Shown: in pieces, positions 1-64,000 of the stretch | Layout of the letters: the number at the start of each line of letters is the position of its first letter | Position numbering within the stretch: position 1 is the first letter of the stretch | From: an uncultured Erythrobacter sp. | GTDB taxonomy: Bacteria > Pseudomonadota > Alphaproteobacteria > Sphingomonadales > Sphingomonadaceae | Length of the DNA stretch: 64,000 nucleotides | NCBI GenBank assembly: GCA_947495695.1 | Contig: CANLZP010000001.1 | Location: forward strand, 517,069-581,068 | Direction: 5' to 3' | The notes under the pieces: generated by a model | Told to the model about the DNA's origin: nothing | Seen by the model: the letters and a program-made list of their open reading frames with translations, nothing else | The model's database searches: none | Program-made: the position numbers and the translations under genes

Positions 1-500
1 GGGCCAATTACCACATTTGTCCGGTCGCGCTGAGCGCCAAGCGCTTCCATTGCTTCCAGAGTGTTTTCCAAAACTCCGTCATGCGCTCCTCGCCATCCGG
101 CATGCGCTGCACCGATGACACCAGCGGTTTTGTCAACAAGCAGGACAGGCGCGCAATCGGCCGTGACAATGCCAAGCGTGATGCCCTGTTGCGATGTCAC
201 CAACGCATCGGCTACGGGTCGGCCTGTCGCCTCATCGCTCCACGCATTGGTTACATGAAGAACATCGGCTGAATGGACTTGATGCGGTGCAGCCAAAACG
301 CTTCCGGGCGAAATCGTGTTGCAGGCCTTCTGACGGGCAGATCGAATGGCATCTGCATCTCCTTCTGCGCCAAAGCCGAACTGCAGTCGCTCGCCTTCAT
401 GCCCGAAAAAGCCGTGCGGCACGCCTTCCAGCGCATCGCAAATAATCGGATTCGCCAAGGCCACGTCAGCCAAGCGAACGGGCAACTTGTTCATGCACAT
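1..500 (-). CDS. pgeF: Purine nucleoside phosphorylase/laccase-like protein PgeF (YfiH family), C-terminus cut by window edge
   Basis: The minus strand from 500 runs open to the left edge, so the C-terminal part is missing. The visible protein carries the family hallmarks: an APHQVHSADV segment supplying a metal-binding histidine, then GIVTADCAPVLL (Cys ligand) and GAAHAGWRGA (second His). YfiH/PgeF proteins are zinc-dependent purine nucleoside phosphorylases/adenosine deaminases and were formerly called polyphenol oxidases or laccases. Two ATG codons (498-500 and 492-494) lie inside the end of pepN, so the genes overlap by about 30 bases and are probably translationally coupled. Confidence 0.88.
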   Translation of the reverse strand, partial: MCMNKLPVRLADVALANPIICDALEGVPHGFFGHEGERLQFGFGAEGDADAIRSARQKACNTISPGSVLAAPHQVHSADVLHVTNAWSDEATGRPVADALVTSQQGITLGIVTADCAPVLLVDKTAGVIGAAHAGWRGAHDGVLENTLEAMEALGAQRDRTNVVIG

Positions 501-3114
501 CGCGCGACAGCTTGGGGGCCGCCAAGATCCGTTCCAGCTGCGCCTTCATCAGTGCAGCGCGGCCGTCTTCGATCCTGCGCCACCGTCCCAGCGGCGGAAC
601 AAAACGCGCGGCCGTGCTGGAGTTAATAGGGTCCAATGCCAAAATGAAATCGGCAATCATGCGATACCCTTCTCCGCTAGGTTCATGGAACGCCTGCGGA
701 TTGCCGGCAAAGGCCATGTAGAGCGCGCGAGCGCGATTGGGGTTTTGCAGGTTGAAGTCCGGATGCTCAGCCAGCGCTTTGACATGCTCCAACACGTTGG
801 GATGCTGCGACCACGCCTGCAAAGAGAACCATTTGTCGATCACCAAATCATTGCCGCGATAACGATTGTAGAAATCGATCAGAGCCTCGGTCCGCTCCTT
901 CACCTCCAAGCCTGTCAACACGTTCAATGCACCTTGGCGGTCAGTCATGTTGTCAGCCGAGGCATATTGATCAGCAGCAATACCCGCAGCACGTTCATGA
1001 TCCGATGCCGCAAGATAAGCGAGAGCTTGCGACTTTACCTTGCGCGCACCGCGCCCGTTTGGATCATCGAAAGCAACCTGTTTTACGCGGCCATAAAGAG
1101 TGTCCAACTCGGTTTGCAATGCGGTCGCCATAGCCAAGCGCAAACCTTCGCGCGCTGAATGCACCGCGCCCGGATCTGCTTTACCGATCTGTTCCATCAA
1201 ATAGGCAGGGCTGGGCAACATCATCAATTCGCCGCGCATGGAATCATCCAATGCCTCGTCGGTCAGGATAGACCGCATGGCGGTGATCACAGCTGCCTCG
1301 CCTTTGGACTGGGCATCACCATCCAAGGCGCCCGTAGAAACACCTACCAATTGACGCGAAGCCAATTCTTGCAGAGCCTCGTAACGGGCAAATGTATCGT
1401 CATCATGCTGGGCCAGGAACACCAGCTGATCTTGCGGCACCGATCGAGTGATCGTGACCGGTGCGGAAAATCCGCGATTGATCGAAACAATCGGAGGCTT
1501 CTCAAAACCCTTGAAGTTCCAGCCCTTCTGCGCCTCATCCATGATGAGCAGTTGTTCACCCTGATGCTTGCCTGTGTCCGGATCGAACAAGGCAACCCGC
1601 AAGGGAATGGGCATGGGCGATTTGTCCGGCTGACCCGGCGTGGCAGGCACTTCCTGCTTCATTGCCAGCAGAGTTGTCTTGTTTGAATGGAGCACCGAGA
1701 CATCAACCTTGGGCGTGCCTGCTTGCGAATACCACAGGCGGAACTGTGTCAGATCAACCTCTGCTCCATCTTCAATCGAGGTGACAAAGTCTTCGCAAGT
1801 GGCCGCCTCTCCATCATGCCGATCAAAATACAGATCGGTGCCTTTGCGGAAGCGTTCTGGCCCGACCATTGTGCGCATCATGCGGATGACTTCCGCGCCT
1901 TTGTTGTAGACTGTCGCCGTGTAGAAATTGTTGATTTCCTGATAGCTGTCAGGCCGGATCGGATGCGCCAGCGGACCGGAATCTTCGGGGAATTGCGCCG
2001 CACGCAGGATGCGGACATCTTCGATACGCTTTACCGCTTCACCCTGCATATCCTGGCTGAACAATTGATCGCGCAAGACCGTGAAGCCCTCTTTTAGGCT
2101 AAGCTGGAACCAGTCCTGACAGGTGATGCGATTGCCCGACCAATTGTGAAAATATTCATGCCCGATAACACCCTCGATCGCGTCAAAATCAGCATCGGTG
2201 GCGGTATCAGGATCGGCCAACACATATTTGGTGTTGAAGACATTCAGGCCCTTATTCTCCATGGCGCCCATATTGAAGTCAGACACGGCAACAATATTGT
2301 ACAGATCGAGATCATATTCGCGGCCGAAGGCTTCTTCGTCCCACTTCATCGATTTCTTGAGCGATTCCATCGCATGGTCGGTGCGCGCCAGATCTTCCTC
2401 GCGGACCCATACATTCAACTCAACCTCACGGCCGGAACAGGTTGTAAAGCTAGAGGAATTGGCGACAAGATCACCGGCAACCAGAGCGAACAGATAAGAT
2501 GGCTTTGGCCAAGGGTCATGCCATTCGGCAAAATGGCGCCCATCATCCAAATCGCCCGAGGACACCATGTTACCATTGCACAGCAGGATCGGAAATGCGC
2601 TTTTGGAACCCTCCATCCGCACGCTGTAGGTAGAAAGCACATCGGGCCGATCGGGGTAGAAGGTGATCCTGCGGAACCCTTCTGCTTCACATTGCGTGCA
2701 CAGCATCCCGCCTGAAGCATACAGTCCCATCAGCTGCAAATTTGCAGCAGGTTCTAGAAGCGTAACGATCTCGACTTCGTGACTATCACCTGGAAGGGTT
2801 AGCTCAAGCGTGCTGCCATCCATGCGCCAATTGTTGGATTGCTTGCCATCCACCATGACCGAATGAGCTTCGATCGCATCGCCATCGAGCCGGAGGATAG
2901 GCGAGGCCTCAGCGTCCGTGTTCCGCTCGACCATCAAGGTTGAAACGACGCGCGTTTGATCGACGCCAAGGTCAAATTCCAAACGCGTTTCCGGCACACG
3001 CCACGGGTAGGGTTGGTAATCCTCACGCAGGATCGTCAATGGCTCAGGCGAAGGCGCCGCGTCTGCCATGGCTGTGTTTCCATTTGGGTCGGTTGGTTTC
3101 GAAGCAATATCCAT
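466..3114 (-). CDS. pepN: Aminopeptidase N (M1 family zinc metallopeptidase)
   Basis: This 882-residue protein has the usual length for bacterial PepN. The exopeptidase signature GAMEN lies at residues 283-287. The zinc site is HEYFH at 319-323 with the third ligand Glu342 in the KEGF segment. It removes N-terminal amino acids from peptides in the cytoplasm. It overlaps pgeF downstream. No clear Shine-Dalgarno precedes the ATG at 3112-3114. The stop of an upstream open frame lies only five bases before it, which hints at former translational coupling. Confidence 0.95.
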   Translation of the reverse strand: MDIASKPTDPNGNTAMADAAPSPEPLTILREDYQPYPWRVPETRLEFDLGVDQTRVVSTLMVERNTDAEASPILRLDGDAIEAHSVMVDGKQSNNWRMDGSTLELTLPGDSHEVEIVTLLEPAANLQLMGLYASGGMLCTQCEAEGFRRITFYPDRPDVLSTYSVRMEGSKSAFPILLCNGNMVSSGDLDDGRHFAEWHDPWPKPSYLFALVAGDLVANSSSFTTCSGREVELNVWVREEDLARTDHAMESLKKSMKWDEEAFGREYDLDLYNIVAVSDFNMGAMENKGLNVFNTKYVLADPDTATDADFDAIEGVIGHEYFHNWSGNRITCQDWFQLSLKEGFTVLRDQLFSQDMQGEAVKRIEDVRILRAAQFPEDSGPLAHPIRPDSYQEINNFYTATVYNKGAEVIRMMRTMVGPERFRKGTDLYFDRHDGEAATCEDFVTSIEDGAEVDLTQFRLWYSQAGTPKVDVSVLHSNKTTLLAMKQEVPATPGQPDKSPMPIPLRVALFDPDTGKHQGEQLLIMDEAQKGWNFKGFEKPPIVSINRGFSAPVTITRSVPQDQLVFLAQHDDDTFARYEALQELASRQLVGVSTGALDGDAQSKGEAAVITAMRSILTDEALDDSMRGELMMLPSPAYLMEQIGKADPGAVHSAREGLRLAMATALQTELDTLYGRVKQVAFDDPNGRGARKVKSQALAYLAASDHERAAGIAADQYASADNMTDRQGALNVLTGLEVKERTEALIDFYNRYRGNDLVIDKWFSLQAWSQHPNVLEHVKALAEHPDFNLQNPNRARALYMAFAGNPQAFHEPSGEGYRMIADFILALDPINSSTAARFVPPLGRWRRIEDGRAALMKAQLERILAAPKLSRDVHEQVARSLG

Positions 3115-3119
3115 AACGC

Positions 3120-3320
3120 TTATCTAAGCGCATAATCGCCGTGGTCCAGCCCCTGCTTTTTCAAGTCGCAAGCAATATTCGTGCGCTGGTAGGCCGGGTT
3201 CTTCAGCGTTGACAGTCCTGAAGCTTGAATCCAGTAATGCTGGTTGGGAGATAGCGAATTGATAGCCTTGGATTTATTGGCGGCCAGCAGCGGAATGGAT
3301 GTGAACGCGGCTACTCGCGC
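3120..3320 (-). pseudogene. Possible C-terminal remnant of a gene upstream of pepN
   Basis: On the minus strand a 66-codon frame stays open from about 3320 to a TAA at 3120-3122, five bases before the pepN start. Its last 40 or so residues (containing NQHYWIQASGL, LKNPAYQRTN and ending HGDYALR) look protein-like. There is no start codon in the frame, and its upstream half is antisense to the start of the M48 protease gene. I do not recognise the family. It may be a leftover of a deleted gene or chance. Confidence 0.25.
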
Positions 3321-4503
3321 CTATCTCGACACGCTCCAAGGCCCTGCACGCGAACAATCCGATGCCTATTTCGAAGGAACCTATTGGCTTTTATTGTGGG
3401 GTACACTGGTAACTGTCGCAATTGACTGGATAATACTTCGATCCAAAATGTCGGTGGGTTTCCGAGCGTTGGGCGAGAGACTGTTCAGCAACTCGTTCAT
3501 GGTGACTTGGGTCACTGCATTTCTCTATGTGGTGGTCACCACTGTGGTTGCACTGCCTTGGACAATCTACACCGGCTATATCCGCGAGAAGCAATATGAT
3601 CTGCTCGACTTAGACTTCGGACCTTGGTTTTCCGACCAGCTTACCAGCTTTGCAATCAGCTTGGTTGTGGGACCCTTGGCGATTGCCGTGGTTTATGCCG
3701 TCATTCAACGGGCGCAGAAAACTTGGTGGGTTTTGGGCACCGCGGTGACAGGCGTGATCTTGATGGTGGGTATGATCCTATCACCGGTGTTCATAGCGCC
3801 CTTGTTCAACACCTATAGCGAAATGGAAGATGGACCGGTTAGGGACCGCATCGTCGCCATAGCGCAGGATTATGATGTGCCGACCGACAAGATTTATGTG
3901 TTTGATCAATCCAAACAGGACAAGCGCATCTCGGCCAATGTGTCAGGGTTTGGCCCTACCATCCGGATAGCGTTGAACGACAATCTGCTTGAGCGAACCA
4001 CCGATGATGAAGTGCTGGCCGTTACTGCGCATGAGCTGGGTCATTATGTGTTGAACCATGGCGCGTGGCGGGTCGCAACCTTCATGTCGATCATCGGTCT
4101 TGGACTGTTTCTTACCAGCCGCATGGCCCCCGTGCTGATCCATCGCTTTGGCCAGAAATGGGGTATTCGTGATCTGGGTGATCCAGCATCCATTCCAGTC
4201 TTGGCTATCATTTTGTCGATCTATTTCCTGCTGGCGACCCCGCTGATTAATAACATCATCAGGCTTCAAGAAAGCCAGGCTGATGCGTTTGGTTTGCAGG
4301 CAGCAAAAGAGCCCGATGCATTCGCCAGGGCAGCGATGCGCCTATCAGAATATCGCAAGCTTGAGCCATCGGGGCTCGAGGAATTTTTGTTCTACACGCA
4401 TCCGTCAGGACAAACGCGCGTGCGCCATTCCATGCAATGGAAGGCAGACAATGTACCCGATGCCACCATTACGCCTCCGCCCGCTGGCTATCTCGAAAAT
4501 TAG
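3295..4503 (+). CDS. M48 family metallopeptidase, Ste24/CAAX prenyl protease-like
   Basis: From the ATG at 3295 the protein has 402 residues, with several N-terminal membrane segments (about residues 30-45, 68-90, 115-136, 145-172). The cytoplasmic zinc site HELGH is at 246-250, and a downstream ESQAD motif supplies the glutamate ligand. This is the architecture of the Ste24-like group of M48 integral membrane proteases, which in bacteria are thought to act in membrane-protein quality control. The frame is open back to a TTG at 3244. I prefer ATG 3295 because family members start just before the AATRAYL-type segment. Confidence 0.87.
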   Translation: MDVNAATRAYLDTLQGPAREQSDAYFEGTYWLLLWGTLVTVAIDWIILRSKMSVGFRALGERLFSNSFMVTWVTAFLYVVVTTVVALPWTIYTGYIREKQYDLLDLDFGPWFSDQLTSFAISLVVGPLAIAVVYAVIQRAQKTWWVLGTAVTGVILMVGMILSPVFIAPLFNTYSEMEDGPVRDRIVAIAQDYDVPTDKIYVFDQSKQDKRISANVSGFGPTIRIALNDNLLERTTDDEVLAVTAHELGHYVLNHGAWRVATFMSIIGLGLFLTSRMAPVLIHRFGQKWGIRDLGDPASIPVLAIILSIYFLLATPLINNIIRLQESQADAFGLQAAKEPDAFARAAMRLSEYRKLEPSGLEEFLFYTHPSGQTRVRHSMQWKADNVPDATITPPPAGYLEN

Positions 4504-4518
4504 GTTGGTTTGGCATCA

Positions 4519-5304
4519 ATGGCCGGTCATCTTCTCATCTTTGGCTTAGGCTATACTGCAGGTAGATTAGCCTCTGCCTTAAGGGCGCAAGGCTGGGACG
4601 TTTCGGCCACCGGAAGCGCGGGCGATATCGACTTCGATGACCACGAAGCGGTGACCAATGCGCTTCATCGCGCGACCCATGTCTTGTCGTCGGTCCCGCC
4701 AGATCGGGAAAGCGGGCTGGACCCGGTGCTCAATTCTTATAGGCAATCCTTCGGCGATGCTTGGTATGGCTATCTGTCATCAACCGGGGTTTATGGCGAT
4801 CAACAAGGCGCGTGGGTGGACGAAAGCGCGCCAATTGGGATTGGTCGCCGCAATGCACGTTCGCAGGCTGATGCTGACTGGATGAAGCTGGGAGCGCGAG
4901 TATTCCGACTGCCGGGAATTTACGGGCCCGGCCGAAGTGCTCTTGATCGTGTGCAGCAGGGCAAAGCGCGCCGGATTGATATGCCTGGTCAAGTGTTTAG
5001 CCGCATCCATGTTGACGACATTGTCAGCGCAATTGTGGCTGCTTTGGACAATGCGGCACCGGCAGGCGCTTACAATATTTCCGATGACCTACCCGCAAGC
5101 GGAAATGCCGTGACGGAATATGCCTGCCAGCTGTTGGGGCTAGAGCCTCCGCCCATGCAAACATTGGAAGACGCCAGTTTGTCCGAAATGGCGCGTGGTT
5201 TCTATTCCGAAAACAGGCGCGTGGCCAATGGCAAAGCCAAACGTGTGCTGGGTTGGCAGCCACGCTATCCCACTTTTCGCGAGGGCCTAGCGGCGCTGCT
5301 TTGA
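4519..5304 (+). CDS. NAD(P)-binding epimerase/SDR-like protein (YeeZ type)
   Basis: A 261-residue extended-SDR-like protein. The dinucleotide loop GLGYTAG is at residues 9-15, immediately after the first beta strand. A YLSSTGVYGD segment and the IYGPGRSALD and SRIHVDDI segments are typical of the YeeZ/NAD-dependent epimerase group. The substrate is unknown. It follows the M48 protease by 15 bases and is probably cotranscribed. ATG 4519 is chosen over an in-frame TTG at 4510 because it leaves the usual short N-terminus before the nucleotide loop. Confidence 0.82.
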   Translation: MAGHLLIFGLGYTAGRLASALRAQGWDVSATGSAGDIDFDDHEAVTNALHRATHVLSSVPPDRESGLDPVLNSYRQSFGDAWYGYLSSTGVYGDQQGAWVDESAPIGIGRRNARSQADADWMKLGARVFRLPGIYGPGRSALDRVQQGKARRIDMPGQVFSRIHVDDIVSAIVAALDNAAPAGAYNISDDLPASGNAVTEYACQLLGLEPPPMQTLEDASLSEMARGFYSENRRVANGKAKRVLGWQPRYPTFREGLAALL

Positions 5305-6207
5305 TCGGAGCGCCAGCACCATGCCCACCACCGCAAGCGCCACCCCGCCAATCGTCAGCGCGGTCCAGCGGTAATCTTCAAACAGAGTGGAGATCGCCAT
5401 GGCGACAGATATCGTCAGGATCGAATTATAGGCGGTTCTGCCCGCCCCAATCTCGCGCACCAAATTGTAATGTAGCGGGAAAGTGATGACCGAACCAATC
5501 AGCGCCAGATAGACAATGCCTATCCAATAGCCGGTATCTGTCGGCAATGGGGGGGCACCGGCTGTAATGAATGCAAAGCCAAAGTCGAACACGGTTCCAT
5601 ACAGCATCGCCCAAGCCAACAGGCTGACCATTGGCACCGCGCGACCAACTGGGTTGGCCTGGATCACATTGGCGACCGATGCGGACAGGATGCCTAGCAT
5701 GGCAAGTACAATTCCCAAGCCGACATTGCCGCCGACAACTCCGGCGTCCGGATTGGCCAGATATTCATGCGCGAGCAGGAAGGAGACGCCCACAATCGCA
5801 ATGAGGCTACCCATCACGAAGCCGCCTTGCACACGTTCGCCTAAGAACCAACGCGCAAATAAGGCGTTGGGTACCATCAGCAGGCCGAACATCATCGCGA
5901 CAATGCCCGAGGTGACGTATAATTCGGCATGATAGACAAACAGGAAATTGCCGCTGAACTGAAACAAGCCGACCAGCACGGCCAGTCTATGTTCTGGCCT
6001 GGTCAGCAACAGTCGTCGGTTCATGACAAAGGCGACAAGGAACAGCGCGGGCGTTGCCAAGGCGAAGCGATAAAACACCGACCACGCCGCTGGCACGCCG
6101 TCAATTTGGCCGGTGATGACGAACCAGGTCGAACCCCAGATTGTTCCGGTCAGCACAAAGGGCAGAATGATCTTCCACCTCAGCAAACTGGTCTGTGATG
6201 GACTCAC
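5287..6207 (-). CDS. EamA/DMT-family transporter
   Basis: About 306 residues with ten predicted hydrophobic segments in two EamA repeats. The first starts IILPFVLTGTIWGSTWFVI and the second carries the YWIGIVYLALIGSVITF-type segment. DMT-superfamily proteins of this sort export amino acids or metabolites across the inner membrane. The start is GTG at 6205-6207, overlapping the TGA of the threonine aldolase gene in a GTGA junction, so the two are translationally coupled. Export of an amino acid linked to threonine or glycine metabolism is an inference from this coupling. The gene converges with and slightly overlaps the end of the epimerase gene. Confidence 0.88.
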   Translation of the reverse strand: MSPSQTSLLRWKIILPFVLTGTIWGSTWFVITGQIDGVPAAWSVFYRFALATPALFLVAFVMNRRLLLTRPEHRLAVLVGLFQFSGNFLFVYHAELYVTSGIVAMMFGLLMVPNALFARWFLGERVQGGFVMGSLIAIVGVSFLLAHEYLANPDAGVVGGNVGLGIVLAMLGILSASVANVIQANPVGRAVPMVSLLAWAMLYGTVFDFGFAFITAGAPPLPTDTGYWIGIVYLALIGSVITFPLHYNLVREIGAGRTAYNSILTISVAMAISTLFEDYRWTALTIGGVALAVVGMVLALRSKQRR

Positions 6208-7202
6208 AGCGAGGCGATGGCTTGACCCAGCCCCTGTGCGTCTTCGCTGCGGGTATTCCAGGCTGTTACGAAACGGGCCGCATCTGCGCCCCAATCATAG
6301 AAGTCGAACCCCTGGCCGCGCAAAGCTGCCCTTTCAGATTCAGACAATTGCACAAACAGCTCGTTTGCTTCGACCGCATGCAGCAGCCGGTCGCCGCACC
6401 CGGCAGCGATCTCTTGTGCGGCACCATTGGCATGGCGGGCATTGGCCAGCCACAAATCCTCATCCAACATGGCAAGGATCTGGGCCGCCAAATAGCGCCC
6501 CTTGCATTGCAAATGGCCGCCACGCTTGCGGCGATATTTCACCATGTCAGCCTGAGCTGGGTCGAACAGCACCACTGCCTCCGCGCCCATCCCGCCGTTC
6601 TTGATGAAGCCAAAGGCCAAACTATCTACCGGTCCCGCCGCGGTAACAGGATCGCCGCCCAAAAATGCCGCAGCATTGGCAAATCGAGCCCCATCCATGT
6701 GCAGGCCCAGCCCGCGTTTCTGTGCAAAGTCACCCAAAGCGGCCAATTCCTGGCTATTATAGCTGCGACCATATTCGCTCGCCTGCGTTATCGAGATGGC
6801 ATGGGGTTGAACCTGATGCACATCATCGCGGATCGGATCGATCAGGGCAGCAATGCCTTCAGGCGTCAATCTTCCGCCCTCGCCCTGCGCCAGCATCAGC
6901 TTTGCGCCATGCAGATAAAAGCCCGGAGCACCGCCCTCATCCACTTCAATATGAGCCTCTTCGTGGCACACCACGCCACCATGGGGCTGCACCATGGTAG
7001 CCAGCGCCAGACAATTGGCGGCCGTGCCTGTTGCCACCCACAATGCGGCGCATTCGCGCCCGAACAAATCGCTGAAACGCGCGTCCAGTTCTGCTGAAAG
7101 AGCATCGCCATCATAGGGGTTATCGGCCTGGTCAGCTGCGTGCATCGCCTCCCACACCTTAGGGTGAACCGCAGCGGCATTATCAGAAAGAAACTGGCTC
7201 AT
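6204..7202 (-). CDS. ltaE: Low-specificity threonine aldolase (PLP-dependent)
   Basis: A 332-residue fold-type I PLP enzyme of the beta-eliminating lyase/threonine aldolase family, which cleaves L-threonine or allo-threonine to glycine and acetaldehyde. The N-terminal FLSDNAAAVHPKVWEAM, the LHMDGARFANA segment (residues about 167-177) and the presumed PLP lysine Lys201 in FGFIKNGG fit the family. It is the first gene of a two-gene unit with the EamA transporter. Confidence 0.88.
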   Translation of the reverse strand: MSQFLSDNAAAVHPKVWEAMHAADQADNPYDGDALSAELDARFSDLFGRECAALWVATGTAANCLALATMVQPHGGVVCHEEAHIEVDEGGAPGFYLHGAKLMLAQGEGGRLTPEGIAALIDPIRDDVHQVQPHAISITQASEYGRSYNSQELAALGDFAQKRGLGLHMDGARFANAAAFLGGDPVTAAGPVDSLAFGFIKNGGMGAEAVVLFDPAQADMVKYRRKRGGHLQCKGRYLAAQILAMLDEDLWLANARHANGAAQEIAAGCGDRLLHAVEANELFVQLSESERAALRGQGFDFYDWGADAARFVTAWNTRSEDAQGLGQAIASL

Positions 7203-7347
7203 AGCCGATTGCCTCTAATGCGCATGGCGCAAGACGCAAGCCGTAGCAGGCTTGCAAGCCTATTTGGAGCGCAGGAATTCTGTTTTTTTGGATTAAGCGC
7301 TCGCCGTGCTAGACCGCTATAGCGATTATGCACAAACTGGAGGCAAT

Positions 7348-8142
7348 ATGAAGATTACGACCACGGCAGCTCTGGGCGCCATTGCGCTTGCGACTTTGGC
7401 ACCTGAAAGCGCAGCGGCGCAAGATGCGCGTTCATTGAGTGATCTGGTAGGTGCACGTGCCGGACAAGCTGAGATGAGCGTTACTCAGCGCGGTTTTACA
7501 TATATCACTGGCAACGTCGGAAGGCATAATTCCAAGCACACCTACTGGTGGAACGGTCGTTCAAAAAACTGCGTCCATATCGTGACTAGGGACGGGAGAT
7601 ATGCACGAATTACCGATGCGTCGAAATCGGATTGTAACCAGAAAAGCAGTAGTAATGGGGCTGCGGTAGCTGTTGGCGCTGTAGTTGGAGCGGCAGTAAT
7701 CGGAGCCTTATTGGGCGGGCATAAAAAGCACCATCATGACGATGATCGTCATCAAGAAGACTATGCAAGCGAGGCTCAATTCGACCGCGGCTATAATGAT
7801 GGGCTGCACAATATGCCCTACCACAATTATGATCGCGGCGATGCCTATGCCAATGGGTATGCCGCCGGCGTCGACCAGAGACGACTGAACACACAAAGTC
7901 ATCACGGTCATGGCGGATATGACCGCAAAGCCCGATTCAAGGATTTGATAGGCGACCGCGGACCCAGTGCACGTAGCGCATTGGGTAATCGTGGCTTTGT
8001 CCGGGTGGATCGATTTGGCGACGACAATACCCGCTACTCGATAATGTGGCGTGAACGCAGCCAGCAATGTCTGCAGGTAACTATCGCCGATGGCCGGGTG
8101 TATGATATCCGTGATATCGGTCGGCACCCCAAATGCCGATAA
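7348..8142 (+). CDS. Secreted protein with duplicated domain, glycine zipper and His-rich linker
   Basis: A 264-residue protein with a clear Sec signal peptide (MKITTTAALG through SAAAQ, cleavage near 25/26). Two similar blocks of about 65 residues lie at 32-96 and 199-263. Each begins DL(V/I)G.R, contains an RGF, an aromatic-rich strand, a Cys, a DGR and a closing Cys. Between them are a Gly/Ala/Val glycine-zipper-like segment (104-124), a His/Asp cluster (KKHHHDDDRH) and a GY..G repeat (AQFDRGYNDG / DAYANGYAAG). Function is unknown; an envelope role and metal binding by the His/Asp run are possible. An AACTGGAGG ribosome site at 7334-7342 supports ATG 7348 over upstream alternatives. Confidence 0.8.
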   Translation: MKITTTAALGAIALATLAPESAAAQDARSLSDLVGARAGQAEMSVTQRGFTYITGNVGRHNSKHTYWWNGRSKNCVHIVTRDGRYARITDASKSDCNQKSSSNGAAVAVGAVVGAAVIGALLGGHKKHHHDDDRHQEDYASEAQFDRGYNDGLHNMPYHNYDRGDAYANGYAAGVDQRRLNTQSHHGHGGYDRKARFKDLIGDRGPSARSALGNRGFVRVDRFGDDNTRYSIMWRERSQQCLQVTIADGRVYDIRDIGRHPKCR

Positions 8143-8146
8143 GCCA

Positions 8147-8161
8147 TTACGTTTAACGTAA
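8147..8161. terminator. Short perfect inverted repeat between convergent genes
   Basis: TTACGTT-T-AACGTAA is a 7-1-7 palindrome in the ten-base gap between two convergent genes, and it includes the stop codon of the PH-domain gene. It could contribute to bidirectional termination, but the one-base loop and lack of a T run make this weak. Confidence 0.3.
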
Positions 8162-9718
8162 CTGCGAGAAATCGGTCGAGGCAATGCTTTCGATCACATG
8201 GCGGCGCAATTGCCTGGCACGCTCGATCGGCACGCCCGGGATTACAAAAATTCCTCCGGCCAAGCCCAAATGTACCGTAGCATAACCGCGTCTGCGTGCG
8301 ATTGGGCCTTGGCTCAGCCCCACCGAGTGTAGTTTAATCCGCGAGGCAATCTGCGTGCGCGGAGCAAACAGCCCCCTACTGGCAAAGATCTGCGTATGAT
8401 CGATGGCATGGCGATGAAACCGCCAAGCATAATAATTGGCACACGCAACAACCACAGCCAACACAAGGGGAATGAGCACAAACCCAGCAGGAGCAAATAT
8501 CGCGGTCGGGATGGCCGCAATCGCAAAGAATGCGCTGCCCAGGATGATGCTATCGGTCCGATACAATTTGCTCGCGAGATGCCAATCCAGCTGTGCATCC
8601 GGAGGCCTGAAGCCAGCCGCCCTGATCACCGGCTCCAGCTCTTCAGCCTGCGCAAATGGGGCCACTGTATGGTTGGCCGAACCGCTGTCTTGCGCCAGGC
8701 TGACAAAGTTCAGATCTTGCCAGCCGAACCGGTTGCGCAGCAGCCCGGTGCCAATCTTGATCGCTTGAACGCGATGCGCAGGCATCACCACATCGGTTTT
8801 GGTCAGCAAACCTCGGCGACGACGGAAGCCCCGCGGTGTTTGTTCCAACTTGAATTCCCAATCGCGCAAATAGGTGCGCACCAATCCTGTGGCCGAGCCA
8901 ACCACGAGCAGACCAATCACGCCCAGCAGCGCTCCTAAGGCTTGCCCAACATAACCCAATCCAGACAGCCAACCTTGTTGCTCGGCAATCAAACCGCGCC
9001 ACAAATCGGCATCCCAGATTTCGTAATCGACAAACCATTCAACATATTGCGACAGGCCAGCCAGCACAGCAAAGACAGCTAGCGAGAACTCGAACAGACC
9101 AAAGGTGAACAAGCGCCGATTATCCATCGCAAACAGGACGGTGCTGTCTTCTGCTTCTGGTTCCAACGGAGCAGAAGCGTCTTCACCAACAGCACCGCTC
9201 GCGCTGCGCTCAGCGTCACCGGCGACCCCATCTTTGCGATCCCGAACCAGCTCGCGCAGTCGCTCGCCTTCGGCCTCGCCCAGATACAACAGCGAAATAT
9301 CGTCCCCACCGCCCGAGCCAGTTTCAAACTTTACAGCGACCAGACCGAACAGGCGCGGGACAAGCGATTGCTCGAGGCTAACATCTTGGATGCGTTCAAA
9401 TGGTACCGATCGCGCCGTGCGCGACAAAATGCCCGATTCAACGCGGATATCTTCTTCGTTCACTTGATAGGTGAATTTTCTCCAGCGCAGAAAGGCGCCG
9501 AACGTGCCGACCGCAATCATGACTACACCGGCACAAATCGCCGCGATGATGGCAAGCGAACCCATGCTGCGCATTGAGAAGTAAACCGCAACAATCGGAA
9601 GCACTGCATTACGAAGCCCCGCCATGCCTTGCACCACAAAGCTTTTGGGGTCCGTGTGCAGAGCGTCACCCTGCAATGCAGCCGAAGTCGATTGATCAGG
9701 CTTTATTGGCTCGCTCAT
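8153..9718 (-). CDS. Bacterial PH-domain membrane protein (YdbT-like)
   Basis: A 521-residue protein with three bPH2 (DUF304) units, each following membrane helices: residues about 40-150, 220-350 and 390-510. Repeated ARSVPFERIQDVSLEQ and VMPAHRVQAIKIG segments carry the conserved Arg-Ile-Gln motif of the family. An acidic, low-complexity stretch (about 168-190) separates the first and second units. The role of YdbS/YdbT pairs is not settled; an envelope stress or membrane function is suggested. It lies seven bases downstream of the smaller partner gene. Confidence 0.85.
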   Translation of the reverse strand: MSEPIKPDQSTSAALQGDALHTDPKSFVVQGMAGLRNAVLPIVAVYFSMRSMGSLAIIAAICAGVVMIAVGTFGAFLRWRKFTYQVNEEDIRVESGILSRTARSVPFERIQDVSLEQSLVPRLFGLVAVKFETGSGGGDDISLLYLGEAEGERLRELVRDRKDGVAGDAERSASGAVGEDASAPLEPEAEDSTVLFAMDNRRLFTFGLFEFSLAVFAVLAGLSQYVEWFVDYEIWDADLWRGLIAEQQGWLSGLGYVGQALGALLGVIGLLVVGSATGLVRTYLRDWEFKLEQTPRGFRRRRGLLTKTDVVMPAHRVQAIKIGTGLLRNRFGWQDLNFVSLAQDSGSANHTVAPFAQAEELEPVIRAAGFRPPDAQLDWHLASKLYRTDSIILGSAFFAIAAIPTAIFAPAGFVLIPLVLAVVVACANYYAWRFHRHAIDHTQIFASRGLFAPRTQIASRIKLHSVGLSQGPIARRRGYATVHLGLAGGIFVIPGVPIERARQLRRHVIESIASTDFSQLR

Positions 9719-9725
9719 GGCGGGC

Positions 9726-10244
9726 TCAAATCGACTCGCGCTTGATATGACTGCGGATTTCCTCGCGCATTTCCATCGCTAGCGCCTGTTCCAACCCCGG
9801 TAAGTTGACCGAGGAATTCTGGGTCCCGGCGGTGTGCAAAGTCAGCGTGGCAATTCCATAGAACCGCTCCAGTGGACCTTGATCCACATCGATATGCTGG
9901 ACCCTGCCAAAGGGAACAATGGTGTCGGAATGGAACAAGATCCCGCGCACCACGCGCAAACGGTCTGCGCTCATCTCGTAACCACGCGCAAAATGGCGGC
10001 GCGCTGGCAGGCGAATAATCGCTGCCAATGCGATCATGGCAATCGGGATCACCACCATGCCCTTGGGAAAGATATTAGCCTCTTCCACCACAAGCGCCGC
10101 GATAAGAAATGGCAAAGCAATTACAGCAGTCTGAACCCGAAGCGCCTTCTTATAATTGATATGCAGCTTGGTCAGATCGCAGGGATCGGCATCTTCCAAA
10201 CCATCGCCCGGCATTACCGGAGCCTCATCTTGTTTTGCGTCCAT
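9726..10244 (-). CDS. Bacterial PH-domain membrane protein (YdbS-like)
   Basis: A 172-residue protein with two membrane helices (about residues 36-55 and 60-78) followed by one bPH2 domain containing TIVPFGRVQHIDVDQGPLER. The small single-domain plus large three-domain pair in this order is the standard ydbST layout, so the two proteins probably act together in the inner membrane. Confidence 0.85.
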   Translation of the reverse strand: MDAKQDEAPVMPGDGLEDADPCDLTKLHINYKKALRVQTAVIALPFLIAALVVEEANIFPKGMVVIPIAMIALAAIIRLPARRHFARGYEMSADRLRVVRGILFHSDTIVPFGRVQHIDVDQGPLERFYGIATLTLHTAGTQNSSVNLPGLEQALAMEMREEIRSHIKRESI

Positions 10245-10287
10245 CCATCTTACATGGGCAACACGTCACATTCGGGCAAGAGAGAAA

Positions 10288-11457
10288 TCATGCGCGCTGA
10301 TTAAAGCGGCGGCCGATCAAAGCTGCGGCGATATTGGTTTTCTGGACATCGGTGGTTCCCCCGGCGATGCCCCAGGCAAAGCCATCGCGCACGCGCTGTT
10401 CCATTCCGTAATCCTTGTGATAGCCATATCCGCCCATCACTTGCAGACCCATCGCGGTCACTTCGCGGACGATCTCATTAGCATAGCATTTCGCCACCGA
10501 GCTTTCATACACCGTCGGCAAGCCATCGTCTTGATTCGCGGCATTGGCCGCAGCGCGATGGATCAACAGACGCGATGCCTCCACCTTCATCGCCATTTCG
10601 GCCAGCTTGATCTGGACCGCCTGAAAATCGACAATCGGCTTGCCGAAAGCTTCGCGTTCTTGGGTGTATTGCACCGCCTGCTCCAACGCAGCAGCGGCCA
10701 CGCCCAGGCTTTGCGTCGCATTGCCGCAACGCTCCAAGCCGAAAGCGCTCATCAATTTGCCGAACCCGCCCGCGCCAACAATGACATTGTCCTGCGACAC
10801 ACGCACATCTTCGATGGCATAATCGGCAGTGGGTATGCCGCGAAAGCCCATCAGTTCTTCGCGCTTGCCAAATTGCATGCCGGGAAGATCTTTCTCCAAC
10901 AAAATGGCGCCGATACCCTTTGCAGCAGGTTCGTCGTTGAACCGGCAATAAGTCACATAATAGTCGGAATGGCCCCCACCGCTGGTCCAGCGTTTGTAAC
11001 CGTTCACCACATAATCGCCGCCGTCAGCAATTGCGCGCGTTTTCAAATCGGTTAGCGCCGTACCCGCATCGGGTTCCGACATGGAGACGGCCACCACTTT
11101 CTCGCCTGCAATCACTTCGGGCAGGACGCGCGCCTTCATCGCATCAGACCCAAACCGTTCGATGGTGCGCACCGGGCCAACCAATGCCTCAAACACGGGA
11201 AAAGCGACCGCGTTTGAAATCTGGGCGAACTCTTCGAGCACCAGCAAAGCCTCGACATGGCCCAGACCGAGGCCGCCATATTCGCTCGGCAAATTGACCC
11301 CCAGAAAGCCTAGCTCGCCATATTTGAGCAGCATGTCGTGGGGAACAGGATAGTCCTTTTCCTCCATGTCCCGGGCCAGATCGGGCAATTCAGCGCGGGC
11401 AAATTTGCGCGCTGCATCTTGCAACTCGCGCTGTTCGTCGGTCAGGCGGAAATCCAT
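10288..11457 (-). CDS. Acyl-CoA dehydrogenase, IVD-like active-site placement
   Basis: A 389-residue FAD enzyme of the acyl-CoA dehydrogenase family. The FAD/acyl segment SMSEPDAGTALTDLKTRA and the C-terminal FAD-binding GGYGYHKDYG are present. The usual catalytic Glu of medium-chain enzymes (in YEGT) is replaced: the segment here is IAGGTTD. A Glu in FGLERCGNATQSLG sits where isovaleryl- and long-chain-type enzymes place theirs, so the enzyme is likely active. The neighbouring divergent GST and SDR suggest catabolic use. Confidence 0.88.
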   Translation of the reverse strand: MDFRLTDEQRELQDAARKFARAELPDLARDMEEKDYPVPHDMLLKYGELGFLGVNLPSEYGGLGLGHVEALLVLEEFAQISNAVAFPVFEALVGPVRTIERFGSDAMKARVLPEVIAGEKVVAVSMSEPDAGTALTDLKTRAIADGGDYVVNGYKRWTSGGGHSDYYVTYCRFNDEPAAKGIGAILLEKDLPGMQFGKREELMGFRGIPTADYAIEDVRVSQDNVIVGAGGFGKLMSAFGLERCGNATQSLGVAAAALEQAVQYTQEREAFGKPIVDFQAVQIKLAEMAMKVEASRLLIHRAAANAANQDDGLPTVYESSVAKCYANEIVREVTAMGLQVMGGYGYHKDYGMEQRVRDGFAWGIAGGTTDVQKTNIAAALIGRRFNQRA

Positions 11458-11599
11458 CGTTCGTCCTCTCGCATGTGGTCTTGCGCCTCTCTCTAGCGCA
11501 TAGCGGCGCGCACGTGCCTAGCGCATTTGTGAGGGGTTGCGCAGGCCAATGCTCGCATAGAGAAGGGTGGCAACAATCATTCCTTTAAGGAGAGATCCC

Positions 11600-12244
11600 A
11601 TGACCACACTTCATTCCAGCCTTGGGCCAAACCCGCGCCTCGTTCGTATGTTCTTGGTAGAAAAGGGCATTGGCGAAGACCAGGTAAAGCGCGTTCATTA
11701 CGACATTATCACGGGCGAAAATCGTCAGGATCAATCCTATCTGGCCAAGAATCCGCTGGGAACCATCCCGACCTTGGAGCTGGATGATGGCACCTGTCTG
11801 ACCGAAAGCTGGCCGATCTGCGAATATCTGGAAGAAGCGCATCCGCAGCCCAATCTGTTCGGCGAAACAGCCTTGGAGCGCGCCGAAGTGCGTAAATGGG
11901 CGCGCCTGTTTGATCAGGAAGTGGTCGTGCCGATGACTATGGGCTTTCGCGCCGGTGGGGGCCGCCCGATGTTCGAGCCGCGCATGAGTGTGGTCTCGGT
12001 CGAGGCCGGCGCAGAACTTTCTGCCATGTCCGATGAGAAATGGCGTTGGTTCGATTCTGCTTTGGGCGATAGCAATCATTTTGCCTTGGGCCGCTTCACC
12101 TTCGCTGATCTGATTATCTTCTGCTTTGCCAATTTCGGATTCACGGTTGGCTGGAAATTGCCTGAAGGAACCGACAATTTGGCGCGCTTTGTCGAGACGC
12201 ATAACCAGCGCGAGAGCGCGGGCATCTGGCAACAGGCCGAATAA
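11600..12244 (+). CDS. Glutathione S-transferase family protein
   Basis: 214 residues with an N-terminal thioredoxin-like domain (SLGPNPRLVRMFLVEKG, then NPLGTIPTLELDDG with the cis-Pro, and TESWPICEYLEE with the Glu-Ser glutathione contact) and a helical C-terminal domain. The ribosome site AAGGAGAG directly upstream fixes ATG 11600. It overlaps the next SDR gene in a TAATG junction, so the pair is coupled. Ligand unknown; glutathione-dependent steps are common in sphingomonad aromatic catabolism. Confidence 0.87.
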   Translation: MTTLHSSLGPNPRLVRMFLVEKGIGEDQVKRVHYDIITGENRQDQSYLAKNPLGTIPTLELDDGTCLTESWPICEYLEEAHPQPNLFGETALERAEVRKWARLFDQEVVVPMTMGFRAGGGRPMFEPRMSVVSVEAGAELSAMSDEKWRWFDSALGDSNHFALGRFTFADLIIFCFANFGFTVGWKLPEGTDNLARFVETHNQRESAGIWQQAE

Positions 12245-13026
12245 TGCCCGATCTTTCCGGCCCCAAATTGCAAGGGAAAGTCGCGATTGTTACCGGCTGC
12301 GCCAGCGGCATTGGCGCAGCAACGCTTGCCCGCTTGCGGGCGGATGGAGCCCAAGTGCTGGGCACCGACATCAATGCCGAGGCTGGGCAGGCACTTTGTA
12401 ACGAACATGGGGCAAGCTTTGCACAACAGGATGTGTCTGACCGCGCGCGATGGAGCGTGATCGTCGATCAAGCACGCGCGGAATTCGGTCGGCTAGACAT
12501 ACTAGTGAACAATGCCGGCATGGTCACAGGCGCCTCAATCGGAGAGGTTAGCGACGAGATTTGGGACCAAGTCATCGCGGTCAATCTGACCGGGTCGATG
12601 GCCGGTTGCCGTGCCGCTATCCGGGTCATGCGAGACAACCCGGGCGGAGCAAAGGGTGCGATCATCAACATATCCTCGACCACAGCGATTGCGCCCTTGC
12701 CCAGCGATGTTGGCTATTCCGCAAGCAAAGCCGCGGTGCGGGTGATGTCCAAATCCATTGCAACTTGGTGCGCACAACAGGGACTGGATATTCGCTGCAA
12801 CACAGTGATCCCGGGCGCCACCGAGACGGGCATTCTCAACGCGGCAGAAGAAAACATGCCGGGCCTAAAGGCCGCTGTGGCCTCCACGTCTCCGATGAAC
12901 CGTTTGGCCGATCCAGCCGAAACCGCCGCTGCGATTGCCTTTCTCGCGTCAGACGAGTGCCCCTACATGACCGGAGCAGAAATGTTGGTTGATGGGGCAA
13001 TGATGGCGCTTCACCCCGGCTTTTGA
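12244..13026 (+). CDS. SDR-family oxidoreductase
   Basis: A 260-residue classical SDR. The NAD(P) loop TGCASGIG is near residues 18-25, NNAG at 89-92, and the catalytic triad uses the SS pair near 144-145 with Tyr158 and Lys162 (YSASK). The acidic residue after the second strand (TDIN) favours NAD. It probably interconverts a hydroxyl and a ketone in the same pathway as the coupled GST. Confidence 0.9.
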   Translation: MPDLSGPKLQGKVAIVTGCASGIGAATLARLRADGAQVLGTDINAEAGQALCNEHGASFAQQDVSDRARWSVIVDQARAEFGRLDILVNNAGMVTGASIGEVSDEIWDQVIAVNLTGSMAGCRAAIRVMRDNPGGAKGAIINISSTTAIAPLPSDVGYSASKAAVRVMSKSIATWCAQQGLDIRCNTVIPGATETGILNAAEENMPGLKAAVASTSPMNRLADPAETAAAIAFLASDECPYMTGAEMLVDGAMMALHPGF

Positions 13027-13046
13027 ACCGAGATCAGTGGCGCCAA

Positions 13047-14372
13047 TTATGCCGCCATTCTTGCCAGATAGCCGCTGGAGCGCATTTGCGCCGCGGTCCA
13101 TGCAAACACGGCCATAGATAGCAGGCCAGACACCAAGCATACCGCAAAAACAGCAATTGAAAGAGCCGATGATCCGTATTCCCGGGACAAATTATCGCTG
13201 ATCGCACCAATGATCGAAAGGCCCGCAGCTTGGCCGACAAGATTGTTGAAGAACAAAGCGACAGCCACAGCAAAGCCGCGCTGGGATGGCTCAACCGCTG
13301 CTTGGATGCCGGACAAGATCGGCGCTTGGCTGGCGACATAAATGGCATAGGCAAAGGCAAACCAGATCAGGAAGGGCCAAAACCCTGCTGACGAAAGGCT
13401 AATCGCCAAGGGCACCACGCATCCCAAGCTGACAATACCGGGCAGCCAAGCTCGCCAACGCTCGTCGCGCTGGGTCAACCATTGCGCGACATAGCCGCCC
13501 AATATGGGGCCCGGGATACCGCCAATCAGAAACGCCAAACCAAGATATAGCCCCACGTCTCCACTGGATATCTCGAAGTTGCGCAGCATCACAGCCGCCA
13601 TCCAGAATGCGAGCGCATAGCCAATCATGATCTGCACGGCCCAGCCAATAGACAGTCCCATGAACACACGGTTGGCAAGCAGTGATTTGAGCGTTTGGCC
13701 AAGCGGCTGTTGCTCGGTTTGCGCGCCCTTTGCAGCAAACCGGCCGCGCAAGGGCTCGCGCACAGTTAGATAAAGGATCAGCCCGATCAGCACGCCTGGC
13801 AGGCCCATCAAGATGAACGCATAGCGCCACCCAAACATCTCGTTCAATTGCCCGCCAATGATCAGGCCGCCGGCGGTCCCCATGGTCGCACCCAAGGTCA
13901 GGAAGCCCATCGCTTTGGCCAATTCGTGACGGGGAAAATAGTCTGACACCAGCGATTGCGAGGCGGGGCCTGAACACCCTTCGCCAACGCCAACACCGGT
14001 CCTGGCAAAAAACAAGGTCCAGAACCCAGTCGCCAAACCGCACAGGGCCGTCATCAAGCTCCAAAAGCCGATCGCGGCAGAGACAATATTCTTGCGCACG
14101 GATCGATCAGCCAATCTGGCTGCAGGGAAGCCTACAATCACATAGGTTGCTGCAAAGGCCAGCCCGCCCAACAACCCAATTTCAAAATCGCTGAAGGAAA
14201 ATTCCGCCTTGATGTCTTCCAACAGGATCGAAAACACCAGCCGGTCCGCAATGGAAAACATGCTGACGACGGTCAGCAGCCCCAACACATACCAGCGATA
14301 GTTTGAACCACTATCTGTTGGCTTGGATTGAGGCTCTGCCTCGGGTGAGGACGTTTGGGGTGCCTGGGCCAT
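13047..14372 (-). CDS. MFS transporter (Spinster-like)
   Basis: 441 residues with about twelve transmembrane helices after a polar N-terminal tail of about 26 residues. The loop 2-3 signature is present as ARLADRSVRKN, and the helix-4/5 region reads ARTGVGVGEGCSGPA. This resembles the spinster-type MFS group found with catabolic genes in sphingomonads. Likely inner-membrane uptake of a hydrophobic acid or alcohol. It starts eight bases after the stop of the upstream SDR, so the two are cotranscribed. Confidence 0.88.
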   Translation of the reverse strand: MAQAPQTSSPEAEPQSKPTDSGSNYRWYVLGLLTVVSMFSIADRLVFSILLEDIKAEFSFSDFEIGLLGGLAFAATYVIVGFPAARLADRSVRKNIVSAAIGFWSLMTALCGLATGFWTLFFARTGVGVGEGCSGPASQSLVSDYFPRHELAKAMGFLTLGATMGTAGGLIIGGQLNEMFGWRYAFILMGLPGVLIGLILYLTVREPLRGRFAAKGAQTEQQPLGQTLKSLLANRVFMGLSIGWAVQIMIGYALAFWMAAVMLRNFEISSGDVGLYLGLAFLIGGIPGPILGGYVAQWLTQRDERWRAWLPGIVSLGCVVPLAISLSSAGFWPFLIWFAFAYAIYVASQAPILSGIQAAVEPSQRGFAVAVALFFNNLVGQAAGLSIIGAISDNLSREYGSSALSIAVFAVCLVSGLLSMAVFAWTAAQMRSSGYLARMAA

Positions 14373-14380
14373 TCGGCGCG

Positions 14381-15142
14381 TTATCGCTCGGGCCGGGCGA
14401 TGAGGCCGTTGTCGACCGGATATTCATTGCCGGTCAAAAACCGGGCTTCGTCTGACGCAAGAAACAGAACCACATTGGCCACGTCACTGGGGTGACCAAG
14501 CGAATCCTTGGGCAGCACGCCTTCGGGAATTTCCATGGGCTCCTCACCTGCGCGGCCGGACACGCCCATCACCATGGGTGTTTCGATGCCGCCTGGCATC
14601 AATACGTTGACGCGAATTTTGTTGTCTTCATCCTGACAATACATGGCGATGGATTTGGTCATTGAACGGATCGCGCCCTTGGCCGCTGTATAGGCAGGAA
14701 TATTGCCATACCCGACCAATGATGCGGTGGATGCCATGTTGATGATGGACCCGCCGCCGCTCTTGGCCATCAGGGGAATAGCGTTCTGGCAACCCAGGAA
14801 GGTGCCTTCGACATGGATCGCTAGATGCAGACGGAAATGATCGAGCGAACATTCCAGAATGTCCTCGAAGATCACATTGCCTGCATTGTTCACCAGAATA
14901 TCTAGCCTGCCGTGGCGTTCTTCCACCGCTTGGATCACGTCTTTCCATTGCTGTTCATCGGTTACGTCCAAAGGCAGGGCGTCGCCGCCAATTTGTTCAG
15001 CAACTTTATGCGCCAAATCAATCTCGCGGTCGGTCACCACAACATGCGCGCCTTCTGCGGCGAGCCTTTCGCAATCGGCTTTGCCCAAGCCCATTGCTCC
15101 CCCGGTTACCAAGGCGACCTTGCCTTCAACCCTTCCAGCCAT
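14381..15142 (-). CDS. SDR-family oxidoreductase
   Basis: 253 residues from the ATG at 15140-15142, which follows an AGGAGAG ribosome site; an extra in-frame TTG precedes it. The loop TGGAMGLG is at 13-20, NNAG at 85-88, and the triad is Ser138, Tyr151 and Lys155 (YTAAK). TDRE after the second strand suggests NAD preference. It is first in a unit with the MFS transporter and diverges from a Rieske oxygenase gene, so it is a candidate for dehydrogenating that oxygenase's product. Confidence 0.9.
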   Translation of the reverse strand: MAGRVEGKVALVTGGAMGLGKADCERLAAEGAHVVVTDREIDLAHKVAEQIGGDALPLDVTDEQQWKDVIQAVEERHGRLDILVNNAGNVIFEDILECSLDHFRLHLAIHVEGTFLGCQNAIPLMAKSGGGSIINMASTASLVGYGNIPAYTAAKGAIRSMTKSIAMYCQDEDNKIRVNVLMPGGIETPMVMGVSGRAGEEPMEIPEGVLPKDSLGHPSDVANVVLFLASDEARFLTGNEYPVDNGLIARPER

Positions 15143-15290
15143 CAATCTCTCCTCTTATATTTTCATGCGAACCTAAAGAGCGTTTGGCTGCGCACCACTG
15201 ACTAAAGCGATGGGTTTGAGTGCCTGCTTGGTCAAATTGGCAGTCGTGCGCTGCCACAATGCGGTTAGTTTGGGTTGCGGGAGAAGATAA

Positions 15291-16583
15291 ATGGACCAAG
15301 CTGAGGTTGATCAGTTCAAGGCACTGATGGAGTGGGAAGCGCAGCGCAGCGCCCCTCCGGCCGCATTTCCCAAACTGCCTGATATGCCCGCGGCGCGTTA
15401 TACGTCTGAAGAATATTACGAGTTAGAACGGACCCAGGTGTTCCGCAAAAGCTGGTTGTTTGCTGGCCATATTGACGAAATTCCAGAACCTGGTTGTTAT
15501 ATGCGCTGGCATAATGCGGGCGATCCGATTGTCATCGTGCATGGCATGGATGGCGTGGTTCGGGCGTTTTACAACACGTGCCGGCATCGTGGCGCGCCTG
15601 TGGTCACGCAAGACTTTGGCAAGTCCAGTCGGCTGATGTGCGGATACCACAATTGGACCTACAAAACTGATGGGACATTGATTGGCGTTCCCGAGCGGCA
15701 AGATTTCCCGCCCGACTTTGACATGTCCTGCCGCGGGCTGCTGCCTGTTCGCTGCGAAATGTATGGCAATGTCATCTTCGTCAATTTCGATCCCGAAGCC
15801 CCCACCCTGTTGGAATATCTGGGGCCGATAGCTGACGAATGGGAAGAGTTTGGCTTTGGCAATCTGCGCCTGGCAGCTCGTCATAGTTTTGACCTCAATT
15901 GCAATTGGAAGGTCGCGATGGAGGCCAATATGGAGGTCTATCATGTGCCCTTCATCCACCCCACTACGGTTGCGCCGCTGGTCGACCCAAAACGCAATGT
16001 AAATACGATGTACCCCAATGGTCACGCGCGCATGTTGGCGCCTGCCCCGCAAGAGACAGACCGCGAGCATGTTCGGGCGATCGATTCACCTCCCGAATGG
16101 AAGCAAATCGAAACTGTCGGAGAATTCGGGCGGACCGCGACGCAAAGCTATACTTTGTTCCCCAATTGGGTCTCTCCGCTGTCCAATTTCTTTGTACCGC
16201 CCTTGGTGTTTTGGCCCACATCGCTCAACACCACCCGGCTGGAACTGGTCACGATGGCTCCTGATTGGGGATATGGTCCCGCCCCGGATCTTTGGACAGT
16301 CCCGGATGAAACCCAGCCCAATGGCCGGAATATGAGCCCGATCATTTTGGAGGACACGCAATTTGGCGAGGCCATCCAGCAATCCATGCAAAGCGAAGCC
16401 TTCAAAAGCGTTCCGTTGAGCTATCAAGAGGCGCGTATTTACAGCTTCCACCAGAATTTGGATCGGATGATCGGGGCCAATCGGGTGCCCGATCACCTGC
16501 GAATTGAACCGGTTATCGGTGAGGAATGGGTTTGGCCTAACGATCCGCGTGTGGCAGAGATGAACGCAGCCCAAGGGCAGTAA
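15291..16583 (+). CDS. Rieske non-heme iron oxygenase, alpha subunit (1)
   Basis: 430 residues. The Rieske [2Fe-2S] ligands are Cys97, His99, Cys117 and His120 (CRHRG and CGYHNW). The mononuclear iron site has His218 and His223 in MEVYHVPFIH, and acidic/amide residues Glu211-Asn213 may bridge to the neighbouring subunit. Such enzymes hydroxylate or dihydroxylate ring compounds using electrons from a separate ferredoxin or reductase. None is encoded nearby and there is no beta subunit gene, so it is probably an alpha-only homotrimer. The ribosome site GGGAGAAG fits ATG 15291. It precedes the TonB receptor on the same strand. Confidence 0.93.
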   Translation: MDQAEVDQFKALMEWEAQRSAPPAAFPKLPDMPAARYTSEEYYELERTQVFRKSWLFAGHIDEIPEPGCYMRWHNAGDPIVIVHGMDGVVRAFYNTCRHRGAPVVTQDFGKSSRLMCGYHNWTYKTDGTLIGVPERQDFPPDFDMSCRGLLPVRCEMYGNVIFVNFDPEAPTLLEYLGPIADEWEEFGFGNLRLAARHSFDLNCNWKVAMEANMEVYHVPFIHPTTVAPLVDPKRNVNTMYPNGHARMLAPAPQETDREHVRAIDSPPEWKQIETVGEFGRTATQSYTLFPNWVSPLSNFFVPPLVFWPTSLNTTRLELVTMAPDWGYGPAPDLWTVPDETQPNGRNMSPIILEDTQFGEAIQQSMQSEAFKSVPLSYQEARIYSFHQNLDRMIGANRVPDHLRIEPVIGEEWVWPNDPRVAEMNAAQGQ

Positions 16584-16698
16584 TCACCGCAAGATCAGCA
16601 TAGTGTGTTGCCCAAATGACGCAACAAACCCCCTGTTCCTATCGTTTTTGCCAAATGTGCGCCTGCAGGCTCCACCATACAAAACCTATTAAGTCCGA

Positions 16699-16713
16699 AT
16701 GACGCTACGTCAT
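16699..16713. promoter_or_regulatory. Perfect 6-3-6 inverted repeat upstream of the TonB receptor gene
   Basis: ATGACG-CTA-CGTCAT lies 61 bases before the TonB receptor start, in the 190-base gap after the first Rieske gene. Its size and symmetry suit a dimeric repressor or activator. No cognate regulator can be assigned. Confidence 0.4.
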
Positions 16714-16773
16714 CAGGATGTGGGACGACAGGCACGGGCCTAGAACGCTCGGCCACCTAGGGAGAGACCGATC

Positions 16774-19227
16774 ATGACAAGTCTATACAAGCGTAATCCA
16801 TCTTCGCTTCGCACGATGTTGCTAGGCGGGGCTGCATTGGCCGCGATGTCAGGCATCAGCACTACAGCCTATGCGCAAGACAACGCATCAGATCCTCAAG
16901 CGACTGATGATACTGAATATGATGATCGGGTCATCATCGTTCAGGCGCGCCGCCAGGACGAAACGCTGCAGGAAGTGCCTGTCACCATCACCAGCGTCGG
17001 AGCGGAAACGCTCGAGAAATACAGCGTCGACCAAGTGGCTGACGTTACTGGCCGCGTGCCAACACTGAATGTGCAGGTTGGTGGCTCAGGCTCGGGCGGT
17101 CAGCTCTCGTTACGCGGCGTTGGTTCCTCCAATATCTCTGCTGCTTTCGATTCAGCCGTGGCGTTTGATTTCGATGGCGTTCAAGTGTCGACCATGCGCC
17201 TGGTTCAAGCAGGCTTCTTCGACACCGCCCAGATCGACGTGTTGAAAGGTCCGCAATCGCTATTCTTTGGTAAGTCTGCTTCTGCCGGTGTGTTCTCGAT
17301 CCGCTCGGCTGACCCTACCCCCAATTGGGAAGTTGGCGGTAAAGCCTCGTATGAATTTGAAGAAAAAGGCTACACGGTCGGTGGCTATATCTCTGGCCCA
17401 ATCAGTGACACTTTGGGCATCCGCGTAGCTGCGCAATATAACGACATTGACGAGCTGGTTGAGCTGCAACCGGGCACTCCTGCAGTGAACCAGTTCCGTG
17501 GACAGACCAACTTTGTTGGCCGCGTCACGCTCGATTGGGAGCCTGTTGATGGCTTCAACGCGAACTTGAAGATGCAATATGTCAAGAACACTGGCGATGG
17601 CGCAATCCAGCATTCCGACATCAATTGCGGCGCCAATGGCATCGCCGATCCAGTATTCTTGCTTGGAGGCGGTCTTGTTATTCCAGCCGGCAACGATTGT
17701 AATGATACTGACGGCAAATACTACCTGCCAGATACCGCTGCTCCATTGGCGGTATCGGTCCCAACCGCCACTGGCCCAACCTTGGCTGAAGGTTATGGCG
17801 GCGTGCCATTTAGCGAAACCGAACTGTTATTTGGCCGCTTGAAGTTTGACTTTGCGCTGACCGATAATTTGACTTTGGTCTCAACGACCGGCTTCGTCGA
17901 TCTGGATGCGACCGATTTGGATAACTATTCCTATGTCGGCCAGTTCGCTCCCGGTGTGCCTGCTGGCGTAGGTACGAGCGACCCGCGCAACACGTTGCAG
18001 CAGTATACTCAAGAACTTCGTCTTGCGACGGACTTTGATGGTGGGATCAACTTCATGGTTGGCGGCTTTTACGAGTGGCGGAAATTCCTGTTTGATACGT
18101 CGCAGCAAGCTGTGAACATTTCCTTGGTCGCACCCGATCCAATCACGGGCTTCACCTTTGACTGGGACAAGGCGCAAGAAACCAAGACAGAAGCGTTCTC
18201 GCTCTTTGCCAGCACAATCATCGATCTGAGCGATCAACTCGAACTGTCTGGCGGTGTGCGCTGGACGGACGAGAAAAAGGTATCGCGCATTACGGTCCCA
18301 TATGTGCATGCCTTCCTGTCCGCGGGACCAGCATTTATTGACAGCGGGTTCTTCTCTGGACCGATTGACTTCAACGACAGCAATATTTCGCCAGAAATTA
18401 CACTGAAGTATCAAGCCAGCGATGATGTGAACGTCTTTGCCTCGTTCAAAACCGGCTTCAAATCCGGCGGCGTTGACAACTCGGCACTGCCATCTGCTTC
18501 GCTGCTCGGTTTCGATGATCCAGACCCAGCGGTTCGTCAGGCGACAGCCGATGCGCTGATCTATCAGTCAGAAACGGCGATTGGCGGCGAGATTGGCTTG
18601 AAATCACAGTTCAATGATCGAACAGTGACCTTCAATGCAACGGCCTATTATTATGTGTTCGACGATCTGCAGGTTCAAAACTTTGACGCTGCTGCCATCC
18701 AGTTCAACACTTTGAACGCCGGCGAAGTAACCACCAAGGGTATCGATCTGACCTTGGGCTGGCGCCCGAATGTTGAAGGTCTTTCGATCACGGGTAATTT
18801 GTCTTATCTCGATGCGGCATTCTCCGATACGTTTGAGACTGCCCCAGGGGTGGACCTTGATGGTCGCGATGCAGCGCGGGCACCTAATCTGTCGGGTAAC
18901 CTTGCGGTTGATTGGGGCGTTCCTCTCAGCAACTCGCTGGAGCTGAATCTGGCTGGCAACGCCATCTACTCAGGTAGCTACTTCACCAATGAAGATACGT
19001 TGAACGATCTGAAGCAAGACAGCTATGTTACCTTCGACGCACAGGTTTCAATCGGTGATCCAGACGGCAAATGGAAATTGGCCCTGATCGGCACCAACCT
19101 TGCTGACGAGATTTGGGTGAACACCTCGGGTGGACGTCCATTCCTCGAACCAGGTGTGGGTGATGATTTGGTTGTCACGCAAAACCGTGGTCGCCAGGTC
19201 TATGTCGAGGCGAGTTTCAAGTTCTAA
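16774..19227 (+). CDS. TonB-dependent outer-membrane receptor
   Basis: 817 residues with a signal peptide (about 1-34, ending TTAYAQ). The plug domain covers about residues 50-175, with a plausible TonB box (DRVIIVQARR) and the conserved plug segments EVPVTITSV and IDVLKGPQSLFFGKSA. A 22-strand-type barrel ends in the aromatic terminus YVEASFKF. Sphingomonads use such receptors to take up aromatic, terpenoid and steroid compounds as well as siderophores. The position between two Rieske genes points to catabolic substrate uptake. Only one receptor is present in the window. A ribosome site AGGGAGAG precedes the ATG, and a strong terminator follows. Confidence 0.93.
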   Translation: MTSLYKRNPSSLRTMLLGGAALAAMSGISTTAYAQDNASDPQATDDTEYDDRVIIVQARRQDETLQEVPVTITSVGAETLEKYSVDQVADVTGRVPTLNVQVGGSGSGGQLSLRGVGSSNISAAFDSAVAFDFDGVQVSTMRLVQAGFFDTAQIDVLKGPQSLFFGKSASAGVFSIRSADPTPNWEVGGKASYEFEEKGYTVGGYISGPISDTLGIRVAAQYNDIDELVELQPGTPAVNQFRGQTNFVGRVTLDWEPVDGFNANLKMQYVKNTGDGAIQHSDINCGANGIADPVFLLGGGLVIPAGNDCNDTDGKYYLPDTAAPLAVSVPTATGPTLAEGYGGVPFSETELLFGRLKFDFALTDNLTLVSTTGFVDLDATDLDNYSYVGQFAPGVPAGVGTSDPRNTLQQYTQELRLATDFDGGINFMVGGFYEWRKFLFDTSQQAVNISLVAPDPITGFTFDWDKAQETKTEAFSLFASTIIDLSDQLELSGGVRWTDEKKVSRITVPYVHAFLSAGPAFIDSGFFSGPIDFNDSNISPEITLKYQASDDVNVFASFKTGFKSGGVDNSALPSASLLGFDDPDPAVRQATADALIYQSETAIGGEIGLKSQFNDRTVTFNATAYYYVFDDLQVQNFDAAAIQFNTLNAGEVTTKGIDLTLGWRPNVEGLSITGNLSYLDAAFSDTFETAPGVDLDGRDAARAPNLSGNLAVDWGVPLSNSLELNLAGNAIYSGSYFTNEDTLNDLKQDSYVTFDAQVSIGDPDGKWKLALIGTNLADEIWVNTSGGRPFLEPGVGDDLVVTQNRGRQVYVEASFKF

Positions 19228-19248
19228 TCGACGCCAATTGGAAATGAG

Positions 19249-19278
19249 AAAGGGCGGGCCACATGGGTCCGCCCTTTT
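19249..19278 (+). terminator. Rho-independent terminator after the TonB receptor gene
   Basis: A GC-rich hairpin (AAAGGGCGGGCC / GGTCCGCCCTTT with an ACATG loop, one G-T pair) is followed by a short T run. It lies 22 bases after the receptor stop and before the next Rieske gene, so that gene needs its own promoter. Confidence 0.8.
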
Positions 19279-19412
19279 CGTATGAGCAGCGCGGTTGCCC
19301 CCCCGCCAGCACAAGCCCCTTTCAAAAGTGATGATTGCTCAATTGTCGAGCTAAGCCCAAGATGGTGACAAGATTTGCCACAACTCACCTGAAAACAGCA
19401 GGACGATACCCG

Positions 19413-20648
19413 ATGTCTCACCAGCAATTGATCGATATGACCCGCAATCTCATCGCCCATGGCGAGGCGGATACGATGGAATACGCTGACGATGTTTTGC
19501 GCGTGCCTGCGTCGGCCTACACCGATCCGGAACAATTCGAGCGCGAGAAGAAGCGCATCTTCCGCCGCCTGCCCTTGATGGTGGCCCCATCATGCGAGCT
19601 CCCCAATCCGGGCGATTACAAGGCAATGAATATTTGCGGTGTCCCATTGCTGTTGACGCGCCAGAAAGACGGCAGCGTCACAGCCTTCCTCAATATGTGC
19701 ACCCACCGCGGCAATCCTGTGGCCAGCAGCGGCACGGGCAATGCCAGCCGTTTCACTTGCGGATATCACGGCTGGACCTTCAAAAATGATGGCGATTTGG
19801 TCGGTGTCGCCAGTCCAAAGGACTTTGGCGCCATCGACAAGGCATCGCATTGCCTAACGCGCTTCCCGGTCTATGAAAATGCGGGCCTGATCTGGGCCAC
19901 GCTCGATCCGGATTCAACACTCGATATCGCCGAATATCTGTGCGGCTATGACGAATTGTTGAAAGCATTTGGGTTTGACGGCTGGCACCTGTTCAGCACG
20001 CGCGAATTGTCCGGACCGAACTGGAAAACGGCTTATGATGGCTATCTGGACTTCTATCACCTGCCCGTGCTGCACAAGGACACTTTCGGAGCCGATTTCT
20101 ACAATCGGGCCAATTTCTTTGAGTTCGGCCCGCACCAGCGGCTTTCAACACCCAGCAAATTTGCGATCAAGGTTTCGAGCGATGATGGCGAGCAGCTCGA
20201 TCTGACCACAATGGCCGATGATGAGCTGCCTTACGAGGCGCTGGTTCAAGGCGTTTGGACGATCTTCCCTCACATCTCCATCGCCAGCTTTTATGGCGGG
20301 GGTCAAAGGGGTGCCTTGATCAGTCAGCTGTTCCCAGGCGAGACCGTTGGTGAAAGCATCACAACACAGTTTTATGTGATGGAGAACGAGCCCAAGGATG
20401 ACGAATCCATCAAGGCGGCGCATGAACAGTTCGACTTCCTGAAGGTGGTGGTGCGTGACGAGGATTACGCCACCGGCAAGCGTCAGCATGAGGCCTTGCA
20501 ATCGGGCTTACTGAAAGAAGTGCTGTTCGGGCGCAATGAACGCGGCGGGCAGGTGTTCCATCAGTGGATTGACCGCCTGTCGAAAGCGAGCGACGAGGAA
20601 TTGCCAGCGATCTTTGCAGCAGAGCAACCTGCTCAGGCGGCAGAATAG
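19413..20648 (+). CDS. Rieske non-heme iron oxygenase, alpha subunit (2)
   Basis: 411 residues from ATG 19413; the frame is open back to 19335 but family alignment favours the MSHQQLID start. Rieske ligands are Cys96, His98, Cys116 and His119 (CTHRG, CGYHGW). The iron site is His216 and His221 within DGYLDFYHLPVLH. It resembles Rieske protein 4 of this window in its N-terminal layout and in the LLKEVLFGRNERG tail (SIFGRNE in protein 4). Its ring-hydroxylating substrate is unknown and its electron donor is not encoded nearby. Confidence 0.92.
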   Translation: MSHQQLIDMTRNLIAHGEADTMEYADDVLRVPASAYTDPEQFEREKKRIFRRLPLMVAPSCELPNPGDYKAMNICGVPLLLTRQKDGSVTAFLNMCTHRGNPVASSGTGNASRFTCGYHGWTFKNDGDLVGVASPKDFGAIDKASHCLTRFPVYENAGLIWATLDPDSTLDIAEYLCGYDELLKAFGFDGWHLFSTRELSGPNWKTAYDGYLDFYHLPVLHKDTFGADFYNRANFFEFGPHQRLSTPSKFAIKVSSDDGEQLDLTTMADDELPYEALVQGVWTIFPHISIASFYGGGQRGALISQLFPGETVGESITTQFYVMENEPKDDESIKAAHEQFDFLKVVVRDEDYATGKRQHEALQSGLLKEVLFGRNERGGQVFHQWIDRLSKASDEELPAIFAAEQPAQAAE

Positions 20649-20681
20649 CGACTAGCTCTATCGGCACCACGCCAACCAACG

Positions 20682-21452
20682 CTATTGCGCGGTGTAGCCT
20701 CCGTCGACGACAAATTCGGCGCCCATGACATAGCGCGACTCGTCAGAGGCGAGGAACAGCACGCAATTGGCAATATCGACTGGCTCGCCCAGCCGACCGG
20801 CGGGAATTGAGGCCTCAATCGCGGCATAATTTTCTGAATTGTCATCCACCGCTGCCTTTTGCATATTGGTACGGATGATGCCGGGATGGACGGTGTTGAT
20901 GCGAATGCCTTCGGGCGCGGTTTCCAGCGCAGCAGACTTGCTCATCAATTTCACTGCGCCTTTTGTTGCGGCATAGGTAGCGCTGCCTCTGAAACCAACC
21001 AGCCCTGCTACCGATGACACATTGATAATCGAGCCGCCCAGGCCCGATTGGCGCATTGCCTTGACGCCCGCCTGCGTGCCCATCAGGCAGCCAGCAACAT
21101 TGACGTCGAATTGTTTCTGAAGATCATCGACTGCGCTTTCATCGCCGATATCCCCGACCACCAATATCCCTGCATTGTTGACCACAATATCCAGACGGCC
21201 ATGTTCGGCCAAAACCGCGTCCACAACGCGGTCCCACTCGCCTTGCTTGGTAACATCCAATCCCATCGCGCTTGCTGCTAGATTGCGCGCACGAATGTGA
21301 TCTGCGGTTTGGTTTGCCCCCGCCTCATCCACGTCTGTCAGAATGACAATCGCGCCTTCTTCCGCCAAACGTTCAGCGATTGACGCGCCAAGGCCCGGGC
21401 GCGACGCTCCGCCGGTTACCAAGGCGATCTTTCCCGCTACGCGACCTTCCAT
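20682..21452 (-). CDS. SDR-family oxidoreductase
   Basis: 256 residues. The cofactor loop is slightly expanded (TGGASRPGLGASIA, residues 13-26), as in several sphingomonad SDRs. NNAG is at 92-95 and the catalytic pair is Tyr160-Lys164 (YAATK) with Ser147-148. TDVD suggests NAD. It is ten bases downstream of the NmrA-type gene, forming a two-gene minus-strand unit convergent with Rieske gene 2. Confidence 0.9.
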   Translation of the reverse strand: MEGRVAGKIALVTGGASRPGLGASIAERLAEEGAIVILTDVDEAGANQTADHIRARNLAASAMGLDVTKQGEWDRVVDAVLAEHGRLDIVVNNAGILVVGDIGDESAVDDLQKQFDVNVAGCLMGTQAGVKAMRQSGLGGSIINVSSVAGLVGFRGSATYAATKGAVKLMSKSAALETAPEGIRINTVHPGIIRTNMQKAAVDDNSENYAAIEASIPAGRLGEPVDIANCVLFLASDESRYVMGAEFVVDGGYTAQ

Positions 21453-21462
21453 CGCTGATTAC

Positions 21463-22410
21463 TTACCCAAACGCCGGGCGGAAATTGCTGTCGCCCCAAT
21501 CTTGCTTGGGTGCCCATTCTTCCATCGGCTCCAGCTTTCCTTCCAGCTCGGGGAAGCGTTCGTAGACATGGTCCATGTCGACTTCGAACGGCTTGGTGTC
21601 GGCGGTGTTGTTGTATTCATAAAAGGCCGAGATGCCTTCTTCCAGGCCGCCCCGCATCTCTTCAGGAATGCCGTCGCCGCCAGCCTGAACCAGCAAACGC
21701 CCAAACTCGGCCGGAGTGCATGGGTCATATTTGATCGGCTTTGACAAAGTGTCTGACAGCACTTGAGCAACTTCTGGACCGACCATCCGGCGCGGACCAC
21801 CAATGTTTAGCCAGGCGCCCTCCATGTCGGGCCGGTCAAGACTGGCCAGCATGAATTTCGCCACATCATCCAGGCTAATCCAATTGGCCTCAAGCGTTGG
21901 CTTGTGCGGATAAACATAGCGGCCTTCATTGACGATAAATGGCCGCGCCCAATTGGTCAGCAAATTGTCCATGAACAGTACCGAACCAAACACCGTGCCC
22001 GGCGCACCGGAGCGCCACAGCGCATTGATGCCTGCGGTGTTGCCAGCATAGGTATGGGCATCGCCCGGACGATCCGGGATCCAGCTCGACGTGTTCCACA
22101 CCACGCGTTTTACATCCAGTTCGGCAGCAGCCTTTCCGATGTCCCCCACCAAAACGGCGCGGTCCGCGCGCGCCTGAAGCGGATGCGTGTAGAATATGTA
22201 ATCGCTGCCCTCCAGCGCCTGCTTATAGGTCGCGGTATCATACAGATCCATTGGGCGGACATCGATGTTTTCGATGCCGTCAATCTTTGCTCCGGCAAAG
22301 GGCTCGGCCTGCCGCGAAATCGCGCGAACGTCATATCCAGCGGCCAGAGCCTGCCTCACCTGAGCCATGCCTTGTCGGCCCGATGCGCCAATTACGGTAA
22401 TGAGTGCCAT
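21463..22410 (-). CDS. NmrA/atypical-SDR family NAD(P)-binding protein (1)
   Basis: 315 residues from the ATG at 22408-22410, which follows GGGAGAAG. The cofactor loop GASGRQG (8-14) follows the first strand. The body matches NmrA-like proteins (FMDNLLTNWARPFI segment), which can be redox sensors or reductases. The C-terminal 60 residues are an acidic extension. The second NmrA-type protein near 55.3 kb shares the FMDN..W.RP and YP....L..NW..L.DV segments, so they are paralogues. Biochemical role unknown. Confidence 0.8.
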   Translation of the reverse strand: MALITVIGASGRQGMAQVRQALAAGYDVRAISRQAEPFAGAKIDGIENIDVRPMDLYDTATYKQALEGSDYIFYTHPLQARADRAVLVGDIGKAAAELDVKRVVWNTSSWIPDRPGDAHTYAGNTAGINALWRSGAPGTVFGSVLFMDNLLTNWARPFIVNEGRYVYPHKPTLEANWISLDDVAKFMLASLDRPDMEGAWLNIGGPRRMVGPEVAQVLSDTLSKPIKYDPCTPAEFGRLLVQAGGDGIPEEMRGGLEEGISAFYEYNNTADTKPFEVDMDHVYERFPELEGKLEPMEEWAPKQDWGDSNFRPAFG

Positions 22411-22584
22411 GCCATCTTCTCCCAAATTGTATGCAGAGAGACTAAGCCGATAGGGTCGATCATGCGCCGCTGCTTTTTGATAGCGCGATTTTGATAGCCA
22501 GATTGGCACATCGGCGCTGCTTCCTCACCAGACCTAGCGAAATGACAGGTTGCCGTAACCGCGCGCGGGTTCAAAACTCGGTGC

Positions 22585-23586
22585 ATGAAAAACAGATTCT
22601 GGCGTATAGATGCTCGGCCGCAAGGCACCGATTTTGCTGCAGCGTTATCGCTGGTGGAAACGCCCTTGGCAGAGCCTGGTGAGGGCGAGGTAACAATCCG
22701 CAATCGCATGCTGTCGATGGATGCAGGCACACGGATGTGGCTGACTGATCGGGAGGATGGCTATCAACCCCCTTTGCCCACAGGCGCACCGATGACGGGG
22801 CTGGTCGTGGGCGAAATTTTGGAATCGCGCCATCCCGATTTTTCCGAGGGTGATCTGGTCCGAGCATTTGGCGTATGGGGTGATTATTCCATCGTCGATC
22901 CGATCATGGCAGGCGCGGTCAAGCTGGATCCCAGCGTGGAGGATCAGCGCGCGTGGTTTGGGCCATTGGGCATGAATGGCTGGACCGCGCTTTGGGGTGT
23001 TGAGGAGACGGGGGCCGCGAAACCCGGCGAAACCGTATTGGTTTCCGCCGCTGCGGGTGCCACCGGAATATTGGCGGTGCAGATCGCCAAATTGCTTGGG
23101 TGTCGGTCCGCGGGCATCGCTGGAGGCGCAGACAAAGCCCATTATCTGACCGAGACAATCGGGGTGGACCAAGCATTGGATTACAAGTCCGGCGATCTTG
23201 GCGAACAACTGGACTCGCTGGGCGGCATTGACGTGTATTTCGACAATGTCGGTGGCCCGATCCTGGATCAAGTTATCACGCGGATGAATCATTACGGCCG
23301 GATCGCGGTGTGCGGCCTGGTATCGGATTACACGTCCGGCCAGCGGACCGCCCCGCAAGAATATGATCAGATCTTGATGCGGCGATTGCGCGTGGAAGGC
23401 TTCTTCTCGCCCGACTTTATGGATCAAGGTGAGCGGCTGACGGCGCGCCTGCGCGATTGGCATGAGGCAGGCAAATTGATTATGCCCTATGATGTAACCA
23501 AGGGGCTGGAGAATACTCTGGCCGCCTATGACAAACTGTTCACCGGCGGAAATACGGGCAAGGTAATTGTGGAGCTGACCCAATGA
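22585..23586 (+). CDS. MDR-family NADP-dependent oxidoreductase (1)
   Basis: 333 residues of the zinc-free medium-chain group that includes prostaglandin reductases and YncB/CurA-type enoyl reductases. The N-terminal GroES-like domain carries LSMDAGTRMWL. The Rossmann domain has VSAAAGATGILAVQIAKLLG with the AAGA.G nucleotide loop. FDNVGG and YDQILMRRLRVEGF are typical segments. It likely reduces a conjugated enone or enoyl group using NADPH. It overlaps the following NTF2-like gene by four bases (ATGA), implying coupled expression. Confidence 0.88.
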   Translation: MKNRFWRIDARPQGTDFAAALSLVETPLAEPGEGEVTIRNRMLSMDAGTRMWLTDREDGYQPPLPTGAPMTGLVVGEILESRHPDFSEGDLVRAFGVWGDYSIVDPIMAGAVKLDPSVEDQRAWFGPLGMNGWTALWGVEETGAAKPGETVLVSAAAGATGILAVQIAKLLGCRSAGIAGGADKAHYLTETIGVDQALDYKSGDLGEQLDSLGGIDVYFDNVGGPILDQVITRMNHYGRIAVCGLVSDYTSGQRTAPQEYDQILMRRLRVEGFFSPDFMDQGERLTARLRDWHEAGKLIMPYDVTKGLENTLAAYDKLFTGGNTGKVIVELTQ

Positions 23587-24134
23587 GTGCAACTGACACG
23601 ATCCGATTGGAAGACCGCGAAGCCATTCGCGATGTGTTGACCGCCTATGCCCATGCGGTGGACCGCAGGCAGTGGCAAATCATGCAGCACCTGTTCCACC
23701 CCGATGCTGAATTTCAGTTCGGGACCATTTCTGGAGATTGGCAGAATTTTGTCGAGCAAGCGCGCGGCGTAATTGATCCTTGCATCGCAACCCAGCATCA
23801 GTTGGGCCAGATCCTGTTCGGTTTCGAGAGCGATACTGTGTGCCATACTGAAACCTATATGACCGCCATGCACACGATCCCGACCGGCCATCCCACGCCC
23901 GAGGTCTTTCCCGACAAGGGCAAGATATACTCAGCGGTGATCGCAGGGCGCTATGTTGACAGAATGGAGCTGCGATCGGGCGAATGGCGCATCGCCAAAC
24001 GCACCGGCCTGTATGATTGGCGCGAGTATCGCGAAGTCGAAGGCGTAGACATGAGCGAGCTGGCTGAAGAAGCGCGCGGCTATCATGACGAACGAGATCC
24101 ATCGACCCCGGCTGCGTCGCGCTATTTGGTTTAG
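23583..24134 (+). CDS. NTF2-like/SnoaL-type protein (1)
   Basis: 183 residues. The N-terminal LEDREAIRDVLTAYAHAVDRRQW and the following strand (HPDAEFQFG) match SnoaL-like NTF2-fold proteins. The cone-shaped NTF2 fold is used by dehydratases, isomerases and cyclases such as ketosteroid isomerase and scytalone dehydratase. A catalytic Asp/His set cannot be assigned with confidence. The gene is coupled to the MDR reductase. Confidence 0.8.
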   Translation: MSATDTIRLEDREAIRDVLTAYAHAVDRRQWQIMQHLFHPDAEFQFGTISGDWQNFVEQARGVIDPCIATQHQLGQILFGFESDTVCHTETYMTAMHTIPTGHPTPEVFPDKGKIYSAVIAGRYVDRMELRSGEWRIAKRTGLYDWREYREVEGVDMSELAEEARGYHDERDPSTPAASRYLV

Positions 24135-24168
24135 GGACCCGCCGCAGAACGGACCCAATCAGACTGGC

Positions 24169-24591
24169 CTAAGCTGACCGACGAATTGAGAAAACACCGC
24201 TCATCGTCGCAATGGTCTCTTGCCCGCGCCTTATGGCACCGCTGGTATAGGCGCTTCGCCCGCCGATGCGGTCAATCTTGACCTCTGCCACCAGCCACTC
24301 GCCCAGTTTAGCGGGTCCGAGGAAATTGGTGGTCAAAGCCATGGTCGATGGCAGCAAGCGCGGCCGTTGGGCATCATAGACCGCATGGCTAAGAGCCACG
24401 TCAGCAAAAGTGGAAAGCACCCCACCATGGGCTGCATCCTGATAATTGATGTGATGCGACATAATTCTCAGCCCGACCAACTGCGGCAAGACGCCGTCTT
24501 GTGGGCACAAGAAATATGGCCCACCATGATCGAGAAAGCCGGGCGAAAATGCGGCCCGTGAAAAGCCTTGCGGTGTGTTTTGGTCATCCAT
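24169..24591 (-). CDS. PaaI-like hotdog-fold thioesterase
   Basis: About 140 residues. The hotdog signature HGGVLSTFADVALSHAV follows the HHINYQDAA strand, and the C-terminal GGRSAYTSGAIRRGQE segment fits the PaaI/YbdB group. Such enzymes hydrolyse acyl- or aryl-CoA intermediates and recover CoA in ring-degradation pathways. ATG 24589-24591 is preferred over two upstream in-frame alternatives. The gene is convergent with the NTF2-like gene. Confidence 0.82.
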   Translation of the reverse strand: MDDQNTPQGFSRAAFSPGFLDHGGPYFLCPQDGVLPQLVGLRIMSHHINYQDAAHGGVLSTFADVALSHAVYDAQRPRLLPSTMALTTNFLGPAKLGEWLVAEVKIDRIGGRSAYTSGAIRRGQETIATMSGVFSIRRSA

Positions 24592-24711
24592 CACCAACCA
24601 ACTTAGCCCAATGGTTGCCGGGCGCTGCTATGAAATCTGCCAATGGTCTGGTTTTGTGCGCCGCCTAAACCATCCTCGATATGTGATTTCCAAACCGGAG
24701 CAATACAGACA

Positions 24712-26310
24712 ATGGCTGACCTCGACGCACTCATCGAAGCGGCTCCAACCGTAACCGATATCGTCCGTTTGCGCGGTGAGCATTGCGCAGACCAGGACGC
24801 CTTTACCTTTGGCGATGAGCTCATGTCATTTGCCCAGCTGGATGAAGGCAGCAATCGCGCTGCACAGGCGCTGAGCGCGATGGGCGTCACCAAGGGCGAC
24901 CGCGTTGCCTATCTTGGCAAGAACCATCACCTCTATTTTGAAGCGTTCTTGGGAGCGGCAAAAATCGGGGCTGTTATGACCCCGGTAAACTGGCGTCTGG
25001 CTCCTCCAGAAGTGGTGTACATCCTCGACAATTGCGAGGCCGAAGTGGTCTTTTTCGGACCGGGCTTTGAAGATGTGATCGCCAAAGTGAGCGCGCAGTG
25101 CCCCAGGGTCAAAAGCCTGATCGGCATTGATGCAAGCCTGGAGGGTGCAAGTGATTATCGCGAATGGCGTGATGCCCATGAGGCCACCGACCCCAATATT
25201 CCGCTGGGCGCTGATGACGAGTTTTTGCAGCTTTATACCTCGGGCACCACAGGTCGGCCCAAAGGTGCCATCATGACGCATGGCTCCATTCTGGCCTCCG
25301 GCCTTTCGAAAGGCGACGATGGCCCGACCCGCGAATGGCAAGAGCCGATTGAGAACGATGTCAGCCTGGTCGCCATGCCATGCTTCCATATCAGCGGTAC
25401 CGGCAATGGACTGGCCAATATCGTATCCGGCACCCATTCAATTGTTCTGCCCGAATATGATCCAACCAAAGCGCTCGAATTGATCGAGCAATATCCGATT
25501 TCCAAACTGTTCCTGGTGCCGGCGGCCATCCAGATTCTGCTGAATCATCCACGCGCGAATGAGGTTGATTTTTCGACCCTGCGCTACATCACCTATGGCG
25601 CCTCTCCCATACCGCTAGAGCTGATGAAAGAGGCGATGGAGGTCTTGGGCTGCGGCTTTGTCCAGATGTACGGGATGACCGAAACCTCGGGCACCATCGT
25701 GGCCCTGGATCCCAAAGATCACTTGCCCGAGGGCGGCCCCAAAATGCGATCAGTTGGGACGCCCTTGAATGGAGTGGAACTGAAAATCATCGATGCAGAC
25801 GGCAATACGCTGCCTGCAGGGACGATCGGCGAGATCGCCACCCGATCGGGCAAGAATATGGCCGGTTACTGGCGATTGCCCGAAGCCAGCCAGGAAACCA
25901 TCGACGAAGAGGGATGGCTGCGCACAGGAGATGCGGGCTATCTGGACGAAGACGGGTATCTTTATATCCAAGACCGGGTGAAGGACATGATCATCTCGGG
26001 CGGGGAGAATATCTACCCGGCCGAGGTCGAGAACGCTCTTTACGCTCACCCTCAAATTGGTGATGTTGCGGTGATTGGCATCCCCAGCGAGAAATGGGGC
26101 GAAGAGGTGAAGGCCTGTGTGGTGGTTAAGGATGGCGCTGAGCTGACCGAAGCCGACGTGATTGCCCATGCCCGCGAGCATATTGCAGGATACAAATGCC
26201 CCAAATCAATCGACTTTATCTCTGAATTGCCACGCAATCCTTCGGGAAAAATTCTGCGCAAGGATCTGAGGGCACCCTATTGGGAAGGCAAGGAAAAGGC
26301 GGTCAATTAA
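24712..26310 (+). CDS. AMP-dependent acyl-CoA ligase (1)
   Basis: 532 residues from ATG 24712, with GGAG upstream. The P-loop-like motif YTSGTTGRPKG is at 175-185. MYGMTETSG, the hinge-region TGDAGYLDEDGYLYIQDR and the C-terminal NPSGKILRKDLR with its catalytic Lys complete the acyl-activating signature. It adenylates a carboxylic acid and transfers it to CoA. A hydrophobic or cyclic acid made by the oxygenases is a plausible substrate. It is followed one base later by a VOC gene. Confidence 0.92.
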   Translation: MADLDALIEAAPTVTDIVRLRGEHCADQDAFTFGDELMSFAQLDEGSNRAAQALSAMGVTKGDRVAYLGKNHHLYFEAFLGAAKIGAVMTPVNWRLAPPEVVYILDNCEAEVVFFGPGFEDVIAKVSAQCPRVKSLIGIDASLEGASDYREWRDAHEATDPNIPLGADDEFLQLYTSGTTGRPKGAIMTHGSILASGLSKGDDGPTREWQEPIENDVSLVAMPCFHISGTGNGLANIVSGTHSIVLPEYDPTKALELIEQYPISKLFLVPAAIQILLNHPRANEVDFSTLRYITYGASPIPLELMKEAMEVLGCGFVQMYGMTETSGTIVALDPKDHLPEGGPKMRSVGTPLNGVELKIIDADGNTLPAGTIGEIATRSGKNMAGYWRLPEASQETIDEEGWLRTGDAGYLDEDGYLYIQDRVKDMIISGGENIYPAEVENALYAHPQIGDVAVIGIPSEKWGEEVKACVVVKDGAELTEADVIAHAREHIAGYKCPKSIDFISELPRNPSGKILRKDLRAPYWEGKEKAVN

Positions 26311-26311
26311 G

Positions 26312-26857
26312 GTGCCAGACCTGCCTGACCTTCCCGTCCGGCAATTGGCTTATTTCGTGCCGGACATTGACGCTGCGGCCACAGCGCATAGCGCCGCATT
26401 TGGCTCTGGCCCCTATTTCGCCTTCCGGCATGTTCCGCTGATCGGCAGCGAACATCGCGGGGTTGAACGACCATTCGATCACTCCAGCGCCTATGGCCAA
26501 TGGGGCGATGTGATGGTGGAGTTCCTCCAACAGCACAATCCAGACCCTAGTGCTTGCCATGACCTATATCCGCAAGGCTCGGGCCTATACGGCCTGCATC
26601 ACACCGCTGTTTGGGTAGACAATCTGCAAGAAGCCATCGCTCGGTTTGATGCTGTAGGCATACCTTTGGCCCAGATATCGACCACCGCATTCGGCACCGA
26701 CTTTGCCTTTGTCGATGCGCGAAGCTCGCTGGGTCATATGATCGAATTGTATGAAGGCACCGCAAGCCTGCGCGGTTTTTACGCGATGGTGCGAGAGGCC
26801 GCGCAAGGGTGGGATGGTAGCGATCCGATCCGCGAATTGGGAGAAGCCAATGATTGA
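26312..26857 (+). CDS. VOC-family protein (1)
   Basis: 181 residues with two beta-alpha-beta-beta-beta units (QLAYFVPDIDAAATAH and LHHTAVWVDNLQEAI). The fold serves dioxygenases, epimerases and glyoxalases. The His of LHH and a Glu in HMIELYEG are candidate metal ligands. GTG 26312 is the likely start. The paralogue near 49.9 kb shares the ending WDGSDP(I/V)R..G. The gene overlaps the next NTF2-like gene by eight bases. Confidence 0.8.
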   Translation: MPDLPDLPVRQLAYFVPDIDAAATAHSAAFGSGPYFAFRHVPLIGSEHRGVERPFDHSSAYGQWGDVMVEFLQQHNPDPSACHDLYPQGSGLYGLHHTAVWVDNLQEAIARFDAVGIPLAQISTTAFGTDFAFVDARSSLGHMIELYEGTASLRGFYAMVREAAQGWDGSDPIRELGEAND

Positions 26858-27320
26858 TCTGAATGACGCATCAAACGCGAATGAACGATTGGCCTTGGAG
26901 ATATTCAAAGCGATGGATGATGGTCGCATTGTCGATGCCGTCCCCGAGCTGACCACGCCAGATTTTGTCTGGTCCAACAGCGGGTTGCCAGACTTGAAGG
27001 GTCAAGAAGCGGTGTTGGAATTATTGACATCGGGAGGGTTCTCAAATGAAATTCCCATCCTGGCCGAGATGACCCATTTCACAGCCGATCTGGTTCACAT
27101 TGCCAGCGTTGGAGACACCGTATTTACCGAGCGCATTGACCACCATTGGTCAGCTGATGGCCGAGATTTGATGACACCGCATATCGCAGGCGTGGTCGAA
27201 GTCCGTGACGGCCGGATCGCCCGGCTGCATGACTTCTACGACACCATCTGTTACACTCAGGAACCGACCGCATCGCAACCTGGGTTCACACTGGCTGAAC
27301 GTCACCCAGAGCGAGTATAA
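26850..27320 (+). CDS. NTF2-like/limonene-epoxide-hydrolase-type protein (2)
   Basis: 156 residues from ATG 26850; the frame is open further upstream inside the VOC gene. NERLALEIFKAMDDG, TPDFVWSNSGLPDLKG and the closing VVEVRDGRIARLHDFYD match the SnoaL/limonene-1,2-epoxide hydrolase-like group. The Asp-rich D.GRI..L.DF.D ending resembles that group's active-site region. Hydration or isomerisation of a pathway intermediate is plausible but unproven. Overlap with the VOC gene implies joint expression. Confidence 0.8.
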   Translation: MIDLNDASNANERLALEIFKAMDDGRIVDAVPELTTPDFVWSNSGLPDLKGQEAVLELLTSGGFSNEIPILAEMTHFTADLVHIASVGDTVFTERIDHHWSADGRDLMTPHIAGVVEVRDGRIARLHDFYDTICYTQEPTASQPGFTLAERHPERV

Positions 27321-27355
27321 AAGCGGCGGCGACAATTTAGCAGAGGGGATAAATC

Positions 27356-27748
27356 ATGAAGTTTCTAGATGGGTTCACCGAGCAGGCCTACGCTATCCTG
27401 CGGATCATGGCTGGTTTGATGTTTGTGCAGCATGGCACACAAAAACTGCTCAATTTCCCGGCGGAGTTTCCCTACGACCTCAACCCGATGTCTATGGCCG
27501 CAGGCGGCATTGAGCTGGTTTTGGGCATTACCATTGCCATCGGTCTGTTTACGCGGATCAGCGCATTTGTCTCCGCCGGTATGTGTGCGGTTGGCTATTG
27601 GATGGTGCACGGCCTCAACGATTTTTACCCGCTCAATAATGGCGGTGAATTGATCGCTCTCTATTGCTTCATCTTCCTGTTCGTCGCGACAAGAGGGGCT
27701 GGTATCTGGAGCGTGGATGCAGCGATCAGCAAGCCCGCAGACGGCTAG
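27356..27748 (+). CDS. DoxX-family membrane protein
   Basis: 130 residues with four hydrophobic helices. AYAILRIMAGLMFVQHGTQKL, then a GG.EL...ITIAIGLF segment and the C-terminal LYCFIFLFVATRGAG are standard for DoxX/DoxD-type quinone-linked or scaffold membrane proteins. Its role is poorly defined; DoxX proteins are often found with oxidoreductase and stress genes. It follows the NTF2-like gene by 35 bases. Confidence 0.87.
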   Translation: MKFLDGFTEQAYAILRIMAGLMFVQHGTQKLLNFPAEFPYDLNPMSMAAGGIELVLGITIAIGLFTRISAFVSAGMCAVGYWMVHGLNDFYPLNNGGELIALYCFIFLFVATRGAGIWSVDAAISKPADG

Positions 27749-27813
27749 GACGCATCCGCCTGAGAAAATATCGCGGCCATTCCGGTCCTAAAAACCCAAG
27801 AGTACACCGACCG

Positions 27814-28353
27814 TCAAAGCTTGCGGAACAGCGGGTGACCGCTTTGCGCAATCTCGGCGGTCGGCAGAGGGAAGTCCGCATTGGGCGTGAATTCCGGCTG
27901 GCCGGTTAGATCGTTCTGCCAATCCACCAGGTAAAGCCGGGCTGAAATGCGCCACTGCATGACCCCGTTGCTTTCGCGCTTTTCCCATTCGTCGAGATAG
28001 CGCCCTCCATAAAGGTTGCCCGCCAGCGTGCCATCCTCTTGCCTGCTCGCGCCGGCAAATATCCCGTAGCATTCGCTGCTGGCGCTGGTGTCTGTTTTCA
28101 ATCGGATCAATGGCTGTGACAGCATATGCCAGCGGCGGTTGGAACCGCGCTCTATCTCCATAACGATGGGTAGGAAATCCACCGCTTTCCCTTTGAAGAA
28201 ACCATAATCGATATCGGCATCGGCCCAATAACAACTCGCCTGGCCGTCATCATCCAACCAGTCCAGCGTGCGCGAATAGCGTTGCAAAACTTCCGAGATC
28301 GCCTGCTTGTCCAGCAATTGCTGTAATTGCGGGTCCATGTTTCCTTGGGTCAT
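27814..28353 (-). CDS. NTF2-like/SnoaL-type protein (3)
   Basis: 179 residues from the ATG at 28351-28353, preceded by GGGAGGG; the frame is open further upstream. LLDKQAISEVLQRYSRTLDWLD and a DADIDYGFFKG strand identify a SnoaL-like NTF2 fold, as in the other copies of the window. The W..SARLYLVDW segment resembles the small hydroxylating-dioxygenase beta-subunit fold, so a beta-subunit-like role cannot be excluded. It diverges from the first P450 gene. Confidence 0.78.
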   Translation of the reverse strand: MTQGNMDPQLQQLLDKQAISEVLQRYSRTLDWLDDDGQASCYWADADIDYGFFKGKAVDFLPIVMEIERGSNRRWHMLSQPLIRLKTDTSASSECYGIFAGASRQEDGTLAGNLYGGRYLDEWEKRESNGVMQWRISARLYLVDWQNDLTGQPEFTPNADFPLPTAEIAQSGHPLFRKL

Positions 28354-28439
28354 CCTGGCCCTCCCTAACCGCCAAATGTGGCAGGAGACTATGCGGGTAA
28401 GCGCATCCACAATGCCATCAGCAAAATCAGGAGTGCTTC

Positions 28440-29720
28440 ATGGCTTCATCTGCGGGGAAAGTCTCGGAAATCAATCTGTTCGATTCCGAAACGCAACAAT
28501 GCCCTTACGACGCTTATAAAACCCTGCGTGATGACGCGCCGGTCTATCTGATTCCCGGCACCGATATGTATGTTGTCAGCCGCTATGATGATGTGCGCGA
28601 AGTGCTGATGGACCCAAAACGGTTCCCCAGCTCGTCTGCCGACACCCCTTTTAGAGCGAGCGCTGGCAATATCGAACGCGGCGAGATGGTGGCGGCGCGG
28701 TTTGCCGAAAAGGGCTGGGTGCCTGCCCCCACGCTCAACGGCCGAGATGATCCCAACCACAAACAGATGCGGGCGATGTTCAACCAGGCCTTCAAACCCA
28801 GCCGGATCAAGGACATTGATCCGGAGGTGGAAACCCTGGCCTATGATCTGATCGATGGCTTTATCGACCAGGGCCATTGCAATTGGGTCCAGCAATTTTG
28901 CGTGCCTCTGCCGCTGTTTATTATCGGTGAGCAGATGGGCGCAAAGCGCGAAGATATGTGGAAGATCAAAAGGTGGACCGATGCCTTCTTCCAGCGCATT
29001 TCGCTGATGCTGCCAGAAGATCAACATATGGAAATGGTTGATCGGGAAATCGAAGCGCAGCAGTATTTTCAGCCCATCTTTGAACGTCTGCGCGAACACC
29101 CCGATGATTCTCTGATCAGCGTGTTGGTCAACACCGTGATTGACGAATGGGGACGCACGCTAAACGACAATGAATTGCACGCTGAGATGATGGCCGACAC
29201 CTTTGTTGGCGGCAGCGAAACCACCACCAATGCTCTGGCTGCCGGTATGAAGTTGCTGATCGAGAACAAGGATGTCTGGCAGCAACTCAAATCAGATCCC
29301 GACAAATATATGAAGCCCTTTGTCGAAGAGGTGGTGCGGTTGGAAAGTCCGGTGCAAAGCTTGATGCGCTTCGTCGCCGAGGACACTGAGATTGCCGGTG
29401 TGGCAATTCCTGCTGGAGCCATGATCAACGTCCGCTTTGCCGCAGCCAATCGCGATGAACGCGTCTTTGAATGCCCCGAAAAGCTTGATTTGGACCGCCC
29501 TAAGCCAGGCAGTCATATGGGCTTTGGTTCGGGCACCCACCATTGTCTGGGTGCACCCTTAGCCCGGCGCGAACTGATCTGGGGCTTTACCGCAGTCGTC
29601 GACCGATTTGAGGACATGTGGTTTGCCGAGGGTAAGAATGATTTCACCTACCATCCGCACTTTTTGTTGCGCAGCTTGAAAGAGCTTCACATAGAATTTG
29701 AGCCGAAGAAGAACGGCTGA
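28440..29720 (+). CDS. Cytochrome P450 (1)
   Basis: 426 residues, a soluble bacterial class I-type P450. The I-helix oxygen-activation motif GGSETTT has the acid-alcohol pair Glu260-Thr261. The ExxR motif is Glu297-Arg300, and the heme loop FGSGTHHCLG has Cys369. It would hydroxylate a hydrophobic substrate with electrons from a ferredoxin and ferredoxin reductase, neither of which is encoded in the window. The family number cannot be assigned without alignment. Confidence 0.93.
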   Translation: MASSAGKVSEINLFDSETQQCPYDAYKTLRDDAPVYLIPGTDMYVVSRYDDVREVLMDPKRFPSSSADTPFRASAGNIERGEMVAARFAEKGWVPAPTLNGRDDPNHKQMRAMFNQAFKPSRIKDIDPEVETLAYDLIDGFIDQGHCNWVQQFCVPLPLFIIGEQMGAKREDMWKIKRWTDAFFQRISLMLPEDQHMEMVDREIEAQQYFQPIFERLREHPDDSLISVLVNTVIDEWGRTLNDNELHAEMMADTFVGGSETTTNALAAGMKLLIENKDVWQQLKSDPDKYMKPFVEEVVRLESPVQSLMRFVAEDTEIAGVAIPAGAMINVRFAAANRDERVFECPEKLDLDRPKPGSHMGFGSGTHHCLGAPLARRELIWGFTAVVDRFEDMWFAEGKNDFTYHPHFLLRSLKELHIEFEPKKNG

Positions 29721-29729
29721 TCTGATCGA

Positions 29730-31349
29730 TCAGGCGTTGGCTCTGGCTGCCGTTCGACCGGCAATATAGCCAAAGGTTAGCGCTGGGCCGAGAGTTCCCC
29801 CGGCCCCTGCATAGATCCCGCCGGTCGGGCACGCGATGGCATTGCCTGCGCCATACAATCCCGCAATAGGTTGGCCGTCATGGCCCAGAATGCGCGCAAA
29901 ACCATCGGTGCGCGCACCGCCATTGGTTCCAAGCAAGCCCATTCTGATTTCAACGGCATAAAAGGGCGCGCGATCAACCTCGCCCAGCGTCACCGCCGTG
30001 CCTTCCCGGCTACGATCTCCATAGAAATGGTCATAGGCCGCGCTTCCGCGTTCAAAGTCTGGATCGACGCCAGATTTCGCATGCATGTTAAACCGCGAAA
30101 CGGTTTGCGTCAGTCCATCTGCAGGCACACCCAATTGATGTGCCAATTCTTCCAGCGTGTCAGCGCGCACCACCCAATCGGGAACGGGCTGGCCGGGCAA
30201 ACGCGGCCCGATGGGATAGCGTTCGATATAGTTCTCATCGAAGATCAACCAGGCGGGCAGGTTCGGATAGTCATAGCTCTGCGGATCAAACTGATGAAAC
30301 GCTCCGGCCAGCGCGGAATAATTGGCCGCCTCGTTACAGAATCGCTCGGCCTTGCGATTGACCAACAACGAATGCGGCACGGTGCGCTCAATCAGCACCG
30401 GCATGGCGCGCTGTTGCCCATCGGGCCACGGATTGTCCGGCACCACCAATGTGGGTGCCCACCAGGCCTGAGTCATATTGCCCAGCTTTGCTCCGGCTTC
30501 CATCGCCAGACCCAGTCCATCACCTTGAGCAGTGGGCGGACTGGCGGGGGCATCCATTGGCCCGCGCAGGAATGTCTGGCGCTTGTCTTCATCCCATTCA
30601 AAGCCACCGGTCGATACAATCACACCTGATCTGGCCTTGAGCGTGAAATCCTGCCCGTCACGGATCCCTTCGATCCCGACGATCCGGCCGTCCTCTCGCA
30701 AGAGCCGCTTGGTCTCGACATTCAGCATCGGCTCAATCCCGCGCGCCAAACATGCCTTGAGCAAGCGCCCGACCATTGCCTGACCAAAACCGCGCTCGTT
30801 ATTGCCCATCCGACGCTGCAATTCCTGCGGTTCGACAATACCCGACCCGCCGCCCAAGGGCGTTTCGCGCAACATCATCGGCTTGGGCTCTTCAATGGCT
30901 GTGATGCGGTCGGCCCATTCGCCCAGCTCGCCCAAGGCAAACAAATCATGGTCCAAGGCGCGGCCGCCATTGGGTTTTGCGCCGGGCCGGTCGAGGTAAT
31001 AATCGGGATAGCCGTCCAATAAGGCGACTTTCATCGCATCAATGCTCTCCAGAAATGCCAGCGTTTCCGGTCCCTGGTCGACAAAGGCCTCCAGCGTTTC
31101 ATCCACCAGATCACCATGATCAAGCGCGCGAAAGTAAGCCAACGCTTCCTCGCGGCTGTCATCCATCCCTGCGGCACGTTGCCGCGGATTGTCCGGCACC
31201 CAGATCACCCCGCCCGAGACCGCAGCTGTGCCGCCGATCCGGTCAAATCTTTCAATCAAAGCAACGCTCGCGCCTGCCTCATGCGCTGCAAGAGCCGCCG
31301 TCATTCCCGCGGCCCCGCAACCCAGCACAATCACATCAACTGTATCCAT
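29730..31349 (-). CDS. FAD-dependent dehydrogenase resembling 3-ketosteroid delta-1-dehydrogenase
   Basis: 539 residues. The N-terminal FAD loop is VLGCGAAGMTAALAAHEAG with the distal acidic residue in LIERFDRIGGTAAVSGG. The C-terminal block GGIYAGAGGTLGPALTFGYI is the signature region of KstD-like flavoproteins of the fumarate-reductase superfamily. Such enzymes desaturate the ring next to a ketone. KstD itself is the best-known member, but other ring desaturases share the signature. It converges with the P450 gene and diverges from an SDR gene. Confidence 0.85.
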   Translation of the reverse strand: MDTVDVIVLGCGAAGMTAALAAHEAGASVALIERFDRIGGTAAVSGGVIWVPDNPRQRAAGMDDSREEALAYFRALDHGDLVDETLEAFVDQGPETLAFLESIDAMKVALLDGYPDYYLDRPGAKPNGGRALDHDLFALGELGEWADRITAIEEPKPMMLRETPLGGGSGIVEPQELQRRMGNNERGFGQAMVGRLLKACLARGIEPMLNVETKRLLREDGRIVGIEGIRDGQDFTLKARSGVIVSTGGFEWDEDKRQTFLRGPMDAPASPPTAQGDGLGLAMEAGAKLGNMTQAWWAPTLVVPDNPWPDGQQRAMPVLIERTVPHSLLVNRKAERFCNEAANYSALAGAFHQFDPQSYDYPNLPAWLIFDENYIERYPIGPRLPGQPVPDWVVRADTLEELAHQLGVPADGLTQTVSRFNMHAKSGVDPDFERGSAAYDHFYGDRSREGTAVTLGEVDRAPFYAVEIRMGLLGTNGGARTDGFARILGHDGQPIAGLYGAGNAIACPTGGIYAGAGGTLGPALTFGYIAGRTAARANA

Positions 31350-31457
31350 GGCTGCGTGTGTGACCTGCTTGGCAAAGCGAATCCACCCGTCATTTTGGCA
31401 AGGTGCATCGTTTGGCAGCGCGCGCTATCGCTGCGTGCAACATAAGGAGACAAGGGC

Positions 31458-32234
31458 ATGAAACTGGAAGGCAAAGTCGCTGCGATCACCGGCGGCACGG
31501 CAGGTTTGGGGCGCGGAATCGCAGAAAGCTTCTTGAAAGAAGGTGCTAGCGTCGCCTTGTTTGCGCGCAATCCGGAAAAAGGCGCCAAGGTGCTCGAAGA
31601 GCTGAATGTTGGTGACAGAGCCATTTTCGTACCCGGTGATGTCATGCAGCAGGGCGACGTCGAGAGCTTTCTTGACCAAACGGTCGCCAATTTCGGCACT
31701 GTCAATATTCTGGTCAACAATGCAGGCGGCGCAGGCGATCTTCAACCGATGGTCGATCTGTCGGACGAAGCCTTTGACGAGGCGATGAAGTGGAACGTCT
31801 ATTCCACTTTCTGGGCCACGCGCCGCGCTCTCAAAACCATGATCGCCAACAAAAGCGGGCGGATCATCAATATGTCTTCGATGGAGGGCAAGCATGGCAA
31901 GCCGGTGTTCACCGCCTATACGGCTGCCAAACATGCGATCAATGGCATGACCAAAAGCCTGGCCCGCGAAGTGGGCGAATTGGGCATCACCGCCAACACC
32001 ATCTGCCCAGGCCTGGTGGTAACCGACATCATCAAGAACAATGGTCCTGCCACCGCCAAGGCGATGGGCATGGAATTTGACGAGATGATCAATATGTTCG
32101 CTGCGGAATCCGCGATAAAGAGGCCCAACACGGTCGAGGAAATCGCAGCTGTGGCTTTGCTGCTTGCCTCACCTGAAGGCGGCGGCATTACCGGCGCCAC
32201 GATCAGTGTGGATGGGGGAACCGCGCAATACTAA
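31458..32234 (+). CDS. SDR-family oxidoreductase
   Basis: 258 residues. TGGTAGLG at 11-18, NNAG at 87-90 and the catalytic Tyr154-Lys158 pair (YTAAK) with Ser140-141 are all present. An Arg in FARNPEKG after the second strand suggests NADP preference. It diverges from the KstD-like gene, as expected for a dehydrogenase or reductase of the same ring pathway. Confidence 0.9.
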   Translation: MKLEGKVAAITGGTAGLGRGIAESFLKEGASVALFARNPEKGAKVLEELNVGDRAIFVPGDVMQQGDVESFLDQTVANFGTVNILVNNAGGAGDLQPMVDLSDEAFDEAMKWNVYSTFWATRRALKTMIANKSGRIINMSSMEGKHGKPVFTAYTAAKHAINGMTKSLAREVGELGITANTICPGLVVTDIIKNNGPATAKAMGMEFDEMINMFAAESAIKRPNTVEEIAAVALLLASPEGGGITGATISVDGGTAQY

Positions 32235-32297
32235 ACACTATGATAGGTTCTAATACTCGGTTGACCCGGCTCCTCTGATCGGGGCAGGCAGTCGCCA

Positions 32298-32654
32298 ATG
32301 TATACGATCGAAGTATTGCGGGCGAAGTCTCGGGTCATTCTATGCTTTAGCGGCGAAATGAAGCAGGACCCTGCTGCCTTTTTTGCCGAGCTGACGGCAG
32401 CGGCCAACACCGCCAAATTGCGCGATGGCGAATGGGAGATGTTGGTCGATTTTTCCCAGACTCCCGTGATGCCTCAGGACCGCGCGCAGAACACCGCCAG
32501 GATATTTGATTGGTGCCTGGCCAATGGCATTCGCAAGACGGCCTGCGTAATGACCATGCTAACCCAGCGGATGCAAATCCAGCGCGTGACCAAGCGCCAC
32601 GAGAAGATCGAGTGCTTTGAGGATAGCCAATCGGCAGAAGAGTGGCTCGCCTAA
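32298..32654 (+). CDS. Small STAS/SpoIIAA-like protein
   Basis: 118 residues with alternating strands and helices: VLRAKSRVILCFSGEM, then MLVDFSQTPVMP, then ACVMTMLTQRMQIQRV. The layout resembles the SpoIIAA/STAS-like fold common in sphingomonads as hypothetical proteins. There is no catalytic motif and the function is not known. It stands alone between two SDR genes. Confidence 0.65.
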   Translation: MYTIEVLRAKSRVILCFSGEMKQDPAAFFAELTAAANTAKLRDGEWEMLVDFSQTPVMPQDRAQNTARIFDWCLANGIRKTACVMTMLTQRMQIQRVTKRHEKIECFEDSQSAEEWLA

Positions 32655-32667
32655 TAAGGGGCCGGAT

Positions 32668-33480
32668 TTATCCCTCCGCTGCAGCAGCCATGGCCGCACC
32701 AACGGATGCTTCGATATCGACTGCCTGTGGATTGCCGCGCAGAGTCAGGCCGCCATTCGGCTGAATATTCTGACCGGTCACAAAGGCCGCATCCGAACAC
32801 AACCAGAGACAGGCTTGGGCAACGTCGTCGCTCGTATTCAGCCGACCGAGTGGATATTTGGGCAAGAAGGCATCAACCAGCCCGGGAACCTGGAAACTTT
32901 CAGAAGTCATCGGGCTTTCGGTGAAGGCGGGCGAGACGGAATTCGCCTTGATCCCGAACTGGCCAAAGTCATTGGCCACACAGCGGATCATTGCCTCGCC
33001 AGCGGTTTTCGTACCGATATAGGCCGCGTGATTGTTGATCAGCGCCTTGGTTGTGGCAGACGATAGAGAAATCAGAGAGCCGCCTTGCGGATCCTGGTCT
33101 TTCATCACGCCCACAAAGGCTTGAAGGAAGTGGTGCACGCCTTTGAACTGAAGTGCGCAAATTTGATCCAACTGCTCCTCGGTTGTTTCGAGCAAATTGG
33201 CGAGCAACCCCCAGCCGCTGGCATTTATCGCCGCATCGACCCGGCCCATCTTGTCTTTCGCGCTGTTGGCCAATGCGTGCACCTGCCCATGATCGGTAAT
33301 ATCGCACAGGCCGACATGGCCGCCAATTTCCTCGGCCAGCTCGGACAATGGACCCTCGTTCCGGCCAGCAACCATGACTTCGGCACCTTCGCTGGCGAAC
33401 AATCGCGCGATGGTCTGGCCCATATTGTCCTTTGAAGCGGCGCCTAGAATTACGGCTTTCTTGCCGGCGAGCTGTCCCAT
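32668..33480 (-). CDS. SDR-family oxidoreductase, enoyl-reductase-like cofactor loop
   Basis: 270 residues. The loop is unusual: LGAASKDNMGQTIA (12-25), recalling FabI-type enoyl reductases, while the active site is classical, with Tyr154-Lys158 (YIGTK) and Ser140-141. The usual NNAG is NASG at 86-89. AGRN after the second strand suggests NADPH. The C-terminal 20 residues are Ala-rich. It diverges from an NTF2-like gene, with which it probably shares a pathway. Confidence 0.87.
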   Translation of the reverse strand: MGQLAGKKAVILGAASKDNMGQTIARLFASEGAEVMVAGRNEGPLSELAEEIGGHVGLCDITDHGQVHALANSAKDKMGRVDAAINASGWGLLANLLETTEEQLDQICALQFKGVHHFLQAFVGVMKDQDPQGGSLISLSSATTKALINNHAAYIGTKTAGEAMIRCVANDFGQFGIKANSVSPAFTESPMTSESFQVPGLVDAFLPKYPLGRLNTSDDVAQACLWLCSDAAFVTGQNIQPNGGLTLRGNPQAVDIEASVGAAMAAAAEG

Positions 33481-33615
33481 GGCTGATTCCTTTTCTCATA
33501 TATTGCTACCCTCCTGATAGTATGCCCGGCCGGTCAGCGCCCTTCCCAAAAGTGTTCATTGCCGATTGCTAGCCCAAAGGCGCAAAGCGGCCTCCAAACA
33601 AAAGGAGATAAGGTC

Positions 33616-34029
33616 ATGTTCTCAGGACCAATGGAAGATCGGCTCGCGATTCGCGAACTGCATGAAACCTATGGCGATGGCGTGGTGCGCTTTGACAAGG
33701 AGACCTGGGGATCAGTCTGGGCCGATGACGCCGATTGGGATTTCATGGGTATGGAGCTTAAGGGGCGCGACGCGATTGTCGATGTGTGGCTCGGTGCGAT
33801 GGCCAATTTTGATGCGGTCAGTTTCCAGTGCATACCAGCTTCGATTGAAGTCGATGGCGATAAAGCCACCTCGCGCTGCCAGACACAAGAAGTGCTTAAA
33901 GGGAAAGACGGCTCCACCCGGATGCTGGGCGGACTCTACACCGATGAGCTGGAAAAACGTGATGGCCAATGGGTCTATACCAAGCGTGCATTCCAGGTAA
34001 TCGCCGAATATAACCCTCCAGCTGAATAA
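33616..34029 (+). CDS. NTF2-like/SnoaL-type protein (4)
   Basis: 137 residues from ATG 33616, which follows AAAGGAG. MEDRLAIRELHETYGDGVV, then WADDADWDFMGMELKG and the closing R.GQWVYTKRAFQV strand identify the SnoaL-like fold. It precedes the ABM-family gene by about 16 bases, so the two are probably one unit. No reaction can be assigned from sequence. Confidence 0.8.
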   Translation: MFSGPMEDRLAIRELHETYGDGVVRFDKETWGSVWADDADWDFMGMELKGRDAIVDVWLGAMANFDAVSFQCIPASIEVDGDKATSRCQTQEVLKGKDGSTRMLGGLYTDELEKRDGQWVYTKRAFQVIAEYNPPAE

Positions 34030-34045
34030 GGGCAGAGTGACTGAC

Positions 34046-34387
34046 ATGGCCAAAATCGTAATTGCCGCACAAATCGACCTTGACCCTGCACAACGCGCAG
34101 AAGCGTTGAGCAAGGCCAAACCGCATATCGATGCCGCATTGGCAGAGAAAGGCTGCATCCATTACTCATGGAGCGCTGATCCCTTCAACGATGCAAGGGT
34201 CAACGTATTCGAAGAGTGGGAAAGCGAGGAAGACCTTGCCAACCATTTCAAGGACCCGGCCTATACCGGAATGCGCGACCACATTGGCCAGTTCGGAATG
34301 ACCGGCGCAGCCAGCAAGAAGTACCGCGTCGATGCGGAAGGTCCGGTCTATAACGCTCAGGGCCAGGCTACCGAGGCGTTCGACTGA
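34046..34387 (+). CDS. ABM-family monooxygenase (putative quinol monooxygenase)
   Basis: 113 residues with the dimeric alpha/beta-barrel layout of the antibiotic biosynthesis monooxygenase family. KIVIAAQIDLDPAQRAEAL, then GCIHYSWSAD and VNVFEEWESEEDLANHF carry the conserved E.W.....L..H signature. YgiN-type members oxidise quinols or polycyclic phenols without cofactor. An in-frame GTG nine bases upstream (34037) is an alternative start. It follows the NTF2-like gene and ends just before the mobA coding frame. Confidence 0.82.
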   Translation: MAKIVIAAQIDLDPAQRAEALSKAKPHIDAALAEKGCIHYSWSADPFNDARVNVFEEWESEEDLANHFKDPAYTGMRDHIGQFGMTGAASKKYRVDAEGPVYNAQGQATEAFD

Positions 34388-34404
34388 GCCCGTCGCCGCG
34401 TCTC

Positions 34405-34911
34405 TTGGGTGCGATCCTTGCTGGCGGCAAGGCCCGCCGCTTTGGTAGCGACAAAGCCCACGCTTTGTTTAATGGACAGCGCCTGATCGATCGGGTCGCT
34501 GCAAGTTTGCACGGGCAATGCGAAGATGTGATCGTGTGCGGCCGGACAGAGCCCGGTTTCGACTGCATTGCTGACCGACCAAGCGCTGATCTGGGCCCGT
34601 TGGGCGGGCTGAATGCAGCGCTGCATCATGCCAAGGCAAGCGGCTATACCCATGTCCTGAGCGCCGGATGCGATGTGCCCAATCTACCCGATAATCTGGT
34701 GAAACTGTTGGATGGAGACGGTGCCGCCATCGTCCGCAGCCAGCCAGTGGTGGGCCTGTGGCCAGCGCCTCTAGCTGGTCAATTGGAGAGCTTTATCGGC
34801 GACGGTGGCCGCGCGCTGTACGGCTTTGCCGACAGCGTGAGCGCCCGCCAAATCGCATTCGACCCGCCGCTGCTCAATGTGAACCGCCCGCAGGATTTAC
34901 CCGAAGGCTGA
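34405..34911 (+). CDS. mobA: Molybdenum cofactor guanylyltransferase
   Basis: About 168 residues. The nucleotidyltransferase signature GAILAGGKARRFGSDKA opens the protein. DLGPLGGLNAAL and a GCDVP metal-binding loop follow. MobA adds GMP to molybdopterin to give the MGD cofactor used by bis-MGD enzymes such as the oxidoreductase 1.1 kb downstream. No ATG or GTG fits the N-terminus. TTG 34405 is the nearest normal start, and a few residues upstream may be missing from this call. At about 168 residues it is a little shorter than E. coli MobA. Confidence 0.85.
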   Translation: MGAILAGGKARRFGSDKAHALFNGQRLIDRVAASLHGQCEDVIVCGRTEPGFDCIADRPSADLGPLGGLNAALHHAKASGYTHVLSAGCDVPNLPDNLVKLLDGDGAAIVRSQPVVGLWPAPLAGQLESFIGDGGRALYGFADSVSARQIAFDPPLLNVNRPQDLPEG

Positions 34912-34915
34912 CCCG

Positions 34916-35917
34916 TTACAGCTTGAGCATTTGCTTGCCGCGGTTTTTGCCCACGAACAGCCGCTTCAGCGTTTCAGGGGCGTTCTCAAAGCCTTCCTGA
35001 ATATCTTCCTGATAGCGCAGGCTGCCGTCCTGCACGAAGCCTTCCAAGCGTTTGCGGATTTGCGGAAATTCGCTCGCCCAATCGAGGACAATAAACCCTG
35101 CCATGCTGGCGCGGCGGAAAATCAGATTGAAGTAATTGCCAGGACCGATCGGCTTGCCGCCCGATTCATACCGGCTAATCCCGCCGCAGATGACTACCCG
35201 CGCCCCGGTGGCAATATTGGCCAGCATGTCATCCAGAATGGTGCCGCCGACATTGTCAAAGATCACATCCACGCCGCGCGGGCATTTCTCTTTGATCTGA
35301 CCCTTCACATTGTCCGCCTTGTAATCAATCGCAGCATCATAACCGGCTTCTTCAACCAACCATTTGCATTTGTCTGGCCCGCCAGCAATGCCAACCACGC
35401 GGCACCCGGCGATCTTGGCCAATTGGCCTACGACTGATCCCGTTGCACCCGCTGCACCTGACACCAGCACGGTGTCGCCAGCCACGGGCTTGCCAACCTT
35501 GAACAGCCCGCAATAGGCTGTCACGCCGGTGGTGCCCAATACCGACAGAACGGCCGTCGGAGACAAATCGGTTTCCACCTTGGTCAGATCTTTGCCATCG
35601 GTCACCAAATGCTCGGTCCAGCCGGTGGTGCCAAACAGCATGTCGCCTTTGGCGTATCGGCCACCATTACTCTCGATCACTTCGCAAATGCCGCTGCCAC
35701 GCATGACATCGCCAATGTTCATCGGCGCAACATAATCGGCGATGTTTTCCATCCAGCCCTTTTGCGCCGGATCAAACCCCAAATACCGCGTTGCCAGCAA
35801 CATCTCTCCCGCAGCAGGATCGGCCAGCTGCGTATCGACCAGCTTGAAATCGCCGTCTTCAATCCCGCGCCCGCGTGGATGTCCGTTGAGAAGCCATTGG
35901 CGTGTTGTGGTAGGCAT
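34916..35917 (-). CDS. MDR-family NADP-dependent oxidoreductase (2)
   Basis: 333 residues of the zinc-free MDR reductase group. RYLGFDPAQKGWM in the GroES-like domain, VSGAAGATGSVVGQLAKIAG as the cofactor loop and FDNVGGTILDDML support this. The EKCPRGVDV segment is shared with MDR 3. It probably reduces an enone or enoyl intermediate with NADPH. It is convergent with mobA and diverges from the molybdopterin oxidoreductase gene. Confidence 0.88.
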   Translation of the reverse strand: MPTTTRQWLLNGHPRGRGIEDGDFKLVDTQLADPAAGEMLLATRYLGFDPAQKGWMENIADYVAPMNIGDVMRGSGICEVIESNGGRYAKGDMLFGTTGWTEHLVTDGKDLTKVETDLSPTAVLSVLGTTGVTAYCGLFKVGKPVAGDTVLVSGAAGATGSVVGQLAKIAGCRVVGIAGGPDKCKWLVEEAGYDAAIDYKADNVKGQIKEKCPRGVDVIFDNVGGTILDDMLANIATGARVVICGGISRYESGGKPIGPGNYFNLIFRRASMAGFIVLDWASEFPQIRKRLEGFVQDGSLRYQEDIQEGFENAPETLKRLFVGKNRGKQMLKL

Positions 35918-36053
35918 TGTGTCGATCTCCTGTGAGCGCTTTGTGACCAGCCTAATGCGGATATGGCCGCAGTGTAGCCACGGACAAAAGTGTCAGTCGC
36001 TGAGATTGCAGGTTCTGGTATCTTGTAGGAACATATAAAAGGATCGAGATACC

Positions 36054-38192
36054 ATGGGCGTTGAAACACACCGCAGCTTCTGCCGTTTTTGCCATGCCAA
36101 TTGCGCAATGTTGGTCGATATCGAGGACGGCAAGGTCAAGGCCGTGCGAGGTGATCCTGAAGACCCCGAATATGGCGGCTATACCTGCATGAAGGGCCGC
36201 GAATTGCCCGATTCGCACAATTCAGAGCGCCGCTTGCACCACAGCCTCGTGCGCGATGCGAATGGCGAATTTCAGGAAACGCCGATGCAGGACGCGCTCG
36301 ACCATGTCAGCAGCGAAGTCCGCCGCATCATCGACAAATATGGGCCGGACAGCATTGCCCTGTTCATGGGATCGGGCGGTTATCAAAACAGTTCTGCGAT
36401 GATGGCCACGATGAGCTTGGCTCAAGCCATCGGCACCAAACACTTCTTTACATCGGTTACGCTGGACCAGCCGGCGAAGGTTTTCACCACTGAACGCTAT
36501 GGCAAATGGATGGGCGGAGTGAACAATTTCTCCACCGCCGATGTTGCTCTGTTTATCGGAAACAACCCCATCGTGTCGCACTATGCGCCAGTTGGCGGAG
36601 TTCCACCCTTCTCGCCCTCCAAACGCATTCGCGAGCGTAAGAAAGAAGGCCTGAAGCTGATCGTGGCCGATCCTCGCTTGGCAGAAGTGGGCCAGCTGGC
36701 CGACATTTACCTGCCGGTTAAGCCGGGCGAAGACCCAGCGCTGCTGGCTGGGATGCTGAACGTAATCTTCGATGAAGAGCTGTATGATCGCAATTTCGTG
36801 TCCGCCCATGTCGATGGCTTGGACGAATTGAAAGATGCCGTGGCCAGCTTCACGCCTGACGTAGCTGCAGAGCGGGCTGGCGTTGAAAAAGATCAATTGG
36901 TTGCGGCCGCGCGGATGTTTGCCAATGGTTCGAAAGGCTGCGCGGTAACCGGCACCGGTCCCGAAATGGCGGGCAATGGTACACTGACCGAATATCTGGT
37001 GACCTGCCTCAACACTGTTTGCGCGCGCTTTAAGCAAGAAGGCGAGCAATGCGGCGTGCCAGGCGTCTTCACCGTCCAGCAGGGCGAAAAGCGGGCCCAA
37101 GTGGCACCGCCTGCGCCGATGTTCGGCGTCGAAGGCATGGCCAAATCGCGCTTCCGCGGACTGGGCCAATTGCTATTTGAAATGCCCTGCAACGTCATGG
37201 CCGATGAAATTCTCACCCCAGGCGAAGGCCAGATCCGGGCGCTGATCTCGGTTGGCGGCAATCCTGAAGTGGGCTTTCCCAACCAATTGAAAATGCGCCG
37301 AGCGCTGGATGATCTAGAACTGTTTGTGCAGATCGATCCGTGGATGAGCGCGAGCGCCAAACGGGCCGACGTTGTGCTGGCTCCCAAGCAATGCCTGGAG
37401 CGTGAAGACATCACCAATCTGTCAGAATGGTGGCACGAACGCGCCTATGCCCGTTACACCGAAGCGCTGGCAGAGGCTCCGGGCGATGTCATCGACGAAT
37501 ATGAAATGATGTGGAACATTGGCCATCGTCTGGGTGTGCAAATGAAACTGCCCGGCGGCGATGTCCCGATGGATGAATGCCCCAGCAAACAGGAATTCCT
37601 CGATCTGATGGTTGCAGGTTGCTTGGTGCCACCCAGCCAAGTGCGCGCTGATGCGGCAAAGGCTGGCGGAGCCGCGGTGATTTACGAAGATCTGCATCCC
37701 ATTATCGAAGCAGCCGATCCAGAATCCTATCACCGGTTCCAACTGGCTGCGGGCGACATGCCCCAGCAGTTGGAGAAATACAGTGCCGATGATGCGCGCG
37801 CCGCCGGATTTGATTTCCGCCTGATCTCGCGCCGGTCCAAACACCGGTTCAACTCCATCGGTCAGCCGCTGGAAAAACTGGGCCGCAAGGTGACAACCAA
37901 CCCGGCCTATATCCATCCCGACGACATGGCCGAGCAGGGATTGAGCGATGGTGACGTGATTGAAATCACATCGCCCCACGCATCAATCCACGGTGTTGTC
38001 GCAGCCAGCGACCGGGTCCGGCGCGGGCTGATTTCCATGGCGCATGCCTTTGGCGATAGCGAAGCTGGAAAACACAATGTGCGCGAAATGGGCGGTTCGA
38101 CCAATCGCCTGACCAGCGACGAGGTGGATTACGATCCGATCACCGGCCAGGCCCTGCAAAGCGCCATTCCGGTCAAGATCGCCGCTGCCTAA
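36054..38192 (+). CDS. Bis-MGD molybdopterin oxidoreductase with N-terminal [4Fe-4S] site
   Basis: 712 residues, in the range of the catalytic subunits of formate dehydrogenase/nitrate reductase-type enzymes. The N-terminal [4Fe-4S] ligands are Cys10, Cys13, Cys17 and Cys45. The C-terminal molybdopterin dinucleotide-binding domain holds NPAYIHPDDMAEQG and the closing GGSTNRLTSDE. There is no Tat signal, so the enzyme is cytoplasmic. No electron-transfer subunit or chaperone gene is adjacent, while mobA lies 1.1 kb upstream. Substrate unknown; oxidation of a formate-like or hydroxylated intermediate is possible. A start after AAAAGGATCGAG is reasonable. Confidence 0.9.
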   Translation: MGVETHRSFCRFCHANCAMLVDIEDGKVKAVRGDPEDPEYGGYTCMKGRELPDSHNSERRLHHSLVRDANGEFQETPMQDALDHVSSEVRRIIDKYGPDSIALFMGSGGYQNSSAMMATMSLAQAIGTKHFFTSVTLDQPAKVFTTERYGKWMGGVNNFSTADVALFIGNNPIVSHYAPVGGVPPFSPSKRIRERKKEGLKLIVADPRLAEVGQLADIYLPVKPGEDPALLAGMLNVIFDEELYDRNFVSAHVDGLDELKDAVASFTPDVAAERAGVEKDQLVAAARMFANGSKGCAVTGTGPEMAGNGTLTEYLVTCLNTVCARFKQEGEQCGVPGVFTVQQGEKRAQVAPPAPMFGVEGMAKSRFRGLGQLLFEMPCNVMADEILTPGEGQIRALISVGGNPEVGFPNQLKMRRALDDLELFVQIDPWMSASAKRADVVLAPKQCLEREDITNLSEWWHERAYARYTEALAEAPGDVIDEYEMMWNIGHRLGVQMKLPGGDVPMDECPSKQEFLDLMVAGCLVPPSQVRADAAKAGGAAVIYEDLHPIIEAADPESYHRFQLAAGDMPQQLEKYSADDARAAGFDFRLISRRSKHRFNSIGQPLEKLGRKVTTNPAYIHPDDMAEQGLSDGDVIEITSPHASIHGVVAASDRVRRGLISMAHAFGDSEAGKHNVREMGGSTNRLTSDEVDYDPITGQALQSAIPVKIAAA

Positions 38193-38214
38193 GCCAATTA
38201 GAAAAGGAAATTTC

Positions 38215-39225
38215 ATGCCTGATAACCGGCGCTTCCTACTCCAGCGTCGCCCCGATGGCGAGCCGGTGCCCGAGGATTTTGAGCTCGTTACCGAACCAAC
38301 GCCAGAGTTGGCCGAGGGCGAGTTTTTGATCCGCAATCACTATGCCTCGCTCGATCCAGCGATGCGTGGATGGATGGATGCAGGGGGCAATTACATGCCG
38401 CCAGTTCCTCTGGGAACTGCCATGCGGGCCAGCACCATCGGCGTGGTTGAGGAAAGCCGGGCAGAAGGCTTCGAGAAGGGCCAATGGGTGATGGGTCTCA
38501 ATGCGCTGGAGGATTATTCGATCAGCCAGATCGGCGGATTTACCCAACCAATTGATCCCAATCTGGTCCCGAGCATCACGAACTATCTATCAATCTTTGG
38601 TGCCGTCGGCATGACCGCCTATTTCGGCTTTCTTGAAGTGTGCGAGCCCAAAGAGGGAGACACAGTGCTGGTATCCGGCGCCGCAGGAGCGGTTGGATCG
38701 CTGGTTGGGCAGCTGGCCAAATTGCATGGGTGCCGGGCGGTGGGCATTGCTGGCGGGCCGGAGAAATGCGCCCGACTGACCGAGAAATACGGGTTCGACG
38801 CTGCGATTGATTATCGCGGCAAGGACGAGGCAGCGCTGACTGCAGCTATTGCAGAGGCTGCGCCGAATGGCGTCGATGTAATCTTTGAAAATGTTGGTGG
38901 GGCAATCCTTGATGCGGGGTTGATGAACCTCAACCTCTATGCCCGCGTCGGACTGTGCGGCTTGATCAGCGAATACAACACCGATGCCGTTGGCGCGCGC
39001 AATTTGTGGAATTTGATTGTGACGCGGTCGTCCATTCGCGGCTTGCTGGTGATGGATTTCGTTGAGCGCTTCCCTGAAGGCGCAGCCAAAATGGGTGAAT
39101 GGGCAGCAGCCGGCAAACTCTCCATTGACGAACATGTCGACGAAGGGCTGGAAAACGCCTTTGAGGGCTTCATGCGTCTGTTTGCCGGAACCAATGACGG
39201 CAAGATGATCCTGAAGATCGCTTGA
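38215..39225 (+). CDS. MDR-family NADP-dependent oxidoreductase (3)
   Basis: 336 residues. YASLDPAMRGWM, VSGAAGAVGSLVGQLAKLHG and FENVGGAILDAGL place it with MDR 1 and 2. AAPNGVDV is a shared segment. It starts 22 bases after the molybdopterin oxidoreductase with a good AAAAGGAAA ribosome site and overlaps the following ThuA gene by one base (TGATG), so the genes from 36 to 40.4 kb form one unit. Confidence 0.88.
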   Translation: MPDNRRFLLQRRPDGEPVPEDFELVTEPTPELAEGEFLIRNHYASLDPAMRGWMDAGGNYMPPVPLGTAMRASTIGVVEESRAEGFEKGQWVMGLNALEDYSISQIGGFTQPIDPNLVPSITNYLSIFGAVGMTAYFGFLEVCEPKEGDTVLVSGAAGAVGSLVGQLAKLHGCRAVGIAGGPEKCARLTEKYGFDAAIDYRGKDEAALTAAIAEAAPNGVDVIFENVGGAILDAGLMNLNLYARVGLCGLISEYNTDAVGARNLWNLIVTRSSIRGLLVMDFVERFPEGAAKMGEWAAAGKLSIDEHVDEGLENAFEGFMRLFAGTNDGKMILKIA

Positions 39226-40004
39226 TGAAAAGCCTGCTCGTTCTCTCTGGTGGTCATGCCTATGAGCGCGAGCCCTTTGACCAATTGCTTGGATCATTGG
39301 GTGACTGGGGCATCACCCATTTGATGCATCCAGAGGCAGAGGAAGCGGTCGCCGATGGGCGAGCGATGGACGCCGATGCGGTGCTGTTTTACGATATGGG
39401 CGGATACACTTTTGCTGACGATTGGGTGACATCGCGCCCACCAAGCGAAGCCTTTCGCAAAGCCATCATGGATCGTTTCGCAGCCGGACGAGGCGCGGTA
39501 GCGATGCACCATGCCTTGGCGGGGTGGGCAGATTGGCCCGAATGGCACGAAATGCTGGGCGGGCGGTTCCTCTATACACCGGGCGAAGTGCGCGGAAAGA
39601 AAGTGCTCGATTCGGGCTATCGCCATGATGTCGAATACAGTGCTCAGGTGGTTGCCGATCATGCTGTGACGATGGGTCTTCCCGAAAACTTCACCGTGAC
39701 CGACGAGCTATATCTGGCAGAAATATTTGAACAGGATGTCAATCCGCTGATCCGGTCAGATTATGATTTTACGCGTGACAATTTCTATTCTGCCGCGCTG
39801 GGCATTTCCGGCACGCTGTATTCGCGCGAGGGGTGGGATCACCCTCCTGCCAGCAATCTTGTCGCCTGGCATAAAACCATCGGCCCCGAGCAAGCGCCGC
39901 TGGTCTATTTGCAATTTGGCGATTCGCCGCAAACCTACGCCAATCCGCATGTGCGCCAGACATTGGCCAATTCGCTCAACTTTATCGCAGGAGAAAACCC
40001 GTGA
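39225..40004 (+). CDS. ThuA-like domain protein (1)
   Basis: 259 residues with a flavodoxin/class I glutaminase-like fold. LLVLSGGHAYEREPFDQLL, then ADAVLFYDMGGYTF, RGAVAMHHALAGWADWPEW and LYLAEIFEQDVNPLI give the ThuA-like pattern. The usual catalytic Cys of glutaminases is absent. ThuA-fold proteins have been linked to trehalose uptake and sugar-related catabolism, but the reaction is unknown. The gene is sandwiched between a reductase and an NTF2-like gene with overlaps at both ends, which argues for a catabolic function. Confidence 0.83.
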   Translation: MKSLLVLSGGHAYEREPFDQLLGSLGDWGITHLMHPEAEEAVADGRAMDADAVLFYDMGGYTFADDWVTSRPPSEAFRKAIMDRFAAGRGAVAMHHALAGWADWPEWHEMLGGRFLYTPGEVRGKKVLDSGYRHDVEYSAQVVADHAVTMGLPENFTVTDELYLAEIFEQDVNPLIRSDYDFTRDNFYSAALGISGTLYSREGWDHPPASNLVAWHKTIGPEQAPLVYLQFGDSPQTYANPHVRQTLANSLNFIAGENP

Positions 40005-40381
40005 CACCGATGGAAACTATCACAGCCTTTATCGCAGCTTGGGACGAATTTGATCTGGAGAAGATTTATTCGTTCATGGCGGATGATATCGTTTGGGAAG
40101 ACGTGCCGCTGTCCACCGTCACCGGGATCGATCAAGTGCGCGCGAAAATGGACGGATTCCCGGGCGTTGAGGCCGCTGGCTTTGACACACACCATATCGC
40201 CGCCAACGGGAATGTCGTACTGACAGAGCGGACCGATTGGTTCCAAATGAAGGGCCGCCGCCGCACAATCCGGGTGATGGGCACGTTTGAGCTGAACGAT
40301 GAAGGGAAGATCGCGAAATGGCGCGATTACTTCGATATTGCCGAATTCCAGCGCGAGTTTGGCGATCTGGCAGAAGGATAA
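40001..40381 (+). CDS. Limonene-epoxide-hydrolase-like NTF2-fold protein (5)
   Basis: 126 residues. TPMETITAFIAAWDEFDLEKI, MADDIVWEDVPLSTVTG and the ending GKIAKWRDYFDIAEF match limonene-1,2-epoxide hydrolases. The Asp of WRDYFD and an Arg in the preceding strands are in the positions of the hydrolase active site, so this is the best-supported NTF2 enzyme in the window. GTG 40001 overlaps the ThuA stop in a GTGA junction. Confidence 0.82.
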   Translation: MTPMETITAFIAAWDEFDLEKIYSFMADDIVWEDVPLSTVTGIDQVRAKMDGFPGVEAAGFDTHHIAANGNVVLTERTDWFQMKGRRRTIRVMGTFELNDEGKIAKWRDYFDIAEFQREFGDLAEG

Positions 40382-40511
40382 GGCTCAGGCTGCCAAATTC
40401 GTTAGGCTCTCAGGGTCAAAACAAGGCTGATCCCTAACACTTTCAACCATCGCCTCGCGCCCTTTCCAAGGTCTAGGCTCTCTCGATCAATTTAAGAGGG
40501 AAGCGCGCGCG

Positions 40512-41750
40512 ATGAACAAGCCGCAAAGTAATATGTTTGCTCCGGAAACGCTGGTCGATCCGTTTGAGCATTATCGCCAGGTGCATGAAGCTGGAATCAA
40601 GATCGAGCATCTGCCCGAGATGAACACTTTCGTAGTCTATGGATATGATCTGTGTTCCGAGGCGACCGGCCGGCCCGAGGTCTTTTCCAACGACTTCACG
40701 GCGTTGATGGGTGCCGATGATGACGAAATCAAAGAGATCCTGGCCGAAGGTTGGGACAATCCACCCACTTTGCTGACCGCCGACCATCCCGTGCACACAC
40801 GCAACCGCAAGCTCGTCAATCTGGCTTTCTCGGCCCCGCGTGTGAACGCAATTGAAGAGGATATGCGCGTCAAATCAATCGAATTGATCGAGAAGATGCT
40901 GGAGAAGAATTCTGGCGACTTTGTCGAAGATTTTGCGATTCCGTTGCCCGTTGCAATGATCGCTCAGCAGATTGGCCTGGATAATGATCCCAAGCAGGTG
41001 AAAGCCTGGTCTGATGCAGCGGTTGATCGGTTCAGCCAATTGGTGGACCGCGAACGCCAGCTGGAATGCGCTCGGAGCTTTGTTTCGTACCAGAAATATA
41101 TGAAGGGCTTGATCGATGACCGCCGGGCCAATGGCGGCGATGATCTGTTGACTGATCTGGTCGAAGCGCGGGTCGAAGGAGAAACCCCGCTAACCGATGA
41201 AGAGATCATTTCGATCATGCAGCAATTCATGGTCGCTGGTAATGAAACCACTACCAGCACAATTGCTGGCGGTTTGTTGCAATTGATCCGCAATCCAGAT
41301 CAGATGGCAAAAGCCAAGGAGGCAGCCGGTGGCCGCAATCCCAAGCTGATTGGCAATCTGGTGGAAGAAGCTTTGCGCTACGAAACACCAACCGCAGGTA
41401 TGTGGCGGCTGGTCAAGGAAGACACGACTTTGGGCGATACGCAAATTCCGCAAGGGGCGATGGTCCAGCTGCGTTATGCTGCGGCCAATCGCGATCCATC
41501 CAAGTTCGAAAACCCCGACAAGTTTGATATCGAGCGCAAGAATGCCCGCGCACATCTGGCGTTTGGCAAGGGCCCGCATATGTGCGTCGGCAACATGCTG
41601 AGCCGCAAGGAAATGCTGGTTGCCTTTGACGAGCTTCTGGAGCGCCTTGATGATTTCGAGATCGCCGACGAAGACGGCATAGCCGTCCTGCCCAACATCC
41701 TGCTGCGCGGCGTGACAAAGCTTCCCATCCGCTACAAGGCTGCAGCATGA
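40512..41750 (+). CDS. Cytochrome P450 (2), first gene of the igr-like operon
   Basis: 412 residues. The I-helix AGNETTT has Glu245-Thr246. ExxR is Glu286-Arg289, and the heme loop FGKGPHMCVG carries Cys358. It starts the gene run that continues to 47.2 kb and overlaps the acyl-CoA dehydrogenase gene in an ATGA junction. In the actinobacterial igr operon the P450 is CYP125, which oxidises the sterol side-chain terminus; by analogy this one might make the acid later processed by the run. A GTTAGG...CCTAAC repeat lies upstream at 40401-40438. Confidence 0.93.
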   Translation: MNKPQSNMFAPETLVDPFEHYRQVHEAGIKIEHLPEMNTFVVYGYDLCSEATGRPEVFSNDFTALMGADDDEIKEILAEGWDNPPTLLTADHPVHTRNRKLVNLAFSAPRVNAIEEDMRVKSIELIEKMLEKNSGDFVEDFAIPLPVAMIAQQIGLDNDPKQVKAWSDAAVDRFSQLVDRERQLECARSFVSYQKYMKGLIDDRRANGGDDLLTDLVEARVEGETPLTDEEIISIMQQFMVAGNETTTSTIAGGLLQLIRNPDQMAKAKEAAGGRNPKLIGNLVEEALRYETPTAGMWRLVKEDTTLGDTQIPQGAMVQLRYAAANRDPSKFENPDKFDIERKNARAHLAFGKGPHMCVGNMLSRKEMLVAFDELLERLDDFEIADEDGIAVLPNILLRGVTKLPIRYKAAA

Positions 41751-42823
41751 ATTTCGACCTGTCAGAAGAGCAGGAGCTGTTCACCTCTACTGTTGACCGC
41801 TTCACAAGCCAGATCGACGTGGAAACGCGCCACAAGATCCGTGGTCTTGATGGTGGGTATGATACTTCACGCTGGAGTGAATTGGCAGAGCTGGGCCTCG
41901 TCGCCTTGGCGACCGACGAAGACAGCGGTGGAATGGGCGGCTCGCCGCTTGATCTGGCCCTGGTAGGCGAGGCCTTAGGCCGCAACATCGCACCTGACCC
42001 ATGGTTGGAAAATGGTGTTGTGCCGGCGCGCATCTTGGCCGCCGCCGGTGCGGAAGGCATGCTGGAATCGGTGCTTTCGGGCGAGCAATTTGTGAGTTTT
42101 GCCTGGGCGGAACGAAATCAGCGTTACAGCCTGCAGGCCAAGCAAACGAAAGTTAGCGGCCGTGCGATCAATGGTCAGAAAACCTTCGTCTTGGGCGCCG
42201 GTATGGCCGATGCCTTCCTGGTTACTGCCGATGATGACGGGGCCACCAAAATCTATTTGATTCCCGCCGATCGGGCTGGCTTGGATGTGCGGCAATATCG
42301 TCTGGCTGACGGATCCATCGCCGGCGAATTGCAATTCAACAATGTCGCGATTGAAGATGGCGATAGGCTGGACCTGTCATCGGATGATTTACCACCTATC
42401 ATTGCTACCGCACGCCTTCTGGCTGCTGCCGAGATGGTGGGCCTTGGCCAACGCTTGTTGGATGACACATTGGCTTACGTCAAAGAACGAGAGCAATTCG
42501 GCACGGCGATTGGCAGTTTTCAGGCCCTGCAACACAGGCTGGTCGATTGTTATTCCAAGATCGAGCAGGCCCGTTCGATGCTGTATCGCGCCGCCATGGT
42601 GGATCCATCCGATGGTGCCGCATTGAGGCGCAGCAGCGCGGGGGCAAAAGCCTATATCGGCGAGGCGGTGGACCACGTGGCGCGCGAGGCCGTTCAATTG
42701 CATGGAGGAATGGGTATCACCGACGAATTGACCATCGGGCACGCAATGAAGCGGGTTCTCTTGCTCAACCGTCTGTTCGGAGACACCAGCACCTCGCTCA
42801 CCGAATTTGCTCAGGCCGCATAA
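41747..42823 (+). CDS. Acyl-CoA dehydrogenase, apparently non-catalytic subunit
   Basis: 358 residues, short for the family. The N-terminal helix (LSEEQELFTSTVDRF), REQFGTAIGSFQALQHRL and the FAD-contacting LHGGMGITDE are normal. The C-terminal segment is RLFGDTSTSL where active enzymes have YEGT, and the alternative helix-G position (ATARLLAAAEMVG) also lacks a Glu. This fits the non-catalytic subunit of the alpha2-beta2 dehydrogenases known from steroid side-chain degradation (ChsE/FadE pairs). The likely partner is the dehydrogenase at 45980. Confidence 0.85.
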   Translation: MNFDLSEEQELFTSTVDRFTSQIDVETRHKIRGLDGGYDTSRWSELAELGLVALATDEDSGGMGGSPLDLALVGEALGRNIAPDPWLENGVVPARILAAAGAEGMLESVLSGEQFVSFAWAERNQRYSLQAKQTKVSGRAINGQKTFVLGAGMADAFLVTADDDGATKIYLIPADRAGLDVRQYRLADGSIAGELQFNNVAIEDGDRLDLSSDDLPPIIATARLLAAAEMVGLGQRLLDDTLAYVKEREQFGTAIGSFQALQHRLVDCYSKIEQARSMLYRAAMVDPSDGAALRRSSAGAKAYIGEAVDHVAREAVQLHGGMGITDELTIGHAMKRVLLLNRLFGDTSTSLTEFAQAA

Positions 42824-42833
42824 GGAAATAGGC

Positions 42834-43262
42834 ATGAACGCATTGGCCCCTATCGACCCACAATTGTGGAGTTCCGGAGACCAGCCGCATCTGATGGGCG
42901 GCAAGCTGGCATCGGGCGAAATTGTCTTTCCTATGCCGCAAGGTGATGCGGCAAATGATGTCGAGCCATACCAGCTTTCGCGCGTGGGCACTTTGTGGTC
43001 ATGGACCAGCCAAGGCTTTCTTCCCAAAGAACCTTATGAAGGACCCGGTTCAGGTGAGAATGAAGGTCCGCCGGATTTTGAACCGTTCCTGATCGGCTAT
43101 GTTGAACTGCCGGGCGAGGTGATCGTGGAAAGCCGCATTGTCGATGCAACGCTGGACGATCTGGAACTGGGTATGGCGATGGAATTCTGCATCGTGCCGT
43201 TCAACAAGACCCATTCAACCTACGCCTTCCGACCCCAAAAATTGGCGGAGAAAGCCGCATGA
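42834..43262 (+). CDS. DUF35/OB-fold protein with degenerate zinc ribbon
   Basis: 142 residues from ATG 42834 (AAGGAAATAGG upstream). The C-terminal OB-fold part (IGYVELPGEVIVESRI, then LELGMAMEFCIVPF) matches DUF35 proteins, which bind thiolase-like aldolases. The N-terminal rubredoxin-like zinc ribbon normally has four Cys; here the region GGKLASGEIVFPMP has none, so zinc is probably lost. In the igr operon DUF35 is fused to a MaoC hydratase (ChsH2); here it is a free protein. Overlaps the Ltp-like gene in an ATGA junction. Confidence 0.82.
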   Translation: MNALAPIDPQLWSSGDQPHLMGGKLASGEIVFPMPQGDAANDVEPYQLSRVGTLWSWTSQGFLPKEPYEGPGSGENEGPPDFEPFLIGYVELPGEVIVESRIVDATLDDLELGMAMEFCIVPFNKTHSTYAFRPQKLAEKAA

Positions 43263-44428
43263 GCGAGAATGTCTATATCATCGGCGCGGGGATTCACCCC
43301 TTTGGCCGAACCGAAGGTCGTTCCGGCCGTGAACAAGGCGTCTATGCCGTGCGCAAGGCCTTGGCTGATGCCGGTTTGGAGTGGAAAGATATCGAATGCG
43401 CCTATGGCGGATCGTCCGCGGCGGGCAGCGCCGATATCATGGTCAACGAACTGGGGCTGACCAGCCTGCCCTTCACCAATGTCGCCAATGGCTGCGCCAC
43501 CGGTGGCAGCGCGCTGGTCTCTGCCCAATTGGCGATCGCCAGCGGCATGTATGATCTGGCCTTGGCAACCGGTTTTGACAAGCATCCGCGCGGCGCCTTC
43601 AATGCTAAGCCAGCTGATTATGGTCTGCCCGAATGGTATGGCCAAACCGGCATGATGCTGACGACGCAATTCTTTGCAATGAAGATCCAGCGGTACATGC
43701 AATTGCATGGCATCAGCCGGACGACTTTGGGCCGGGTCGCGGAAAAAGCATTCCGCAATGGCACCAAAACACCGCACGCCTGGCGGCGCAGCCCGATTGA
43801 TCTGGAAACGATCATGAATGCTCCGATGATCAATGATCCGCTGACCAAATATATGTTCTGCAGCCCGTCAGAAGGCGGAGTGGCATTGATCTTGGCGAGC
43901 GAGAAGAAGATGCGCGAGCTGGGAGCAGACGGGGTCAAAATCTCCAAGGTGGCGGTTAAAACCCGGCCACCTGACAGCTTCGAAGTATTCCAAGCCGGTG
44001 TCAGCGTGAACGAGGGCGGAAAGCCCACCATGCTGGCCAGCCAAGCCGCTTTTGAAGGCGCGGGCATTGGCCCGGAAGATATCGATGTCGCTCAATTACA
44101 AGACACCGAAAGCGGCGCGGAAATCATGCACATGGCCGAGAACGGCTTTTGTAAGGATGGCGAGCAGGAAGAATGGCTGGCCAATGGCTGGTCCGAGCAA
44201 GATGGCAAGCTGCCGATCAACACCGACGGCGGCTGTATTGCCTGCGGCGAGCCTGTTGGCGCGTCGGGCCTGCGGCAAGTGTATGAAAATGTCGAACAAT
44301 TGCGCGGCCGCGCTGGTGAACGGCAAGTTGCCGGGCGGGACGGAAATGGGCCCAAGACCGGCTACAGCCATGTCTATGGCGCACCGGGCGTGTCGGCAGT
44401 GGCCATTCTGGAACGTTTAGGAAACTGA
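43259..44428 (+). CDS. Ltp/SCP2-thiolase-like protein, probable DUF35-dependent aldolase or lyase
   Basis: 389 residues with the thiolase fold. Cys79 (NGCATGGSAL) is at the nucleophile position. The usual GHP-GATG block is altered to GEPVGASG (330-337), so the catalytic His is Glu331. The C-terminal Cys of thiolases is replaced by HVYGAPG. This pattern matches the lipid-transfer-protein group (Ltp2 type) that cleaves beta-hydroxyacyl-CoA by retro-aldol reaction with a DUF35 partner. Pairing with the preceding gene supports that function. Confidence 0.86.
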   Translation: MSENVYIIGAGIHPFGRTEGRSGREQGVYAVRKALADAGLEWKDIECAYGGSSAAGSADIMVNELGLTSLPFTNVANGCATGGSALVSAQLAIASGMYDLALATGFDKHPRGAFNAKPADYGLPEWYGQTGMMLTTQFFAMKIQRYMQLHGISRTTLGRVAEKAFRNGTKTPHAWRRSPIDLETIMNAPMINDPLTKYMFCSPSEGGVALILASEKKMRELGADGVKISKVAVKTRPPDSFEVFQAGVSVNEGGKPTMLASQAAFEGAGIGPEDIDVAQLQDTESGAEIMHMAENGFCKDGEQEEWLANGWSEQDGKLPINTDGGCIACGEPVGASGLRQVYENVEQLRGRAGERQVAGRDGNGPKTGYSHVYGAPGVSAVAILERLGN

Positions 44429-44432
44429 AATT

Positions 44433-45215
44433 ATGACCACATCAATGGGCCGCATGGAAGGCAAAGTCGCACTGGTTACCGGCGGGGCCGAGGGTATTGG
44501 CGCAACGGTAGGCCGCATGATCGTTGAGCAAGGCGGCAGCGTTATGCTGTGCGATATCCAGATCGACAAAGCGCGCGCGCTGGCCGAGGAGTTGGGCAGC
44601 AATGCCGATGCCTGCCAGCTGGATGTGCGCGATCTGGATCAATGGCATGCCGCGGTTAAGGCAACCACCAACCGCTTCGGCAAATTGAACGTGCTGTGCA
44701 ATATCGCCGGCATATCTGAACCGGGCAATGTGGTGGATGGCACGCTGGATGTGTGGGAACGCACCATCGATATCAACCTCAATGGTCCCTATTACGGTTG
44801 CCGTGCCGCGCTGCCTGCGATGGAGGCCAATGGGGAGCCGGGCGCAATTGTGAACATCGGCTCGATGATTGCGATCCGTGCCGCATCCTTTGTGGCAGCC
44901 TACAGCGCGTCCAAAGCCGGGTTGCTGGGTCTGACCCGCTCGATCGCGCTGGATTGTGCAGAGCGCGGCGTTCCGATACGCGCCAATATGGTTCACCCCG
45001 GCGCTATCCGCACACCGATGTATAACCGCTACAAACATTCTGGCGCTGACGAACCCGAGAATATCGAGCGCGACTTTGCCGCAACCCATCCGATGAATCG
45101 CATTGGCGAACCCGAAGAAGTAGCCAAGGCTGTCGTCTTCCTGGCCAGCGATGACGCCAGTTTCACCACCGGAGTCGACTTTACAGTCGATGGCGGCGGC
45201 AGCATCAGGAGCTAA
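44433..45215 (+). CDS. SDR-family oxidoreductase
   Basis: 260 residues. TGGAEGIG at 16-23 and the catalytic Tyr157-Lys161 (YSASK) with Ser144 are present. NNAG is NIAG. CDIQ after the second strand suggests NAD. It sits between the Ltp-like and ThuA genes with four-base spacing from the former. Oxidation of a hydroxyacyl or released aldehyde/ketone product is a plausible job. Confidence 0.9.
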   Translation: MTTSMGRMEGKVALVTGGAEGIGATVGRMIVEQGGSVMLCDIQIDKARALAEELGSNADACQLDVRDLDQWHAAVKATTNRFGKLNVLCNIAGISEPGNVVDGTLDVWERTIDINLNGPYYGCRAALPAMEANGEPGAIVNIGSMIAIRAASFVAAYSASKAGLLGLTRSIALDCAERGVPIRANMVHPGAIRTPMYNRYKHSGADEPENIERDFAATHPMNRIGEPEEVAKAVVFLASDDASFTTGVDFTVDGGGSIRS

Positions 45216-45219
45216 GCCG

Positions 45220-45975
45220 ATGTCTCAACAACCAGCTCAACGGATTGACGCCCACTTTGTGGCTGCGGGCAAATATCATGACATTGATTACGCCCGGCTC
45301 GAATTGCTCAAGCTGCTGATGGAGCAGCCCCATATTCGCACCACAGTGGCGGCCGATTATTCAGGGCTGGAGCGGCTCGACCAATGCCGCTTTCTGATCA
45401 CCTATACCTGCGATCTGGTGCCGACGCCCGAACAGGCGCAGCAGATCAAGGCATGGCTGGAGGCCGGGGGCAAATGGCTTGCCCTGCATGGCACCAATTC
45501 CATTTTGGTGTTCACCGAAGAAGGTTTGGTGGATGCGCCTGATGACCGGCCCGATTTTATGGAGCTGGTCGGCACCCAATTCAAAGCTCACCCGCCGATC
45601 GGCCAATTCGCCGTTGAAGTGGTCAACAAGACGCATGAATTGTCCAAAGGGATCGACGATTTCGAGATTGTCGACGAGCTGTATTTGTCGAACACCACCG
45701 CCCCGATCGACATTTTGATGCAGACGACTTTCGAAGGGGAAGCGACCGGTTTCGTCACAGCCGATTGGGAGAAAACCACCGTCCCCATTCTGTACACGCG
45801 CGATATTGGCAAGGGCCAGATCGTCTACAATGCGCTGGGTCATTGCCGTGGGCATTATGACCTTCCTGGGATGCAAGACTTCTATCCGCACAAGGAAATG
45901 TGCGCGTGGAGCTATGACGTCTATTATGATTTATTGCGCCGAGGGATTGCCTGGGCGATGAGAGAGGAGGTCTGA
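45220..45975 (+). CDS. ThuA-like domain protein (2)
   Basis: 251 residues from ATG 45220. FLITYTCDLVPTPEQAQQIKAWLE, GGKWLALHGTNSI and LYLSNTTAPIDILM, with the HCRGHYDLPGMQD end block, match ThuA-like proteins. It is longer in its strand-helix core than ThuA 1 and shares only the general fold with it. A ThuA gene inside an acyl-CoA/aldolase operon is unusual. It may handle a sugar-like or carbonyl intermediate; no reaction can be named. Confidence 0.83.
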   Translation: MSQQPAQRIDAHFVAAGKYHDIDYARLELLKLLMEQPHIRTTVAADYSGLERLDQCRFLITYTCDLVPTPEQAQQIKAWLEAGGKWLALHGTNSILVFTEEGLVDAPDDRPDFMELVGTQFKAHPPIGQFAVEVVNKTHELSKGIDDFEIVDELYLSNTTAPIDILMQTTFEGEATGFVTADWEKTTVPILYTRDIGKGQIVYNALGHCRGHYDLPGMQDFYPHKEMCAWSYDVYYDLLRRGIAWAMREEV

Positions 45976-45979
45976 GACT

Positions 45980-47188
45980 ATGGATATGGATTTCTCAGCC
46001 GAGGACCTCGCGTTTCGCGATGAAGTCCGCACGTTTTTGGCCGAAAACCTGCCCGAGCATCTGAGGGACGGCGCACGCCGCACTCCCGGTGTGTTTGTGG
46101 AGCCGGACATTGGCATGGAATGGCATCGCATCCTGAACAAGCAGGGTTGGGTCGCATATCATTGGCCCAAGGAAGATGGCGGCACCGGCTGGACCCCGAC
46201 GCAAAAATTTATCTTTGAAAAAGAATGCGCACTGGCGGGCGCTCCGTCCATATCGATCCTTGGCTTGCGGCTGGTGGGACCGGTGATCTGCGCCTTCGGT
46301 ACGCCCGAGCAAAAGGCGCGCTTCTTGCCGCGCATCCTGTCGGGCGAAGATTATTGGTGCCAAGGCTATTCTGAACCGGGTAGCGGATCAGATTTGGCCT
46401 CGCTGAAGACCAGCGCGCGGCTGGAAGGTGACACATACACAGTCAACGGCTCCAAGATCTGGACCACGCATGCGCATCACGCTAACTGGATCTTCGCATT
46501 GGTGCGGACCAACACCGAGGTGAAGAAACAGCAAGGCATTACGTTCCTGTTGTTGCCGATGGATCAACCGGGCGTTGAAGTGACCCCGATCATGTCCATG
46601 TCGGGCGATCACGAAGTCAATCAGGTGTTCTTCTCTGACGCGCAAACCGGTGTCGAAAACCGGATTGGCGATGAAGGCCAGGGCTGGACCATTGCGAAAT
46701 ATCTGCTCGAAAACGAGCGCGGTGGCTCTTGCTATGCTCCGCGCCTGATCCAATCGATCGAGAAGCTGACGGATTTGGCGGAAACCCAGCCTTCTGGCGT
46801 CAATGGCGCGGTGGCCCATGATTTGCGCTTCCGTGACCGTTTGTCGCGTGCGCGGCTGGAGGCCGAGGCGTTGGAAGTGACCGAATTGCGCATTCTGGCA
46901 GAATTGGCACAAGGCCGTCAGCCTGGTCCGCAAACCTCTCTGGTCAAATTGCTCGGTTCAAACTTGGGCCAAGAGATCGACACGCTGCGGCTGGAATTGT
47001 TGGGCCTGGATGCCTTGCAACTGCCGCTTGATCGGCCGCTGTATGGCAATGAGGCGCCGGAACCTGTGGGCAGCGAAGTAGCTCAGGTGGCGATGGGCAA
47101 ATATCTCAACAATCGGGCCTCGACCATCTTTGGTGGATCGGACGAAGTGCAAAAGAACATCATCGCAAAAACGGTGTTGGGACTCTAG
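45980..47188 (+). CDS. Acyl-CoA dehydrogenase, probable catalytic partner subunit
   Basis: 402 residues. GYSEPGSGSDLASLKT and the C-terminal ASTIFGGSDEVQKNII are family segments. The YEGT Glu is replaced (FGGS), but Glu244 and Glu246 in LLENERGG lie in the helix used by ChsE4-type enzymes for their catalytic base, so activity is likely. Together with the short 41747 subunit it could form an alpha2-beta2 enzyme. It ends the run that began with P450 2, four bases after the ThuA gene. Confidence 0.88.
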   Translation: MDMDFSAEDLAFRDEVRTFLAENLPEHLRDGARRTPGVFVEPDIGMEWHRILNKQGWVAYHWPKEDGGTGWTPTQKFIFEKECALAGAPSISILGLRLVGPVICAFGTPEQKARFLPRILSGEDYWCQGYSEPGSGSDLASLKTSARLEGDTYTVNGSKIWTTHAHHANWIFALVRTNTEVKKQQGITFLLLPMDQPGVEVTPIMSMSGDHEVNQVFFSDAQTGVENRIGDEGQGWTIAKYLLENERGGSCYAPRLIQSIEKLTDLAETQPSGVNGAVAHDLRFRDRLSRARLEAEALEVTELRILAELAQGRQPGPQTSLVKLLGSNLGQEIDTLRLELLGLDALQLPLDRPLYGNEAPEPVGSEVAQVAMGKYLNNRASTIFGGSDEVQKNIIAKTVLGL

Positions 47189-47236
47189 CGCTCAGGCCAA
47201 ATCGGTTCAGGCCATAAACATTCGGGCCCCAAAAAA

Positions 47237-48865
47237 TCAGCCCAAAGTTTCGTCGGCCAACCGTTGCGCAGCCTTATAGTCAGGCTTGCCATTGTTCAGC
47301 CGCAGCGATTGCTGGGTGAACAGATAAACGCGCGGTATCTTATAGCCGGCCAGATTGTTGCGGGCGGTTTCGTCTAGCGCTTCTTGCAAGCCTTCATCAT
47401 CTTTTTCAGGCTGAACTACCGCGACAACTTTGCGCCCAAAGCGCTGGTCAGGCAGGCTGACCACACGGGCATCGCGCACCCGCTCGTGCGCTTGCAAGAC
47501 GCTCTCAACTTCTTCGGGAAATACCTTTTCGCCGCCGGTATTGATGCACATATTGTCGCGGCCAATAAATTCCAGGGTGCCATCCGCAGCCCAGCGTGCT
47601 TGATCGCCAGTCATCAGATAGCGCACACCGTCGATGGTCGGGAATGTCTCGGCGTTTTTCTTGTCCTCGCCAAGGTATCCCAGCGGCAGCGGTCCTGACC
47701 GAGCGACCACGCCGATCCCATCACTGCCCGGTTTCACCTCTTGCAATTGAGCGTCGAACAGTTTGGTTGAGCGCCCGGGGATGGCGGAGAATTTGCCTCC
47801 TCCGGAGGAGCCTTTTGCGGTTGTGATGATAATGGCTGTGCCCGAACTCTCGCTCGATCCCAAGGCATCCACAACGGCCATATTCTGATTGTGCGCGATC
47901 AGCCGGGTTTTGTTGCCTTCGGAGAATACTGCACCCGAGGAGATGATACTGCGTAGGCTCGCAATCGTGTCCGCCGCATTGTCGCGCGCATCAAGCGCAT
48001 CAGCCAAAGGCAAAGCAAATGCATCGCCCACCACAAACAAGGTGCGCGCTTTGATTCTGTGCACTTCATCCAGAGCGGTATCGGCATCAAACTTGGGCGC
48101 AGGCAATGTCGCCAAAGTCCCGCCCTTGAGCAGATGAATAACTGCTGTAAATTGGCCCGCGCCATGCATCAGCGGGCTGAGCAAAAGCATGGGCGAACTG
48201 GACGCAGGGCTATCGGGTCCGATCCGCACTGCTTCGTTGACCTGGTCTTCCAATGAGGTCGCAACAAATGGAGGCTCTCCTGGACCGCGCTGCCACACCG
48301 ACACGCTGAACGCGCCCCACGCCTCGTTAAACGGCCACATCACCGCCTTGGGCATTCCCGTGGTTCCGCCGGTCGCGGTCAAAAACAGCGCGGCAGGATC
48401 TTCATGCACGCTGAAGTCTGATGGCAATGGGGTGGATTGAAGATCGCCCCAAAGGCCATCCGTGTCCCCAACATCAATCACCAGCGCATCGCCGCCGGGC
48501 ATGGCGTTGGCCGCTCGCTCGGCAAAATCAGCTTCGGCAAACACAGCCTTCAATCGAAACCGGGTGAAGATGTCCGCCAGCTCTGTGTCCTGGTAATGAT
48601 AGTTTACATTGACCGGGGTGACGCCTGCTTTGACGCAGCCGAAATAGGCAAGCATGTAATCAGGGCTGTTGCGCAACATCTGCCCGGCGATTTCGCCCGG
48701 CTTCAGACCTGCCTGCTGCAGGCCAGCTGCAATGCAATCGGTGAGCCGGTCCAGCTCTGCCCAGCTGACAGTTCTATCGCCATGAACAAGCGCGGGCCGC
48801 TCAGGCTCAATCGCCTGCGCCAAATGTTTAAGGGCATATCCGAAATTGTCGCCGCGCCATGTCAT
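47237..48865 (-). CDS. AMP-dependent acyl-CoA ligase (2)
   Basis: 542 residues. TATGGTTGMPKAVMWP is the P-loop-like motif, FSAIPGRSTKLFD precedes the hinge-region TGDQARWAADGTLEFIGRD, and the catalytic Lys lies in the C-terminal RLNNGKPDYKAAQR. It activates an acid to its CoA thioester and is a natural feeder for the neighbouring acyl-CoA dehydrogenase/aldolase run. Sequence differs clearly from ligase 1, so a different acid is likely. It is convergent with that run and diverges from the LuxR-type regulator gene. Confidence 0.91.
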   Translation of the reverse strand: MTWRGDNFGYALKHLAQAIEPERPALVHGDRTVSWAELDRLTDCIAAGLQQAGLKPGEIAGQMLRNSPDYMLAYFGCVKAGVTPVNVNYHYQDTELADIFTRFRLKAVFAEADFAERAANAMPGGDALVIDVGDTDGLWGDLQSTPLPSDFSVHEDPAALFLTATGGTTGMPKAVMWPFNEAWGAFSVSVWQRGPGEPPFVATSLEDQVNEAVRIGPDSPASSSPMLLLSPLMHGAGQFTAVIHLLKGGTLATLPAPKFDADTALDEVHRIKARTLFVVGDAFALPLADALDARDNAADTIASLRSIISSGAVFSEGNKTRLIAHNQNMAVVDALGSSESSGTAIIITTAKGSSGGGKFSAIPGRSTKLFDAQLQEVKPGSDGIGVVARSGPLPLGYLGEDKKNAETFPTIDGVRYLMTGDQARWAADGTLEFIGRDNMCINTGGEKVFPEEVESVLQAHERVRDARVVSLPDQRFGRKVVAVVQPEKDDEGLQEALDETARNNLAGYKIPRVYLFTQQSLRLNNGKPDYKAAQRLADETLG

Positions 48866-49012
48866 AAGTTCAACTATTCTCGCTACCGAAACAAAAGTCT
48901 GTTATTCCTTATAGGAAGAGGTGCGCAGACAAGCGCCTCAGCAAAATAAGAGGCAATTTCTGGCGATTTACGCTATGAAATATACGACTCGGGATGAGGA
49001 AGAGAGGCAAAT

Positions 49013-49822
49013 ATGGTGGCTAAAGTCGTAGAATTGCGCACGCCGCAAGGTCGGGAAAATCTGGACGAGTTGCTCGAGGCAGTGACAATCCGATGTCCGG
49101 AAGACATCCATGACGCCGCCGTAGCCTTGGCTAGGCTGGGTCAAGAGCGAGGAATGCAGGTCGCGATCTGCGATGACATCTCTTCGAAAGAGCCCATCAC
49201 AGACGCCGATGGTACGATTTTGAACGCCGATATTTTCCGCTGGTTGGATGATGGTGCTCGGTGGTGGGAAGATCACCGTTTGGCGCTGCATTCACCCGTG
49301 CCGCGCGCATGCCGTTATGAAAGCGAGCCGTTCTGGGTCAATGAACAGGGTTTCAACACACGCTGGCCCAATTCTTACCTCGACGAAATAGACCTGAGCG
49401 ATTTTGAAAAGCGTGCGCTTTGCAAAGCAGCGATCGTCATCCCGGTGCATCTGCCCTTTGGCCAGATTTCGGCCAACAGCTTCATCAGCATGGACCGCAG
49501 CCAAGAAGATCTGTCCGAGGAATTCGCCGAATATGGTTCGTTGTTCGCACAAGTGACGCGGCGCTTTGTGGCCGGATATGTTCAAGCGATCCGAACCAAA
49601 CGACGCATCCCGTCGGATTGCGTTTTGTCCAAGCGTGAGGTCGAGTGCTTGCGCTGGGCAGCGATTGGCAAAACCGACCGCGAGATCAGCATGATCCTGG
49701 AACGCAGCCACGCCACGATCCGCTATCATGTTCACCGCGCTGGCGAGAAGCTGGACAGCGTCAATCGCGCGCAGACCATCTTCAAAGCCGGTCAGTTGGG
49801 ATATCTGGGCGCATCTTCTTGA
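49013..49822 (+). CDS. LuxR-type transcriptional regulator (solo, unassigned sensor)
   Basis: 269 residues. The C-terminal HTH (about 202-265) reads LSKREVECLRWAAIGKTDRE, then a TIRYHVHRAGEKL recognition region, typical of LuxR. The N-terminal 190 residues lack the standard acyl-homoserine-lactone residues I would expect (no W..Y...Y..D pattern). No luxI-type gene is seen. It probably senses a pathway compound and regulates adjacent genes. Its promoter region is shared with the divergent CoA ligase gene. Confidence 0.88.
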   Translation: MVAKVVELRTPQGRENLDELLEAVTIRCPEDIHDAAVALARLGQERGMQVAICDDISSKEPITDADGTILNADIFRWLDDGARWWEDHRLALHSPVPRACRYESEPFWVNEQGFNTRWPNSYLDEIDLSDFEKRALCKAAIVIPVHLPFGQISANSFISMDRSQEDLSEEFAEYGSLFAQVTRRFVAGYVQAIRTKRRIPSDCVLSKREVECLRWAAIGKTDREISMILERSHATIRYHVHRAGEKLDSVNRAQTIFKAGQLGYLGASS

Positions 49823-49855
49823 CGTCCGCGCGTCGTCCAGCGCGCCAATCCATTG

Positions 49856-50389
49856 CTATCCAAATGTGCGGACGGGGTCGCTCCCGTCCCAATTCTCGCC
49901 TGCCTGTTTGATGATCGCAAACAGGTCAGGCCCGTTCGGGTCTTGCTGCAAAATCTCGACCAAATGGCCCGTCCCTTTTCCGGGATCGACATAGATCACA
50001 TCGCTTGCGCCGAACTTGCCTTCGATTACCACTTCACCGCCCTGCGCCTCGCATTGGGCCCGCGCCGAGGCAAGATCATCGGTTAGTACGCAGACATGGT
50101 GCAATCCTTCGGTCGCGGCATATTCGCCCGCATAGATCGAGGGCGCATCGTTTTCCGGGCGAATGAGTTCGATCTGCAGATCACCCCAATAGGCCAGTGC
50201 CAAGGTGAACACCGCATCGGTTGGCTCGCCGCGATATTTCATCCCGTCCAAGTGAATGTTCTCGATCAAATAAAACGGTCCCACTCCCATGGTTTGGGTC
50301 CAATGCTCGATCGCAGCGTCAAAATCGTCAGGCACAAAGGCCAGCTGCATGATGTCGCCACAGCTTGCGATACCGGTTGATGTTGCCAT
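49856..50389 (-). CDS. VOC-family protein (2)
   Basis: 177 residues from the ATG at 50387-50389, preceded by GAGGAGGG; the frame is open further upstream. IMQLAFVPDDFDAAIEHW and LHHVCVLTDDLASARA are the two VOC half-domains. Possible metal ligands are His of LHH and Glu in HLVEILQ. The ending WDGSDPVRTFG is shared with VOC 1. It is divergent from the third Rieske gene and may act on the same compound. Confidence 0.8.
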   Translation of the reverse strand: MATSTGIASCGDIMQLAFVPDDFDAAIEHWTQTMGVGPFYLIENIHLDGMKYRGEPTDAVFTLALAYWGDLQIELIRPENDAPSIYAGEYAATEGLHHVCVLTDDLASARAQCEAQGGEVVIEGKFGASDVIYVDPGKGTGHLVEILQQDPNGPDLFAIIKQAGENWDGSDPVRTFG

Positions 50390-50493
50390 GTCGTTGGCCC
50401 TCCTCTTTAATGCGCTAGGATGCTTGAAGCGCAGATTGTGCGATAACTTGGGCAACCGACACTGCGCAATTTGCGAGGACTAAAAGGCAGGCC

Positions 50494-51933
50494 ATGAACG
50501 AGATCAAGAAAATCACCCCGAATGAAGGTGGCCGCGAAGATCGTTGCCCCGGGATGACCTACACCGACATGCTGAACGGCGACACGCGCACGCCGCCTGA
50601 TTATTTGTTCGAAGAAACAAATATCGACATGCCGAATGATCCGCTTGAGATTGAGCCTTATGTGAGCGAAGAATTCGCCAAGCTCGAGCGCGAAAAACTG
50701 TGGCCCAATGTGTGGTTGTTTGCCGCCCGCGAAGACGAGCTGCCCGACACTGGCGACACGGTTGTGTTCGAGATCAACGACAACAGCTTCCTGATCACCC
50801 GACAGGCCGATGGCAGCGTCCGGGCATTCTACAATGTCTGCCTGCATCGGGGTCGCAAGCTGCGGACCGAAAATGGCACAACCACCCAATTCCGTTGCCC
50901 GTTCCATGGCTTCACCTGGAAGACCGATGGCACGCTGAAGGAAATCCCGTGTGATTGGGACTTCAAGCATCTGGAAGACAAGGACATGAGCCTGCCCGAA
51001 GCCCGCGTTGAGCTGTGGCAGGGCTTTGTCATGATCACCGAAAACCATGATCTGCCAGATTTCAAAACCTGGCTGGGTCCGGCGGCTTCGCATTATGACA
51101 ATTACAATATGGAAGATCGCTACACTGGCATGTGGGTGGCGCGGAAAATTCCGGCCAATTGGAAGGCAACCGCAGAAGCCTTTATGGAGGCGTGGCATTC
51201 CATCACCACGCACCCGCAATTGCTGCCATTCCTGGGCGATGCCAATTCCCAATACGATCTGATCGGCGATCATTTCAATCGGGCCATCACCCCGTCAGGT
51301 GTGCTTAGCCCGCATTTGAAGGGCAAGACGCAGCAATATGTGCTCGACAAAATGGCCGAATTTTCCGGCGGATCCGATGCGGAAACCAACCGCCGCTATG
51401 CCGCCAGTGAAGAAAAGGTAGATCTGGACGAAAGCGATCCGTTGCAAGCTCGCAAATTGCTTGCCGAGGCAAGCCGGGCCGGTTTCAAAGAGGCCTATGG
51501 CCACGATTATTCAGACAAATCCGATTCCGAAATTCTGGATAATTTTACCTACAATATCTTCCCCAATTTCTCGCCATGGATCGGCTATCTGCCCACGCTA
51601 TGTTATCGTTGGCTGCCGGGCGACACCGCCGATTGGTGCGTGATGGAAATCCGTCTGCTGTTCCCCACAGCCAAGGGTGAAAAGCGCCCCCGCGCGGTGG
51701 AGAAAGTGACCATCCCCGAAGATCAACCCTGGGCCTGGGCCAAGGATGTGATGGGCGAAGCGCTGGCCAGCGTGTTCGATCAGGATATGGCCAATCTGCC
51801 ACATGTCCAAACCGGTATGAAAGCATCGGCCAATGGCATTATGGAGCTGGGCGCCTATCAGGATAGCCGGGTCCGTCATTTCCAGACGACGCTGAAGAAA
51901 TACATCAATGGCGAATTGCCCGCCAAGGGCTGA
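50494..51933 (+). CDS. Rieske non-heme iron oxygenase, alpha subunit (3)
   Basis: 479 residues, the longest of the four, because of an N-terminal extension of about 40 residues and an insertion around 290-340. Rieske ligands are Cys116, His118, Cys135 and His138 (CLHRG, CPFHGF). The iron site is His235 and His240 in MEAWHSITTH. No beta subunit, ferredoxin or reductase is adjacent. It is followed 26 bases later by an SDR, matching oxygenase-plus-dehydrogenase logic. Confidence 0.93.
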   Translation: MNEIKKITPNEGGREDRCPGMTYTDMLNGDTRTPPDYLFEETNIDMPNDPLEIEPYVSEEFAKLEREKLWPNVWLFAAREDELPDTGDTVVFEINDNSFLITRQADGSVRAFYNVCLHRGRKLRTENGTTTQFRCPFHGFTWKTDGTLKEIPCDWDFKHLEDKDMSLPEARVELWQGFVMITENHDLPDFKTWLGPAASHYDNYNMEDRYTGMWVARKIPANWKATAEAFMEAWHSITTHPQLLPFLGDANSQYDLIGDHFNRAITPSGVLSPHLKGKTQQYVLDKMAEFSGGSDAETNRRYAASEEKVDLDESDPLQARKLLAEASRAGFKEAYGHDYSDKSDSEILDNFTYNIFPNFSPWIGYLPTLCYRWLPGDTADWCVMEIRLLFPTAKGEKRPRAVEKVTIPEDQPWAWAKDVMGEALASVFDQDMANLPHVQTGMKASANGIMELGAYQDSRVRHFQTTLKKYINGELPAKG

Positions 51934-51959
51934 GGTTCGCGAGGGACAGTGCAACCATC

Positions 51960-52715
51960 ATGAGCGGCTTTTCTTTCGACCTGTCCGGGCGCAACGCGCT
52001 TGTCACAGGTGCCTCGTCTGGCTTGGGTGCTCGCTTTGGTCGATTGCTGGCCCAATCCGGTGCCAATGTCTCGTTAGCGGCCCGGCGCAAGGATCGGCTG
52101 GAGACCTTGGCCGACGAGTTGGGCGAAAATGCTGCGGCCATATCGATGGACGTGGCGCAAGAAGCCAGCATCATTGCCGGGTTTAACGCAGCCGAAGACG
52201 CCTTTGGTACGGTTGATACGCTGGTCGCCAATGCGGGCATAGACGGTGCCGGCATGGCCACAAGCATCACCGAAGAAGAGATCGAGAGGGTCCTGTCAGT
52301 CAATCTCAAGGGCGCGATTTTGACCGCGCGCGAAGGGGCAAAGCGCATGATCGCCGCTGGCACACAGCAAGGCCGGATCGTGATCACCGCTTCCATAACA
52401 GCGTTTGAGCCGTCGCCCGGCCTGGTCGCTTACGCCGCCAGCAAGGCAGGCGTGGTTCAGGCCGCGCGCAGCATGGCCCGCGAATGGGCCCGCGCAGGCA
52501 TTTGCGTGAACACAATTTCGCCCGGTTACATCCGGACCGAAATCAATGACGATTGGTTCGATACCGATCCAGGCAAGAAACAGATCAGCAGATTTCCCAA
52601 GCGGCGCTTGATGGGTGAAGAGGGCCTGGATGCCATGGTTCTGTTCCTCAGCAGCGATGCTGCAGAGTTTGTGACCGGTGCCGATTTTGTTCTCGATGAT
52701 GGTCAAACACTCTAA
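51960..52715 (+). CDS. SDR-family oxidoreductase
   Basis: 251 residues. TGASSGLG at 16-23, NAG at 91-93, and Tyr158-Lys162 (YAASK) with Ser145 form the active site. AARRKDRL after the second strand suggests NADP. It lies just downstream of the Rieske 3 gene and upstream of a sugar-isomerase-like gene, forming a three-gene unit. Confidence 0.9.
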   Translation: MSGFSFDLSGRNALVTGASSGLGARFGRLLAQSGANVSLAARRKDRLETLADELGENAAAISMDVAQEASIIAGFNAAEDAFGTVDTLVANAGIDGAGMATSITEEEIERVLSVNLKGAILTAREGAKRMIAAGTQQGRIVITASITAFEPSPGLVAYAASKAGVVQAARSMAREWARAGICVNTISPGYIRTEINDDWFDTDPGKKQISRFPKRRLMGEEGLDAMVLFLSSDAAEFVTGADFVLDDGQTL

Positions 52716-52739
52716 ACCAATCTTTTGGAGGCAAAAGCA

Positions 52740-53537
52740 GTGAGCATCCCTGCCATCTCCTTTGCGGCTGGTATTGCACCAGAGGCCACCCCCGCCCAAT
52801 TGGTCGAATGCGCCGCTCAGGCAGAGTTTGATTATGGCGGAATGTGGGTGGAAAAGGACGATTGGACACCGGCCACAACGCGCGCAATCCGCAAGCATTT
52901 GACCGATGCCGATGTGCGGCTGCTCGATCTGGAAGTGTTGTGGATCATGCCCGGCCCGCCCGATCCATGGCTGGAAGAGATGGTCGATATCGCCGCTGAG
53001 TTGGGCGCGGCCAATGTGCTGTGCGTTTCCAGCGATCCCGATCCCGCCGGCACCGCAGCCAAATTGCAACGGCTGGTTGAACGCGCTGCGGGAACGTCGG
53101 TCTGCATCAATCTGGAATTTGCCCTGTTTACCGAAGTCCGCTCGCTGGATGCAGCGATGGCGATCATGGAGCAGGTGGAGGGCGGGCCCAAAGGCATATT
53201 GTTCGACACACTGCATTGGTCGCGCACCGGCACCACGACACAGGATATTGCCAACGTGCCGCTTGATTGGATAAACTACGCCCAATTGTGCGATGCGCCT
53301 GCGCAAGCACCCGACCTTTCCGATCCAAACCAGATTATCGACGATGCGATCAATCGGCGCTGCGCGTTGGGTGATGGCGGGCTGGATGCTGCTGGCATGA
53401 AGGCCGCCCTGCCCGCTGGAATTGCCTTTGCCATTGAAGAACGCTCGCAGGTGCTGCGCGATGCCTACCCCGATCCAATTGACCGCGCCAAACAAGTGGC
53501 GAAAACCACGCGCGCCTGGCTCGCAACTCATCCATAA
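52740..53537 (+). CDS. Sugar phosphate isomerase/epimerase-like TIM-barrel protein
   Basis: 266 residues from GTG 52740, directly after TTGGAGGCAAAAGCA with a good GGAGG. ISFAAGIAPEATPAQLVECAAQAEFD, a strand with VLCVSSDPDP, INLEFALF and the C-terminal ISTFANCAQL-type region (INYAQLCDAP) match the AP-endonuclease-2-like sugar isomerase/epimerase fold. Candidate metal ligands are the Glu of NLEF, Asp of DTLHWS and a later Asp. Such proteins also serve as lyases for non-sugar substrates. Confidence 0.8.
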   Translation: MSIPAISFAAGIAPEATPAQLVECAAQAEFDYGGMWVEKDDWTPATTRAIRKHLTDADVRLLDLEVLWIMPGPPDPWLEEMVDIAAELGAANVLCVSSDPDPAGTAAKLQRLVERAAGTSVCINLEFALFTEVRSLDAAMAIMEQVEGGPKGILFDTLHWSRTGTTTQDIANVPLDWINYAQLCDAPAQAPDLSDPNQIIDDAINRRCALGDGGLDAAGMKAALPAGIAFAIEERSQVLRDAYPDPIDRAKQVAKTTRAWLATHP

Positions 53538-53586
53538 CGGCTGCTTGGCAGTGGTGCCGGGTTTGCTTTGGTGACTTGACCTCGGC

Positions 53587-53615
53587 CTCGCTTCGCTCAA
53601 CAAGCTGGAAGCGAG
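53587..53615 (+). terminator. Hairpin between sugar-isomerase and symporter genes
   Basis: CTCGCTTC and GAAGCGAG (8 bp) flank a 13-base loop in the 133-base gap, without a following T run. It may end the upstream unit. Alternatively it is part of a regulatory leader for the symporter gene, whose possible ribosome site GGGGAG follows two bases later. Confidence 0.4.
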
Positions 53616-53670
53616 CGGGGAGCGGGATATTCCACATTCAGAGCTGATTTTCACGCTGACAACATGCCTG

Positions 53671-55338
53671 ATGGCAATGGCGTTGGTGGCCGGTGCTTCC
53701 TGGTGGATGGCACGCGGCAGCACATCGGACAGTGATGGATACTTCCTTGCCGGGCGCAATCTGGGCGGGGTATTTATCGCCGGATCGCTGCTGTTGACCA
53801 ATCTGTCGGCTGAACAGCTAATCGGACTGAACGGATCGGCCTATGGCTATAATTTGTCGAGCATGGCTTGGGAGGTAACCGCCGCTGTCGCGACCATCGC
53901 CATGGCGTTGATATTCTTGCCGCGATATCTGGCCGGGGCGTTCACTACACTGCCGCAATTCCTGGCCGATCGATATGACGGCCAAGTCCAACAGATGAGC
54001 GCGGTGCTCTTCCTGCTCGGCTATGGCTTGGTCACCATTCCCAGCGTCTTGTACTCTGGCTCCATTGCGGTGATGAAGATCTTCGATGTGCCCGAATTGT
54101 TTGGCCTAAGCGATTTTTCCGCCCTGGTCGCAACGGTGCTGGTGATCGGCATTACCGGTGCAATTTACGCTGTGTTTGGCGGGCTGAAGGCGGTCGCGGT
54201 CTCGGACACGATCAATGGCATAGGATTGCTGGTGATGGGCGTGCTGGTGCTGATGCTGGGCATCTATGCGCTGGGCGCCAGTTCGCAAGGCAATGAGTGG
54301 CTGGCTGGGCTGACGCGATTGGCCAGCGAACAACCGGAGAAACTCAACGCTATTGGTGGGCCAAATGACCCGACTCCGTTCGGCACGATCTTCACCGGGA
54401 TGATCATCGCCAATCTGTTTTACTGGTGCACCAACCAATATGTGATCCAGCGTACTTTGGCGGCGCGCAATCTGGCCGAGGGGCAAAAGGGTGTGCTGCT
54501 GTCAGGCTACTTCAAGGTCTTCGTGCCGTTCCTGATGATGGTGCCGGGAGTGATCGCCTATCATCTGTATGGACCCGGCCTTGCCACCATCGACTTGGCC
54601 TATCCCACGCTGATCCGGGACCTGTTGCCACCCGCATTGATGGGTCTGTTTTTGGCGGTTTTGCTGGGCGCGGTGTTCTCCAGCTTCAACAGCCTGATCA
54701 ATTCTGGCGCCACGCTCTTCTGCCTCGATATTTTGCCCGCCTTGCGCAAGAAACCCCTGTCAGACGCCTCCACGGTCAAGGTCGCCAAAGTGGTCAGCAC
54801 GATCATTGCCATCTTCAGTTTTGCGGTCGCGCCGCTGCTCTATTTCGCGCCCGAAGGATTGTGGCAGATCATCCGGATCTTCACCGGCTTTTACAACATT
54901 CCGGTCATCACCATCGTGCTGGTCGGATTGTTCACACGCAATGTGCCCGCTATTGGCGCCAAGCTGGTGATCATCTTCCACGTCATCGCCTACGGGCTCG
55001 CCAAATTCGTTTTCGACGATGTGATCACTTTGCACTTCCTTCATTTGTATGCGGTGCTGTTTGTGATCGAGGTGGGCATCATGTTGGCGGCGGCCAAGAT
55101 TGCGCCTCGGAACACCCCCTGGACCTTCACCCCGCAAGCACGCACCGACATGACGCCGTGGCGCTTTGCCATCCCGGTGGCGGTGACATTGATGTCTGCT
55201 GTTGTGGCAACCTATCTGCTGTTTTCACCCATAGGTCTCGCCAATGGACAGCTAGGTCTCACTTTTTGGGCGCTTATCTCTGGACTGGCCATAGTCAACG
55301 CGATTGTGTGGTTTTTGCCAAGGCGATCAAAGACTTGA
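53671..55338 (+). CDS. SLC5/SSS-family sodium:solute symporter
   Basis: 555 residues from ATG 53671, with about 13 hydrophobic segments. DGYFLAGRNLGGVFIAGSLL and NLSAEQLIGLNGSAYGYN are typical SSS-family sequences, and the C-terminal helices are complete. It would import a solute with sodium across the inner membrane. The frame extends upstream with a convincing first helix (SELIFTLTTCLMAM), and a GGGGAG site precedes an ATT at 53629, so the true start is probably ATT or another unusual codon. Cargo unknown. Confidence 0.88.
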   Translation: MAMALVAGASWWMARGSTSDSDGYFLAGRNLGGVFIAGSLLLTNLSAEQLIGLNGSAYGYNLSSMAWEVTAAVATIAMALIFLPRYLAGAFTTLPQFLADRYDGQVQQMSAVLFLLGYGLVTIPSVLYSGSIAVMKIFDVPELFGLSDFSALVATVLVIGITGAIYAVFGGLKAVAVSDTINGIGLLVMGVLVLMLGIYALGASSQGNEWLAGLTRLASEQPEKLNAIGGPNDPTPFGTIFTGMIIANLFYWCTNQYVIQRTLAARNLAEGQKGVLLSGYFKVFVPFLMMVPGVIAYHLYGPGLATIDLAYPTLIRDLLPPALMGLFLAVLLGAVFSSFNSLINSGATLFCLDILPALRKKPLSDASTVKVAKVVSTIIAIFSFAVAPLLYFAPEGLWQIIRIFTGFYNIPVITIVLVGLFTRNVPAIGAKLVIIFHVIAYGLAKFVFDDVITLHFLHLYAVLFVIEVGIMLAAAKIAPRNTPWTFTPQARTDMTPWRFAIPVAVTLMSAVVATYLLFSPIGLANGQLGLTFWALISGLAIVNAIVWFLPRRSKT

Positions 55339-55339
55339 T

Positions 55340-56263
55340 TTAGCCCGGAAGTCCGGCAGTCCAGTCTTTGGATTTAGCCCAGTCCAAATGAGAGGTTGGC
55401 TCCATTCCCAACAGATCGCGCGCATTTTGCGGATCAACCACCAATGGCGAGGTGGGTTGAGAATTGTAGAAGGCATAGAATTTCGCCATCCCGTCATAAA
55501 TGCTGAGGGGTTGGACTTCGCGTGATCCTGTGACCAGCTCGCTCATCCGGGCGGCAAATTCTTCCGGCGCAAGACTTTGGAAGCGGACGGGGCGACCAAT
55601 CGCCTCCGTCAAATTGGCCGCTACTTGATCGCCAACCAAGGCCTCGGGCCCGCCAATCGGCACATGCATGCCGTCGGCCGCATCTGTCATCAGCGCGCGG
55701 GTCATCGCCTGCCCGACATCTTCCAGACACACCCAATTGATCAGCAAATCCTCGCGCGCGGGATAGGCGAAAATGCCATCGCGCATGATCAGCGGACGTG
55801 TCCAGATGCGGTACTGATTGTCCATGAACACGGTCGGCTCGATGAACACGCATGGGATGCCAGTTTCCTCAAGCGACCGCTCAATATCCCGGCGACCATC
55901 ATGGGCGGACAGATCAAGATCATGATCGGCCACAAAGCATGCGGTGTTGAAGACAATTTTCTTCAGACCAGCCTGCTTGGCACCAGCCGCGATCTGCTGA
56001 CCAAAATGCGCAGCCTTCTCGCGGTCAAATTCAAACGGCAGGTGGAACGCGGCTGCATCTTGCCCGGCAAAGGCTTGAGCCATGGCATCGGCATCGGTGA
56101 TGTCGGCATGAACCGTGGGAAGATCAGGAAATGGCGTTTCAGCCATGGCATTGTCTCGCCGAACGCCTGCGGTGACTTCAAACCCATGTTCCAGCAGCGA
56201 GGCAACCAGGGGAATGCCTTGGTCAGCTGGCGCGCCAAGCACGCACACTTTCTTGATGGTCAT
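55340..56263 (-). CDS. NmrA/atypical-SDR family NAD(P)-binding protein (2)
   Basis: 307 residues. The cofactor loop is unusual (GAPADQG, residues 10-16). FMDNQYRIWTRPLIM and NWVCLEDVGQAM parallel the first NmrA-type protein, and FYAFYNSQPTSPLVV is a C-terminal block. It overlaps the upstream NTF2-like gene by one base (TAATG). Its role in the E1/lipoyl unit is not evident. Confidence 0.8.
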   Translation of the reverse strand: MTIKKVCVLGAPADQGIPLVASLLEHGFEVTAGVRRDNAMAETPFPDLPTVHADITDADAMAQAFAGQDAAAFHLPFEFDREKAAHFGQQIAAGAKQAGLKKIVFNTACFVADHDLDLSAHDGRRDIERSLEETGIPCVFIEPTVFMDNQYRIWTRPLIMRDGIFAYPAREDLLINWVCLEDVGQAMTRALMTDAADGMHVPIGGPEALVGDQVAANLTEAIGRPVRFQSLAPEEFAARMSELVTGSREVQPLSIYDGMAKFYAFYNSQPTSPLVVDPQNARDLLGMEPTSHLDWAKSKDWTAGLPG

Positions 56264-56691
56264 TATTCTGCAGCCTTCCGTGCTACTTCTTCTGCGTCGA
56301 AATAGTGGATCCGCAGGCTTTTCATCTGTCCGCCTTCAAATTCGCCCATTTCGCAAACCGTTTGGCTGAAGGTCTCGCCGCCTCCCTTCGGCTTCATCGT
56401 CAAGGTCAACACCGTTACGGCATGCGTGTCCCCGCCGGTAATGTCATGAATGTCCACCTTGGCTTCGGCCCAAGTGCCATACATTGCGGCCGCACAGCGT
56501 TGCAGAGCATCCTTGCCGCGCCACTCGCCTGCAAAGGGAAGGCATTCGGCTTCGTACAAGACGAAATCGTCATGCAACAAGGCCTCAACCTTGTCCCATT
56601 CCCGCGCGCCCGCATGGGCATAGACGGCGGCCTGAATCTCGCGCGGACTTGAGGGTTTTTGTTGCCCTATCGCTTCGCTATTTGAGGGCAT
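56263..56691 (-). CDS. NTF2-like/SnoaL-type protein (6)
   Basis: 142 residues. IQAAVYAHAGAREWDKVEALLHDDFVLYE and DALQRCAAAMYGTWAEAKVDI identify the SnoaL-like fold, with the closing KSLRIHYFDAEEVA. It lies ten bases downstream of the lipoyl-domain gene and one base before the NmrA-type gene, inside a six-gene minus-strand unit. Function not assignable. Confidence 0.8.
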   Translation of the reverse strand: MPSNSEAIGQQKPSSPREIQAAVYAHAGAREWDKVEALLHDDFVLYEAECLPFAGEWRGKDALQRCAAAMYGTWAEAKVDIHDITGGDTHAVTVLTLTMKPKGGGETFSQTVCEMGEFEGGQMKSLRIHYFDAEEVARKAAE

Positions 56692-56701
56692 ATCTACAGC
56701 T

Positions 56702-56932
56702 CTACTCGATCGTACCTACGAGGTCGCCGACCTTGTACTTTTGACCCTCTTCGCCGGTTGGCCGGATAATGCCCGTTGCCTGCGATTCAATCTCCACCGT
56801 CGTTTTGTCGGTTTCAGCGGTGTAGATGATATCGCCCTTATTGACCTGCTCACCATCGCCAAACATCCATTCGGCCAGCACCACCTCGGTCGCGCTCATG
56901 CCCAGTTTCGGGATGCGAATTTCTTCTGCCAT
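56702..56932 (-). CDS. Stand-alone lipoyl/biotinyl-domain protein
   Basis: A 76-residue protein consisting only of a lipoyl domain. IPKLGMSATEVVLAEWMFGD, then the modification site ETDKTTVEIES with the Lys to be lipoylated, then GDLVGTIE. In alpha-keto acid dehydrogenases this domain belongs to the E2 chain; here it is free, with no catalytic E2 or E3 gene in the window. A ribosome site sits in the 12-base gap after the E1beta gene. Confidence 0.88.
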   Translation of the reverse strand: MAEEIRIPKLGMSATEVVLAEWMFGDGEQVNKGDIIYTAETDKTTVEIESQATGIIRPTGEEGQKYKVGDLVGTIE

Positions 56933-56944
56933 TAAAAGTCCCCC

Positions 56945-57931
56945 TTACGCCTTGCCGACCGATGCCTTGATCTGGGCGATCATGTCGGACTTTTGCGGGA
57001 TCCAGGCTTGTTCCAGATGGGTAGCAAATGGCACTGCCGAGAATGTTCCCCCGATCCGACGCACCGGACCCTTGAGGCTATCCCAGCATTTTTCCTGTAT
57101 ATTTGCGGCAATTTCTGCGCCTGTACCGAAAGGTTTCACCGCTTCATGCAGAGTAATCGCGCGGCCCGTTTTGCGAACAGAAGCCAGCACAGTTTCCTCG
57201 TCATAAGGGGCAATGGTGCGCAGATCGATGACCTCGACGCTGATGCCTTCCTTATCGAGCTCGCCAGCGATTTCCATCGCATCCAACACGGTGCGGCCAT
57301 AGGTGATCAGCGAGATATCGCTGCCTTCGCGCGCTACGGCAGCTTTGCCCAAGGGAACGCGATATCCTGGTCCCGGGTCTTCGCTCGTCAGGCCGTAGCA
57401 CAGGATGTTCTCGATGAAGATCACCGGATCATTGGCATCGATGGCAGAGCGCATCAGTCCGCGCGCATCAGCCGCATTGCTGGGCGTTACCACATGGATA
57501 CCGGCGACATGGGCGAACCAGGCCTCCAACATGTCAGAGTGCTGACCACCAAAGCCGACACCCACGCCAGTGGTGGTGCGCAGCACCATCGGACACGGGG
57601 TTTGCCCACCCGACATAAAGCGCAATTTCGCGGCGTGATTGACGATCTGGTCCATGCAAACGCCAACAAAGTTCATCAACATGATTTCGCAAATCGGGCG
57701 CTGTCCCGCCAGCGCGGCACCAACCGCAGCACCAACAATGGCGGTCTCGGAAATAGGCGTCGCGCGGATGCGGTGTTCGCCATATTTCTCGGTCAGTCCT
57801 GCGGTGACTTTGAACACTCCCCCGCCCTGCTTGGCCGACACGTCTTCGCCCAAGCAGAACACGCCATCATCTTCGGCCATAGCTTCATCAATGGCGAGGT
57901 TGAGCGCCTGCGTCATGGTAATTTCGGCCAT
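56945..57931 (-). CDS. Thiamine-diphosphate-dependent dehydrogenase E1 component, beta subunit
   Basis: 328 residues. MTQALNLAIDEAM, GEDVSAKQGGGVFK, the PISE motif (ATPISETAIVGAAVG) and CYGLTSEDPGPGYRVPLGKA are standard for E1beta of the pyruvate/acetoin/branched-chain group. It pairs with the E1alpha gene in a TGATG junction. Acetoin or a 2-oxo acid is the likely type of substrate; sequence alone does not distinguish them. Confidence 0.92.
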   Translation of the reverse strand: MAEITMTQALNLAIDEAMAEDDGVFCLGEDVSAKQGGGVFKVTAGLTEKYGEHRIRATPISETAIVGAAVGAALAGQRPICEIMLMNFVGVCMDQIVNHAAKLRFMSGGQTPCPMVLRTTTGVGVGFGGQHSDMLEAWFAHVAGIHVVTPSNAADARGLMRSAIDANDPVIFIENILCYGLTSEDPGPGYRVPLGKAAVAREGSDISLITYGRTVLDAMEIAGELDKEGISVEVIDLRTIAPYDEETVLASVRKTGRAITLHEAVKPFGTGAEIAANIQEKCWDSLKGPVRRIGGTFSAVPFATHLEQAWIPQKSDMIAQIKASVGKA

Positions 57932-58899
57932 CAGGCGGTCTCCTCAAGAACGTCTTTGTAGATTTCATCGGTGCTCGGTAGCGGCGCATCCAGCGCATGT
58001 TGGACCGCGCCCTCGATCTCCGCGTCGATATCGGCGACGATCTTGTCGAGCTCTTCTTCGGTAAACTGGCGCTCCAGCATCACTTTGCGCAGCTTTGGCA
58101 GCGGATCTTCGGCCTGCATTTCAGCTAGGTGTTCCTCCGGCATGTAGGAGAAGTCCGAGCCGAAGAAGTGGCCCATCATACGGTAACACATGGCCTCGAC
58201 CAGAACCGGTCCCTTGCCCGAGCGAGCATGTTCGACCGCCTCTTCCATCGCCGGATAGACTTCGTTCACATTGTTGCCGTCAACCTTGACGCCCTTCATT
58301 CCATAACCCGCCGCGCGGCTGGAAATGTCGGGGCTGTCGGTGTGATCGGCAAAAGCAGTGTGCTCGCCATAGCGGTTGTTCTGGCAGAAGAAGACGATTG
58401 GTAGCTTGTAAAGCTGAGCCATATTCATCGCTTCGTGGAAGCCGCCGATGTTGGCCGCACCATCGCCAAAACTAACCAGCGTTACCCGCCCGTCGCCATT
58501 GTTCTGGCTGGCCATGGCCAGGCCATTGGCAATCGGCAGACCTGAACCGACCACGCCCGTTGTCACCATGATGCCGGTGTCAGGATCGGTGATGTGCATG
58601 GTTCCGCCCTTACCCTTGCAGGTGCCGGTTGCCTTGCCGAGGCATTCGCCCCACCATTTCTCGATTGGAATTCCCTTGGCGGTTTGCTCGCCTTGGCCGC
58701 GATAGGTGCAGACGACGTAATCATCGTCATCCAGTGCCGCCATTGCTGCTGCAGAGGCAAGCTCTTGCCCCCGCACACAGTAATACATCACCGCGACCTT
58801 GCCCTGCATCAGCAGCTCGCGGAATTTTTCGTCGGTGCGGTTCACCTTCATCGTTCGAGTGTAAATATCGAGCAGTTTCTCGCGGTCTATCTCGGCCAT
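57931..58899 (-). CDS. Thiamine-diphosphate-dependent dehydrogenase E1 component, alpha subunit
   Basis: 322 residues. The thiamine-diphosphate motif GDGAANIGGFHEAMNMA carries the GDG...N element, and the HITDPDTGIMVTTG, QNNRYGEHTAFADHTDSPDI and EAMCYRMMGHFFGSD segments are conserved. The length and DHTDSPDI loop resemble acetoin dehydrogenase AcoA. The unit runs SDR, E1alpha, E1beta, lipoyl domain, NTF2-like, NmrA-like. Confidence 0.92.
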   Translation of the reverse strand: MAEIDREKLLDIYTRTMKVNRTDEKFRELLMQGKVAVMYYCVRGQELASAAAMAALDDDDYVVCTYRGQGEQTAKGIPIEKWWGECLGKATGTCKGKGGTMHITDPDTGIMVTTGVVGSGLPIANGLAMASQNNGDGRVTLVSFGDGAANIGGFHEAMNMAQLYKLPIVFFCQNNRYGEHTAFADHTDSPDISSRAAGYGMKGVKVDGNNVNEVYPAMEEAVEHARSGKGPVLVEAMCYRMMGHFFGSDFSYMPEEHLAEMQAEDPLPKLRKVMLERQFTEEELDKIVADIDAEIEGAVQHALDAPLPSTDEIYKDVLEETA

Positions 58900-58955
58900 G
58901 AACTAAGCCTCTCCGTTCAAAAGTAACAAATGTTGAGTATGCCTTAGGCGTGCCC

Positions 58956-59720
58956 TTAGAACTGAACCCGCTGGGTAAATCCGCCATCAATCACGACATT
59001 GGTGCCGGTCATGTAAGGACATGCGGGGCTGGCCACGAAGACCACAGCCTTGGCGACCTCTTCCGGCTCGCCAAAACGGCCCATGGGCATCTTGGCCAAG
59101 GTACCTTCGTACAGCGGCGGAACAGCATCCTTGATCATTTCCCAATTGCCGCCGGGATAGTAAATCGCGCCGGGCGAGACGCAATTGACCCGAATACCTT
59201 GTGGGGCGAGCGCCTGCGACAGCTGCGAGCCATGCGTGATCAGCGCGGCTTTGAGCGCGTTGAAGGCCTGCGGCGCGACAAATGTTTCCAGCGCGGCGGT
59301 GGAAGACATCAGGACGATGGAACCGCTGTCTGATTTTTCGAGATGAGGTGTCAGAACTTCAATGGCGTTAACTGCACCCATGATGTCCATGTCTAGCCCG
59401 GCCTGCCAATCACCCGTACCGCCAGTGCCTGACGAGCTCGCCATGTGAACGAAGATATCGCATCCACCCAGCGCGTCCGCCGCATCGGCGATCCATTTCT
59501 TGTACGCATCCGCGCCATCGGCCATGTCGAACACTTCGCCATGCACCTTGCCCGGGCCAGCTGCGTCGATCTCTTTCTTGGCGGCTTCGATCTTGTCTTC
59601 TTTACGGCTGAAGAAGGCGACATCTGCACCCTCTGCTGCGAAGTGGCGTAGCGAGGCCAGGCCCAGCCCGTGCGCGCCGCCATTCATGATTACTTTTTTG
59701 CCTTTAAGTCCGAGATCCAT
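58956..59720 (-). CDS. SDR-family protein with catalytic Tyr replaced by Phe
   Basis: 254 residues from the ATG at 59718-59720; an earlier ATG exists at 59751-59753. GGAHGLG at 14-20 is the cofactor loop. The active-site Y-x3-K becomes Phe153-x3-Lys157 (FNALK) with Ser139-140 kept. The NNAG block is HMASSSG. Loss of the Tyr normally removes dehydrogenase activity, so it may bind cofactor, use another acid, or act in a different reaction. It heads the minus-strand unit that encodes E1alpha, 56 bases upstream. Confidence 0.85.
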   Translation of the reverse strand: MDLGLKGKKVIMNGGAHGLGLASLRHFAAEGADVAFFSRKEDKIEAAKKEIDAAGPGKVHGEVFDMADGADAYKKWIADAADALGGCDIFVHMASSSGTGGTGDWQAGLDMDIMGAVNAIEVLTPHLEKSDSGSIVLMSSTAALETFVAPQAFNALKAALITHGSQLSQALAPQGIRVNCVSPGAIYYPGGNWEMIKDAVPPLYEGTLAKMPMGRFGEPEEVAKAVVFVASPACPYMTGTNVVIDGGFTQRVQF

Positions 59721-59971
59721 TGCAGCTACTCCAAGGTTTGAGGATTGCAGCATTGTCTAGCCGACCAAGAAGCTGGCGATAATCGTCAAAAGTGCTGGTG
59801 GATGCCGGCCAACGACGCGTTTGCGGACGTTACTCCGCTCATCGTACCATAACGCTTTGTCGCAATGCCCGCTCTTCTGGGCCACAACACCTAGCCCTAT
59901 GCGAGCCAACTGCTCTAACAATCTTTCGGCAGGCGCGAATGCGTCTGATACTTGATCAAAAGGAGTCCGCC

Positions 59972-60286
59972 GTGAAACCCGCTCTGAAATCAATCTCGCT
60001 AGCTTCCATCGCACTCTTGGTCGGTTGCGCTTCAGCGAGCGGCGAACTCAGGAAAAATTTGCGTGCCTACGGCATGAGCAAAAGTGAAGCGAAATGCGTC
60101 ACCCGAGAACTGGTCGACGACTTGGATGGCCGAGAGATAAAGTCGATAAATCGTATTCTTGGGGCCGGTAGATCAGATGGTACGACACGTCCTTCGCAGG
60201 TGATTGTCGCTGTTCGTGAGTTAGATGATCCGCGGGTCATCAGGTCCGTTGCGCTCGCCAACGCCGGGTGTCTTCTGCTCAACTGA
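59972..60286 (+). CDS. Small lipoprotein, function unknown
   Basis: 104 residues from GTG 59972, with AAAAGGAG immediately upstream. The signal peptide ends in a lipobox LLVGC (Cys at about residue 19). The mature part (LRKNLRAYGMSKSEAKCVTREL, then IKSINRILGAG) has two further Cys that may form a disulfide. It resembles small alphaproteobacterial envelope lipoproteins only loosely. The 251 bases upstream show no gene. Confidence 0.72.
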   Translation: MKPALKSISLASIALLVGCASASGELRKNLRAYGMSKSEAKCVTRELVDDLDGREIKSINRILGAGRSDGTTRPSQVIVAVRELDDPRVIRSVALANAGCLLLN

Positions 60287-60289
60287 TCG

Positions 60290-60315
60290 GATGCTCCGCT
60301 GGGAGTTAGAGCATC
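60290..60315 (+). terminator. Hairpin after the small lipoprotein gene
   Basis: GATGCTC and GAGCATC form a 7-bp stem with a 12-base loop three bases after the stop codon. There is no T run, so it may be an attenuating or mRNA-stabilising hairpin rather than a strong terminator. The remaining 200 bases to the TetR gene show no gene. Confidence 0.4.
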
Positions 60316-60514
60316 AGGCCACTAAGCCCGCTCCCCACCCCCAATGGCGCCAATTGCGCGGTGGTGGGAACTGGGCCGAATGCTGACCGTCTGAATGTGG
60401 TCATAGCAATGGCTAAAGTGGACGATCGGCTATCGACGCATTTGCGGAATTACGACTGCGGCCAACTTTACATCCTAAGCTGACGATCAGAGCGCACGCA
60501 GCCAAAACTCCAAG

Positions 60515-61093
60515 TTAAGCGCCGCGAACCTCAGGTGCATTATGGGTGATATCGATTTGAGCGCATTTCTGCTCAATCTGATCAAGCTTGTCCGGATCGT
60601 TCAGTAGTCCGCGCAATCCAAACCGTGCTGTCTCCAAAGCGCGTTGCTTGCGTGACGCTATGCTGAACTGGTCACCAGCCATGATGCATGTCTCAACCAG
60701 TTGGATCATCTGCTCGGCCATCCAGTGCGGATCACATTCTGCAAACTCACCACCGCCGATTCCGGCACGGATAATGTTTTCATAATGGGATACCAGCTTC
60801 TTTCGTTGCTTTCGCGCATGACCAAAGTCGGGATGCCGAAGTTCGGGCAGCGCATAGATCGCTATGAACGCGACCGGCGCCTCATTCAGGATCAACGTTT
60901 CTTCGAACAAGCTTTTGAAGAGGGCCTCAGACGGAGCCAGCCGCAGCGCGCGAAGGCGATCCCGGAATTCGAAAGCCGGTGCCGAAGTGTTGCTAATCAA
61001 CTCGTCAAAGAGATCCTTCTTCGTCGGAAATAGATTGAAGATCGATGCTGTCGTGCAATCCAGCTCATCAGCAATCATGCGCACGCCAAACAA
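60515..61093 (-). CDS. TetR-family regulator, N-terminally truncated
   Basis: About 192 residues ending VRGA. The HTH is only partly present: MIADELDCTTASIFNLFPTKKDLFDELI is the second half of the DNA-binding domain. Only about ten residues precede the IA-type helix, where about 25 are usual. The frame has a stop at 61112-61114 region side upstream and the only start is TTG 61093. It is head-to-head with Rieske gene 4, with 21 bases between them. It may be a decayed regulator or start on an unusual codon. Confidence 0.68.
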   Translation of the reverse strand: MFGVRMIADELDCTTASIFNLFPTKKDLFDELISNTSAPAFEFRDRLRALRLAPSEALFKSLFEETLILNEAPVAFIAIYALPELRHPDFGHARKQRKKLVSHYENIIRAGIGGGEFAECDPHWMAEQMIQLVETCIMAGDQFSIASRKQRALETARFGLRGLLNDPDKLDQIEQKCAQIDITHNAPEVRGA

Positions 61094-61114
61094 GTCGAAA
61101 TACTCGAAGAACTA

Positions 61115-62305
61115 ATGGGTCAGCTTGATGCTGGCACGACACATGATGCCGGTGCGCAATACCGAATGCAGACTGATGCTTACGTGTGCCCTGATATTGC
61201 AAAGCAGGAGTGGGAAGCCCTGTTTCACAACCAGCCACAGCTCATCGGGATGTCAGGTGATCTACCCAAAAGCGGCAGCTATTTCACCTTTGACGAACTT
61301 GGCACGCCAATCGTTGCTACGCGCGATAAACAGGGCAAATTTCATGCCTTCGTAAATGCCTGCCGGCATCGCGGAGCGCGTGTCGCGACGCAAGAGCGCG
61401 GAAATACCCCCATGCTGGTCTGCCCATTCCACAAATGGAGCTACACCACAGATGGAAAACTCGCTGGTGTGCCAGAGATGGAGCAATTCGGTGAGATCGA
61501 CAAATCCTGCCACAGCCTTATCGAGCTGCCGGCGGAAGAGAAATTCGGGATGTTGTGGGTGCATCTTCAGGAAGATGGCGAGCTTGACGTTGCCGACTGG
61601 CTTGGTCCGCTCGCAGATGAGCTGTCAGGTTTTGACTTCGGTTCGCTCCAAAACACGGGTCGGAAGACGATTCAAAAGGCCCTCAACTGGAAACTTGCCA
61701 ATGACACATTTGGCGAGACCTATCACTTTGCGAAACTCCATTCGAATACGCTGGCCCAGACATATTACGGGGGCAATCTTCACTATGAGGAGTTTGGTCG
61801 CCATCACCGTTTTGTTACCGCTGGGCGAAGAATTGACGAGCTTCGAAAGCTGCCCAGCAGCGATTGGGAACTCGCCGAGAACGTCATCTTATTGTATTAC
61901 ATTTTCCCAAACATCCAACTGATTGTGGGCAAAGAGCGGGCAAATCTGACGCGGATATATCCCGATCCAATCAATCCAGGACGATCGAAGACAATTATCG
62001 ATGGCTACTTTTCGCAGGAAATGGTTGATGCAGCTGCAGCCGTGCCACGCGAAGAACGCATTGAAGTGGAAGACATTTACGATCCCAATCGAACCGGAAG
62101 CGTCTTTACTCCCGAGGCCATCTTCGAGGTCTTTACGAGCACCGTTGAAGCCGAAGACTATGAAATGGGCGCGCAGCAGCAGATTGCGGCCGCATCGGGG
62201 AAAGTGAAAGAATCCATTTTCGGGCGCAATGAAGCCCCGCTGCACCACTTTCACAACAATTTCAGAGAGATTCTGGGCATGCCGCCACTTGAGAAAGTCG
62301 GTTAA
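61115..62305 (+). CDS. Rieske non-heme iron oxygenase, alpha subunit (4)
   Basis: 396 residues. Rieske ligands are Cys83, His85, Cys103 and His106 (CRHRG, CPFHKW). The iron site has His204 and His209 in ETYHFAKLH, with Asp197 as a likely bridge. Compared with Rieske 2, the N-terminus begins seven or eight residues late. The frame is open upstream (KQVEILEEL) without a start codon, so ATG 61115 is taken. The 21-base gap to the truncated TetR gene leaves no room for a normal promoter. Codon use looks slightly more AT-rich than the other Rieske genes. Confidence 0.9.
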   Translation: MGQLDAGTTHDAGAQYRMQTDAYVCPDIAKQEWEALFHNQPQLIGMSGDLPKSGSYFTFDELGTPIVATRDKQGKFHAFVNACRHRGARVATQERGNTPMLVCPFHKWSYTTDGKLAGVPEMEQFGEIDKSCHSLIELPAEEKFGMLWVHLQEDGELDVADWLGPLADELSGFDFGSLQNTGRKTIQKALNWKLANDTFGETYHFAKLHSNTLAQTYYGGNLHYEEFGRHHRFVTAGRRIDELRKLPSSDWELAENVILLYYIFPNIQLIVGKERANLTRIYPDPINPGRSKTIIDGYFSQEMVDAAAAVPREERIEVEDIYDPNRTGSVFTPEAIFEVFTSTVEAEDYEMGAQQQIAAASGKVKESIFGRNEAPLHHFHNNFREILGMPPLEKVG

Positions 62306-62397
62306 GAAGAAACCGGTAGCGAGCCGTCTGCGCCTTTTCGGATTGAGCGAAAAACCGCAACGTCCGCTTACCAACCCACAGGCGATCAAACGGGAAA

Positions 62398-62472
62398 TGG
62401 TGCCACGAGAGAGAATCGAACTCTCGGCCTCACCCTTACCAAGGGTGCGCTCTACCACTGAGCTACCGCGGC
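62398..62472 (-). tRNA. trnT-GGT: tRNA-Thr (anticodon GGT)
   Basis: 75 bases on the minus strand, with an encoded CCA end. The acceptor stem GCCGCGG pairs with TCGTGGC with two G-T pairs. The anticodon stem CACCC/GGGTG encloses loop TTGGTAA with anticodon GGT, and the T-arm has GAGAG-TTCGATT-CTCTC. Its 3' end faces the catabolic block, the side used by many integrating islands. Confidence 0.96.
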
Positions 62473-62623
62473 GTTCCGGCAATGCCCATTTAGGGGCAGT
62501 GCAAACGGCCTTATAAAAGGCTGGCGCGCCTATTGTCATGCATGGGCGCAATGTCAAGCCAATCGCGCGCCTAGATCGCCTCAAAGCTTGAGCTTGCAGC
62601 CTAATAGCGGCAAAGCATTTCCC

Positions 62624-62770
62624 ATGAGTGAAGATCAAAGCAATAATATGTCGCGAGAAGAGAAATTGGCCGCCAAATTGCGGGAAAATTTGCGCCGCCG
62701 AAAAGCTCAGGCCCGCCAAATGAGCGATTCGGACGCACAAACCCTTTCCAAGCCCAAAAGCGAAAGCTAG
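62624..62770 (+). CDS. Small basic protein, sphingomonad-type
   Basis: 48 residues from ATG 62624; an upstream in-frame codon at 62588 would add twelve. The core MSREEKLAAKLRENLRRRKA is a highly charged helix. Similar small proteins (SREEKLAxKLRENLRRRKAQAR) occur near gpmA in sphingomonads, as I recall. It may be an RNA- or protein-binding adaptor. No motif allows a firm assignment. Confidence 0.7.
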   Translation: MSEDQSNNMSREEKLAAKLRENLRRRKAQARQMSDSDAQTLSKPKSES

Positions 62771-62822
62771 GGAACCACGGTAAGATTTGCCTCAAAGTTC
62801 ATTCCCACGCCGGAGCAAGAAA

Positions 62823-63509
62823 ATCCCAAAATTGATCCTCGTTCGCCATGGCCAAAGCCAATGGAATTTGGAAAACCGTTTCACCGGTTGGTGGGATGTT
62901 GATCTAACCGAAAAAGGCGTGGCCGAAGCCAAAGCGGCCGGCGCATTGATGCTTGAGAAGGGTGTGCTGCCCACCACCTGCTTCACCTCGTTCCAGACCC
63001 GCGCCATCAAAACGCTCAATCTGGCCTTAGAAGAAGCAGGCAGACTATGGTTGCCAGTGACCAAGGATTGGCGCCTGAACGAGCGGCATTATGGCGGGCT
63101 AACCGGCCTCAACAAACAAGAAACGCGCGACAAGCATGGCGACGAGCAGGTGCATATCTGGCGGCGCAGTTTTGATGTTCCTCCACCACCGATAGAGCCG
63201 GGCAGCGAATATGATCCGGGTGCAGACCCGCGCTATGCCGGGATCGATGTTCCCAACACCGAAAGCCTCAAGATGACGATTGAGCGCGTTCTGCCCTATT
63301 GGGAAAGCGCCATCCTGCCGGTTCTGGCCAGCGGCGAGACCGTGATCATTTCTGCGCATGGCAATTCCTTGCGCGCTCTGGTTAAGCATCTGTCGAATAT
63401 CTCTGATGAGGACATTACTGGGCTGGAGATACCGACCGGGGAACCGATCATCTATGATTTTGACGAACCGATGCGCCCGGCAGAACGGTATTATCTTAAG
63501 GACAGCTAA
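62823..63509 (+). CDS. gpmA: 2,3-bisphosphoglycerate-dependent phosphoglycerate mutase
   Basis: About 229 residues. The phosphohistidine motif [41 protein letters not shown] and [10 protein letters not shown] are all present. It interconverts 3- and 2-phosphoglycerate in glycolysis. Family members start [10 protein letters not shown], and here the codon at that place is ATC (62823-62825), with GGAG seven bases upstream. A TTG at 62787 is an alternative with weaker ribosome-site support. Confidence 0.9.
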
Positions 63510-63538
63510 GCACTGCGCGCGATTAGGGAGATAAGGGC

Positions 63539-64000
63539 ATCGCAAAAGTAGCTATCGTTATGGGCAGCCAATCCGACTGGCCGACCATGAAATGCACCGC
63601 CAAGGTTCTGGAAGAACTGGAAGTGGAGCATGAAGCACGGATCGTCTCTGCGCACCGTACACCGGACCGGATGAGCGCCTTTGCCAAAGGTGCCGAGGGC
63701 GAGGGATTTGATGTGATCATAGCGGGTGCTGGTGGGGCCGCCCATCTGCCCGGCATGATCGCCGCGATGACCCATTTGCCCGTGCTGGGCGTTCCGGTCC
63801 AATCCAAGGCGCTGTCGGGCATGGATAGCCTGCTTTCGATCGTGCAGATGCCAGCTGGGGTTCCCACTGGAACGCTCGCCATTGGCGAGGCAGGTGCAAC
63901 CAACGCCGGATTGCTGGCCGCCGCCATTCTGGCGATTTCGGACGAGGATTTGTCCGAGCGCCTGCAGGATTGGCGCGCAGCGCGCAGCGCTGGCGTAGCC
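63539..64000 (+). CDS. purE: N5-carboxyaminoimidazole ribonucleotide mutase, cut by window edge
   Basis: The frame runs open to the right edge. [45 protein letters not shown] and [20 protein letters not shown] are PurE signatures. It rearranges N5-CAIR to CAIR in purine synthesis. The N-terminus expected as MAKVAIVMG begins with ATC here (63539-63541), preceded by GGGAG eight to ten bases upstream. A stop lies 15 bases upstream in frame, and the next ATG would remove the first strand. Confidence 0.9.

Follow-up and report, generated by a model that had tools for sequence, protein, structure and literature searches.

A conserved gene cluster with igr-like components and a thiolase-fold protein of unusual residue set in an uncultured Erythrobacter

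The analysed window comprises 64,000 nucleotides, and a frame scan of it recovered seven reading frames on the forward strand between positions 40512 and 47188, assigned by profile matches, in order, to a P450, a short acyl-CoA dehydrogenase (ACAD), a DUF35 protein (OB_ChsH2_C), a thiolase, an SDR, a ThuA protein and a further ACAD. The junctions along these genes are -4, 10, -4, 4, 4 and 4 bases. The frames, families and positions of the tightly spaced run given in a preliminary description are as it stated. Its limits are wider, as the true co-directional run comprises 11 genes from 36054 to 47188, with a gap of 130 bases preceding the P450. In the list below and throughout, neighbour counts refer to matches at most 9 kb from the thiolase gene, in sets of 54, 20 and 4 sphingomonad and 7 actinobacterial loci; the first set holds sphingomonad loci with at least 8 kb on both sides, after 26 of 80 were dropped because their flanks were short or a match was missing, and the actinobacterial set consists of plasmid loci.

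36054..38192, + strand: molybdopterin oxidoreductase, FdhF-like, opening the run (52 of 54 loci)
38215..39225, + strand: CurA-like NADPH-dependent reductase (52 of 54 loci)
39222..40004, + strand: ThuA-domain protein 1 (43 of 54 loci)
40001..40381, + strand: LEH/SnoaL-type NTF2-fold protein (38 of 54 loci)
40512..41750, + strand: cytochrome P450, by profile match and comparison with solved P450s
41747..42823, + strand: short acyl-CoA dehydrogenase, beta-type, without catalytic Glu at the usual positions
42834..43262, + strand: DUF35 (OB_ChsH2_C) protein without zinc-finger cysteines, ATG at 42834
43259..44428, + strand: thiolase-fold protein with C79, QDTE (281-284) and GEP (E331)
44433..45215, + strand: SDR by family match, candidate 3-hydroxyacyl-CoA dehydrogenase
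45220..45975, + strand: ThuA-domain protein 2, predicted ThuA fold
45980..47188, + strand: large acyl-CoA dehydrogenase, alpha-type, Glu246
47237..48865, - strand: acyl-CoA synthetase, candidate activating ligase
49013..49822, + strand: LuxR-type regulator, kept beside the module (14 of 20 other sphingomonad loci)
50494..51933, + strand: Rieske oxygenase alpha subunit, kept near the module (11 of 20 other sphingomonad loci)
56945..58899, - strand: E1 beta and E1 alpha of a 2-oxo acid dehydrogenase (the latter in 15 of 20 other sphingomonad loci)

The two ACADs are predicted from their sequences to form a pair with one catalytic Glu, as in igr. At the helix-G and MCAD-type sites, which we take to be the base positions of known ACADs, the short protein has no Glu: the first is A222, with M, A, V or I in 51 of 65 sequences, and the second is Gly345 in all 65, in agreement with the earlier view that it lacks a base. 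Meanwhile, the large protein carries Glu246, aligned with Glu247 of 4x28_A and present in 70 of 70 sequences (these and the other residue counts omit rows that are too short or without a full frame). In NCBIfam, the two ACADs match the pimeloyl-CoA dehydrogenase subunits PimC/PimD best, far below both cut-offs (381 of 624 bits and 211 of 653). The DUF35 protein gives the only OB_ChsH2_C match in the genome (39.3 bits against a Pfam cut-off of 27.1), and the zinc finger CxxC..CxxC is found in 0 of 95 sphingomonad orthologues, none having more than three Cys, while zinc-finger cysteines are present in the DUF35 partners of loci L176, L179 and L183. Among solved P450s, those nearest to the P450 are 5gwe, 5xjn, CYP144, CYP142 and CYP125MRCA at similar scores, so that CYP125 is not singled out.

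The gene cluster is real and conserved. Of 199 Sphingomonadaceae genomes sampled, 38 carry its thiolase clade (at least 66% identity), which also occurs on Rhodococcus and Streptomyces plasmids, with 11 of 19 clade plasmid records read, and the DUF35 gene lies within 200 bp of the clade thiolase in 84 of 85 loci. The gene order is kept in other genomes, and homologues of the 2-oxo acid dehydrogenase E1 genes also lie near the module there. No description of the module was found in the accessible parts of the open-access papers to which the literature search was confined.

The likeness to the igr operon (cyp125-fadE28-fadE29-chsH2-chsH1-ltp2) lies in the paired ACADs, the DUF35 protein adjoining a thiolase-fold enzyme and the nearby P450, and the idea of a distinct module with igr-like parts is sustained. 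However, membership in igr itself was rejected, because the MaoC genes are missing, the Ltp2 residues are absent and the enzyme falls in a separate clade; moreover, the module has additional SDR, ThuA, molybdopterin and Rieske genes. Igr-type sphingomonad copies for comparison are the igr-like operon of Caenibius tardaugens and one on Novosphingobium ES2-1 p3 (L187). A genome matching three published C. tardaugens primers holds both the YDHF-type igr-like operon and this module, and their identity was rejected, as they lie 0.8 Mb apart and the YDHF protein there is 24% identical.

At the sequence level, the central enzyme forms a thiolase-like lineage of its own, with an active site that differs from those of the characterised enzymes compared. 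Cys79 is kept in 99 of 99 clade sequences, in 20 further sphingomonads and in each of the 11 plasmid copies read, whereas QDTE stands in place of the thiolase HDCF and GEP in place of GHP in all 99 clade sequences; the motifs HD[C/A]F and GHP occur in none of them, compared to HD plus GHP in 27 of 28 outgroup homologues, and the changed positions are invariant across the sphingomonad copies read. Aligned Ltp2 has YDHF, a Tyr at the position of the GHP His and no catalytic Cys, and Gln281 lies where Sal and IpfD carry their catalytic Tyr (YDCY, YDAF). Of the five characterised enzymes in the alignment, none combines the Cys with a Glu in place of the GHP His. Among Pfam and NCBIfam families that could name the thiolase, it has sub-cut-off NCBIfam matches only, and a profile search of control genomes with NF005892, meant to supply an Ltp2 reference, gave no match above the cut-off.

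In the tree, a branch with 100/100 support splits off 11 aldolase-type rows, all without the nucleophile Cys, and leaves the clade with the thiolases. Placement inside Ltp2 is rejected (p-AU 8e-7), as is a grouping with Ltp2 and Sal (AU p 3e-49), both for groups defined with the tree already in view; a split that unites the clade with the full set of aldolase-type rows is not rejected (AU p 0.31). Because the enzyme lacks every aldolase residue, retains C79 and falls outside the Ltp2 clade, the previous labels of an 'Ltp-like' thiolase and a 'retro-aldol' module found no support. A retro-aldolase cleaving a beta-hydroxyacyl-CoA, whose hydroxyl would come from a hydratase elsewhere or from the P450 or Rieske oxygenase as in ipf, is accordingly rather unlikely, even though the non-rejected union speaks for it and DUF35, paired ACADs, a Rieske oxygenase and a CoA ligase are partner types shared with igr and ipf. 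CtSal-Shy(DUF35) and IpfDE resemble the module in pairing DUF35 with a thiolase fold for the aerobic catabolism of cyclic acids, and the ibuprofen ipf pathway proceeds by CoA ligation, dioxygenation and ipfDE cleavage, with no hydratase step described in the accessible parts of its reports (PMC9195938, PMC11347016), which also favours retro-aldol cleavage. On the other hand, CtSal and IpfD (YDCY and YDAF) lack the nucleophile Cys, and an Ipf-type aldolase was rejected as closest relative, since IpfD of pIBU218 is itself such a protein. In addition, the plasmid operons of Rhodococcus opacus and DMU1 already encode, next to the clade pair, a distinct protein of YDCF type together with a zinc-ribbon/OB partner of its own, which suggests different steps for the two enzymes.

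The closest match by both structure and sequence is SCP2-thiolase type 1 (Z 45.0; 156 bits), followed by an archaeal DUF35 thiolase (Z 44.7) and BbsB (Z 43.8; 147 bits), compared to Ltp2 (Z 38.4; 101 bits) and Sal (Z 36.9). SCP2-thiolase shares the nucleophile Cys and differs in having HDCF and GHP, and the module adds a DUF35 partner. The benzoylsuccinyl-CoA thiolase BbsAB, whose operon also contains BbsCD, BbsG and BbsH, is similar in its stand-alone DUF35 protein, Cys-thiolase, SDR and ACAD; however, BbsB keeps HDAF and GHP. Multi-component acyltransferases of the same fold (PhlABC, MucABC, CsATase) rank close at Z 40.5-42.2, and PhlABC includes a DUF35 subunit according to the accessible part of its report (PMC12329534). 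These similarities, as well as the Cys and Glu combination, unmatched in the alignment of Ltp2, Sal, IpfD, SCP2-thiolase and BbsB, would fit an acyltransferase or 3-oxoacyl-CoA hydrolase in which water or a different acceptor, activated by Glu331, takes the place of CoA. This is unlikely, considering that no third acyltransferase subunit is annotated beside the pair and that the gene context looks degradative.

Concerning hydration, the preliminary description had noted a missing MaoC hydratase, and a profile search confirmed this across the whole window, where neither a MaoC nor an ECH_1 match was found. MaoC matches, from a single query, occur in 1 of 54, 0 of 20, 0 of 4 and 1 of 7 loci, the last being the query's own source. 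Crotonases are similarly rare near the sphingomonad loci (2 of 54, 1 of 20 and 1 of 4) and adjoin DUF35 in 3 of 7 actinobacterial loci (L176, L181 and L183, with L176 and L183 near-copies). On pIBU218 (L180), a crotonase stands beside DUF35 next to a YDHF-type enzyme, an order which favours the retro-aldolase, so that a crotonase neighbour does not tell thiolase and aldolase apart.

That ThuA or NTF2-fold (LEH/SnoaL) proteins perform the hydration, as earlier proposed and compatible with any cleavage reaction, seems improbable overall. ThuA is disfavoured because none of the 7 actinobacterial loci has a match to it, and in 9 loci (pNL2 and 8 of the 20 other sphingomonad loci) its second copy immediately follows the Rieske gene. 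Both ThuA proteins clear the Pfam cut-off of 33.4 bits (76.4 and 64.5), and the predicted fold of the second, with 4jqs as the best Foldseek match, resembles ThuA and GATase-like folds; by sequence, solved structures yielded a chance match and otherwise no ThuA relative. The NTF2 part of the proposal may still hold: the LEH-type gene overlaps that of ThuA protein 1 by 4 bases, and genes annotated as NTF2, ester cyclase or polyketide cyclase occur within 10-14 kb in 8 of 10 plasmid module loci compared to 1 of 4 control thiolase loci, a small control with diverse proteins. Around the C. tardaugens module there was no match to the NTF2 proteins of the window and no Baeyer-Villiger motif.

Taken as a whole, the cluster probably serves to cleave carbon-carbon bonds of a bulky acid that carries a ring. 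The reading we tentatively prefer, at somewhat below an even chance, is a catabolic module of beta-oxidation type with a new residue set, acting on a bulky ring-bearing carboxylic acid by thiolase-fold cleavage via acyl-Cys79. The substrate would first be oxidised by the P450, molybdopterin and Rieske enzymes and activated by the CoA ligase, followed by alpha,beta-dehydrogenation by a two-subunit dehydrogenase whose base lies in the large subunit alone. A crotonase or MaoC enzyme encoded elsewhere may then hydrate the product and the SDR oxidise it, until the DUF35-bound thiolase-fold enzyme would cleave the carbon-carbon bond through the acyl-Cys79 intermediate, with Glu331 presumably acting as base instead of the GHP His, and Gln281/Thr283 taking the place of the HDCF His/Cys. 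This beta-oxidation reading is favoured by the C79 conservation, the thiolase-side tree position, the Z ranking and bit scores, the 9 ECH_1 and 4 MaoC matches elsewhere in the genome, and the YDCF-type protein of R. opacus and DMU1; the crotonases beside DUF35 in three plasmid loci would also fit, an argument offset by pIBU218. Against it stand the non-rejected union with the aldolase rows, the scarcity of crotonases near sphingomonad loci and the low model confidence at 324-331, the loop bearing Glu331 (pLDDT <50). Moreover, as the HDCF and GHP residues are all replaced, thiolysis is not a safe inference. It is somewhat unlikely that Cys79-Gln281-Thr283-Glu331 marks an additional catalytic type within the SCP2-thiolase fold, performing a carbon-carbon bond reaction so far unassigned to this fold in cyclic-compound degradation by sphingomonads and actinobacteria; for example, a hydrolytic or water-adding cleavage may unite hydration and cleavage in one complex.

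DUF35-thiolase pairs are now being sorted by their residues into thiolases, aldolases and acyltransferases, and this clade, present in two phyla, does not correspond to any of the five characterised enzymes in the alignment. It is also a warning that 'Sal/Ltp2-like' matches in sphingomonads are a mixture of different enzymes. A gene-fitness study reportedly exists for Novosphingobium aromaticivorans (PMC10725011), which, like C. tardaugens, carries a relative of the module. In N. aromaticivorans (strain DSM 12444) the DUF35 and thiolase pair is SARO_RS18650-18655, and DAP-seq data have been published for the regulator SARO_RS18620 (Saro_3549). Gene deletion has been published for C. tardaugens (PMC12882949), and the accessible part of a 2021 review calls the side-chain route of bile-acid degraders in Sphingomonadaceae unknown (PMC8399759). 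With relatives in these two genetically studied species, both substrate and mechanism are directly testable.

The igr-like gene cluster of the window is a real and conserved module, and it is a variant of the DUF35-thiolase kind. The seven genes at 40512-47188 are all present on the + strand with the families named in the preliminary description, but the co-directional run is in fact longer, having four more genes 5' of the P450, with junctions of 22, -4, -4 and 130 bases from the molybdopterin oxidoreductase to the P450.

Genes of the run (start in the window, strand, product)
36054, +, molybdopterin oxidoreductase, first gene of the co-directional run
38215, +, CurA-like reductase, 5' of the P450
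39222, +, first ThuA-domain protein (ThuA1), 5' of the P450
40001, +, LEH/SnoaL-type NTF2 protein, last gene before the P450
42834 (ATG), +, DUF35 gene, scanned from 42837, one codon inside this ATG

The 3' flank possesses a CoA ligase gene on the opposite strand, together with a LuxR-type regulator, a Rieske oxygenase, an SDR, a sugar-isomerase-like protein and a transporter. The host genome has 2.74 Mb, and the closest locus is from an uncultured Erythrobacter, with 98% identity in the thiolase.

The clade formed by the thiolase-like protein and its orthologues is present in 38 of 199 genomes of the family (at least 66% identity; next match 38%) and in two genomes of a 398-genome sample of the phylum, one being the window's own and both belonging to its family. 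The plasmid search also revealed actinobacterial copies in Streptomyces and Rhodococcus (51-61% identity) and Mycobacterium branderi (48%). Neighbours were counted in 54 of 80 sphingomonad loci, those with at least 8 kb on both sides, and in 20 other sphingomonad, four sphingomonad plasmid and seven actinobacterial plasmid loci. As counted by tblastn at 1e-10 with few queries, which may include paralogues and miss distant members, and over loci comprising many close relatives, DUF35 lies at most 200 bp from the thiolase-like gene in 54/54, 20/20, 4/4 and 6/7 loci, respectively, and each of the two acyl-CoA dehydrogenases (ACADs) within 9 kb in 48/54, 18/20, 3/4 and 6/7. The second ThuA-domain protein (ThuA2) is within 9 kb in 47/54, 11/20, 2/4 and 0/7, Rieske genes are found in 34/54, 11/20, 3/4 and 0/7, and E1 alpha in 6/54, 15/20, 3/4 and 0/7; ThuA2 is directly 3' of the Rieske gene in nine loci. 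The core is composed of DUF35, the thiolase-like protein and the ACAD pair, and the neighbours are exchangeable. In half of the 20 other sphingomonad loci (10), and in none of the 54, an E2 match is located no more than 9 kb from the thiolase, and the window itself carries E1 alpha and beta of a 2-oxo acid or acetoin-type dehydrogenase at 56945-58899.

The unexpected point is the altered active site, invariant across the clade. Cys79, Gln-Asp-Thr-Glu (281-284) and Gly-Glu-Pro (330-332) are preserved in 99 of 99 aligned sequences (98 loci and the window), as well as in 20 further sphingomonad loci, and 11 plasmid copies agree, two actinobacterial ones having QDTD. Outgroup homologues bear HD at the first site and GHP at the second in 27 of 28 cases, and 20 more homologues comprise 12 HD/GHP, five YDxF types without Cys and three with Glu at the GHP place. 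Aligned with five characterised enzymes, the clade (Cys79, QDTE, GEP) differs from SCP2-thiolase (Cys, HDCF, GHP) and BbsB (Cys, HDAF, GHP), while it keeps the Cys that is missing in Ltp2 (YDHF, with Tyr at the GHP position, compared to Gln281 and Glu331), CtSal (YDCY, with Gln at that position) and IpfD (YDAF). The set C79/Q281/T283/E331 is unlike any of these five. The 50-residue spacing of Gln281 and Glu331 is the same as in Ltp2 (Tyr294/Tyr344) and Sal (Tyr302/Gln352), as given in an excerpt of PMC12329534, where Gly replaces the nucleophile Cys of Sal; the active Cys is also described as missing from Sal1, Sal2 and homologues in an excerpt of PMC8399759. This residue set is not confined entirely to the clade: the uncharacterised L157 (QDTD/GEP) and L158 (QDND/GEP), at 31-37% identity, possess the Cys as well, and L154 (YDLS/GEA) and L128 (ADNT/GEA), also uncharacterised, keep Cys with Glu where GHP has His. 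All four join the clade at 92/94, on a branch that is not starred. Haloarchaea are among the best plasmid matches of L157.

A 43-row tree has a 100/100 branch with the 11 aldolase-type rows on one side; the clade, represented by 16 rows, is with the thiolases on the other. Grouping the clade with the Ltp2 rows (p-AU 8e-7) or with Ltp2 plus Sal (p-AU 3e-49) was rejected, both groups being picked after the tree had been seen; however, a tree that puts the clade and every aldolase-type row on one side passes the test (p 0.31), which weakens a strong phylogenetic reading. The predicted structure (pTM 0.83, mean pLDDT 73.9) matches SCP2-thiolase (Z 45.0), an archaeal DUF35-bound thiolase (44.7) and BbsB (43.8), followed by acyltransferases (40.5-42.2), Ltp2 (38.4) and Sal (36.9). 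As the Glu331 loop has a pLDDT below 50, no active-site geometry is claimed.

Regarding the proposed igr parallel, the conserved module stands but identity with the igr operon does not, being rejected by the contrast with YDHF, Tyr and no Cys, by the p-AU of 8e-7 and by the lack of MaoC relative to igr proper. No MaoC match was found in the window, in agreement with the preliminary description, and MaoC lies within 9 kb of the module in 1/54, 0/20, 0/4 and 1/7 loci. MaoC genes adjoin Ltp2 in two of three Ltp2-type plasmid loci viewed (L187 and L188), while the third, L180 on the ibuprofen plasmid pIBU218, has a crotonase and no annotated MaoC; thus, the lack of MaoC distinguishes the module from igr proper, but it does not do so for all YDHF-type loci. 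At 7703-10152 of L180, this second OB-fold/Ltp2-type pair (YDHF) is apart from ipfDE, and a crotonase and a CaiB-type gene are directly 5' of it.

One genome (G189) matches, in the expected layout, three Caenibius tardaugens igr-like deletion primers published in PMC12882949, as excerpted. Its igr-like thiolase (YDHF, Tyr, no Cys; 577 bits to solved Ltp2) is 0.8 Mb from an ortholog of the window enzyme (70% identity), whose neighbours are DUF35, both ACADs, LuxR, ThuA, Rieske and E1 genes. An igr-like operon with YDHF-type Ltp2 and a window-type module (L136 and L151) are then found in one genome, and 'Sal/Ltp2-like' hit lists may mix both enzymes.

The closest NCBIfam models of the two ACADs are PimD and PimC, with scores far below cut-offs. 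The closest solved structures are 4x28_A and 6wy8/6wy9 subunits for the large one and 6wy8_A for the short one, 4x28_D being within the top four. Glu246 of the large ACAD, kept in 70 of 70 sequences, aligns with Glu247 of 4x28_A, and the short ACAD has no Glu in the alignment at the helix-G or MCAD-type positions, which we take to be the sites of the catalytic base; its lack of a base had been correctly recognised. Consequently, the pair appears compatible with a two-subunit enzyme.

Nine ECH_1 and four MaoC matches occur in the genome outside the window, so the hydration step could be encoded outside the operon. In the near-copies R. qingshengii J1-2 and Rhodococcus BH4, a crotonase is directly 5' of DUF35 (dehydrogenase, crotonase, DUF35, thiolase-like, dehydrogenase), and a crotonase match occupies the same place on a Streptomyces plasmid. 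This neighbour speaks for a crotonase as the putative hydratase, but not for thiolysis over retro-aldol, because L180 has the crotonase-DUF35 order too, but with a YDHF-type enzyme, which also reduces confidence in a thiolysis-type reading. Hydration by ThuA, as suggested before, is disfavoured, since tblastn found no ThuA match within 9 kb in seven of seven actinobacterial loci. An NTF2-type hydratase is possible, as 8 of 10 plasmid module loci (all but L174 and L178) have an annotated NTF2, ester cyclase or polyketide cyclase gene, versus one of four control thiolase loci (L187; missing in L188-L190). R. opacus and DMU1 encode, next to the module pair, a separate YDCF-type protein that has a zinc-ribbon/OB partner of its own, suggesting that this protein and the pair may perform different steps. 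The ipf system dispenses with the hydratase, the oxygenase acting first, according to excerpts of PMC9195938 and PMC11347016; IpfD itself is aldolase-type.

Judging from these sequences, the DUF35-thiolase pair most likely completes a beta-oxidation turn by breaking a C-C bond, with an acyl-Cys79 intermediate. The SDR inside the seven-gene run (SDR1) would form the 3-oxo group ahead of cleavage, and, by position alone, Glu331 may act as the base and Gln281 as an oxyanion-hole residue. Since the standard thiolase residues are replaced in the enzyme, hydrolysis or the transfer of the acyl group to a different acceptor must be taken seriously as a rival to this cleavage. The CxxC..CxxC pattern is found in 0 of 95 sphingomonad DUF35 proteins and is present in the partners of L176, L179 and L183.

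The module is part of a catabolic island at 10288-62305 of the window.

Further features of the island (position in the window, product)
15291, 19335, 50494 and 61115, four Rieske oxygenase alpha subunits
16774, TonB receptor
24643, second CoA ligase
28440, second P450
29730-31349, - strand, KstD-like flavoprotein

The best solved match of the flavoprotein is 3-oxosteroid 1-dehydrogenase 7p18, and its best NCBIfam models, 4-oxocyclohexanecarboxylate 2-dehydrogenase and 3-ketosteroid-delta-1-dehydrogenase, are both below cut-offs. Together with the four Rieske oxygenases, the second P450 and the second CoA ligase, it suggests, without deciding, cyclic isoprenoid or steroid-like substrates. A phosphotransferase-family gene adjoins an ACAD in several relatives (L175, L176, L178, L183 and L185), an arrangement reminiscent of the route for 4-hydroxyacyl-CoA in the levulinate Lva and ACAD10/11 systems. 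The regulator of the N. aromaticivorans module (L174, on pNL2), SARO_RS18620, is Saro_3549, for which an excerpt of a published screen of 44 factors gives 375 DAP-seq peaks (PMC12352068).
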